From Polyangiaceae bacterium (lineage in GTDB: Bacteria > Myxococcota_A > Polyangia > Polyangiales > Polyangiaceae): a stretch of DNA of 32,022 bases. This document shows, one piece after another, positions 1-32,022 of the stretch. How positions within the stretch are numbered: position 1 is the first letter of the stretch; the number at the start of each line of letters is the position of its first letter. The stretch lies in the NCBI GenBank assembly GCA_029941785.1, contig JAPYTK010000042.1:1-32022 (forward strand), given 5' to 3'. A program made the position numbers and the translations under genes. Under the pieces are notes generated by a model, which searched no databases, had not been told where the DNA came from, and was given only the letters and a program-made list of their open reading frames with translations.

Positions 1-657
1 GGCCAGAGTGCTACAACGGGAAGTGGCGGGACCGGTGGTGTTCCGCAAGGCAGCGTTGCCGGCACCGGTGCGGCGGTCGGCACGGGTGGTGACGGGGGCA
101 TCGGCGGCGGTACTGGTGGCGTGCTGCAGGGTGGCGCGGCCGGCATGGGCGGCGGTACTGGTGGCGTGCTGCAGGGTGGCGCGGCCGGCATGGGCGGGCA
201 GGGTGGCTCGGTATGCCCGCCGACCTCGACCCTGATGGCGCCGATGATCTGTCCCGCGGTCTGTACGGGCGGCTGCAACGGGACCAGCTGCGACATCGAT
301 TGCGGCGGCGGCAGTGCTTGTTCGGGGCAGACCATCACTTGTCCACCCAATATGGATTGCCGCGTGGTGTGCGACGGGGGCTCGGCTTGTGCGGGAGCCA
401 ACATCACCTGCCCGGTGGCGGGCAGTTGTCTCATCGACTGCATGGGTGGCAGCGTTTGTACCAACGCGGTGATGACCTGCCAGTCTCCCAACGACCCTTG
501 CGACATGAGCTGTACCGGCGGCGGCGCCTGCGTCGGCACGACCTATAGCTGCGCCGCGGGGCCGTGCAGTGTGAACTGCCAGGGGGCTGGAGCCAACTTG
601 ATGTCGCTCACTTGCGGCAGCGCCTGCATCTGCGACAACGTCAACAATTCCTGCTGA
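1..657 (+). CDS. Cys-rich repeat protein with Gly-rich linker (5' end outside window)
   Basis: The reading frame is already open at base 1 and ends with TGA at 655-657, so the start lies to the left of the window. The visible part opens with about 70 residues of Gly/Ala/Thr-rich linker, including two identical 15-residue units. A disulphide-rich domain of about 145 residues follows. In it a unit of the form C-x-I-x-C-G-G-G-S-A-C-x-G-x-x-I-T-C-P recurs about five times, with variants such as CDIDCGGGSAC, CRVVCDGGSAC, CLIDCMGGSVC and CDMSCTGGGAC. The regular cysteines and the linker point to an exported or lipid-anchored surface protein; the signal sequence would be in the missing part. Similar linker-plus-Cys proteins are common in Polyangia. 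No enzyme motif is visible and the function is unknown. Confidence 0.8.
   Translation, partial: GQSATTGSGGTGGVPQGSVAGTGAAVGTGGDGGIGGGTGGVLQGGAAGMGGGTGGVLQGGAAGMGGQGGSVCPPTSTLMAPMICPAVCTGGCNGTSCDIDCGGGSACSGQTITCPPNMDCRVVCDGGSACAGANITCPVAGSCLIDCMGGSVCTNAVMTCQSPNDPCDMSCTGGGACVGTTYSCAAGPCSVNCQGAGANLMSLTCGSACICDNVNNSC
103..192 (+). repeat. 45-bp tandem repeat, two identical copies
   Basis: Bases 103-147 and 148-192 are identical. Each unit encodes the 15 residues GGGTGGVLQGGAAGM inside the linker of the surrounding gene. The period is a multiple of three, so gain or loss of a unit changes only linker length. The nucleotide identity suggests a recent duplication. Confidence 0.9.
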
Positions 658-710
658 CCCGCGGGAAGGTCCAGCGAGCCTCAAAACCCCTGTAAACGGC
701 GGTCATCCGC

Positions 711-802
711 CCTGTCTACCTGCTCCCACGCCAACCATTGCGCATCAGAGACATGATGTTAACTCTCGATGAAAGCCACAAAGGCCCTTCATCGGGACTA
801 GA
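711..802 (-). repeat. Intergenic repeat R1, copy A
   Basis: Read on the minus strand this is a full copy of the R1 family, also present at 1369-1458, 2130-2216 and 6341-6434. It starts with TCTAGTCCCGATGAAGG, forms a hairpin between GATGAAGG.CC and GGCTTTCATC, and continues through GAGAGTTAACATC into a 13-codon frame at 754-716 (minus). That frame reads MSLMRNGWRGSR and ends in TAG. Its orientation is opposite to copies B, C and D. It fills most of the gap between the Cys-rich gene and the small lipoprotein gene at 878. Confidence 0.75.
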
Positions 803-877
803 CTCCCCGTCGAACACATCTTGCGACTAGACTTCCGCTTGAACCACGATTTTCTGAGTGCTAATTTGATGTACCCT

Positions 878-1327
878 ATGAATTCCCTCACCCGGCGCTC
901 GATCATTTGTTCCCTCTTTTTGTTACTGTTGGCGACCGGCTGCAGCAAGAAAGCACCAGCTGAGGCAAACGCTGCACTGGCCGGTGCGCTCGACGCATTA
1001 GCAACCGCCAACAGCAAGGACTTCGTCGCGGCCGTTGTGCCAGCACAACAGGCGAAGGTCCAGACGCTGAAGCAATGGCCGTTCTTTCAGGCGATAAAAG
1101 CGCACAGCATCGATAATGAATTCGACAGAGACGTCACCGACTCGACGGCGACGATCCTTTGCATGGTGTATTTCGATTCCGACAAGAAGGTGCACTCCAC
1201 GCTTCATTTCGACATGAAGAAGGTCGCCGGCAAATGGCATATCGACTTGGCGGAAACGATCAGGATGCAGATCGCCACGAACGGCGCGTTTGCGTTTAAA
1301 AAATACAAATTCGTTATGAAGCCATAA
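878..1327 (+). CDS. Small lipoprotein, NTF2-like character
   Basis: A protein of 149 residues if it starts at ATG 878 (MNSLTRRS). That start gives a normal export signal: basic n-region, hydrophobic core SLFLLLLATG and a lipid-attachment cysteine in LATGC. An in-frame ATG at 869 is an alternative; no clear ribosome site separates them. The mature part has a helical start (ANAALAGALDALATANSKDFVAA given in two pieces: ANAALAGALDAL and ATANSKDF) followed by beta-type segments ending VAGKWHIDLAE. This resembles NTF2-like or DUF4878-like lipoproteins in which a VxGKW strand precedes the C-terminus, but the resemblance is weak and the function unknown. Its base composition looks visibly poorer in GC than its neighbours, which could reflect transfer. 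It is flanked by R1 copies A and B. Confidence 0.75.
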   Translation: MNSLTRRSIICSLFLLLLATGCSKKAPAEANAALAGALDALATANSKDFVAAVVPAQQAKVQTLKQWPFFQAIKAHSIDNEFDRDVTDSTATILCMVYFDSDKKVHSTLHFDMKKVAGKWHIDLAETIRMQIATNGAFAFKKYKFVMKP

Positions 1328-1368
1328 GAAGCTGTCTACCCGTTCCCCAGCTCCACGCGCGCACTACC

Positions 1369-1458
1369 GAGTATAGTCCCGATGAAGGCTCGTGTGGCTT
1401 TCATCGAGAGTCAAAAAACATGTCTCGTATGCGAGGTGGCGGGGTTGGGCGCAGGTAG
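1369..1458 (+). repeat. Intergenic repeat R1, copy B
   Basis: A plus-strand R1 copy. It starts GAGTATAGTCCCGATGAAGG, has the GATGAAGGC / GGCTTTCATC hairpin, and carries a 13-codon frame at 1420-1458 (MSRMRGGGVGRR, TAG stop). The spacer before the ATG is altered (AGTCAAAAAAC instead of AGTTAACATC). It ends 8 bases before the stop of the minus-strand hydrolase gene, so that gene is bracketed by copies B and C in direct orientation. Just upstream, 1331-1345 (GCTGTCTACCCGTTC) resembles the reverse complement of an R1 3' end and may be a truncated second copy. Confidence 0.75.
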
Positions 1459-1466
1459 AGATCGCC

Positions 1467-2120
1467 TTAGTCCGGATGGGCGTCGAGGAGAAACCTCCGA
1501 ACTTGAACGATGTACTCCGGCGCATTGGCGGCGAGGATCGTGTTGTGATCGCCGTCGGGGAAGCGGACAAGCCTCTTGTTGCTCGAGCCCGCCCAGGCGT
1601 GGTTCCGTACGGCGTGGTCGATCGTCACCAATGCGTCCTGCTCCGCGTGCTGCACCCGCACCAACAAGCGTTGCGCGACGTCGGCAATACCGCTCTCCAG
1701 GACCAACCCCGCGATATCCGGGAAGCGGTGCGCCAACTCAATCGCGTAGATCGATCCGACCGACCGCCCAAACGCCACGACCCGTTTGGAGGCTACGCCG
1801 ACCGCCGTCATGATCGGAACCACATCGTCGAGCATGCCGACCAATGCGGGCGTCCCCGTCGAGCCGCCGTAGCCGCGGTACTCGGCGAGGAAGACGTCAA
1901 AACCCTGAAGATCGGCGACGGAGACAAAGGGACTGATCCAGTGCTGCACACGCTCGCCGTTTCCGTGGAAGTGGACCAACACGGGTCGATCGGAGGGGGG
2001 TCGCGATCGCCAGCAGGCAAGCACTCCGCCTTCGACGGGCACCTCCACCGCATCGGCCAGCGGGACGTGCTCTGGAAAGAAGTAGCGCTCGGAGATGAGC
2101 GGGTGGTCGAGGAGACTCAT
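1467..2120 (-). CDS. Alpha/beta hydrolase, BEM46/ABHD13-like, probably internally shortened
   Basis: A protein of 217 residues with an alpha/beta-hydrolase serine-hydrolase layout. The oxyanion motif HFHGNGE is near residue 50, the nucleophile elbow GRSVGS near residue 118, a probable acid is in HAEQDAL and the base is in DGDHNT near the end. No signal peptide is seen, so it is probably cytoplasmic. In the BEM46-type family a stretch of roughly 40 residues normally separates the strand after the elbow (LVLESGIAD) from the strand carrying the acid; here only about 15 residues do, so an in-frame deletion may have removed that part of the fold. No ribosome site precedes ATG 2120, and repeat R1 copy C starts 10 bases upstream. 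It may therefore be a decaying gene. The family call is from motifs; the deletion is inferred from memory of the family. Confidence 0.75.
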   Translation of the reverse strand: MSLLDHPLISERYFFPEHVPLADAVEVPVEGGVLACWRSRPPSDRPVLVHFHGNGERVQHWISPFVSVADLQGFDVFLAEYRGYGGSTGTPALVGMLDDVVPIMTAVGVASKRVVAFGRSVGSIYAIELAHRFPDIAGLVLESGIADVAQRLLVRVQHAEQDALVTIDHAVRNHAWAGSSNKRLVRFPDGDHNTILAANAPEYIVQVRRFLLDAHPD

Positions 2121-2129
2121 CGCCGCATA

Positions 2130-2216
2130 GTATAGTCCCTACGAAGGCCCGTGTGGCTTTCATCGGGAGTTAACATCATGTCTCTTATGCGCCATTGCGC
2201 GGGCGGGAGCAGGTAG
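2130..2216 (+). repeat. Intergenic repeat R1, copy C
   Basis: A plus-strand R1 copy starting GTATAGTCCCTACGAAGG, with the hairpin ending GGCTTTCATCGGGAG and a 13-codon frame at 2178-2216 (MSLMRHCAGGSR, TAG stop). GGGAG lies 8 bases before this ATG and could act as a ribosome site. The 39-base frame is identical to that of copy D at 6392-6430. It occupies the gap between the divergently placed starts and ends of the hydrolase and the propeller lipoprotein. Confidence 0.8.
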
Positions 2217-2262
2217 GCCGAGTGAGCTTGACGACACACTCATGGTTGCATCGCAGAATGCC

Positions 2263-3672
2263 TCATTCGCTGTACGTTGCGTAGCCAATCCACTGCTCTG
2301 CGCCGCCCCCACACGGGCTCGTTCCCGCGATGTTCTTTCCGCCGAAGTAATGGCCGTGAAATACGGCCTTGCCTTCGCGCATTTCGATCACCATGCCGGT
2401 GGCAGTGATACGCCCGCTGTCCCACGCGTTTGGGTCGTCGTTCTCCAACACCGGGTTGTTCGGGTTGAGATACACGCGCGTCAGGTCGTGATGACTGAAG
2501 CCATGATGCACGCGGTAGATCGGCCGTCCTCCCTCCGTCGCTGGCGGCGTGCGCGTCTGCCAGAACCAGTGAACACCGCCGCGTGGATCGAGCGCCCAGT
2601 CGGGTTGACCGGCACCGAGGCCCTTGCCATTGCTTGTGATGATGGGCGTGCTGAGCCGGAGCCAGGTCGCGCCGTCATCCGGGCTACCGGCAATTCCGAT
2701 GCTAGGCTTCTGGCCGTTGGCATAGGTGACGCCGCCGTAAGGGGTGACGAGCCAGCCGCATCGTTTTGGCATCAGCGCGGGCTCCTGGCAGCCGCCCGTG
2801 AGCTTTCCCTGTTGGTTCTGCCATGGCGCCTCCCATGGTTGCACGGGGGATAGCGGCGTGCCGATGCGCTCGTAGGGACCGGACCAGTCTTCGGCGCGCC
2901 ACAAACTGACCGAGTCGGTCCGGTTACCTGCCTCGTATTGGTACTCGGTCACGGCGAGCAGCCAGCGATCGGCGGTTTCGTCGTAGCGCAATGACGGCGT
3001 TTCGAACTGCATAGGTTGTTGTTGGCCCGCGATGAACAGCGGAGTCAGCACGGGGATGGGCGTGGACCAGTTGATGCCATCGTCGCTTTCTGTGCCCCAG
3101 ATCGCGGTTGGGTACCGTTTCAGTGCCGGGCTCCAGTGGGGGCTGTTGAAAACCATGCGAAAGCCACCGCCAGGTTTGAGCACCACGTCGGGATCCGTGC
3201 CGAAGCCGCACAGGTTGAGGTTGGTGCCCGCAGCGATGGGTTCACCTTCCGCGCTGACGCCGGCTTTTTGAACCGCGCGGCCTTCTCGCTTCAACTTGCC
3301 AATGAATGCGTAAGAAGGGAGGGCTCCGTTCGCGGCCTCGGCCGGGAGCATTTCAGGTGGGCTGCCGTCGCCGCCGAGCATGGCGGTGAATGCTTCGATC
3401 GTCGGTGACATGTCGCAGTCGGGATCCGTGATGCCGCCGCCACCACCGTTCGGAACGAAGCTAGCGCTCGAAACGGACCCCCCGGACCCCTGCTCTGCAA
3501 CGGGAAGGTCAGCGTCGCCGGTAGGGCCACATGCCACTGCAGCCAAGAGAGTGGAGGCGCCGAGAAGAGGGAGGAGGGAGCTTCCTCGTTTCGTCTTCTG
3601 GAGCCTCTTGTGGGACTTCCCATCGTTGGGGTGGGGAGAGATGAAGGTGCAGTTGGTATGTCGTTCGGTCAT
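2263..3672 (-). CDS. Lipoprotein with sialidase-type beta-propeller (Asp boxes)
   Basis: The start is set at ATG 3672 because GAGGAGG stands just upstream (GAGGAGGAACC-ATG); an in-frame ATG at 3732 lacks such a site. The product has 469 residues. A basic n-region (KRLQKTKRG), hydrophobic core and LLAAVAC give a lipid-attached Cys at about residue 48. A Gly/Ser linker follows, then a domain with two Asp-box motifs (ESDDGINW and SPDDGATW) and other strand patterns such as TPSLRYDETADRWLLAVTE. These features are typical of sialidase/GH43-like propellers with five or six blades. It is probably a surface glycan-binding or glycan-cleaving protein; the catalytic residues could not be assigned. It is separated from the neighbouring lipoproteins by repeats and so is probably transcribed alone. 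Confidence 0.8.
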   Translation of the reverse strand: MTERHTNCTFISPHPNDGKSHKRLQKTKRGSSLLPLLGASTLLAAVACGPTGDADLPVAEQGSGGSVSSASFVPNGGGGGITDPDCDMSPTIEAFTAMLGGDGSPPEMLPAEAANGALPSYAFIGKLKREGRAVQKAGVSAEGEPIAAGTNLNLCGFGTDPDVVLKPGGGFRMVFNSPHWSPALKRYPTAIWGTESDDGINWSTPIPVLTPLFIAGQQQPMQFETPSLRYDETADRWLLAVTEYQYEAGNRTDSVSLWRAEDWSGPYERIGTPLSPVQPWEAPWQNQQGKLTGGCQEPALMPKRCGWLVTPYGGVTYANGQKPSIGIAGSPDDGATWLRLSTPIITSNGKGLGAGQPDWALDPRGGVHWFWQTRTPPATEGGRPIYRVHHGFSHHDLTRVYLNPNNPVLENDDPNAWDSGRITATGMVIEMREGKAVFHGHYFGGKNIAGTSPCGGGAEQWIGYATYSE

Positions 3673-3884
3673 GGTTCCTCCTCGTGGGGGCGCGGCGTTG
3701 TTGGGTTCAAATTGATTAGTAGCAAGCTGCATGCCGAATGCGGCGATAACGGCACCAGCATGCGAATGCGCCTAAACGAAGGTGCTTTTGATGAACGCTG
3801 GCAACTCGTTCGCCGTGTGAGCTGCGCAAGCGGCGTACACCTCTGCCTATGCCGCCCCCTAGCGGGCTAACACGCACAGAGCGT

Positions 3885-3966
3885 CGTCCACCTGCTGCCA
3901 CCCTAAATTGGCGCATACGAGATGTGAGGTTCGTCCGCTCCATGCCCCCTTCGATGGGTCGGACCG
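3885..3966 (-). repeat. Decayed copy of intergenic repeat R1 (copy E)
   Basis: Read on the minus strand, this stretch keeps the order of R1 landmarks: CATCGAAGGGGGCATGGAGC, then ACATCTCGTATGCGCCA, then GGCAGCAGGTGGAC. Two bases are lost where the other copies have the ATG, so the 13-codon frame is destroyed. It is much more diverged than copies A to D. The rest of the 3673-3978 gap shows nothing recognisable apart from the ribosome site of the gene starting at 3672. Confidence 0.45.
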
Positions 3967-3978
3967 GCGAGGAAAGAC

Positions 3979-5343
3979 TCAGGATGCGGGCTTGATGGCT
4001 TTGTACACGGCCGGCGCGCCTAAGGCGCCGCTGATGAAGAACAAGCGCCCGCCGTCGTCGTCGGCCAACATGACTGGTGATGGAAGACCGGTCAGCAGCG
4101 TCACCTCATTCTGACCGTCCAAGTCCGTTCGTTTCAGTTCGCCGGTGTTGGCGTAAAAGCCGGTGTTCACCCAGTACACGTGTTTTTGGTCGACCACGAT
4201 CCCTGCGGGGTGGGCGTTGTCTCCCGCGCCGAGTGACTCGGGTGCACCCCCGAGGAGCCGCACTCGCCAGACGGTGCCTCCATCGCTTTCGGTCCAGTAG
4301 GCATGCGTGGCGTCGGCGTCCACGAACACGGCGCAGGCGCGACCAGATACGAGCAACTCGGCCGGTCCGGCTCCAGTCGTCCGGTACAGACTGCTGGAGT
4401 TGGGATTGTTGCATTGAAAGAGGGGATAATCGTGCACCAGACCTACGGACTCGCTGAACACGACGACGTCGCTCGAGTTGACCGCGATTTTGCCCCAAGT
4501 CGTGAAACCGGCGCGACTCGCCAACTGGATTGTCGACTTGCCATCGTCGTACCAGACACCGAGATCGGTCAGGTAATAGGCAGCATAGGCTGGCCCTCCC
4601 CCATAGGTGACGTCCACGGCGGCTCCCGGCACCGAGGTGATTGGAAGGGGCGTGAGATCGATGGGCAGTTTTGCCCGATACAATTGCTCGTGGTCGCCCA
4701 ACGACAGGTGCTCCGGTTGGAGCGATGGGGGGACCGCCAACGCCAACACCGCGTTGTTGCTGACCGTGACTGGCGTCGCTGCGGTCGGCAACGTGGCGGT
4801 CTTGTCGACCGCGTACACAATACGCTTGGCTTCCGCCATCGTGAAATAGACTTTGCCCGTGTCTTGATTGCGCTCCACGGCGAGCGTCACGGCGCCATAT
4901 TGGGTGGGCGCGGTCAACGCCACCGCGCCACATTGCCCTTGGGCGCACGATCCTCCTTCGCAGTCATGCCCGCAGGCACCACACTGTTTCGGATCCGTTT
5001 GGGTATCGACGCATACTCCATCGCAGGTTTGCGCTCCGTTCGGGCAACCGCCGCCGACGACCTGGCTGCCGCCCGCGCCGGAGCCTGCTACATGTTGACC
5101 ACCGGGGTCGCTGCCGCCTGCCTGGTTGCCGCCCACGTCGGTCCCGCATTCGCCACATGGTTGCTGTACGTCGAAAAGGCTACACCCGGTGCTCAGCCAA
5201 GGGGCCATGGCCAGCAAGCAGACCGCGCTCACACGGTTCACCATCCGGCGCATTCCCGCAGTCGGCTTGGCCTCGCGATTCGAAAATCCGCTCGCGAGCG
5301 GCGGGCTCGTCCTGAGGGGACCAAGAAACATTCTCTTCGACAT
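3979..5343 (-). CDS. Lipoprotein with Cys-rich module and six-bladed-type beta-propeller
   Basis: A protein of 454 residues. AGGAGG stands 8 bases before ATG 5343 and supports that start, although it gives a long n-region; hydrophobic AVCLLAMAPWL and STGC place the lipid Cys at about residue 54. A linker rich in Gly/Ala follows, then a short Cys module (CPNGAQTCDGVCVD, CGACGHDCEGGSC) that is a hallmark of Polyangia secreted proteins. The remaining 300 or so residues are repeated strands with signatures such as AVDKTATLP, THAYWTESDGGTVWRV and KHVYWVNTGFYANTGEL, as in LDL-receptor-YWTD/DUF5050-like propellers. It is probably a surface binding protein. Ligand and role are unknown. No catalytic motif is seen. 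Confidence 0.8.
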   Translation of the reverse strand: MSKRMFLGPLRTSPPLASGFSNREAKPTAGMRRMVNRVSAVCLLAMAPWLSTGCSLFDVQQPCGECGTDVGGNQAGGSDPGGQHVAGSGAGGSQVVGGGCPNGAQTCDGVCVDTQTDPKQCGACGHDCEGGSCAQGQCGAVALTAPTQYGAVTLAVERNQDTGKVYFTMAEAKRIVYAVDKTATLPTAATPVTVSNNAVLALAVPPSLQPEHLSLGDHEQLYRAKLPIDLTPLPITSVPGAAVDVTYGGGPAYAAYYLTDLGVWYDDGKSTIQLASRAGFTTWGKIAVNSSDVVVFSESVGLVHDYPLFQCNNPNSSSLYRTTGAGPAELLVSGRACAVFVDADATHAYWTESDGGTVWRVRLLGGAPESLGAGDNAHPAGIVVDQKHVYWVNTGFYANTGELKRTDLDGQNEVTLLTGLPSPVMLADDDGGRLFFISGALGAPAVYKAIKPAS

Positions 5344-5419
5344 GGGGAAGTCCTCCTTCTCGATTGGGTCTTTTCAGTCTGACATCACTCAGCTGGCCTT
5401 CCCCCATACTCCGCTTGGC

Positions 5420-6103
5420 TCAGCCACTGCCGGTACTCGTCCAACCCGTAGATGTCGCTGCACCCTCGGAGCCGGTTGCGCAAAATACGACAACTGCCCC
5501 TTCGAGGCAGTTCCACAGTCCTTCCGCGTCGCCCGCATCGGGGCAGTTGTCGAAGTAGCTCGCATCGCGCAGTTTGGCAGGACCCAAACACGAGCCGTTC
5601 CAACCGAGGTCAAGGAGGTCAAGGGTCGAATACACCGCGAGCCGGTTGGGCAGGATGCTGATCCCGCGCGACCATTCGTAATTGGGCGACGGCGACGCGG
5701 ACCAGCCGACCGATCCGACGTCCCCCTGCTTCAGCGCAGACAGCACGCACGATACGGCGCTCGGATTCATCACGGTCGTCGATGGCTCGCCCGGTATTCC
5801 GTTGAACTGTATCGCATCGCAGAGTGGCTCGCCGGCGCACGCTTCCGTCCACTTGCAGGCATCGGAACTGGAAGAGCCCATACCGGAGTTCATACCGTAC
5901 CCGTCGGAACGACAGGTGCTGCTGCCCGAGCAGGTGGTTTCGCCTCCACCGCCGCCGCCGATGCCACCTTGGCCGCCTTGGCCGCCGGTGCCAGCTGGGC
6001 CGCTCGTGCTTGCGCCGTCGCCGAGGCTCGTGCTGCCGCACCCGGCTGAAGAGCTCAGGATGATGCCGCTCAGCATCAGGATCAATGTTGTCGTGTGTGC
6101 CAT
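5420..6103 (-). CDS. Lipoprotein of unknown function with Gly linker
   Basis: A protein of 227 residues from ATG 6103, which has GAGGAG 7 bases upstream; an open frame extends further to 6241 but has no site and would spoil the signal sequence. The signal is MAHTTTLILMLSGIILSSSAGC with lipid Cys at residue 22. Next come a Gly-rich linker (GTGGQGGQGG and a run of six Gly) and a C-terminal domain of about 170 residues with scattered cysteines (CSGSSTC, CKWTEAC, CLGPAKL, CLEGAVVVFC) that could form disulphides. I do not recognise the domain. It sits 76 bases from the propeller lipoprotein on the same strand, so the two may share a transcript, with this one first. Confidence 0.75.
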   Translation of the reverse strand: MAHTTTLILMLSGIILSSSAGCGSTSLGDGASTSGPAGTGGQGGQGGIGGGGGGETTCSGSSTCRSDGYGMNSGMGSSSSDACKWTEACAGEPLCDAIQFNGIPGEPSTTVMNPSAVSCVLSALKQGDVGSVGWSASPSPNYEWSRGISILPNRLAVYSTLDLLDLGWNGSCLGPAKLRDASYFDNCPDAGDAEGLWNCLEGAVVVFCATGSEGAATSTGWTSTGSG

Positions 6104-6340
6104 GTTCAATCTCCTCTCGACGAATCGTCGTGTCGATGAAGGATTGAGCAACACCCGTGCCAGGCACGAGATCCGGCGTTGTGGGCCCGATCCGCCTGAC
6201 CGAACGCGGCGACGCGCGTGAACTGCGCATGGACGGTACACCCCTGCGTGTGCGGTCCCCGACTCACATCGCGCGCCAAAGCCTCACGGTCACTCAACGT
6301 AGTCGCTCGTCAACTCAACCAGCGACCGCGCCAGTTGTCC

Positions 6341-6434
6341 GAGTATAGCCCCGATGAAGGCCCTTTATGGCTTTCATTGAGAGTTAGCATCATGTCTCTT
6401 ATGCGCCATTGCGCGGGCGGGAGCAGGTAGACAG
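6341..6434 (+). repeat. Intergenic repeat R1, copy D
   Basis: A plus-strand R1 copy: GAGTATAGCCCCGATGAAGG, the hairpin closing with GGCTTTCATT, the spacer GAGAGTTAGCATC, and a 13-codon frame at 6392-6430 (MSLMRHCAGGSR, TAG). It is followed by ACAG as in copy A. The frame is base-for-base the same as in copy C although the hairpin and spacer differ at several places. It lies in the 799-base gap 6104-6902, which also holds R2 copy 1 and an R3 remnant and no intact gene. Confidence 0.8.
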
Positions 6435-6530
6435 CTGACTCGAACGAATTTTCGAGGTCACGGCGATGGCCACGGGCACTTCATGGCACGGGACCTCCGC
6501 CTCGAGCTTGCTGGAACCCGTCCAGAGAGT

Positions 6531-6645
6531 GGTTGACTGCGCGCGGGCTTGGCCGGCGCGCCAGGCGATACGGAATCCTGCCCACAAACGTGAAGAGGCG
6601 GCTAAAGAGCCGCCTCGTACACTTTGGTTGACTGCGCGCGGGCGC
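6531..6645. repeat. Repeat R2, copy 1, with perfect hairpin and tRNA-end-like tail
   Basis: Bases 6554-6616 match 9315-9378 almost exactly. Within the block, 6595-6603 (GAGGCGGCT) and 6608-6616 (AGCCGCCTC) form a perfect 9-bp stem with loop AAAG. The tail 6616-6630 (CGTACACTTTGGTTG) is identical to the bases covering the 3' end of the tRNA at 10561-10575. It continues ACTGCGCGCGGGC, which is also found at 6534 and at 10468. On the minus strand the hairpin is followed by a short TT and could act as a terminator. Confidence 0.75.
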
Positions 6646-6699
6646 GCTCTGCGACCTGGAGCACGCGATAACGCTCGAGTTTGAGGTGGCGTTGCTGGG

Positions 6700-6875
6700 C
6701 TAGGCGGAGGAGGCTTGCGCGTCGGTGGCGTCGAACGTGCGGGGGGTGGCGATGACGCCGCGTGGCGCCAGCCCCGGCCAACATGAAGCTCAGGTTGGAG
6801 AGCCGGGCCAGCCGGTAGGCGTTGTCGAAGCGACCGCGAACGTCGTCTGAACACCGCCCGCCGGGGCATTGAGCT
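6700..6875 (-). pseudogene. R3 remnant 1: C-terminal fragment of a myxobacterial membrane protein
   Basis: The minus strand encodes CPGGRCSDDVRGRFDNAYRL followed by ARLSNLSFMLAGAGA, then shifts frame by a net 2 bases relative to its sister copy before PRTFDATDAQASSA and a TAG at 6702-6700. The order Cys-pro-x-gly-x-Cys, short helix, hydrophobic segment, Asp-Ala-rich tail resembles the C-terminal end of myxobacterial TPR/PEGA-type membrane proteins (compare forms like TVSTIGFVVGGVG). The rest of such a protein is missing, so I read this as a broken fragment. It matches 7961-8119 over about 155 bases. The parent family is assigned from memory. Confidence 0.5.
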
Positions 6876-6902
6876 GCGATGGCGTGTGTCTCGCTCAGCG
6901 GA

Positions 6903-7736
6903 TCACCCTTTGAGGGCTCCGACTGGCACGCAGAGAGCACCCTCTGCGGCCGCGATCAGCTGGCTCCCTGCCACACAAGTCCCGATCAGGAAATCGCTGC
7001 TGTAATACTGGGAGCAGCGGCACATGCGCACGCAGTTGTCGTAGCTCGCCTCAACGATGCAACAGACCAGTGCGTTCACGGCGCCTTCGCAGTCATCCGG
7101 CTTCGGATTGCGAGCGCGGCATGTCTTTTCGCAGCGGCCTGAGGAGGACATCATGGATGTGCCAAACTCACCCAAGGTAGACTCGGCATTAGTGGCTATC
7201 TCGACCAGCACCTCGTAGACCAAGGGAACGCGCGGCGCGATTTGCGCCAGTGGTTGGGACGCGCTCGCGAGCTCTGCCGCCGTGAACTGTGCGCTCGTGG
7301 TGTCCGTCTCGATGAGGAAACTGAGCGTCCCGTCGGCGTTGCTGGTTTGCCAGTGGAAGCTCGGCGTGCCGTCGACGGTCGCATCCAGCGATTGCGTGCC
7401 GTGCGCGGACCGTACGCTCAGATGCCACGATTCGGTCTCATCGGGAGTGTCGGCGACAAAGATCAGCTGGACACCCTCACCCGTCGGCGCAGCCATCACG
7501 CTGTGAACGTGTCTGCCGCCTGTCGAGGTGAAGTCGACGGCCGGCAATGCACGCCACGCTGTTTGTTCTTCGCCGAGCGCTTCACCCTCCAACGCGGACG
7601 CGAGGCGCTGCACGTGCTCGTCCTCGAGATCCTGATCGACGGCACAGCCGGGCGCGACCGCTAGGCTGAGCAGCCCGATCGCCGCCGAGGTCTTGATGGT
7701 CTTCAACAGGCTGTTCATCTTCTCGATGTTGTACAT
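6903..7736 (-). CDS. Lipoprotein with Cys-rich C-terminus, unknown function
   Basis: A protein of 277 residues from ATG 7736, which has AGGAGA 6 bases upstream; a longer open frame to 7838 lacks this. The signal runs through KTIKTSAAIGLLSLAVAPGC with the lipid Cys at about residue 31. The first 170 residues of the mature protein look like beta strands (FTSTGGRHVHSVMAAP, GVQLIFVADTPDETESWHL). A Cys-rich end follows: CEKTCRARN, CEGAVNALVCC, CVRMCRCSQYY, CVAGSQL. That dense cysteine pattern suggests a disulphide knot outside the cytoplasm. I do not recognise the family. The gene stands between two direct copies of the R3 fragment, which suggests it was trapped or moved with them. Confidence 0.75.
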   Translation of the reverse strand: MYNIEKMNSLLKTIKTSAAIGLLSLAVAPGCAVDQDLEDEHVQRLASALEGEALGEEQTAWRALPAVDFTSTGGRHVHSVMAAPTGEGVQLIFVADTPDETESWHLSVRSAHGTQSLDATVDGTPSFHWQTSNADGTLSFLIETDTTSAQFTAAELASASQPLAQIAPRVPLVYEVLVEIATNAESTLGEFGTSMMSSSGRCEKTCRARNPKPDDCEGAVNALVCCIVEASYDNCVRMCRCSQYYSSDFLIGTCVAGSQLIAAAEGALCVPVGALKG

Positions 7737-7900
7737 GGCTCGTCTCCTGGTCGCCGTGTGCGACCGAATGGGTGGGTGTTGGCCAGGAATAGAGCAAGAC
7801 GTGTGCCGAAGGGATCGGAGCGAGGGTGCCCTTGTCAAGTGTATGTAATCAAGCGAGTTGGGTCGGTTCGCGGGGTGCGGCTGCGCACCTTACGTACGGC

Positions 7901-8119
7901 CCTGCGGGCGCGTCCATGCACCGAGGCGCCTCCCAGTTCGATGCGCACGTGAAGAGAGCCTGCGTCGGTGGCGTCGACCGTGCGGGGGATGCCGATACCC
8001 GAAGCTGCGGCGCCAGCCCCGGCCAACATGAAGCTCAGGTTGGAGATCCGGGCCAGCCGGTAGGCGTTGTCGAAGCGATCGCGAACGTCGTCTGAACACC
8101 GCCCGATGGGGCATGGAGC
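7901..8119 (-). pseudogene. R3 remnant 2: C-terminal fragment of the same membrane protein
   Basis: The minus strand reads CPIGRCSDDVRDRFDNAYRL, ARISNLSFMLAGAGAAASGI and then VDATDAGSLHVRIELGGASV. Compared with remnant 1 it has kept frame through the hydrophobic segment into a tail that looks like the final strand of the parent protein (GGASVHGR). No N-terminal part is present upstream, where the frame soon becomes low-complexity. The 155 matching bases are in direct orientation with remnant 1 and about 1.24 kb apart. The rest of the 7737-8164 gap shows nothing else. Confidence 0.45.
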
Positions 8120-8164
8120 CCTGGTTGACGTAGGCGCGGGCGGCGAGGCCGGCGCGTCAAAATC

Positions 8165-9106
8165 GTGCTCTCGCCACAAGGTGGAGAATGGAAGCGCTCG
8201 CACCGGCGTTTCAACTCCATGACATGGTCGAATCGTCGTCACCGCTCAGCGCGTTCAAAGCGTCGCTTCTTTTACTGTCCCGTTGTGTCGCCCGCCGCCT
8301 TGTCGGTCGTCGTGCCAGTAAAGGACAACGCTCCCGGGGTCCTTCGCTTGTTGCGCACCTTCGCCCTACTGCGACCATCGGTGCGGCCCGCCTGCGTGAT
8401 CATCGTCGATAACAACTCATCGCCACCACTACAGCTTCAAGGCAACTGGCCGCTGCCCGTTTATGTCCTGCGCTGTGATCGAAAGGGACCCGCTGCTGCG
8501 CGAAATGACGGATGGCGTGCAGCGCGAACGGAATGGGTCCTGTTCATGGACTCCGACTGCGTGCCCACCGAGAGCTTGTTGCCAGGTTTCTGCTCGGCAG
8601 CCGATGGCTCCATCGCGTACGCCGGGGCCGTCGAGCCTCTCGATGAAGGATGGCTCGTTGATTATTACCACAGTCAGAAGATCCTCGAGCCTCCACCAGA
8701 GGAGGACGGGCGGCCGGCGTATCTAGTGACGGCAAACGCACTCGTGCTTCGGCAAGCGCTCGACTTCGTGGGAGGCTTCAACGAACGCTTCGAACTCGCC
8801 GCCGGAGAAGACATCGACCTTGGATGGCGACTGCGGCGGTTCGGCGAACTCGCTTATGCCCCGCGCGCGCTGATGCTCCACGAATTCGGCAACAACTTGA
8901 ACGATTTCGTGACGCGGTTCAAACGCTACGGTGTCGGGAATCTCATGCTGGAGCAGTTGCACGCCACGCCGATGACACCCAAAGCGTTTGCGGCCAACAG
9001 CACCGACCCCATGCACAAGCTCTGCGCCGTAGCCCAGTACGTCGCGATGACCTACGGCTACATCAGCGGCGCGTATCAGTACGGCCCGCAGAGTGGCACC
9101 CACTAA
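8165..9106 (+). CDS. Family 2 glycosyltransferase (GT-A fold)
   Basis: The frame from GTG 8165 gives 313 residues, but the conserved domain begins only near residue 44 (LSVVVPVKDN), and the first 40 residues are Arg/Ser-rich and unlike the family. GTG 8285 or ATG 8219 may be the real start; none has a clear ribosome site. The nucleotide-sugar-binding VVVPVKDN and IIVDNNSS segments are followed by the metal-binding DSD at about 129-131 (FMDSDCVP) and the acceptor-side motif GEDIDLGWRL near 225, all in the expected order. No membrane segments are seen. It probably transfers a sugar to a cytoplasm-facing glycan or lipid; donor and acceptor cannot be read from the sequence. It stands alone, with no other glycan gene next to it, in a repeat-rich area. 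Confidence 0.85.
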   Translation: MLSPQGGEWKRSHRRFNSMTWSNRRHRSARSKRRFFYCPVVSPAALSVVVPVKDNAPGVLRLLRTFALLRPSVRPACVIIVDNNSSPPLQLQGNWPLPVYVLRCDRKGPAAARNDGWRAARTEWVLFMDSDCVPTESLLPGFCSAADGSIAYAGAVEPLDEGWLVDYYHSQKILEPPPEEDGRPAYLVTANALVLRQALDFVGGFNERFELAAGEDIDLGWRLRRFGELAYAPRALMLHEFGNNLNDFVTRFKRYGVGNLMLEQLHATPMTPKAFAANSTDPMHKLCAVAQYVAMTYGYISGAYQYGPQSGTH

Positions 9107-9314
9107 GCCGAGCGGGGTACGCGCCTGCATGGCGTCAGCCAAACTCGGACCAAAGTGGGGCGCGGAGTTAAGGGACACTTTCGGAGGCGAGAAAGCCTCG
9201 AAGGAGTGTCAAATGTCACGGAAGAAGAAACCCTCAGCAGAAGCTGGCGTCAGAGATATGCGACGAAGGGGCACGCGACCACTCGAGCCAGGACGCCGCG
9301 GGGGCAGCCACGCC

Positions 9315-9414
9315 GGCGCGCGCCAGGCGATACGGAATCCTGCCCACAAACGCGAAGAGGCGGCTAAAGAGCCGCCTCGATCGAGTGTGGTTGACTGCGC
9401 GCAGGCTTGGCCGC
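9315..9414. repeat. Repeat R2, copy 2
   Basis: The second R2 copy has the same 9-bp hairpin (GAGGCGGCT at 9357-9365 with AGCCGCCTC at 9370-9378). It differs at one base in the upstream block, and its tail reads GTGTGGTTGACTGCGCGCAG then GCTTGGCCGCC. The tRNA-end motif is less well kept here (CGAGTGTGGTTG). The repeat lies in the 361-base gap 9107-9467. The remainder of that gap holds a possible broken reading frame starting at ATG 9212 after GAAGGAGTGTCAA (MSRKKKPSAEAGVRDMRRRG), which runs into the repeat and is not called as a gene. Confidence 0.75.
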
Positions 9415-9467
9415 CGGTGCAGTAAAGGGCCTTCGTACCGACGACAAAACTTGGCAGGAGACTCTTG

Positions 9468-10319
9468 ATGGTAGCTCGAACGAAGAGCACAATAGGCAGA
9501 GTGCCTTTTCATTGGGCAGGAATGGTAACCATCGCTGGCCTCGTGCTCGCCTGCGCTGGCTGCACCCAACCGCGAAAGCATGGGTCGAGTGGCGGTAAGC
9601 AAACGGCTACGCCAACGGCGGTCGGGACGCCGAGCGGCACGAGTTCGGCGTTGCCAAGTGCATCGCTCACCGCAAGCGCTGCATCGCGTGGGCAGGGGCC
9701 GAGACCTTCGGTCGATTTCGTGAAGGGCGCAGCGGTGCGGGTCGAGTGGCAGGGAAGCTGGTGGCCGGCGAAAATCCTCGCGGTAGATGGTGCCCGCTAT
9801 CAGATCCGTTACGACGGCTACGGTGCACAATGGGATGAATGGGTGGGGCTTAAACGGCTCCGTGTGCTGTGCAAACCCTGTCCCGCGGGCTACCGCGGCG
9901 AAACCACCCCGGGTTGTCGCTGCCCGCCTGACTTCGAGGGGGTCGAGGTCCCCGAAGGGAGTAAGCTTATCGCCCGGGAAGATCGCCCCGGTCACCACGG
10001 GGGCAACAGCGCTCAACGCTGGCTGTTGAGCCCTCTCGCGCCGGCCGAGACGGCCGCGTTCTTCGCGCAGCAGCCCGGGGCGACCACCATGGCCGCTTTG
10101 AGCTACACGGTTGCCGGCTGGACGGTGACGGTGATGCCGCTCGAGCCGATCCCGAAGAAGCGCCATGGTCAAAGCCTTGTCGCCAGCGTGCCCTCGGGGT
10201 TTCGCGCCTGGATCAAACTCAACCATGATACCCCTCCGCCTCCCTGTAAGCCCTGTCCACCGGGCATGGTGCGCGCGTCGACATCCACCTGCGGTTGCAT
10301 GCCTCGGCAAGGCCGATAG
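9468..10319 (+). CDS. Lipoprotein with Tudor-knot domain and two CxxC modules
   Basis: A protein of 283 residues from ATG 9468, with AGGAG 7 bases upstream. An export signal (VTIAGLVLACAGC) places the lipid Cys at residue 32, followed by a Ser/Thr/Ala linker. Residues 85 to 133 (KGAAVRVEWQGSWWPAKIL, YQIRYDGYGAQWDEWV) match the pattern of a Tudor-knot/chromo-barrel fold: a five-strand barrel with aromatic residues and a WDEWV end. That domain is best known from eukaryotic chromatin proteins, but related barrels occur in myxobacterial exported proteins. It is followed by CKPCPAGYRGETTPGCRCP, a middle domain of about 85 residues, and a second similar module CKPCPPGMV...CGCMP at the end. It is probably anchored in the envelope. 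Ligand and role are unknown. Confidence 0.8.
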   Translation: MVARTKSTIGRVPFHWAGMVTIAGLVLACAGCTQPRKHGSSGGKQTATPTAVGTPSGTSSALPSASLTASAASRGQGPRPSVDFVKGAAVRVEWQGSWWPAKILAVDGARYQIRYDGYGAQWDEWVGLKRLRVLCKPCPAGYRGETTPGCRCPPDFEGVEVPEGSKLIAREDRPGHHGGNSAQRWLLSPLAPAETAAFFAQQPGATTMAALSYTVAGWTVTVMPLEPIPKKRHGQSLVASVPSGFRAWIKLNHDTPPPPCKPCPPGMVRASTSTCGCMPRQGR

Positions 10320-10453
10320 GCGCACCGTCGACGAGTCACTTCGCTCGACAAACTGCGCATCAGTAGGTCGCATGATGGTGACGGCCGAAGCGGGCAAGTC
10401 GCGGGCTGCAGGCGGGCTATACCTGGCGTCAGATCGGCGCGAGGATGCCGCAT

Positions 10454-10490
10454 CGTACACTTTGGTTGACTGCGCGCGGGCTTGGCCGCC
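10454..10490. repeat. Copy of tRNA-end repeat close to the tRNA gene
   Basis: Bases 10454-10468 (CGTACACTTTGGTTG) repeat exactly the bases at 10561-10575 that cover the tRNA 3' end, and the same 15 bases occur at 6616-6630. The copy continues ACTGCGCGCGGGCTTGG, as in R2. It lies in the 250-base gap between the Tudor-knot gene and the tRNA. That gap also holds a short direct repeat, GTGGACTCG, at about 10509 and 10529. No gene is seen in the gap. Confidence 0.7.
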
Positions 10491-10569
10491 CGTGCTCGTC
10501 GACCTCCGTGGACTCGTGCCCTTCAGTGGACTCGCAGGGCGCGTCCACTTCTCGGGTACTCGTACACTT

Positions 10570-10646
<77 letters not shown>

Positions 10647-10699
10647 GGCGGGAAACTAGTCTGCCCACGCTGGATGTCAAGCGCCGATCTTCGCTGGGC

Positions 10700-12910
10700 T
10701 CACTTCTCTTGGATCAGCTCGGGCGGCAGAAGCGGGGAGGGGGGACCGCTGGTGAGCAGCCACAGCTGGTGCGCGGCGCGGGTGGCCCCGATATGCAGCT
10801 GATAACGAGCGTCGTCGTTCATCGGGTAGGTCGCGGCGTTGACGTCGACCAAGACGACGTAATCGTATTCCAGCCCCTTCACCTGGCGGATGTCGGTGAC
10901 CTCGACGCCTGGCTTGAAGGAGAAGTTGTACTCGTCCACGAGCCGCAAGAAGGGAACCTCGGCCATCTTCAGGGCGTCGTAGTAGGCCTCGGCCTGTTCG
11001 GGGTAACGGGCGAGCACGGCGACGGTGGCCCGCGGCTCGCGGGTGAACAAGGGCCGCAGCGATTCGCCCAGAAAGGCCGCAGCGGCGCCCTGATTGGAGA
11101 AGGCGTGGTACTCCACCGGCGCGCCGCTCCGATGCGCGACCGGTGGGATTTCCGGCGCCAGAGGTCCGAGCACGTGCCGGGCCACCGCCAGGACCTCCTG
11201 GGTCGAGCGGTAGGCGATCCGCAGCGGCTCGATCTCGACGTGATCGAGTCGCAGCGCGCCGAGCACCTCGTCCCAGCTGTTGAAGCCCGTGTCGAGGTTG
11301 ATCCGTTGCGCGGTGTCGCCCGCGAGGGTGATGCTCTTGGGCTCCGTCACGATGTCGGCGAGCACCGTCAGATCGATCGGTGCGAGATCTTGGGCTTCGT
11401 CGACGAACAGGTGCTCGCAGCTCATGCCGTGTCGCGGCCCCCGCAGCCCTCCCCTGACCAGCTGCAGCGCGCGCAGCAGCAGCGCGTCGTCCTCCGGATC
11501 GAGCGCGGCCCGATCGTCGAGCAATTCGGTGGCGCCGTCCGCGCCCACCAGCGCACGTCCTTCGGCGTCGGCGAGCTCGTCGGGCTCCCAGTCCACCACA
11601 CTCGGGCAGCGCTCGCTGCAATAACGAAGCGCGCGATCGAGCTCGGCCCTGGTGAGCGGTGCGCGTCGATCTTCATCGGCGCCGGTTTGCTCGGCGTGTT
11701 GTTCGAGCGCCGCGAGGAGCGCGTTGCGATCGGTGAGCACGTCGGCCCACAGATCGAGCGCCGCTCGCGCCGGCTCCTCGTCCCGGCGCTTCAGCTCGGC
11801 GGCGCGCGACTCGAGCAGATCGAGGACAGCCGGGTGGGCTTTGAGCTTGGAGACCTCGATGGGCGTATGATCTTCGATGGGCACTCGCAGCCAGCCAAAA
11901 TTGCGCGCGCGCGTCTTTCGCGCCCACTCTTCGAAGGTCATCACCCGCACCCGCCCCAGATCGAGCGCGTCGAGCAGCTGCGCGATGTAGGCGCGCAGGG
12001 CCGGCGTTCCGACGATGACCAACATCCGCTCGGCCGCGAAGCGCCCCTTGCTTTGGTAGGCGAGGTAGGCCATCCGGTGCACGCCGATCGTGGTCTTGCC
12101 GCTGCCCGCGCCGCCTTGCACGACGACCAGACCGGCGTCGGGCTGACTGATGATCTCGAACTGTTGGGGATCGAGCAGCGCGGCGATCTCTGGCAAGTGG
12201 CGATCCTCCCGCTGCATCTCGCCCCCGGTCACGCCCAGCACGCCCTTGATGTGCTCCGCTCGTATCGCCGAGCCCTCTCCGCCTTGCAGCTGCGTCTGGG
12301 TGACCTGGAGCTGCCGCCAGGATGTCGCGCCCCGCACGAAGGTTCCTTGCGGGGCGGTGACGCGACTGAGCTGTCCGTCGCTGATCCCCACGGTTCGGCG
12401 GATCAACACCTTGCCCTCGACCTCCCGATCGCCAAAGACTTCCTCGTACCGCGCGCCCTCTTCATGCCGGTAGTAGAGCTGGCTCACCGGGGCGTGCCGC
12501 CAGTCGACGATGCGAATGCCCTCTGTGGGCTCGATGCAGGTACCTCGGCCGATGAGCACGTCGCGGGTGCCTCGACCCTTTTCTCGTAGTCGCAGGTGAC
12601 CGAAGTACGGACTTTGCGGGTTGACCGGCTCGTTCGTTTGGCTGCGCCTCGAACTGGACAGGGCGGCGACCTGTTGCATCTGCGCCATCAGCGCCGGAAT
12701 GTCCTCGAGCCGGGATTCGCCGATTTGGTCCCGCAAGGTGATGAGCGCCTCTTCGTCGGTGGCCCGATCGCGTGGCGGCGGAGGCCGCGACCAATTGGCG
12801 GACGTCAGGTGCGCGATGACCTTCTGACACAGCTCTTCCTCCTCGTGCACGAGCGCGAGCGGATCGCCCGTCTTGGCGGCAGAACTCTTGGTTGTCTTGG
12901 GTGTCGTCAT
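10700..12910 (-). CDS. HelD-like superfamily 1 ATPase (RNA polymerase recycling factor family)
   Basis: A protein of 736 residues. The N-terminal 90 residues are charged and helical, as in the HelD arm that enters RNA polymerase. HelD-type sequence follows (PYFGHLRLREKG, RGTCIEPTEGIRIVDWRHAP, SQLYYR). The SF1 motor has a Walker A motif GGAGSGKTT at about 266-274, Walker B FVDEAQD, motif III LAGDTAQRI, IAYRSTQEV and, near the end, GLEYDYVVLVD and IGATRAAHQLWLL. HelD removes stalled RNA polymerase from DNA using ATP without being a classical processive helicase. UvrD-type DNA helicases share the motor, but the DWR segment before the first motor domain favours HelD. It is divergent from the small lipoprotein gene at 13000, with an 89-base shared upstream gap. 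Confidence 0.85.
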   Translation of the reverse strand: MTTPKTTKSSAAKTGDPLALVHEEEELCQKVIAHLTSANWSRPPPPRDRATDEEALITLRDQIGESRLEDIPALMAQMQQVAALSSSRRSQTNEPVNPQSPYFGHLRLREKGRGTRDVLIGRGTCIEPTEGIRIVDWRHAPVSQLYYRHEEGARYEEVFGDREVEGKVLIRRTVGISDGQLSRVTAPQGTFVRGATSWRQLQVTQTQLQGGEGSAIRAEHIKGVLGVTGGEMQREDRHLPEIAALLDPQQFEIISQPDAGLVVVQGGAGSGKTTIGVHRMAYLAYQSKGRFAAERMLVIVGTPALRAYIAQLLDALDLGRVRVMTFEEWARKTRARNFGWLRVPIEDHTPIEVSKLKAHPAVLDLLESRAAELKRRDEEPARAALDLWADVLTDRNALLAALEQHAEQTGADEDRRAPLTRAELDRALRYCSERCPSVVDWEPDELADAEGRALVGADGATELLDDRAALDPEDDALLLRALQLVRGGLRGPRHGMSCEHLFVDEAQDLAPIDLTVLADIVTEPKSITLAGDTAQRINLDTGFNSWDEVLGALRLDHVEIEPLRIAYRSTQEVLAVARHVLGPLAPEIPPVAHRSGAPVEYHAFSNQGAAAAFLGESLRPLFTREPRATVAVLARYPEQAEAYYDALKMAEVPFLRLVDEYNFSFKPGVEVTDIRQVKGLEYDYVVLVDVNAATYPMNDDARYQLHIGATRAAHQLWLLTSGPPSPLLPPELIQEK

Positions 12911-12999
12911 CGCTGTCGGGGGGTGGGCCGGGTCGAGCCTTGCATCGGAGTGACCAAGGGAGTGCTATAAATCCAAACCAGTAGAGGGGTCCAGCAAAA

Positions 13000-13344
13000 G
13001 TGCGCGACGGCGATCACGAAGAGAAAAAGCGAGGTAGGGCGTGGCCGATGACGGCTCTTGTCGCCGCGGCGGCCTTTTGGCCCTCGATTCAGGGCTGCGG
13101 CGCCAGCATCCAGTCCCTGTACGAAGGAGATGTGCGCTTCGAGCACTGCATGGCGCTCGACGCGGAGCCGGGCGTGAAGGCCGTCTTTCGGCGTGCCTGT
13201 TGGACCGAATGGCTGACGTTTTACACCTACGGACAGACCCGAGATCGTGTGATCTTTGCCCGGAAGCGTCTCAAGCAGCTCAGCCCGGTGAGCGAGCCGG
13301 CGCGCCCTCGTCGTCCGCCGGCGTTGGCGCCGTCCGACCGCTGA
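13000..13344 (+). CDS. Small putative lipoprotein
   Basis: GTG 13000 is chosen because GAGGGG lies 10 bases upstream and the extra residues supply a basic n-region (EEKKRGRAW) for the hydrophobic MTALVAAAAFWPSIQGCG; ATG 13048 is the alternative. The product has 114 residues with a likely lipid Cys in IQGCG. The mature part contains LYEGDVRFEHCMALD, VFRRACWTEWLTFYTYGQ and TRDRVIFARKRLKQLS. The two Cys and the Trp/Tyr cluster look like a conserved compact fold, and I believe similar small lipoproteins occur in other Polyangia, but no function is known. Its last 65 bases overlap the 3' end of the convergent CHAD gene; the Pro/Arg-rich tail lies in that overlap. Confidence 0.65.
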   Translation: MRDGDHEEKKRGRAWPMTALVAAAAFWPSIQGCGASIQSLYEGDVRFEHCMALDAEPGVKAVFRRACWTEWLTFYTYGQTRDRVIFARKRLKQLSPVSEPARPRRPPALAPSDR

Positions 13345-14218
13345 TCGACGCGACGGCGCGGTCGGCGAGTGTTTGGCGCAGTTCGCTCAAGTCGGACGTG
13401 GCTCGCTGGCGCGCCGTCGTGTCGATGGCCTCCGCGGCCCCTAGCGTCAGCATGGCTTGCTCGATGTCGTGCACGATGCCGAGCTGCTGTTGCATGACCT
13501 TGGCGCAGCGCGCGTCCGTCCTCGCGTCGTTCCATTCCGAGACAAGGGGGTCTGCCGGTGGTCGTTTCCCCATCAGGTCGATCAGCGTCTCGGCGGTATA
13601 GCGCTGACGCTTGAAGGCGATTCGCAAGCGGTGAAGGCCTTCACCGTCGCTCGTCTCGGCGGGCAGGAGGCTCTCGACGCGCCCCGCGGCTGCCTCGAGT
13701 TGCTCGCGGCAAAACGAGCTCAGCGTGGGCGTTGCCATCGGCCGTGAGGCCTCCGGGACGGTCGCTCGGGTGATCGCGAGCAGACACTCGCGAAGATCGG
13801 TCGAGCTGGCGAGGCGCGCCGCCTCTCGCTTCATGTCGCTCGCGAGGTTCTTTCGGCCGTCGAGCCATCGGCTCAGCTGCTCGCGTGTGGTGGCGTCGAG
13901 CACGACTCTCGCAAGCGTCTCGCTCAGAACCTCCTCGTCGCGCAGCGCGCCACACCCGTCTGCGAAACGCTTGAGTTGTTTGCTCAGCGCCTTGATCCGC
14001 TTCGGTTCATAGATCGACCGCGTCGTGGCCAGGACGCTCCTGAGACGCCGTATCGCGACACGGAAATCGTGGATCGCCTCGTCATCGGTCATCGTCGCGA
14101 CCCGGCTTGCGCCCTGTTCGATGCGGCTCGTCAGCGCATGGATGGCCGGCGCGATCAACTCGGGCAGGGTAGGCGCCTGGGCCGTGGCGGCAGGGGGGGC
14201 GGAAACATGATGGCTCAT
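13280..14218 (-). CDS. CHAD domain protein (polyphosphate-binding type)
   Basis: A protein of 312 residues from ATG 14218. The start overlaps the RNase J stop as ATGA, so translation is probably coupled; longer frames to 14431 are low-complexity and lie inside the RNase J gene. After about 15 residues of Ala/Pro linker, the protein is all helical with the two conserved His-Arg clusters of CHAD: EAIHDFRVAIRRLRS at about 47-61 and EGLHRLRIAFKRQRYTAE at about 193-210. In characterised CHAD proteins these basic faces bind inorganic polyphosphate. No catalytic CYTH domain is attached. The C-terminal Pro/Ala tail is unconserved. It is probably cytoplasmic, and partnership with RNase J is inferred from the overlap only. 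Confidence 0.85.
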   Translation of the reverse strand: MSHHVSAPPAATAQAPTLPELIAPAIHALTSRIEQGASRVATMTDDEAIHDFRVAIRRLRSVLATTRSIYEPKRIKALSKQLKRFADGCGALRDEEVLSETLARVVLDATTREQLSRWLDGRKNLASDMKREAARLASSTDLRECLLAITRATVPEASRPMATPTLSSFCREQLEAAAGRVESLLPAETSDGEGLHRLRIAFKRQRYTAETLIDLMGKRPPADPLVSEWNDARTDARCAKVMQQQLGIVHDIEQAMLTLGAAEAIDTTARQRATSDLSELRQTLADRAVASISGRTAPTPADDEGAPARSPG

Positions 14219-15966
14219 GATTGGGGGGTGTCGCTGCTCAGGATGACGCGGACGGGGGGGCGGTACCCGGTGACCTCTTCGACCGCTCGGCGCACCGCGC
14301 GGCGGATCATCTCGCGTGCTTGCTCGTCGCTGCTTTTGGCTTCGGTGGCGAGGGCGCGCCTGCCTGCGGCGGTCGCGGTGTGTTCGGTGTCTTCGCCCCC
14401 GGGCACCCCGCTCGTCGTGGCGTGGACCCATTGTGTGGTGCGGTCGACGAACACGATGACCAGGCCGTAACGCGAATTGCGGAGGCGTTCCCGGATGGTC
14501 GCTGCGTCGATGAGCTGTCGGCCGGCGCGAGATACCGAACCAGCTACGACGTCCTCGCCGCGCTTTAGCGGAGCGGCGGCCGATAGTTCAGCGACCCCAC
14601 CGTTTTCGAGGATGAGCATGTCTGCGATCCCGGCGGCTCGCGCCAAGCCGGCGTGCGCTTTCAGATGCATCCTGGTTCCGTGAAGGGGAATGAAGCTCGT
14701 CGGCGCGACGCGCGCGATCACCGCCTTGAGCTCCGCGCGGCAGGCATGACCGGTCGCATGGATCTCCGGCGCATCGATACGGGTGACCAGCTCGACGCCC
14801 TGCCCGAGAAGATCGTCGAGCATGCGGAACACCTCCCGTTCGTTGCCGGGGATGATGCGGCTCGACATCAGCACCGTGTCCCCGGCCTTCAGACGCGTGG
14901 CGGAGTGGGTCCCGCTCGCCAGCCGCCGCATGCTGCCCCGCGGCTCGCCTTGGGTCCCGCTCGCGATGTACAGGACCTCACCGTCTGGCAGCTCCCGAGC
15001 CAGCTCGTGCGAGACGCGAAGCCCATCTGGCCACTGTAGCTCGCCGAGCGTGCGCCCGGCGTCGGCGTGACGATTCACGCTCAGACCCAGCAAGCACACC
15101 TTGCGACCGTGTCGCTGCGCCGCCTCTCCGAGAGCGCGCAGGCGATGGGTGTTCGATGCGAAAACACTGATGAAGACTCGCCCCTCTGCTTTGGCTATCC
15201 GCGCGTCGAGTGCGGCGGCGACATCCTGTTCCTTGTTGCTGAAGCCCGCTCGAAGCACGCCGGTGCTGTCGCTGAGCAGGAGCCTCACGGGACCGAGCTT
15301 GGCGAACACGTCAGCGTCCTGGTCGCCATGGGCGAGCTTGAAATCGCCGGTGTGAAGGATGCGGCCTGCGGAAGTGTCGAAACAAAGCGCGTAGGCTTGC
15401 GCGATGGAGTGGGCCACCGGGATCGGCGTGACCGTCCACCCGGCGACCACCTGACTCTTGTTGGGCTCGAGCACCGCAAGTCGGTAACGATCCGCTGCGA
15501 TTTGCGCCTCGATCAGCCGTGCCTGCGCCATCGCGAGGGCGTAAGGCGAGCCCCAAATCCGCAGCGGCGACTTCCTGCCGGCCTCGATCAGGGCCTGAAG
15601 CAGGTATCCCAGCGCCCCCACGTGGTCTTCGTGGCCGTGGGTGAGCATCACGGATCCCAATGATTCCGGCTCGCTGAGCACGTAATCAAAGCGCGGGTGC
15701 GTAAACTCGACGCCGCCATCGGGCACGCCGAAGCGCACACCGCAGTCGATCATGACCCGCCGAACCCGATTCTGACCGCCGCCGCTCGCCTCGGCCGCGA
15801 CAAAACGCTCGTCATCGCGCTCCAGCAGGGTGCAGTTTTGGCCGATTTCGCCGAATCCCCCGAGCGCGAGCAAACGAACGCCACCTCGAGAGCCGCCGCC
15901 ACGCGAATGACCGCCGTCAGGCCCGTCGTCGCTCGTGGCGATCTCGTTGTACGAGCGCTCGGTCAT
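14215..15966 (-). CDS. rnj: Ribonuclease J
   Basis: A protein of 583 residues with metallo-beta-lactamase/beta-CASP layout. The zinc-binding HGHEDH is at 110-115, followed by VAHSI (H186), TGDFK (D208), the beta-CASP segment, HATGHA (where HxSGHA is usual) and FIPLHGT, and then the extra C-terminal domain of RNase J enzymes (GLVIVFVDR, REMIRRAVRRAVEE). RNase J is an endo- and 5'-3' exoribonuclease for RNA turnover and rRNA processing. Compared with the family there is a Gly-rich N-terminus of about 28 residues and an insert between NCTLLE and VMIDCG. ATG 15966 is preceded by GGTGGTGGC. It is the first gene of a two-gene unit with the CHAD gene. Confidence 0.93.
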   Translation of the reverse strand: MTERSYNEIATSDDGPDGGHSRGGGSRGGVRLLALGGFGEIGQNCTLLERDDERFVAAEASGGGQNRVRRVMIDCGVRFGVPDGGVEFTHPRFDYVLSEPESLGSVMLTHGHEDHVGALGYLLQALIEAGRKSPLRIWGSPYALAMAQARLIEAQIAADRYRLAVLEPNKSQVVAGWTVTPIPVAHSIAQAYALCFDTSAGRILHTGDFKLAHGDQDADVFAKLGPVRLLLSDSTGVLRAGFSNKEQDVAAALDARIAKAEGRVFISVFASNTHRLRALGEAAQRHGRKVCLLGLSVNRHADAGRTLGELQWPDGLRVSHELARELPDGEVLYIASGTQGEPRGSMRRLASGTHSATRLKAGDTVLMSSRIIPGNEREVFRMLDDLLGQGVELVTRIDAPEIHATGHACRAELKAVIARVAPTSFIPLHGTRMHLKAHAGLARAAGIADMLILENGGVAELSAAAPLKRGEDVVAGSVSRAGRQLIDAATIRERLRNSRYGLVIVFVDRTTQWVHATTSGVPGGEDTEHTATAAGRRALATEAKSSDEQAREMIRRAVRRAVEEVTGYRPPVRVILSSDTPQS

Positions 15967-16872
15967 GCCACCACCATGGCGCGGGCTCGGGTTGGTGTCA
16001 CCACCGGCTTTTCCATTCGCGGTGGCCAGCCGGCAGAAATTGAAAAAACCTCCCCGAAAAATTAATTTTGCGCGCGCAACATGCCTCGCGAAGCGCTTCT
16101 ACAAATGGTTCATTGTGAAAAAGTTGTTAATAATCTGCGCAGTTGTTCCGGGAAACCGGTGTCTAGTCATCAACTGTTCAGTGCTAAGTTGTGCACAAAA
16201 AAAGATCTCAATTGTTTCCAATAAGTTGGCCCGTTGGCGATTTTTTTCGTTTGCTCAACCACTAGACATTGGGGTAGTCATTGAAGCTCCCTTCGACACC
16301 AAATTCGAAACGCGCTTACCAACCATGCAGCTCACGTACGCCCACCGACAAGGTCCGTTATCTGAACGGATGGGGAGTAAAATCCTCGGTGCCGCGGCGC
16401 GTCATATTAGTGCGTTCGGCCAGTTCTCGGCCGAGCAGCAGCACCTGCACGGCGCCAATCTCCAACGCCGGCTCCTCGAAGGGCGTGACGCGACCGATTT
16501 TCGGCGCACGCTGTAGGACAATCAATCACTGCATCCCACAAATGTGCACCTGCCGGTGCCACATGTCGGGGTTGTTTGTGCTCAGTCAGCCACTGAGTAC
16601 GGCTTGCAAGTTTCATTTTTCGATCATGTCTCATCTTAACTTACGAATCATTCGCGCGAGCAACACGCGAGCAGCGCTCAGGGGATCGGTCCCGTTGGTG
16701 TCCAGAACATCAGCGGGCCATGAGCGAACGGATGACTCGATCGAAACCGGTGCAGGGTGGAATATGGGATCTGGGGGGATTCCAAAAGGCGTTCAAATCA
16801 TAGTGGGTACGGGTCACCCGACGAGGTGACCTCGAGGTCGGTCAGGCCAACGAATTCGGGGAATAATAGAAA
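15967..16872 (+). promoter_or_regulatory. AT-richer intergenic region with structured nrdJ leader
   Basis: These 906 bases separate the RNase J start (minus) and the nrdJ start (plus) and hold no convincing gene. The segment 16040-16300 looks much richer in A/T than its surroundings and has perfect palindromes at 16068-16079 (TTGCGCGCGCAA) and 16189-16198 (TTGTGCACAA). Nearer nrdJ, three hairpins can be drawn. At 16542-16564, ATGTGCACC pairs with GGTGC-C-ACAT around a 4-base loop with one bulge. At 16581-16597, CTCAGT pairs with ACTGAG. At 16812-16831, GGTCACC pairs with GGTGACC. The last is about 40 bases before the nrdJ ATG, whose weak ribosome site GGGGAA lies about 10 bases upstream. I could not place a promoter, an NrdR box pair or a known riboswitch with confidence. 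Confidence 0.4.
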
Positions 16873-19800
16873 ATGGCGCAGGCAAACATCGTAAAAGCTG
16901 GCATTCTCAAGGGCGTAACGGACACGAACTCCGATACGACCATGGCGGAAGACAAGGCGACGGAGACGAACATGATCGACGGCACGGCAACCGGCCCGGG
17001 GCCTGCTAGCAAGACGAGGAGCAAACGACGCCGTCGGCCGCAGCGCCCGCGCGGTTTGCGATTCGAGCGGAAGGTCACTGCCAAAGGAACCGATCCGCTC
17101 GATGACGTGACCTACGAGCGCCGGACGAGCGTCATCACCAACCCCGACGGTTCGGTCGTCTTCAAGATGGAGGGTGCCGAGATCCCTGCGGATTGGTCCC
17201 AGCTCGCGACCGACATCGTCGTGTCGAAGTACTACCGCAAGGCCGGCTTGTACGGTGACAAGAACCACGGCGAGACGAGCGTGCGGCAGGTGGTCTATCG
17301 CATTGCGCACACGATCCGCGAGGCGGGCGAGCGCTTCGGCGGCTATTTTGCCAGTCGCGAAGATGCCGATGCCTTCGAGGCGGAGCTGAGCTTCTTTTTG
17401 GTCAATCAATACGGCGCGTTCAATTCGCCGGTGTGGTTCAACTGCGGCCTGTGGCACGAGTACGAGATCAAGGGTAGCGGCGGCAACATGGCGTGGTCGG
17501 AGGGGAGCAAGGCCGACAGCCCCGAGGAGATCTTCGAGATCGACAATGCCTACGAGCGTCCCCAGTGTTCCGCTTGTTTCATCCAGACGGTTCAGGACGA
17601 CCTCATGTCGATCTACGACCTGGTCAAGCACGAGGCGCGACTGTTCAAGTACGGCTCGGGCACGGGAACGAACTTCAGCTCGATTCGTGGCAAACAAGAG
17701 AAGCTATCGGGTGGCGGCACGAGTTCGGGCTTGATGAGCTTTCTCGAGGTGCTCGACCGAGCGGCGGGCGCGACGAAGAGCGGTGGAACGACGCGCCGGG
17801 CGGCCAAGATGGTCTGCCTCGACATGGATCACCCTGAAATCGAAGACTTCATCAATTGGAAGGTGCGCGAAGAGAAGAAGGCCAAGGCGCTGATCGCAGC
17901 GGGTTATTCCTCGGACTTCAACGGCGACGCCTATCACACCGTGAGCGGACAGAACTCGAACAACTCCGTGCGCGTCTCGGACGAGTTCATGCGTGCCGCC
18001 CTGCTCGATCAAGGCGGAGCGACGCCGCCTGCCCCCAACGCCTCAGGTGTGCAGCCAAGTGCGCAGTGGCATACGCGTGCCCGTACCACGGGCGAGATCG
18101 TCAACACCTACAGCGCCAAGGAGCTGTGGCATCAGGTCGCCGACGCCGCCTGGACCTGCGCCGATCCGGGGCTGCAGTACGACACCACGATCAATCGTTG
18201 GCACACGTGCCCGAACACCGACCGCATTCGCGCGTCAAACCCCTGTTCGGAGTACATGTTCATCGATGACAGCGCTTGTAACCTGGCGAGTCTCAATCTG
18301 ACGAAGTACTTGACCGAGAACGACGCCACCGGCGAGCTGTCCTTCGACATCGACAAATACCGTCACGCGGCCCGCGTGTTCTTCACCGCCCAGGAAATTC
18401 TGGTCGATCTGTCGAGCTATCCCAATCGCAAGATCGCGAAGAATTCTCACGACTACCGTCCTCTCGGTCTCGGCTATGCCAACCTCGGCACGCTTCTGAT
18501 GCGTCTCGGGTTGGCCTACGACTCCGACGGCGGTCGGGCGGTCGCCGCGGCGCTCACGGGCATACTGTGTGGCAAGGCCTACGCGACCTCCGCCGAAATG
18601 GCTGGCACCAAGGGCAGCTTCGCTGGTTATGCCAAGAACGCCGAGCCGATGTTGCGCGTGATGGGCATGCATCGTGATGCGGCTTACGCCATCGATCGAG
18701 ACAACTGTCCCGAGGGTCTGTGGCGAGCAGCGTGCCAAGACTGGGACGAGGCGTACGAGCTCGGAAAGAAGAATGGTTTCCGTAACGCGCAGGCGACGGT
18801 TCTCGCGCCGACCGGCACCATCGGCTTGCTGATGGATTGCGACACGACCGGCGTTGAGCCTGACTTCGCGCTGGTGAAATTCAAGAAGCTGGCCGGCGGC
18901 GGTTACTTCAAGATCGTCAACCAGTCCGTTCCTGCGGCGCTCCAGGGCCTCGGGTACGCCAAGCACCAGATCCAAGAGATCGTGGCGTATGTCTCGGGCA
19001 CCAATACATTGTTGGCGGCACCACACATCAACCGCGCGAAGCTGATCGGTCTCGGGCTGACGGCCGAAGAACTCAACAAGGTCGAAGAAGCGCTTCCGAG
19101 CGTGTTCGATCTGGGACAGGGCTTTGCTCCGTGGGTCATTGGCGAGGAGGCCTATGTGCGTCTCGGCGTTCCCGGCTACTCCGCAGATGGTAGCGCTACG
19201 GGCAAGCGGGGTGATCTCCTGCGCCACCTCGGGTTCAGCGCAGAGGTCATTCAAGAGGCGAGCGATGTCATCGTTGGTCACATGACCATCGAGGGCGCGC
19301 CCCATCTCGATCCGGCGCATCTGCCGATCTTCGATTGCGCGAACCGATGCGGCCGTCTCGGCGAGCGATTCATCGAGCCCATGGCTCACGTGAAGATGAT
19401 GGGCGCGGTGCAGCCTTTCCTCAGCGGCGCGATCTCCAAGACCGTCAACATGCCGAACGAGGCGACGGTTGAAGAAGTGGCTGCGATCTACGAAGAAGGC
19501 TGGCGCCTCGGTCTCAAAGCGGTGGCTTTGTACCGCGATGGTTGCAAGGCATCGCAGCCGCTGTCAGCGAAGTCCGACAAGGACGACCAAGACACGGCCA
19601 CGGAGGTAAAGACCGAGGCTGTGGAGGCGACGGTGGCGACGCCAGCGCCGGAGGTTCCCCAGATCCACCCGACGGGTGTGAGGGTGCGCTTGCCTCGTAA
19701 ACGTACGGGTTTCACGCAGGAGGCACGCGTGGGCGGACACAAGATCTTCCTTCGCACCGGCGAATACATCGACGGGACCTTGGGCGAACTGTTCATCGAC

Positions 19801-20301
19801 ATGCACAAAGAAGGGGCGGCCTTCCGCTCGCTGATGAACTGCTTTGCGATGGCGGTCTCGGTTGGCCTTCAATACGGCGTGCCGCTGTCGACCTATGTCG
19901 AGCAGTTCACGTTCACTCGTTTCGAGCCGCAAGGCCCGGTCGACGGTCACGACAACATCAAGTTCGCGACCTCCATTGTCGATTACATGTTCCGCGTTCT
20001 CGGCGTCGAGTACCTCGAGCGCTACGACTTGGCTCATGTGCCTCCGACGCCCCCGACCATTCAGGATCCGTCCGAGACACGCGCGGAACAAGAAGCCGCA
20101 GTCGTGGAGACGGCTGTTGCCCAGGTGATCTCACCGTCCGCCAACTACCGCCAGGATGAGGCGGGCACCAGTGGTCTGGACGCGCAGCTCGACGAGATGA
20201 TGGGCGATGCACCGGTGTGCGACGGCTGTGGTCACATCACGGTGCGCAATGGTGCTTGTTACAGGTGCCTGAATTGCGGTAACTCGCTCGGCTGTAGCTG
20301 A
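16873..20301 (+). CDS. nrdJ: Adenosylcobalamin-dependent (class II) ribonucleoside-diphosphate reductase
   Basis: A protein of 1142 residues, normal for long class II enzymes. It makes deoxynucleotides using a cobalamin-derived radical and needs neither oxygen nor a second subunit. Visible signatures are the redox Cys in QCSACFIQ (about C235), the finger-loop motif NPCSE at 456-460 (N456, C458 as thiyl-radical site, E460), its redox partner in [12 protein letters not shown] (C469), and [21 protein letters not shown]-terminal to about 930 is a TSCPD-type module ([20 protein letters not shown]), and the end is Cys-rich ([16 protein letters not shown]) for thiol reduction. The N-terminal 65 residues are unusual, Thr/Asp-rich then basic ([16 protein letters not shown]). 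ATG 16942 is a possible later start. Confidence 0.95.
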
Positions 20302-20316
20302 GGCTGCGGGGGGGGG

Positions 20317-20357
20317 CCCGCTTCAGGGCGCCCGCTTCAGGGCGTCCGCTTCAGGGA
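20317..20357. repeat. 14-bp tandem repeat, three copies, at a convergent gene junction
   Basis: CCCGCTTCAGGGCG at 20317-20330 is repeated exactly at 20331-20344 and with one change at 20345-20357. It follows a run of G at 20308-20316, so a GCGGG...CCCGC stem is possible. The third copy contains the alanine racemase stop codon (20351-20353). It lies between the ends of nrdJ and alr and could contribute to termination on both strands, but there is no U-tract. Confidence 0.6.
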
Positions 20358-21655
20358 TTGCGATAGAATCGCGGTACGCGCCGCGAGATGCTCGTGAGAC
20401 ATTCCCAGCTGATGCTGCCGGCGTGGTTGGCGAGTTCGTCGGCGCTGATCGCGTCGGTGCCCAGTCGCCCCGTCTGCTCACCGAGGATGACCACTTCGTC
20501 TCGTAGGCTCACCCCCTCGATGTCGGTGACGTCTACCATCGTCAGGTCCATCGAAACGGTGCCCACGATCGGGGCGCGTCTGCCGCAGACGAGCACTTCG
20601 CCGCCGCCTGACATCGTGCGGCTCATGCCGTCCGCGTAGCCCATCGGGAGCGTGGCGATACGGCTCGGGCGGGAGGCTCTCCAGGTGTGTCCGTAGCCGA
20701 CCGCTTCGCCAACCGCGATGTTGCGCACGGCGACGATTTCACTGAGCACGCGCATGGCGGGCTTGAGATTGGGTTGGCGGATCTGCGGAGCCTGGTGGGC
20801 AGGGCAGGGGTGCACGCCGAACAGGCCCAGTCCGGGGCGCACGAGGTCGAGTTGCGACTCCGGCAGGCGTAACATCGCCGCGGTGTTGGCCGCGTGACGC
20901 CACGTTGGACTGAAGCCTGCGGCGCGCACGGTTTCTTCCGCATGGCCAAAGCGCTCGAGCTGCGTTTGCGTGACCGAGAGGGAGTCGGCGTCGGCGCAAG
21001 CGAGATGCGTCATCAGCCCATCGACATGTAATTCGCGGGCCTTCTGTAGCGTGGCCAGGACCTCACCGAGTCCTTCTGGGCGCACGCCGAGCCGACCCAT
21101 ACCGGTGTCGATCTTGAGATGAACGGGGTAAGGCTCGGTCGATCGCGAGCCATGCTCGGCCAGGAAGCGCACCGCCCGGGCCAGGGAGTCGATCTGGGAG
21201 GCTTCGTAGACGACTGGCGTCAGCCGGTGTTCGATCAGGGCATCCAAGCCGTCGCGGTGCCGCCCGTAGTAGCCGCCCATCACGAGAATGGGCACGGTGA
21301 TCCCGGCCTCACGCAGCTCGATTCCCTCTTCGAGAAGTGCGACGCAAATCCCGTCCACCCGCGCTTGCTGAAGCGCAGTCGCAATGTTGCGCGCACCGTG
21401 ACCGTAGCCGTCCGCCTTGATCACCGCCCAGAGCTTGGCCCCACTCGATTTCAGGCAGGCGGTCAACTCGTGGAGGTTATGCCGAACCCGAGCCAGATCA
21501 ATTTCCGCGCGGGTGACGCGGGCGGCTTCTGCGGGGGCCGCACGCGGAGGTCTGAGAACGCGTAGCGCGGCATCGTGTTGTGACGAGTCGGTGGTCGCCT
21601 GAGACTCCACCGTCGCCGAATCGTCTGCCGAAGAGTGCATGTCCGCCTGTTTCAT
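20351..21655 (-). CDS. alr: Alanine racemase
   Basis: A protein of 434 residues with the two-domain fold III PLP racemase layout. The PLP lysine is K80 in AVIKADGYGHG, followed by LKIDTGMGRLGV, LDLVRPGLGLFGV, the GYGHTWRA segment, GYADGMSR and GTVSMDLTMVDVTD of the C-terminal domain, and WECLTSISRRVPRFY at the end. It interconverts L- and D-alanine for peptidoglycan. About 45 residues at the N-terminus (MKQADMHSSADDSATVESQA onward) are Ser/Asp-rich and absent from most relatives. ATG 21640, with AGGCGGAC just before it, is a possible alternative start that shortens this extension by 5 residues. It is convergent with nrdJ and 91 bases from the isomerase gene upstream on the same strand. Confidence 0.95.
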   Translation of the reverse strand: MKQADMHSSADDSATVESQATTDSSQHDAALRVLRPPRAAPAEAARVTRAEIDLARVRHNLHELTACLKSSGAKLWAVIKADGYGHGARNIATALQQARVDGICVALLEEGIELREAGITVPILVMGGYYGRHRDGLDALIEHRLTPVVYEASQIDSLARAVRFLAEHGSRSTEPYPVHLKIDTGMGRLGVRPEGLGEVLATLQKARELHVDGLMTHLACADADSLSVTQTQLERFGHAEETVRAAGFSPTWRHAANTAAMLRLPESQLDLVRPGLGLFGVHPCPAHQAPQIRQPNLKPAMRVLSEIVAVRNIAVGEAVGYGHTWRASRPSRIATLPMGYADGMSRTMSGGGEVLVCGRRAPIVGTVSMDLTMVDVTDIEGVSLRDEVVILGEQTGRLGTDAISADELANHAGSISWECLTSISRRVPRFYRNP

Positions 21656-21746
21656 CGATTATCCGAATGCCATCGTGTCGGCAAACATTCCCGAAGGACG
21701 GCCAAACAATCCGACCGGGCGCAAGACATATCGAGGGTGAGCGCGC

Positions 21747-22319
21747 CTACTGGCGGTAGATCTCAATTCGCTCGATCTCAATGGCCCGGCTGGGGCGCCC
21801 CTTGTCACCGGTTGGTACGTCCGCGATATCTTTGATTGCGTCGTGACCAGATGTCACCAGTCCGAAGACCGAGTGCCGCCCGTCCAAGTGTGGAGTGGGC
21901 ACCTCGGTGATGAAGAACTGCGATCCGTTGCTATGCGGCCCAGAATTGGCCATCGACACCACACCGGCACGGCTGTGTCGAAGTTCCTGAACACATTCAT
22001 CGCGGAAGGTGTATCCCGGATCACCCGTACCCCATTCGTCTTCGATGTCTTCGAAGCGGCTCTTCGGATCTCCACCTTGGATCACGAAGTTCCTAATAAT
22101 ACGATGGAATTTTAGACCGTCGTAAAACGGTGTGCCCTTTTTCCCCTCGCCGGTCTTCGGGTCTTTCCAGTCGATGGTACCCATCGCGAGGCCGACGAAA
22201 TTCGCAACGGTCTGCGGGGCGCGCTTTTCCTCAAGCCGTACGGTGATCTCACCGTGGTTTGTGACGATGCGGGCGCAGAGTTGCCCATCGCCGGGTACAT
22301 CAATCGGTGGAAATTTCAT
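21747..22319 (-). CDS. Cyclophilin-type peptidyl-prolyl cis-trans isomerase
   Basis: A protein of 190 residues from ATG 22319, or 196 from ATG 22337; neither has a good ribosome site. Cyclophilin landmarks are in order: APQTVANFVGLA, the active site FHRIIRNFVIQGGDP (F71, H72, R73), MANSGPHSNGSQFFIT with the binding-loop Gln and Phe, and LDGRHSVFGLV. It catalyses proline isomerisation in protein folding. No signal peptide is seen, so a cytoplasmic place is likely. The loop DWKDPKTGEGKKGTPFYDG is normal for the bacterial branch. It is on the same strand as alr and possibly transcribed ahead of it. The 153-base gap to the vWA gene (22320-22472) shows nothing I can name. Confidence 0.93.
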   Translation of the reverse strand: MKFPPIDVPGDGQLCARIVTNHGEITVRLEEKRAPQTVANFVGLAMGTIDWKDPKTGEGKKGTPFYDGLKFHRIIRNFVIQGGDPKSRFEDIEDEWGTGDPGYTFRDECVQELRHSRAGVVSMANSGPHSNGSQFFITEVPTPHLDGRHSVFGLVTSGHDAIKDIADVPTGDKGRPSRAIEIERIEIYRQ

Positions 22320-22472
22320 GCCGCAGGGCGCCATCATAGTCTGACGGATGAGCTTACAACAAGAGCAGACGCTGAATTTACGAAGTATTGTGCGCTGCCA
22401 GAATGTGTTCGCGAACGGATGTATTGTTGATTGTTCTCGGTATCTTAGGAGAGAACGATGGGTTACTTCGCC

Positions 22473-25400
22473 TCACAGGCGCCTCTTCTTACGACGCCGC
22501 TGTAGCAGGATTTCCACCGCCGTGAGCGGTCGACCGGCGGCTCGTCTCGACGACGGCGGCAAACTCATGGCTGGCGCGTCCTTTTGTTGCGGGGGGGGCG
22601 ACGGGGCGGCGGCCGGAGATGGTGGCGAGAGCCTGACCCTTGGCAGAGGAGTGATGGGAGCGGCTTGTGGCTCGACGTTTGCCGAGCTGGCCTGATGGCT
22701 CGGGCGGGAGGTGTTGCTCAGCAGCTTATCGAGTGTTTGTTGCGCCGCGTGCCTTCGCTCCGCTTCTTTCTCGTCTTGGATTTGCGCCGATTCACGAGCT
22801 TGGCCTCGAAGACGCTCGAGCCAGTCGTAGGCCGCTGTCGGGATCGCGAGTCGACGTGCAGCGACCATGAGGAGCATGGCCGCGGCCGCGATGAGGACCA
22901 AGAGCCAAGACACCGAGTCGTAGGCAAAGCGTCGCTTGCCCCGATCGTGAAAGAGTCCGGCCAGGGTGTCGCGTCGTTTGCCACCCGTGAGTGCGCTGAG
23001 GCGATCGAGCATGGCCAGGTCGCTGCCGTTGGGCCTTAGTTCTTCGCCTTTCGACAGGACCGCTCCGCTCGTCGCGACGGCCCGATTGGAGCCGCTGTCT
23101 CGCGCGACAGCGAGGTACGCCCCGGGCCGCGTCAACGGCAGCGTTGCGATGTAGCTGCCACCGCCTGCGGGCTCGAGCGCCACCTCACGTGAAAAACCTC
23201 CTGGTCCGCGAACCGTCGTGAGCAAGCGGCGGAACGATTCGCCTTCGCCGTTTTCGTCCAAGACGTTGGCTCGCAAGAAGAGCTGGCCTCCGACGATCTC
23301 GGACTTGAGATTGACGAGCGAATCGTCGCCGCTGCGGCTCACCGCGCGGGCCGTCTGGGCAATGAGGCGAGAGGCGTCCGACCAGTGGGTCCAAGCTGCG
23401 CCCCACGTCTTCAAATCGCTCGTAAAGACTGCCGCGCGGCCGACGCCGACGGACCACAGGGCGAGAATGGGGTCGTTCTCGGGACCACGAAGGAGTACGT
23501 CGCTGCGGCCCTTCGGAATCGTCACGACATAACCTTCGAGCGGCGGAGCGGCTCCGAAATCAACGCCAGCGATCGCACTTCCGCTGCCGCTCTGCGTGAC
23601 TCGAAAGGACTCCTCGACGATCGCGGATCGGGTCGCTGCGATCGTCTCCTGGGTGAACACTGCAGGGAGTCGGCGCGCGTCTTCGACGATGTAAAACCGC
23701 CCGCCACCCAAACGGGAGAGGGTCTCGAGCTTGCCGGTATCAGGGCCTTGACCGAGAGCCACGCAGCTCGTGGTGATCCGCTTCTGGCGCGCGGCGGTGT
23801 CGACCATCGCCTCGACCGCAGGGGAGATCTTCTCGGCATCCGCGCCATCGGCGAACAGCAGTACGTGCTTCAAATTAACCGACTTTTTCTCGAGCGCTCG
23901 GTACGCTTCCTGTAGCGCGACGTCGACATAGATGCCTCCCCCGCCCGGGGAGACGCCTCGAATGGCTGTCACGATCGCCTTCTTGTCCTTCACCGGTGCG
24001 AGCGCGACACTCCAAATGGGTGCGGTGTCGACGTGCAGGACACCGAGTTGGTCGCCGGTTCCCAACAGCTGAGCCGACCGGGCGGCACCTTCGTTGGCGA
24101 GCTGTAGCTTCGTGTGACCCCCGACGCGCATCCCCATCGAGCCGGAGATGTCGATCGCGATCACCTCGGCGAGGCTGGCTCGCCTCTTGTCTTGCTTCAG
24201 ATCGAAGGAGACCGGGGAGATGGATTCCAGTGGTGTGAGCGCATAACCCCCAGGCCCCATGCTGCGATCGCCACCGATCAACAGCAGGCCGCCTCCAATG
24301 TCTCGGACGTAGCTCGCCAGATCGTGGATCTGCTGCGGATCCAGACTGGCGGCGGGAATGTCCCCCATGACGATGAGGTCGTAGGTCGCCATCGCGGCGA
24401 TGTCGGTGGGAACCGATGGCGTACCCCCCTGGCGCGTCTCGAAGCCGGCCTGCTGAAGCGCGGAGGCAATGAAGTTCGTCTTGCCCGGATCACCGTCGAG
24501 CACGAGTGCTCGGGCAGGTCCTTTCACACGAACGAAGGCGCTCGCTTCGTTGTCCTCGGCGACCGCGTCGAGAGAGGGATCGACGGCGGAGATCTTGACG
24601 TCGTAACGGTGAAGGCCCCCCCGTTTTGCCACTTCGTCGATGCGTAAGACATCTTCCCCTTGCCGAACTTGGGTATGGGCTCGCCGGATCAGCTTGCCAT
24701 CGCGGTAGACGCGCACTTCGATTTTCGTTGCGCGGGGCGAGGCGACCACAAGCCGCATTGGCATCGTCTCGCCCTCGCGGGCTCTCGAAGGGGCATGCAG
24801 CGAGACGATCCGGACGTCGGGTAGAGTGCGTTGCTCGAGCGGGAGCACATCGATGGGTACATCGGCTGCCATGGCGGCGGTCGCGGCGGACATGGCATCG
24901 CCGCGCGTGACCACGCCGTCGGATATGAGGACCACCCGGGGTGAGGCGTCGGTGGGTAGCTCGGCCAAAGCGAGGCGCAAACCCGCCGCGATGTCGGTGC
25001 CGTCGCGCGCAACGCTTGCTTGTTGAGCCGAGGGGGCTTGCCGTTTGGGCCTGAGCGGGTCGAGGATCACCGCGTCAGCGCCGAAAACCACGGTGGCGAT
25101 GAGGTCCTCCTCGCGCATCGAAGCCTCGACCACGAGTCGCTCGGTGCGCAGGCGCTGTTTACTATTGGGCACCAGTTCGATCGACCGGCTGTTGTCGATG
25201 GCCAGAACGACTGCCAGTCGGTCCAGCGGCCGGCCTATCTCGACGTCGCTCGCGGCTCCCGTCGCACACAGCACGATCAGTCCGACCAAGACATCGCTCA
25301 GCGTCTCGCGAAAGCGATGCTGTCGACGGTGATGTCGCGTGAGGCGCCATGTGACCAGCACCATGGCGCCGAAGCCGAGCCACAGCGTCCAATGACGCGC

Positions 25401-25586
25401 GAAGCGAAAATAGCTTTCTCCGGCGATGTGGAGGCTCACAAGGGCAGTGAAAACGAGCGAGCCGAGGGAGGCGGCGAGGCTGAGCCAGAGCGCAGGGCGT
25501 CGCCTGAGCCCGGTGTCTCGCACGAGCCAAACCGCCGCAGCGGCGCAGGCGCCCGAAGCACCTACCACATGCAACCAAGCCGTCAC
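22473..25586 (-). CDS. Membrane protein with two vWA domains and a glutamine-amidotransferase-like domain
   Basis: GTG 25586 is chosen because it overlaps the preceding stop as GTGA and directly begins a membrane-type N-terminus; product 1037 residues. Three N-terminal helices (ASGACAAAAVWLV, ALWLSLAASLGSLVF, LWLGFGAMVLVTW) are followed by vWA domain 1 with MIDAS DNSRS at about 131-135. A beta region comes next, then a class-I-glutamine-amidotransferase-like segment (ALVLDGDPGKTNFI, YDLIVMGDIPA, GGGLLLIGGDRSM), and vWA domain 2 with canonical DISGS at about 479-483. A second beta region precedes one helix near 893-914 (SWLLVLIAAAAMLLMV). The tail of about 120 residues is a charged helix, then Pro/Ser-rich, then ends RRRKKRRL. 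The vWA domains probably sit in the envelope. It is the last gene of the operon. No partner or substrate is known. Confidence 0.85.
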   Translation of the reverse strand: MTAWLHVVGASGACAAAAVWLVRDTGLRRRPALWLSLAASLGSLVFTALVSLHIAGESYFRFARHWTLWLGFGAMVLVTWRLTRHHRRQHRFRETLSDVLVGLIVLCATGAASDVEIGRPLDRLAVVLAIDNSRSIELVPNSKQRLRTERLVVEASMREEDLIATVVFGADAVILDPLRPKRQAPSAQQASVARDGTDIAAGLRLALAELPTDASPRVVLISDGVVTRGDAMSAATAAMAADVPIDVLPLEQRTLPDVRIVSLHAPSRAREGETMPMRLVVASPRATKIEVRVYRDGKLIRRAHTQVRQGEDVLRIDEVAKRGGLHRYDVKISAVDPSLDAVAEDNEASAFVRVKGPARALVLDGDPGKTNFIASALQQAGFETRQGGTPSVPTDIAAMATYDLIVMGDIPAASLDPQQIHDLASYVRDIGGGLLLIGGDRSMGPGGYALTPLESISPVSFDLKQDKRRASLAEVIAIDISGSMGMRVGGHTKLQLANEGAARSAQLLGTGDQLGVLHVDTAPIWSVALAPVKDKKAIVTAIRGVSPGGGGIYVDVALQEAYRALEKKSVNLKHVLLFADGADAEKISPAVEAMVDTAARQKRITTSCVALGQGPDTGKLETLSRLGGGRFYIVEDARRLPAVFTQETIAATRSAIVEESFRVTQSGSGSAIAGVDFGAAPPLEGYVVTIPKGRSDVLLRGPENDPILALWSVGVGRAAVFTSDLKTWGAAWTHWSDASRLIAQTARAVSRSGDDSLVNLKSEIVGGQLFLRANVLDENGEGESFRRLLTTVRGPGGFSREVALEPAGGGSYIATLPLTRPGAYLAVARDSGSNRAVATSGAVLSKGEELRPNGSDLAMLDRLSALTGGKRRDTLAGLFHDRGKRRFAYDSVSWLLVLIAAAAMLLMVAARRLAIPTAAYDWLERLRGQARESAQIQDEKEAERRHAAQQTLDKLLSNTSRPSHQASSANVEPQAAPITPLPRVRLSPPSPAAAPSPPPQQKDAPAMSLPPSSRRAAGRPLTAVEILLQRRRKKRRL

Positions 25587-27541
25587 GGGCGCTCCGGTCC
25601 TTCCCGATGCATCGGTAGGGGCAATTTCGCGCGGCGCGGCTTGCGGGTGAAATAGGCGATGTCGAGCACGAGCAGTAGCAATGCCAATAGAGCGAGCCAC
25701 CAGGTGTGTGCTCGAAAGGCGGTCGCTGGCTCCTCCGTCGTTTCGCTGCCCTTCGGAAGCGTGGCCGGATCGAATGGTTGACGGAGGTTACTCTCTGCGG
25801 CCGAGGTTAGATTGACCGGGATCAGCACACTCGCGCGCTCGTCGCTCTTGTTCGCCGGCGAACGCCACGACAAGTGATAGTGACCCGCCTGTGTCGTATC
25901 GGGAACGACGGCGAGTCCTCGCCGGGACCGAATGGTAGTGGTCGTCCCGTTTGGCGAGCGTACCTCGACCTCCCGGCTGTGCGGGGACACCGCGACGCGA
26001 AGAGGTGCGCCCGCGACGGCTCCCTTGCGTTGGTCGCGGCTCTGGCGCCCTCGCGCTTGTTCCAGCAAATTGCGCATGAACAGCACGTACGATGCTTTGA
26101 GCGGCCAATTGCTCTCGCCGATGTCGAAGCCGACCAGCGTGCCCGAACCGGAGGCGAGCGAGAGATCCGCCACCAGCGCGCCGCGATCGGACTGCACCAA
26201 GGCCTGGTGCGGGCTGCGTAAGAGGAGCTTGCGGCTTTCTCGGACGAAGACGCCATCGAGGGTGAGGAAACGAAGCCGAGGATCGATGCGTCGCCACGAC
26301 GTGACGCGAGGTACAGCGATAGGCTCTCCGACCTGTACGCCGAAGCATGGTCCCGGAGGGGGGTTGACGACCAGCAGGTCCCGTCCGGGTACGGTCTTCG
26401 GACATGCGCCCTCGATGACGACGAAGGCTTCGACGCTCGTTGTGGTGCCTTCGAGAAGCGCGGCCAGATCGCCCCGCCGTACGTCAGCCTGGGGATCGGA
26501 CGCCAGTGCTCTGACGAGCCACGGGGAGGGGTCGCCCTTTGCCGCGAGGACCACCTTCAGCCGCTCGGCGTCCGGGATCCTCCCGTAAGCGAGATCGTCG
26601 ACAGGCATCCCGTCGTGGGGAGAGAGCTCGAACACGACCCCCTTGCCGTAATCGCCGGCTGATGGCTGAAAATTGAGTGTGACCGGGAGGCGCTGCTTCG
26701 GCGAGATCATGACTCGCCGCGATGCCAAGATATCGGATGCTCCGCGTTGACGCATGGTGACGAAGACCTCGCGGGATGCGTCGCCGAAGTTCGCGACCAA
26801 AACGAAACCCTCGACGGTTGGCGTGCCGCGCGCCGCGTCCCGGCCGGCTCTCACGTCAACCCGGATGATGCTGGTGTTGTCGATCGCCTGACCGACCTTG
26901 ATGAACTCCAGCGGGAGGGCGGAGCGGTTGAGCCGCTCGGGGTGAGCGATTTGCCCGTCCGTGAGCACCACGATCCGGCGGCTTCCACCCAGCCCCTTGA
27001 GACGTGCGCTCGCCAGGGCGATTCCCTCCCCGAGGTCCCCTTCGACATCCCGAGCACGCAAGCTGGCGATCGTACGTTTGAGTCGTCGAATGTCTCTCTC
27101 TCGCGGGAGAATGACCCGAGCGGATCGACCCGCCTCGATGAGCATGGCGTCACTACCAGGCGCGAGGGCATCGACCCATTCGCTCGCGAGTTGTTTGGCC
27201 CGATCGATACGAGCTACTGATCCGTGATGGGCAGACATCGACGCGCTGGTATCGATGACGAGCGCGATGTGATCGCCATCGTGGGTCTTGCTGCGACTTG
27301 CAGGTGCTGCCGCCGCGAGACCCAGCGCGATCAGAACAAGCGCCTGGAGCAACAGGGGCAGCTGCATCACCAAGCGCTTGAAGGGGGACCGGGCCATCAG
27401 ATCGCGGCGCGCTTGTGCCCACAGCCAGGTCGACGAGAGCCGACGTCGCTCGCGACGGATCTTCAAGATGTACAGCGCGATGAGCGGGAGGAGCAATCCC
27501 AACGCGGCCAGGCCCCACGGCGACAGAAACTCGAGCTTCAT
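25583..27541 (-). CDS. BatA-like membrane protein with vWA domain
   Basis: A protein of 652 residues. The N-terminus MKLEFLSPWGLAALGLLLPL continuing IALYILKIRRERRR is the signature of the 'aerotolerance regulator N-terminal' (BatA) family. A second helix (QLPLLLQALVLIALGLAAAA) precedes a vWA domain with MIDAS DTSAS at 97-101 and the loop LTDGQIAHPE. A long beta-rich region of unknown fold follows, and a final helix TWWLALLALLLLVLDIAYF with a basic end (TRKPRRAK). Such proteins occur with DUF58 and MoxR ATPases and are thought to help assemble or stabilise envelope complexes. Its ATG overlaps the DUF58 stop (ATGA at 27541-27538), and its stop overlaps the next gene's GTG. Confidence 0.87.
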   Translation of the reverse strand: MKLEFLSPWGLAALGLLLPLIALYILKIRRERRRLSSTWLWAQARRDLMARSPFKRLVMQLPLLLQALVLIALGLAAAAPASRSKTHDGDHIALVIDTSASMSAHHGSVARIDRAKQLASEWVDALAPGSDAMLIEAGRSARVILPRERDIRRLKRTIASLRARDVEGDLGEGIALASARLKGLGGSRRIVVLTDGQIAHPERLNRSALPLEFIKVGQAIDNTSIIRVDVRAGRDAARGTPTVEGFVLVANFGDASREVFVTMRQRGASDILASRRVMISPKQRLPVTLNFQPSAGDYGKGVVFELSPHDGMPVDDLAYGRIPDAERLKVVLAAKGDPSPWLVRALASDPQADVRRGDLAALLEGTTTSVEAFVVIEGACPKTVPGRDLLVVNPPPGPCFGVQVGEPIAVPRVTSWRRIDPRLRFLTLDGVFVRESRKLLLRSPHQALVQSDRGALVADLSLASGSGTLVGFDIGESNWPLKASYVLFMRNLLEQARGRQSRDQRKGAVAGAPLRVAVSPHSREVEVRSPNGTTTTIRSRRGLAVVPDTTQAGHYHLSWRSPANKSDERASVLIPVNLTSAAESNLRQPFDPATLPKGSETTEEPATAFRAHTWWLALLALLLLVLDIAYFTRKPRRAKLPLPMHREGPERP

Positions 27542-28419
27542 GGCCGGCTCCGCGACACGATGGCTCGAATGACAGGCTCGATCGACTCGTCGCTTCGGTG
27601 GCGGACGTAACAGGCGCCATGTTTGCGGGCCCAGGCGCGGAGCTGTTCACATAGGCCGATCAACCGCGCGGTGTAAGCCTCGATGGCGGTCGCGTCGATC
27701 GTCAGCTCGACGAGTTGACCGGTTTCGGCGTCCTCGAAGGCCCAGTCTCCTTCGTGCTCGGGTTCCATTTCCTCGCGTGCCAGTACGTGGGCCAACACCA
27801 CATCGTGTCCCGCTGCCACGGCTCGGGAGAGTGAGCCGAGCACCGGACCTGGGTCGAAGAAGTCCGATATCACAAGCAGAAGACCCGGCCGGGACGTCTC
27901 CCGCAACACTCGCTCGACGGTGGCCGCGAGGTCCGTGCGGCCCTTCGGGGCGATGGCGTCGAGAGTCCGGAGCAAGGTCGCGAGTCCGCCACGCCCTCGC
28001 GCCGGAGGGTGCAGGCGGGCGCCACCGTCCCGCGCGGTGATCACCTGTGCGCGCTCGGAGTCTGCCAGCGCCAAATATCCCATGGCGGCTGCGAGGCGCT
28101 TGGCGGCATCGAGCTTGCTAGGCTGACCGAAGTCCAAGGACGCAGAGGCGTCGCAGACAAGGCGCGCGATGAAGTCTTCTTCGGCGCGAAATACCTTGAC
28201 CACCGGCTGGCCCGAGCGCGCCATGGCGGCCCAATCGATGCGTCGAACGTCGTCACCGGCGGTGTAGGGCCGGTGTTCCTGAAATTCAGCGGAACCGCCT
28301 CGCCGCTTCGCGATGTGCTCGCCGGCTCTTCCAGACCGCGCACGGACCTCCATCCGGTGTTTGAGTGCCTCGAGTTCGCGAACGAAACTCGCGTCGAGCA
28401 GCGGCAAAGCCGTTGTCAT
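27538..28419 (-). CDS. DUF58 domain protein (vWA-like)
   Basis: A protein of 293 residues. The DUF58 signature EFQEHRPYTAGDDVRRIDWA is at about 45-64, followed by SGQPVVKVFRAEED and a vWA-like MIDAS DASAS at 90-94, with LLLVISDFFDPG later. No membrane segment is found, so it is a cytoplasmic peripheral protein, which fits this family. DUF58 proteins are nearly always encoded with MoxR AAA ATPases; no moxR is inside the window, but the operon continues off the right edge. Both ends overlap neighbours by 4 bases (start ATGA 28419-28416 with the permease stop, stop with the BatA-like start). Confidence 0.9.
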   Translation of the reverse strand: MTTALPLLDASFVRELEALKHRMEVRARSGRAGEHIAKRRGGSAEFQEHRPYTAGDDVRRIDWAAMARSGQPVVKVFRAEEDFIARLVCDASASLDFGQPSKLDAAKRLAAAMGYLALADSERAQVITARDGGARLHPPARGRGGLATLLRTLDAIAPKGRTDLAATVERVLRETSRPGLLLVISDFFDPGPVLGSLSRAVAAGHDVVLAHVLAREEMEPEHEGDWAFEDAETGQLVELTIDATAIEAYTARLIGLCEQLRAWARKHGACYVRHRSDESIEPVIRAIVSRSRP

Positions 28420-30227
28420 GTCTCGCTCGTCGGCGCCTCGGTCTCGTCGTTGCCTACTGCCGTCGCCTCCGCTTCGCTGTTGCCTACTGCCGTCGCCTCC
28501 GCTTCGCTGTTGCCGTGTGGATGTGCACGCGCTGCGTCCTCGGCGGCCAGTCGCTCATCGGCCGCGCAAAGAAGTGCCTCGTGTTCGTCGATGATCGTGT
28601 TGCAGCGGCGGGAGGCCTTGCGCAAGAGCACGAGCCCAACAACGGCGTAAAGAGTCGCGGCAATCAGTTGCGCGGCGACAATGGCCGGCTTGTGACCGGC
28701 CTCGAAGGAGGCGATCGCATAGAACATATAAAATGGCGACGGAGCGGCCAGAAAATGGCCGATGTCGATCCCGCCATGGCTCGATCTTTCGATGCCGGCC
28801 ACAACCGCCATGACCCAAGGTACGGTGCTGGCGATGAAGCCGTACACGACCAGCATGAGTCTTCCTGTTCCGCCGTGGCTGGACTTGGCGCGGTGCCACG
28901 CGGCAACGCCTACCAAGAAGATGAAGAACCCGATCGGGTAACTACAGATCAGGCCGAGGGCGAACAACTCTTCGGTCCAAGGCTTGGTGCTGGGGAGCGC
29001 GAGCATCAAGAAGGTCGTGCCGACCATCACCGTAAAGAGCAGGAGCGCTACGAGCAGTTGCAAGCGCGCGGCCTTCAGAACGCCGGGGGAAAGAAAATGC
29101 CTCACGCGGCTCGCCTCGCGCAGCATCGCTCTTACCCTCCGGGAAGGACCGATGGCCTCCCCGGCGAAAAGAAAACAACCGAAAACCAAATGGGTAAAGA
29201 AAATGACAACGGTAGGGACGAATGCCATCGTCGTGTACCCGCTTGAGGAGAAGAAGCCTCCGACGCCGCCGGAAGCGAAGGTTTTGTGGAAGACGGGCAA
29301 CATCGCGACGCATGCGACCACCGGTGAACAACCGATATACCACCTCTTCAAGCCATAGGAGCGGTCGTCCGTGACGCTCGTGAGGTTGCTCTTGGTGACC
29401 TCGTAGAGGAACCACGCGGGCATGGCGACGAAGGCGCAGGGCAAGACGATGAGATAGCAAAAGTAAATCCAGTCGAAGGGCGCGCGGACGAAGGCCATGG
29501 GCAACCACACGGGCGTCCCAGAGTCGACGGCGGGCCAAACTGCGTGAGCGGCGGCGGAAAGACCGAACCCAAAGACGCCGTGGGAAAACGCGGTGATCGG
29601 CACGGCGAGGAGCAGCGTGACGAGGAGAGCCGTCCGCATGTGATTCATCTTTGAGCTGATCGCCAGTCCGAAGGCCACCGCCAGGGCCGCGAACAGGAAG
29701 AGCAGCGCGAAGGCCGCGACAACTTCCATGGGCGTGATCCCGCCGAAGAGAAAGGACAAGGCTCCGACCGGAGCGAGCATGACGATGTATTGGCCGATGG
29801 CCGTGAAGGCCGACCAAAACTTCCCGCGCGCGATTTCAGCGGGGCGCATGCCCGTGAGCAGGACGGCCTCCCAGGTGTGACCTTCGCGCTCGGAGGCGAT
29901 GCTGTTTGCGGCGAGGGCAGGTCCGATCAATCCAACCAAATAGAAGGCCAAGGAAAAGAACACATGGAAGATCAGCTGGCCCACCTCTGCGGGGTTGGCG
30001 TGATCGGCGGACATGCCCCCCCCGATGGAGGTGAGCAACATCGTCATCAGGATGGTGACGATCATCAGGATGTACGGCGTGCGGGGCATCCTCGCGCTCT
30101 GGCGCATCTCCCGCATCCACAGCGGGTTGGGGTCGTAGCGAAAGCGCAGCCAGCGATGCCGTAGCCGGGCGCTCAGCTGCGTCGAGACCGGCGCAGAAGG
30201 CGTCTCGATGCCGGTCTGTACGCTCAT
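28416..30227 (-). CDS. ABC-2 type transporter permease, 12 or so membrane segments
   Basis: A protein of 603 residues. After about 50 soluble residues (including YDPNPLWMREMRQSARMP, typical of ABC-2 permeases) come roughly 12 hydrophobic segments, for example YILMIVTILMTMLLTSI, FHVFFSLAFYLVGLIGPALA, VVAAFALLFLFAALAVAFGL and LLVALLLFTVMVGTTFLMLA. The motif SIASEREGHTWEAVLLTGMRPAEIARGK (here cut as SIASEREGHTWE and LLTGMRPAEIARGK) is the coupling region common to this family. It forms the membrane channel for the ATPase encoded just upstream. The C-terminal 60 residues are cytoplasmic and acidic and carry a 10-residue repeat. The start overlaps the ATPase stop as ATGA. The substrate is unknown. 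Confidence 0.87.
   Translation of the reverse strand: MSVQTGIETPSAPVSTQLSARLRHRWLRFRYDPNPLWMREMRQSARMPRTPYILMIVTILMTMLLTSIGGGMSADHANPAEVGQLIFHVFFSLAFYLVGLIGPALAANSIASEREGHTWEAVLLTGMRPAEIARGKFWSAFTAIGQYIVMLAPVGALSFLFGGITPMEVVAAFALLFLFAALAVAFGLAISSKMNHMRTALLVTLLLAVPITAFSHGVFGFGLSAAAHAVWPAVDSGTPVWLPMAFVRAPFDWIYFCYLIVLPCAFVAMPAWFLYEVTKSNLTSVTDDRSYGLKRWYIGCSPVVACVAMLPVFHKTFASGGVGGFFSSSGYTTMAFVPTVVIFFTHLVFGCFLFAGEAIGPSRRVRAMLREASRVRHFLSPGVLKAARLQLLVALLLFTVMVGTTFLMLALPSTKPWTEELFALGLICSYPIGFFIFLVGVAAWHRAKSSHGGTGRLMLVVYGFIASTVPWVMAVVAGIERSSHGGIDIGHFLAAPSPFYMFYAIASFEAGHKPAIVAAQLIAATLYAVVGLVLLRKASRRCNTIIDEHEALLCAADERLAAEDAARAHPHGNSEAEATAVGNSEAEATAVGNDETEAPTSET
28449..28514 (-). repeat. 30-bp tandem repeat in the permease gene
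   Basis: Bases 28449-28478 and 28479-28508 are identical, and six bases of a third unit follow. The unit encodes GNSEAEATAV in the acidic tail of the permease. The period keeps frame, so copy number can vary without breaking the protein. The perfect identity suggests recent expansion. Confidence 0.9.
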
Positions 30228-31222
30228 GACGGACCTCCGTTGTTCCCGGTGGCTTGGAGAAAGATGCGCTCGAGGTCGCTGTGGGCTTGCTGCACGCCAG
30301 TGACTCCGAAACCTCGATGCACGAGGTGCCCGACGATGTTGGCGACTGCCGTTTCATCGCCGACGTAGGTGATGTCGAGCCCGTGCGCCGTGGTTCGAAC
30401 GCCGGTGATGCCCGGGCCTCCCTGCAGCTGTGCCGCCGCTTGGGCTGCGTCGCCGAGCAAGCGGACTTGGATGACACGCGCGTTGTAGTTTGGGGCGGGG
30501 CCACCGCCGGCCGCGTGGGCATGAGGATCCGTGCTCTGTCGGTGCGCGAGCTGCGCGGCGATGGAATCGATAGGACCCGCGACGACGATTTGTCCGCGCT
30601 CGATGATCCCGACCGAGGTACACACGTCGGCGAGCTCGCTCAGGATATGGGAGCTGAGGATGATGGTCTTGCCGAGCGATTGCAGTTCGCCGAGCAGATC
30701 ACGAATTTCGATGCGTGCGCGTGGGTCGAGATCGCTTGCCGGCTCGTCGAGAATCAACACCTTGGGATCGTGGAGCAAGATCCGCGCGACCTGCAGTCGC
30801 TGCTTTTGGCCCTTGGAAAGTGTTGCGACGAGCTGATCTTGCAAGGAGGTGATGTCGGTGAGCTCGAGTACGGCTTCGACGACGGACAGAGCAGGTATTC
30901 GGTACGCGTCAGCAAAGAACTCGAGGTACTCCCGCACGCTGATCCGCTCGTAGATGCCGGCATGGTCCGCCATGTAGCCGATGATTCGGCGGACCTCCTC
31001 TGGAGCCATGGTCACGTCCATCCCATCGATCTCGACCCGGCCCGCGGCGGGCTCCAAGAGGGTGGCCAGGATGCGAATCGTCGTCGTCTTGCCGGCGCCG
31101 TTTGGTCCGATGAAGCCGAAGATCTCTCCTTGGTTGATGTCGAAACTGACGTCCCGCAAAACCGGCGGGCCACCGAAGTTGTGCCACAGATGTCGCACCC
31201 GAATGGCGGGACAGTCGCTCAT
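30224..31222 (-). CDS. ABC transporter ATP-binding protein
   Basis: A protein of 332 residues with the full ABC set: Walker A GPNGAGKTT at 39-47, signature LSKGQKQR from 134 (Lys where Gly is usual), Walker B VLILDEPASDLDP with E159, and H191 in SSHILSEL. The Q-loop region reads GYMADHAGIYE, with Asp rather than Gln, as I recall from the ABC-2 subgroup with GYxPDHFG. Residues beyond 220 form an extra domain with a His/Ala/Gly-rich linker (HRQSTDPHAHAAGGGPAP) and an ACT-like alternation (ARVIQVRLLGD, GVRTTAHGLDITYVGDE). It energises the permease encoded directly downstream. Its ATG overlaps the stop of the gene before it as ATGA. Confidence 0.92.
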   Translation of the reverse strand: MSDCPAIRVRHLWHNFGGPPVLRDVSFDINQGEIFGFIGPNGAGKTTTIRILATLLEPAAGRVEIDGMDVTMAPEEVRRIIGYMADHAGIYERISVREYLEFFADAYRIPALSVVEAVLELTDITSLQDQLVATLSKGQKQRLQVARILLHDPKVLILDEPASDLDPRARIEIRDLLGELQSLGKTIILSSHILSELADVCTSVGIIERGQIVVAGPIDSIAAQLAHRQSTDPHAHAAGGGPAPNYNARVIQVRLLGDAAQAAAQLQGGPGITGVRTTAHGLDITYVGDETAVANIVGHLVHRGFGVTGVQQAHSDLERIFLQATGNNGGPS

Positions 31223-32022
31223 CGTCGGCCACCGTAACCGACGACGCGAATCAAGAGGCGATTGTGCTCGAGTTTGATGCCTGCGTCCCGGGTCTCGCCA
31301 TCACCGCCGTCTACCTGGGCGAGTAAGACAGGGACATCGTCGGGGAACCAAATACGGTGTGGGGAACTCTGCTGCGAGATGGCGATCCAGGCATGCTCCA
31401 AACCCGGTGAGACCTTGGCCATCGTCTCGCCGCAATGACCGCTCTCGATCGTGAATAGAGCCGGCGGAGTCGAGGGCTCTAGGCATTGAGGGATGGCTGA
31501 AAGCGCATGGGAGTTCACCGTCTCGCCGTCCGCCAGCTTGGCCCCAAATTTGAGGGTTCCTGATGGCAGCCAAAGCACGAGACCGCGCAGATTCCTTCCC
31601 GTACGATTGACCACGGTCACGCCGCCCGAGCCGTCGTTGAGGAGGGAAATCGAGCCCGGAAGATCGATTGGGCTGTTGTCCCTCACGATGGCAGTTTGCC
31701 AGGGGCGTACCTGAAGATTCTCGAGACGCAAGGCGTCGCGTACCACGCGCAGCTCGGCGAGTGCCGATCCGTTGTCGTCGATCGCCGCGCCGACGACGCT
31801 GCCTTGGTGGTTGGTGCCGACGCCGAGGGTTGTCGCCCGCGGCCCGAAGAAGCTTCGCCAGCGGGTCGCGTGGCCGTGGGTTGAGCCGGCGCCGAATTCG
31901 GCGAGGACGAGGCGTCTCGATCGATCGGAACACCCTTTGGCGAAGGTGCCAACCAAGGCGATCAAGAGGAAGGTGCCGAGAGAGAGAATCGGGAGCGCGC
32001 GAAGGGAGTGCAGAGGGCGGTC
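31219..32022 (-). CDS. Membrane-anchored protein of unknown function (5' end outside window)
   Basis: The frame is open to the last base of the window, so the N-terminus is missing. The first readable residues (RALPILSLGTFLLIALVGTF) form a membrane helix followed by AKGCSD, and the remaining 245 residues look like a beta-rich soluble domain, e.g. NRTGRNLRGLVLWLPSG, PALFTIESGHCGETMAKV and RIWFPDDVPVLLAQVDGG. The end (IKLEHNRLLIRVVGYGGRR) overlaps the start of the ABC ATPase by 4 bases. It is therefore part of the vWA/ABC operon. No known domain is recognised; it may be the extracytoplasmic partner of the transporter. Confidence 0.75.
   Translation of the reverse strand, partial: DRPLHSLRALPILSLGTFLLIALVGTFAKGCSDRSRRLVLAEFGAGSTHGHATRWRSFFGPRATTLGVGTNHQGSVVGAAIDDNGSALAELRVVRDALRLENLQVRPWQTAIVRDNSPIDLPGSISLLNDGSGGVTVVNRTGRNLRGLVLWLPSGTLKFGAKLADGETVNSHALSAIPQCLEPSTPPALFTIESGHCGETMAKVSPGLEHAWIAISQQSSPHRIWFPDDVPVLLAQVDGGDGETRDAGIKLEHNRLLIRVVGYGGRR

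Follow-up and report, generated by a model that had tools for sequence, protein, structure and literature searches.

In Acinetobacter, dif or pdif modules consist of genes lying between 28-bp XerC/XerD sites whose 6-bp centre is unlike that of the main chromosomal dif; recombination by the host XerC and XerD joins sites whose centres match, and the sites are clustered in "dif module islands" of about ten (22 on one chromosome), as bare 28-bp sequences with alternating orientation and varied centres (PMC12907356, PMC13141974, PMC11705084). These modules are the nearest known kin of the array described here, one edge of which lies in our window, a 32,022-nucleotide stretch of contig JAPYTK010000042.1 from the draft genome of a Polyangiaceae bacterium. 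In both cases clustered Xer sites flank genes and have a centre unlike dif. The Polyangiaceae array differs in its size (at least 169 copies), its one common centre, its distant phylum, its conserved 94-bp unit that contains the site, and its orientation, which is direct in 84 of 112 neighbouring pairs where adjacent Acinetobacter sites are inverse. Other elements borrow the same enzymes. IMEX such as CTXphi, GGI and TLC exploit host XerC/XerD, inserting singly at dif and carrying phage or island genes, whereas the sites described here form an array that is not at dif and is interspersed with ordinary genes. The plasmid sites cer and psi, which serve in dimer resolution, combine an Xer core with conserved adjoining sequence and occur once per plasmid; here there is an array, and the accessory sequence is of another length and content. 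Our search of the open-access literature turned up no description of arrays of Xer sites from Myxococcota.

The four repeats of about 90 bp originally predicted in the window are all present, and belong to a sharply bounded family with a unit of exactly 94 bp and no conserved bases in the flanks beyond its ends. Copy 1 (712..805) lies on the minus strand and scores 98.1 bits against the family model. The other three lie on the plus strand: copy 2 (1369..1460; 76.2 bits) is the most degenerate of the window's four, copy 3 (2129..2218) scores 85.4 bits, and copy 4 (6341..6434; 94.5 bits) is the last on the contig and marks the edge of the array. Searching the window's own genome revealed many further copies, with 153 repeat matches at E<=0.01, far beyond chance. 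At least 169 copies of 50 bits or more are spread across 50 contigs (424 kb), a lower bound for the genome, and pieces of at least 20 bits number 223 in the same contigs. Only 3 copies occurred in 1.08 Mb sampled from the remaining contigs, so that the density is 0.40 copies/kb in the array contigs versus 0.003/kb elsewhere. The element was not recovered from GTDB contigs or IMG/VR by exact-pattern searches, nor from plasmids by blastn. Its high copy number, sharp ends, placement in gene gaps, and absence from congeners, except for a diverged sister family in one of them, support the earlier suggestion of a mobile intergenic element.

The original prediction saw the repeats correctly but overlooked the site at the heart of each unit. 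On the opposite strand of the repeat, the consensus contains a 28-bp XerC/XerD site, ATTGCGCATAA-GAGACA-TTATGTTAACT, whose two 11-bp arms equal those of the genome's own dif at 22 of 22 bases. A single chromosomal dif was found; its centre is GATATA rather than GAGACA, and its contig (C265, 7.1 kb) holds no repeat copy. The GAGACA centre is present in 126 of 143 copies, 77 of 143 have at most one arm mismatch, and the inner XerD arm reads TGAT, not TTAT, in 38 of those 143 copies whose C side has ATAA. Beyond the XerC arm there are about 25 conserved bases and, on the XerD side, about 41, which include a hairpin-like segment; the core is just slightly more conserved than these flanks (p 0.06). 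Within the window, the site of copy 1 (737..764, running C to D on the plus strand) reads ATTGCGCATCA GAGACA TGATGTTAACT, differing from the host dif arms at 2 positions. The remaining sites are on the minus strand: copy 3 (2168..2195) reads ATGGCGCATAA GAGACA TGATGTTAACT, with 2 mismatches, copy 4 (6382..6409) reads ATGGCGCATAA GAGACA TGATGCTAACT, with 3, and copy 2 carries a decayed site (1410..1437; ACCTCGCATAC GAGACA TGTTTTTTGAC) that has 11 mismatches to the dif arms and an intact centre. A class-wide scan of 317 genomes counted 124 such sites in this genome and 0-2 in nearly all others, while a control pattern gave about 0. At the level of sequence, the identification of the repeat core as a dif-type XerC/XerD recombination site is well supported.

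The copies are crowded into a small share of the genome and are separated from one another by about one gene. The preference of neighbours for the same orientation (p 6e-8) exceeds contig-level bias (p 0.0035), and 25% of neighbouring copies are inverted. Replication was considered as the cause of the strand preference and rejected, as there is no correlation with GC skew. Genes predicted with a simple gene caller include a small lipoprotein-like protein between copies 1 and 2 (869..1327, plus strand), a protein that resembles an alpha/beta-hydrolase by eye between copies 2 and 3 (1467..2120, minus strand), and three minus-strand genes between copies 3 and 4 (2263-3672, 3979-5244 and 5420-6241). 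The hydrolase-like gene has a partial second copy (C49:2389-2758, 94-96%), and the genes of 2263..6241 have no DNA match longer than 100 bp in two congeneric genomes. Congeners have little counterpart of the array DNA in general, but the adjoining core region does have counterparts.

These observations are probably best explained by Xer cassette arrays that have an integron-like layout and are served by the host XerC and XerD. The 94-bp repeat would be an extended XerC/XerD site, made of a dif-type core plus conserved flanks, the latter possibly acting as accessory sequence as at the plasmid cer and psi sites. Host XerC and XerD would recombine pairs of copies with a common GAGACA centre. Where the two copies are direct repeats, this would release the intervening gene or genes as a single-site circle able to re-enter at any other copy. 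Genes would thus be shuffled and gained as in an integron, with XerC/XerD taking the place of the integron integrase. In this model the differing centre would prevent recombination between the array and dif, an event that would damage the chromosome. Mobilization of the intervals by Xer is inferred from the sequences, and the candidate enzymes are encoded: the genome has one XerD (L120), above the XerD cut-off, and one XerC-like protein (L121), whose best match is XerC (E 6e-89) at 298 bits, under the cut-off of 335.

Unrelated repeats in two other genera, 109 bp (genome G029) and 134 bp (genome G056) long, are also built around Xer sites, with core centres that differ from the respective dif. 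Nearly all of the examined 134-bp copies are 100% identical, and the repeat was not found outside its own MAG, CAIXWQ01 bin-4440. One 5-kb contig of G056, C147, carries SPOR and SpoIIE-type genes and a single site, and closes on itself through a 119-bp overlap; it could be a tandem duplication instead of a circle. The tail of C147 (47 bp of cargo, the left half of the repeat and the core) is the head of contig C1377, and the two diverge 3 bases past the core, into another right half and other cargo. This switch gives indirect support for recombination by XerC/XerD. Within the element, the two forms of the junction have less sequence in common than the 119-bp overlap, so an assembly chimera is unlikely.

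The strongest competitor, which we judge unlikely yet worth weighing seriously, is that the 94-bp repeat is a stand-alone, MITE-like mobile element inserted copy by copy into the intergenic gaps of one chromosomal domain. The dif-type core would then be real but would serve the element, for example in resolution after insertion or as a borrowed site for host factors, and the genes would be ordinary residents. The repeat does resemble REP/BIME, ERIC and MITE sequences in being short, intergenic, high in copy number and equipped with a hairpin; it differs in its functional-looking recombination site, in its confinement to part of the genome, and in the lack of a RAYT, terminal inverted repeats and target-site duplication. 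Sharp ends with unconserved flanks fit independent insertion. So do the genes per interval (89, 22, 8, 3 and 2 observed; 86, 26, 8, 3 and 1 expected from a geometric distribution, p 0.69), counts that match independent occupancy of gaps and therefore do not favor cassettes over single insertions. Several alignment breaks in duplicated DNA fall at the element's outer borders rather than at the core, the sister family in genome G002 keeps both ends of the unit (CTGTC...CTATACTC) despite a degraded XerD arm, and the identical 134-bp copies in G056 look like a burst. Against these points, the genome has no Y1/RAYT transposase (PF01797; control genomes give matches), and the top Pfam families among 92 array proteins include no transposase. 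The restriction to 50 contigs and the runs of like orientation demand an extra assumption, and the junction switch in G056 occurs at the core. In the Polyangiaceae genome, 17 pairs of copies have one flank in common and not the other, and no pair shares both; in one case (C167:5136 versus C256:3501) there are 1/35 differences on the shared side and 15/51 on the other (p 0.0016). Most shared flanks run to only tens of bases, so extended sub-families may account for them. Variable sites show little linkage throughout, which gives no location for crossovers.

A true integron or CALIN, in which the repeats would be attC sites moved by an integron integrase, is very improbable. The resemblance is in the layout, as both have long arrays of repeated sites with about one gene per interval, a preference for the same orientation and site-specific junctions. 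The consensus ends of the element, however, lack the GTTRRRY/RYYYAAC boxes, and its double-arm Xer site matches the host dif instead; genes point either way, and complementary flanks, either attC-like or in a long hairpin, show no excess over shuffled pairs. No protein of the draft genome reaches the integron-integrase cut-off: of four tyrosine recombinases found, three were scored in full and fell far below the TIGR02249 cut-off, and the fourth, partly masked, sits in an IS91/group II intron context on contig C329. The one reverse transcriptase is in the group II intron on this contig, which has no repeat copy.

We give equally little credence to a regulatory unit upstream of genes, either a leader peptide or a structured RNA. 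The hairpin and the 39-base frame (ATG, 12 codons, TAG) with its peptides are indeed present in the window's four copies, but across the genome just 80 of 136 copies retain the frame. Codon position 1 is the most variable and position 3 the least (mean information 1.49, 1.70 and 1.74 bits for positions 1, 2 and 3), which argues against coding constraint, and orientation relative to genes is random (28, 24, 23, 22). Scans of the element against Rfam at gathering and relaxed thresholds gave no match, neither RNAalifold (31 copies) nor pair counts (142 distinct copies) detected covariation, and roughly half of the copies have broken pairs in the middle of the hairpin, where changes on both sides are no commoner than in slid controls. 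More copies without a constant frame or compensatory changes thus count against both readings first offered, the structural-RNA element and the leader-peptide-like unit. What looked like an ATG is made up of the final base of the inverted XerD arm together with two bases from the central hexamer, and the 13-codon frame is coincidental. Spread of REP-like repeats by a RAYT transposase is the least credible reading, as intergenic placement, high copy number and an internal hairpin are offset by the missing PF01797 protein and an unsuited repeat length and dif core.

A dif site is expected once per chromosome, and more than 100 dif-like sites beside a normal dif in one genome were unexpected. Contigs break at the repeats, which would help explain the poor assembly of these genomes. 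Together with the other genera, the data leave evenly balanced the broader proposal that Polyangia evolved, more than once, an equivalent of the integron, in which large chromosomal cassette arrays are gathered, excised and reshuffled by host XerC/XerD, with no dedicated integrase, by way of extended dif-like sites that have a central hexamer of their own. If this is true, the essential machinery of chromosome dimer resolution would also be a gene-capture system, outside Acinetobacter and at the scale of a super-integron, and the insulation of the array from dif by the hexamer, the role of the extra conserved sequence, and a repeated Xer origin of integron-like platforms would become testable.

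The four repeats of the original prediction are present in the window, at 712-805 on the minus strand and at 1369-1460, 2129-2218 and 6341-6434 on the plus strand, and they belong to a family with at least 153 matches in the draft genome of this bacterium (6.03 Mb, 415 contigs) when searched with one copy and then with a 31-copy model. Alignment set the unit at 94 bp (GAGTATAGTCCCGATGAAGGCCCTTTATGGCTTTCATCGAGAGTTAACATAATGTCTCTTATGCGCAATGGTTGGGGTGGGAGCAGGTAGACAG), and neither flank has a conserved base. The analysis covered 50 copy-bearing contigs of this genome, 8 control stretches, and 80 others. Across the 424 kb of the 50 contigs there were 169 copies at ≥50 bits and 223 pieces at ≥20 bits, and the remaining 1.08 Mb held 3 copies, so the unit is restricted to a limited portion of the genome. 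An edge of the array lies inside the window (contig C42), where the last copy ends at 6434 and core genes lie beyond, including a tRNA (10573-10646) and a large helicase-like gene (from 10700). The window also contains a separate dispersed repeat of about 145 bp at 9124-9269 (with copies on contigs C150, C94, and C335 of the same genome and others, at 81%, in congener G002), a 34-nt repeat (GGTTGACTGCGCGCGGGC...) at four places within 6514-10491, and a 62-bp repeat, carrying a terminator-like GGCGGCTAAAGAGCCGCC, at both 6556 and 9318.

Elsewhere in the order, weak matches of the 94-bp model were mostly the dif sites of the genomes concerned. Read as its reverse complement, the unit is CTGTCTACCTGCTCCCACCCCAACC-ATTGCGCATAA-GAGACA-TTATGTTAACT-CTCGATGAAAGCCATAAAGGGCCTTCATCGGGACTATACTC, and the single dif of the bacterium's own genome, on contig C265, reads ATTGCGCATAA-GATATA-TTATGTTAACT. 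The arms are identical over 22 bases (chance, ~1e-11 per unit), and the 11-6-11 plan is common to published dif sites (PMC2731167). Of 143 copies, 126 have an intact GAGACA centre and 77 have at most one arm mismatch; the window copies are worn, with 2, 11, 2, and 3 arm mismatches to dif in order of position. When 317 genomes of the class were scanned for the two arms around any centre, this genome gave 124 sites and nearly every other genome 0 to 2; a reversed control pattern gave near zero. By sequence, the 94-bp repeat is a long conserved unit with an XerC/XerD (dif-type) site inside it.

Two further genomes stood out in the class scan: G056 (MAG CAIXWQ01, bin-4440), from the same order and a different family, and G029, from the same family and a different genus. 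G056 has 16 sites including its dif, and every non-dif site has the centre GGAGTC and lies inside a 134-bp repeat, unrelated to the 94-bp unit outside the core, of which nearly all copies are 100% identical. G029 has a 109-bp repeat around CGCATAA-GATAGC-TTATGTAAA. In both, the centre of dif differs from that of the repeat. In congener G002, a sister of the 94-bp unit occurs in about 24 copies; its ends are the same (CTGTC...CTATACTC), its XerC arm is kept, and its XerD arm is degraded. Repeats with an extended Xer site thus occur several times in the class. At G002 loci L214-L233, one of two other repeated sequences comes after several of the sister copies. G051 (L303-L305) and G239 (L297-L299) have three or four Xer-like sites with longer flanking repeats in common, possibly further families. 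G146, a distantly related member of the class, has a second site (C179:149-170, L296, versus C198:72015-72036, L264) with 63 left-hand bases in common with dif but a different centre and right side, a pattern resembling the outcome of an IMEX-like insertion at dif.

Evidence on movement came from G056 and from the array itself. Contig C147 of G056 (5,140 bp) has the same 119 bases at both ends, including 30 bp of cargo (DNA between sites), and would be either a 5,021-bp circle or a tandem unit, with one Xer site plus SPOR and response-regulator/SpoIIE genes. Contig C1377 opens with 136 bases that match the C147 tail exactly (47 bp of cargo, the left repeat half, and the whole core), and the two diverge three bases past the core, into a different right half and different cargo. 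These junctions link one cargo end to two different partners across one Xer core, which is what site-specific recombination would give. Within the array-bearing genome, 17 copy pairs have one flank in common and the other different, and none have both in common; in the clearest, C167:5136 versus C256:3501, differences number 1 in 35 bases on the shared side and 15 in 51 on the other (p = 0.0016). Neighboring copies share orientation in 84 of 112 pairs, exceeding contig-level bias, with no relation to GC skew. Published conditions for Xer excision are direct orientation and equal centres (PMC11705084, PMC13141974).

The median interval between copies is about 1.5 kb, and most intervals hold one predicted gene. 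The 92 proteins encoded there fall into 68 Pfam families, nearly all occurring once; the 25 families listed include no transposase. At the DNA level, window positions 1-6434 have a single match above 100 bp to the two congeners, part of the gene at 1467-2120, and 10.5-20 kb matches both at 70-76%; on contig C164, matches are confined to a few genes. The main rival remains a 94-bp element that also inserts on its own into new places, because random gap occupancy fits the number of genes per interval and several duplicated stretches break at the unit's outer edges, with gene fragments joined directly to the unit. One such fragment, 176 bp of a flagellin-like gene that is intact elsewhere, lies between two copies (L081:2315-2490, L066:11081-11258). 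Xer recombination at the core leaves these outer-edge breaks unexplained, and both processes may be active. Neither a Y1 transposase, a terminal repeat, nor a target duplication was found for the 94-bp element. Of Xer-type recombinases, only one XerC-like protein and one XerD were seen in this genome; two more tyrosine recombinases look phage associated and IS91 associated. On contig C329 (L196), which is partly masked, a tyrosine recombinase accompanies a group II intron and an IS91-type transposase.

The original prediction had offered either a mobile intergenic element carrying a structural RNA or a unit resembling a leader peptide. Outer and loop-side pairs of the hairpin are preserved, but two of the middle pairs form in only 43-51% of copies, both-side changes are no more frequent than in slid controls, and Rfam gave no match to the element, which makes the RNA reading very unlikely. 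The supposedly constant 12-codon frame is kept in only 80 of 136 copies and information at codon positions 1, 2, and 3 is 1.49, 1.70, and 1.74 bits, the opposite of coding constraint, so a gene or leader peptide is very unlikely. Copy orientation relative to adjoining genes is random.

Among known systems, Acinetobacter dif modules, with 22 sites on one chromosome and ten of these within a 36-kb island (PMC12907356), would be the closest in how they work; the array differs from them in size, mostly direct orientation, one shared centre, and a long conserved unit. Its layout is like that of an integron, but it does not qualify as one, as neither attC boxes nor an integron integrase was found in the draft genome.

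What the first reader, a model, noticed from the sequence alone, without database searches (positions are those of the whole stretch)
22473..32022. An envelope operon in which every junction is a 4-base overlap
Stops and starts overlap as ATGA at 31219-31222, 30224-30227, 28416-28419 and 27538-27541, and as GTGA at 25583-25586. The set joins an ABC-2 exporter to three vWA-type proteins (DUF58, BatA-like, double vWA). Related sets occur in several phyla but, as far as I know, without an assigned function. The strict coupling implies fixed stoichiometry, as in a complex where vWA proteins bridge a transporter and a MoxR-type chaperone.
Basis: partly seen in the sequence, partly recalled or inferred. 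Interest (0 to 1): 0.55.

Follow-up and report, generated by a model that had tools for sequence, protein, structure and literature searches.

The report
Exporter joined to MoxR-vWA chaperone operon
This is the second half of an eight-gene cell-envelope operon of myxobacteria that joins a membrane transporter to a set of chaperone-like proteins; its tight gene overlaps are mostly ordinary, but the two sets stay together across relatives even when the operon is broken, so they probably form one machine of unknown cargo.

Summary
The five 4-base overlaps are real. The window is a complete contig, and the operon runs on into another contig of the same genome (C53). The whole operon has eight genes: a ~600-aa membrane protein, MoxR, X1 (a periplasmic DUF4350-like protein), ABC ATPase, ABC permease, DUF58, BatA-like vWA protein and double-vWA protein. 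Four-base overlaps are common in these genomes (38 of 119 same-strand neighbour pairs). Only the X1-ATPase and ATPase-permease junctions are near-invariant in relatives (31/31 and 33/34); DUF58-BatA is not (12/45). In 13 of 28 resolved relatives the operon is split in two, yet both halves are kept: 33 of 58 relatives have both, 20 neither, 5 only one. A more distant myxobacterial lineage carries the same parts in another order. BatA and the double-vWA protein are one polypeptide in 4 loci. Predicted topology puts BatA, double-vWA and X1 in the periplasm; only DUF58 shares the cytosol with MoxR. I read it as an ABC-2-type envelope machine with a MoxR/vWA assembly or gating set: a new variant of a known kind. 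Its substrate is unknown.

The parts
31219..32022 (-). X1, C-terminal 267 aa of a ~681-aa protein (signal peptide, Ig-like domain, ThuA/DUF4350-like domain, two TM helices, periplasmic C-terminal beta domain); cut by the contig end, 5' part on contig C53:2-1261(-)
   Evidence: No Pfam or NCBIfam hit for the fragment; homologue alignment; complementary halves on C53 and C42; model of the L091 homologue pLDDT 89.7, pTM 0.89
30224..31222 (-). ABC transporter ATP-binding subunit (ABC-2 exporter type; GldA/DrrA/NosF/ABCA-like)
   Evidence: PF00005 112.5 bits; GldA model TIGR03522 216 bits, below its cut-off 402.6; solved relatives ABCA1/3/4/7, NosF, LptB; Walker A and B in 59 of 59, S-K-G-M/Q signature in 57 of 59 homologues
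28416..30227 (-). ABC-2 permease, 603 aa, 10-12 predicted TM helices
   Evidence: PF12698 39.8 bits, PF12679 and PF01061 over cut-off; hydropathy
27538..28419 (-). DUF58 protein, soluble (cytosolic) with vWA-type DxSxS motif
   Evidence: PF01882 148 bits; no TM in 6 of 7 sequences examined; DxSxS in 68 of 69 homologues
25583..27541 (-). BatA-like membrane protein, three TM helices, vWA domain predicted periplasmic
   Evidence: PF07584 39 bits, PF13519 53.5 bits; topology; DxSxS in 67 of 71 homologues
22473..25586 (-). double-vWA membrane protein with GATase1-like segments, 1037 aa, large part predicted periplasmic
   Evidence: PF13519 two stretches, PF07090; relatives of PDB 2gk3, 3soz, 3rht, 3ibs, 4jdu; both MIDAS motifs in 80 of 82 homologues
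31219..31222 (-). ATGA overlap X1 stop / ATPase start
   Evidence: available in 31 of 31 relative junctions
30224..30227 (-). ATGA overlap ATPase / permease
   Evidence: 33 of 34
28416..28419 (-). ATGA overlap permease / DUF58
   Evidence: 21 of 36
27538..27541 (-). ATGA overlap DUF58 / BatA-like
   Evidence: 12 of 45
25583..25586 (-). GTGA overlap BatA-like / double-vWA
   Evidence: 52 of 66

Best explanation
It is one inner-membrane, periplasm-facing machine made of two modules. Module A is an ABC-2-type transporter (ATPase plus 10-12 TM permease) with X1, a non-enzymatic periplasmic DUF4350/ThuA-like protein, as its accessory subunit. Module B is a MoxR-DUF58-BatA-double-vWA set with a ~600-aa membrane protein. 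The most likely working: MoxR and the cytosolic vWA protein DUF58 use ATP to assemble, remodel or gate the membrane complex. X1, BatA and double-vWA, through their periplasmic domains, receive or fold a component that the ABC transporter exports or pushes across the inner membrane. SHOWN: gene content, order, conservation, the 31/31 and 33/34 coupled junctions, co-occurrence after operon fission, the same parts in another order in a distant lineage, BatA/double-vWA fusion ORFs, conserved ATPase and MIDAS motifs. PREDICTED: topology and X1 fold. INFERRED: physical complex, MoxR/vWA acting on the transporter, export. UNKNOWN: substrate and phenotype.
For: (1) X1 has MoxR directly upstream in 59 of 63 unique loci and the ATPase directly downstream in 58 of 63; 3 of the 4 and 3 of the 5 exceptions lie at a contig edge, the fourth MoxR exception (L155) has a MoxR match just under my threshold, and the other two ATPase exceptions (L125, L141) have low-scoring ATPase matches. 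(2) Presence: of 58 relatives 33 have both X1 and a BatA orthologue, 3 BatA only, 2 X1 only, 20 neither (Fisher p 1.9e-10, not corrected for shared descent). (3) Both halves are kept in 13 of 28 resolved genomes where the operon is split. (4) In genomes outside the order, dVWA lies upstream of X1: for G118, (600-aa-like)-MoxR-DUF58-BatA-dVWA-ABC-2-like permease-X1-ATPase-ABC-2-like protein. (5) BatA and double-vWA are one ORF in 4 loci. (6) ATPase Walker motifs 59/59, MoxR Walker motifs 56/56, MIDAS 68/69, 67/71 and 80/82. (7) Topology agrees with the published periplasmic vWA domain of the Bat-type protein BB0173 (PMC5700661, abstract). (8) The next genes downstream, cyclophilin and alanine racemase, were found in none of 20 relatives' loci, so the set is not just part of a larger syntenic block.
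Against: The own genome and most relatives also carry a paralogous MoxR-DUF58-BatA-dVWA operon or BatA paralogue; the own one (C33) has no ABC genes, so module B works without an exporter. The operon splits often. DUF58 goes with the ABC half in G018, G025 and G035, so module borders are fuzzy. No substrate, no phenotype and no direct interaction data. Three genomes (G019, G027, G033) have BatA but no X1 found; contig ends may explain them but this was not proven.
Confidence: 0.5

Rival explanations
1. Two independent envelope systems that happen to share a transcript: an ABC-2 exporter with its accessory protein X1, and a Bat-type MoxR-DUF58-vWA set, co-regulated but not a complex.
For: Fission at the border in 13 of 28 resolved genomes; an ABC-free paralogous set in the same genome (C33); non-coupled DUF58-BatA junctions.
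Against: MoxR stays directly upstream of X1 in the split loci; the halves co-occur across genomes; the association recurs with another order in a distant lineage.
Confidence: 0.25
2. The ABC pair does not export but transmits force to the periplasm, as described for NosFY-NosD, while MoxR/vWA proteins do NorQD-like insertion, so the operon matures a periplasmic or outer-membrane metalloprotein or complex.
For: NosF and LptB are among the solved relatives of the ATPase; all four vWA domains keep MIDAS-type motifs; large periplasmic partner X1 without conserved Cys or His; NorQD is a published MoxR/vWA metal-insertion pair (PMC13036017 and PMC9976466, search listings and abstract starts only).
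Against: ABC ATPases all resemble each other and ABCA lipid transporters score higher; no NosD-like or metalloenzyme gene in the set; the NosDFY mechanism is recalled, not read here.
Confidence: 0.15
3. Bat/RL3499-type envelope-integrity or stress operon in which the ABC genes are accessory passengers.
For: Same MoxR-DUF58-BatA-vWA core; RL3499-RL3502 mutation is reported (title of a cited reference) to cause morphology and envelope defects.
Against: X1-ATPase-permease is the most rigidly coupled part of the operon; total bat deletion in Leptospira biflexa gave no growth, morphology or oxidative-stress phenotype (PMC3557215 abstract).
Confidence: 0.1

Closest known systems
MoxR-DUF58-vWA envelope operons (Bacteroides/spirochaete Bat loci, Rhizobium RL3499-RL3502)
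   Same: MoxR AAA+, DUF58, BatA-N+vWA protein, second vWA membrane protein; periplasmic vWA domain as shown for BB0173 (PMC5700661 abstract)
   Different: An ABC-2 transporter and the X1 accessory protein lie between MoxR and DUF58; no BatD/TPR proteins found; an extra ~600-aa membrane protein
Archaeal DUF4350 (arCOG01314)-vWA-MoxR predicted secretion or membrane-remodelling complex (Makarova et al. 2015, PMC5898192, section 3.2 read)
   Same: Signal-peptide-bearing DUF4350/GldG-like extracytoplasmic protein encoded with a vWA protein and a MoxR-family ATPase; Ig-like domains
   Different: Archaeal loci as described carry S-layer-type Ig proteins; DUF58, BatA and an ABC-2 pair are not described in that section; X1 has two TM helices and a C-terminal periplasmic domain rather than one C-terminal TM
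GldA-GldF-GldG gliding-associated ABC transporter
   Same: GldA-like ATPase, ABC-2 permease, large periplasmic auxiliary protein
   Different: Scores below the GldA and GldF cut-offs; X1 has no GldG (TIGR03521/PF09822) match; true PF09822 proteins occur elsewhere in these genomes
MoxR-vWA ternary conflict systems (Kaur et al. 2020, PMC7159879, passages read; author name recalled)
   Same: MoxR-vWA core plus third components, common in multicellular bacteria
   Different: No VMAP, iSTAND or effector domains found; periplasm-facing membrane set; no conflict-type domain variability seen

Membership tests
MoxR-DUF58-vWA (RL3499/Bat-like) operon class | MoxR (AAA_3) gene in the operon | tested here: met
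   C53:1273-2298, 70.6% identical to the L054 MoxR; directly upstream of X1 in 59 of 63 loci
MoxR-DUF58-vWA (RL3499/Bat-like) operon class | DUF58 gene | tested here: met
   PF01882 148.4 bits, cut-off 23.4
MoxR-DUF58-vWA (RL3499/Bat-like) operon class | BatA N-terminal domain plus vWA, and a second vWA membrane protein | tested here: met
   PF07584, PF13519 and two VWA_2 stretches over cut-off
MoxR-DUF58-vWA (RL3499/Bat-like) operon class | envelope or morphology phenotype on mutation | not testable with these tools
   No genetics; the RL3499 paper (PMC3133104) is not held
Bacteroides Bat operon sensu stricto | BatD and TPR/SH3 (BatB/C/E-like) components | tested here: not met
   No TPR, SH3 or BatD family in the proteins scanned
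GldAFG transporter | GldA equivalog score | tested here: not met
   TIGR03522 216.3 bits, cut-off 402.6
GldAFG transporter | GldF equivalog score | tested here: not met
   TIGR03518 21.6 bits, cut-off 288.5
GldAFG transporter | GldG/ABC_transp_aux protein | tested here: not met
   No GldG or PF09822 match in 34 X1 members; hhalign no similarity, but that GldG alignment was rough
DUF4350 family | match to PF14258 | tested here: inconclusive
   18 of 34 X1 members match at E up to 0.1, best 6.2e-5; the curated cut-off was not shown; ThuA-like fold match 1t0b Z 11.3, 180 residues, rmsd 3.6
MoxR-vWA ternary conflict systems | VMAP, iSTAND or effector third component | tested here: inconclusive
   No such Pfam match in the set and only generic ATPase or weak PADLOC hits; bpMoxR model 42.6 bits on the L054 MoxR, well under AAA_3 at 209
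NosDFY-type transporter | NosD periplasmic partner | tested here: inconclusive
   No NosD-like family found among operon proteins; NosF only one of many ATPase relatives

The most novel reading that the evidence does not exclude
An ATP-driven envelope assembly machine that combines two energy inputs, a MoxR/vWA ring and an ABC-2 mechanotransmitter, on one set of periplasmic receptors (X1, BatA, double-vWA) to fold, load or insert a periplasmic or outer-membrane component: a fusion of NorQD-like and NosFY-like logic found in Polyangiales and, rearranged, in a second myxobacterial lineage.
Probability: 0.15. Interest if true: 0.75.

Novelty: new variant of a known kind. Interest (0 to 1): 0.42.

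Why it matters
MoxR-DUF58-vWA operons are widespread and their function is unsettled. A lineage where the set is tied to an ABC-2 transporter, with a clearly coupled X1-ATPase-permease core and an ABC-free paralogue in the same genome, offers a clean comparison: it says which parts are core, and gives a testable client (the transporter) for the MoxR/vWA chaperones. The same link of a DUF4350-like protein, vWA and MoxR was predicted in archaea as a secretion complex (PMC5898192), so an answer here could reach further.

Tried and rejected
Rejected: overlap strictness as evidence of stoichiometry. Rejected: X1 as a GldG/PF09822 protein (hhalign, though several GldG rows were picked from uncertain frames, so that comparison is weak). 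Rejected: an anti-phage system; only generic ATPase or weak matches in PADLOC. Tried with little gain: PDB sequence search with X1 (two chance hits) and with the permease (none); Foldseek on X1 (single-domain hits only) and on the ~600-aa protein (model pLDDT 67, no match under E 0.8); VIA list dominated by Ig-like domains; Rfam on the window: only the tRNA. The phylum-wide X1 search (20 of 188 genomes) scored only 6 candidates per genome, so absences there are weak. Junction counts use 80 named loci, + strand only, mostly Polyangiaceae and relatives, not corrected for relatedness; 'available' means that a start codon sits at the overlap, not that it is used. The intact/split tally is by hand. 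BatA orthologues were taken as one search hits of about 190 bits or more (or two partial hits of one gene); weaker hits are the paralogue. My ABC signature pattern was too narrow (23 of 59) and was corrected (57 of 59); my H-loop pattern there missed 38 of 59 ATPases, so I make no claim on it. Literature: nine paper searches found no paper on an ABC exporter joined to a MoxR-DUF58-vWA operon in myxobacteria; subscription journals are mostly not held.
Full report
OBSERVATION. The five overlaps are present as described. Pfam confirms the family calls. The window is the entire contig C42, 32,022 bases, of a 6.03-Mb genome in 415 contigs, so the missing start could not be read in the window.

EXTENSION. 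In relatives the gene before the ATPase is a 680-750-aa protein, here called X1, preceded by MoxR and a ~600-aa membrane protein without a Pfam family. In the own genome X1 is found in exactly two pieces: profile positions 3-423 at C53:2-1204 and 419-689 at C42:31222-32019. The last bases of the window and the first of C53 share 17 bases (the window's last two bases differ), and the protein halves overlap in RPLHS. C53 then holds MoxR (1273-2298, minus) and the 599-aa gene (2390-4189, minus). The full operon is therefore 599aa-MoxR-X1-ATPase-permease-DUF58-BatA-dVWA. The X1-MoxR gap is 11 bp and the MoxR-599aa gap 91 bp.

ARE THE OVERLAPS SPECIAL? By a crude gene caller, 38 of 119 same-strand neighbour pairs in relatives' flanks and 32 of 68 close pairs have a 4-base overlap start; 7 of 21 on six other contigs of this genome. 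In 80 named loci of relatives, counting adjacent pairs on the plus strand, the overlap is available at: 600aa-MoxR 9 of 22, MoxR-X1 23 of 32, X1-ATPase 31 of 31, ATPase-permease 33 of 34, permease-DUF58 21 of 36, DUF58-BatA 12 of 45, BatA-dVWA 52 of 66. A DUF1415 gene sits between DUF58 and BatA in 8 loci. So the rigid unit is X1-ATPase-permease.

CONSERVATION AND FISSION. Named hits are Polyangiaceae and relatives: Sorangium, Polyangium, Minicystis, a Sandaracinaceae MAG, many MAGs. Of 63 unique X1 loci, 59 have MoxR directly upstream and 58 the ATPase directly downstream. The MoxR exceptions are three contig ends and L155, whose MoxR match lies just under my threshold; the ATPase exceptions are three contig ends and L125 and L141, whose ATPases score low. 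Among 58 relatives, 33 have X1 and a BatA orthologue, 3 BatA only, 2 X1 only, 20 neither; Fisher p 1.9e-10, not corrected for descent (one further weak X1 hit, G041, counted as absent). Of the 33 with both, 14 are contiguous (G008, G011, G012, G015, G022, G023, G028, G030, G031, G036, G044, G048, G053, G054), one has a ~7-kb insert (G043), 13 are split (G002, G005, G007, G016, G018, G020, G021, G025, G026, G032, G034, G035, G050) and 5 cannot be resolved because of contig ends (G001, G010, G017, G024, G058) (hand tally). In the complete genome G034 the halves are about 460 kb apart. The split falls after the permease in most; after DUF58 in G018, G025 and G035. Loss of linkage with retention of both halves argues for shared function more than linkage itself does.

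ANOTHER ORDER. The phylum search gave weak X1 hits in six genomes outside the order (best E per genome 1e-9 to 3e-16). Their surroundings hold the same parts rearranged: in G118, a weak 600aa match, MoxR, DUF58, BatA, dVWA, an ABC-2-like protein, X1, ATPase and another ABC-2-like protein; dVWA also lies upstream of X1 in G081, G101 and G209.

PARTS. The ATPase keeps Walker A and B in 59 of 59 and the S-K-G-M/Q signature in 57 of 59; its solved relatives include ABCA lipid transporters, NosF and LptB. The permease has 10-12 predicted TM helices. MoxR keeps both Walker motifs in 56 of 56; MIDAS-type motifs are kept in DUF58 (68 of 69), BatA (67 of 71) and both vWA domains of dVWA (80 of 82). X1 modelled well (pLDDT 89.7, pTM 0.89): an Ig-like domain at 20-129, a ThuA-like domain (1t0b, Z 11.3, 180 residues, rmsd 3.6, spanning 130-465), two TM helices at about 386-443 and a C-terminal beta domain. 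18 of 34 X1 members match DUF4350 weakly. No Cys or His column is conserved at 85%, so it is probably not an enzyme. The ~600-aa protein modelled poorly. BatA and dVWA are one ORF in L065, L094, L114 and L175.

TOPOLOGY. BatA has a short TM hairpin with 7-10 Lys/Arg in its loop and a basic C-terminal tail; dVWA and X1 show the same pattern of basic loops. By the positive-inside rule the vWA domains of BatA and dVWA and the large domains of X1 are periplasmic. This agrees with the periplasmic vWA domain reported for the Bat-type protein BB0173 (PMC5700661 abstract). DUF58 is soluble. MoxR could therefore contact DUF58, the ABC ATPase and cytosolic loops, but not the BatA or dVWA vWA domains directly.

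PARALOGUE. The own genome has a second set on C33: 627aa-MoxR-DUF58-BatA-dVWA with no ABC genes. Most relatives show a second, weaker BatA hit. The comparison suggests a five-gene core to which X1-ATPase-permease was added, or from which it was lost; direction not tested.

LITERATURE. The nearest published idea is an archaeal DUF4350-vWA-MoxR complex predicted to be a secretion system, with DUF4350 likened to GldG (PMC5898192, section 3.2 read). Rhizobium RL3499-RL3502 is cited as causing envelope and morphology defects (reference title and a passage in PMC5700661; the paper itself is not held). Deletion of all bat genes in Leptospira biflexa had no growth, morphology or oxidative-stress phenotype (PMC3557215 abstract). 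No paper on an ABC exporter in such an operon of myxobacteria turned up in nine searches.

VERDICT. A real, conserved eight-gene envelope system of Polyangiales, of a known general kind (MoxR-DUF58-vWA) with an unusual ABC-2 module. The overlap pattern itself is close to ordinary. The function and substrate remain open; the two modules most likely form one machine.

Noticed in passing
L054:9097-9744, L057:10336-11010, L058:2839-3546: A DUF1415 gene is inserted between DUF58 and BatA in these three and in 8 named loci of relatives; it is not seen in this window.
   Followed up: partly
L054:897-3048, L057:17180-19530: Two oligopeptide-type ABC ATPase genes (oligo_HPY domain shown for L054) follow the operon in several relatives but not here.
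   Followed up: no
contig C33 (L016:6-8624): ABC-free paralogous operon 627aa-MoxR-DUF58-BatA-dVWA in the same genome.
   Followed up: partly
L065, L094, L114, L175: BatA and double-vWA fused in one ORF.
   Followed up: yes
L119:7028-22034: The two halves of the operon lie side by side on opposite strands, facing each other.
   Followed up: no
window 10570-10646 (-): tRNA-Met(CAT) gene.
   Followed up: no
window 16873-20301 (+): A 1142-aa ORF next to the alanine racemase-like gene, not analysed.
   Followed up: no
window 20351-22337 (-): An alanine racemase-like ORF (name by eye, not tested) and a cyclophilin (PF00160) follow the operon; neither was found in 20 relatives' loci.
   Followed up: partly
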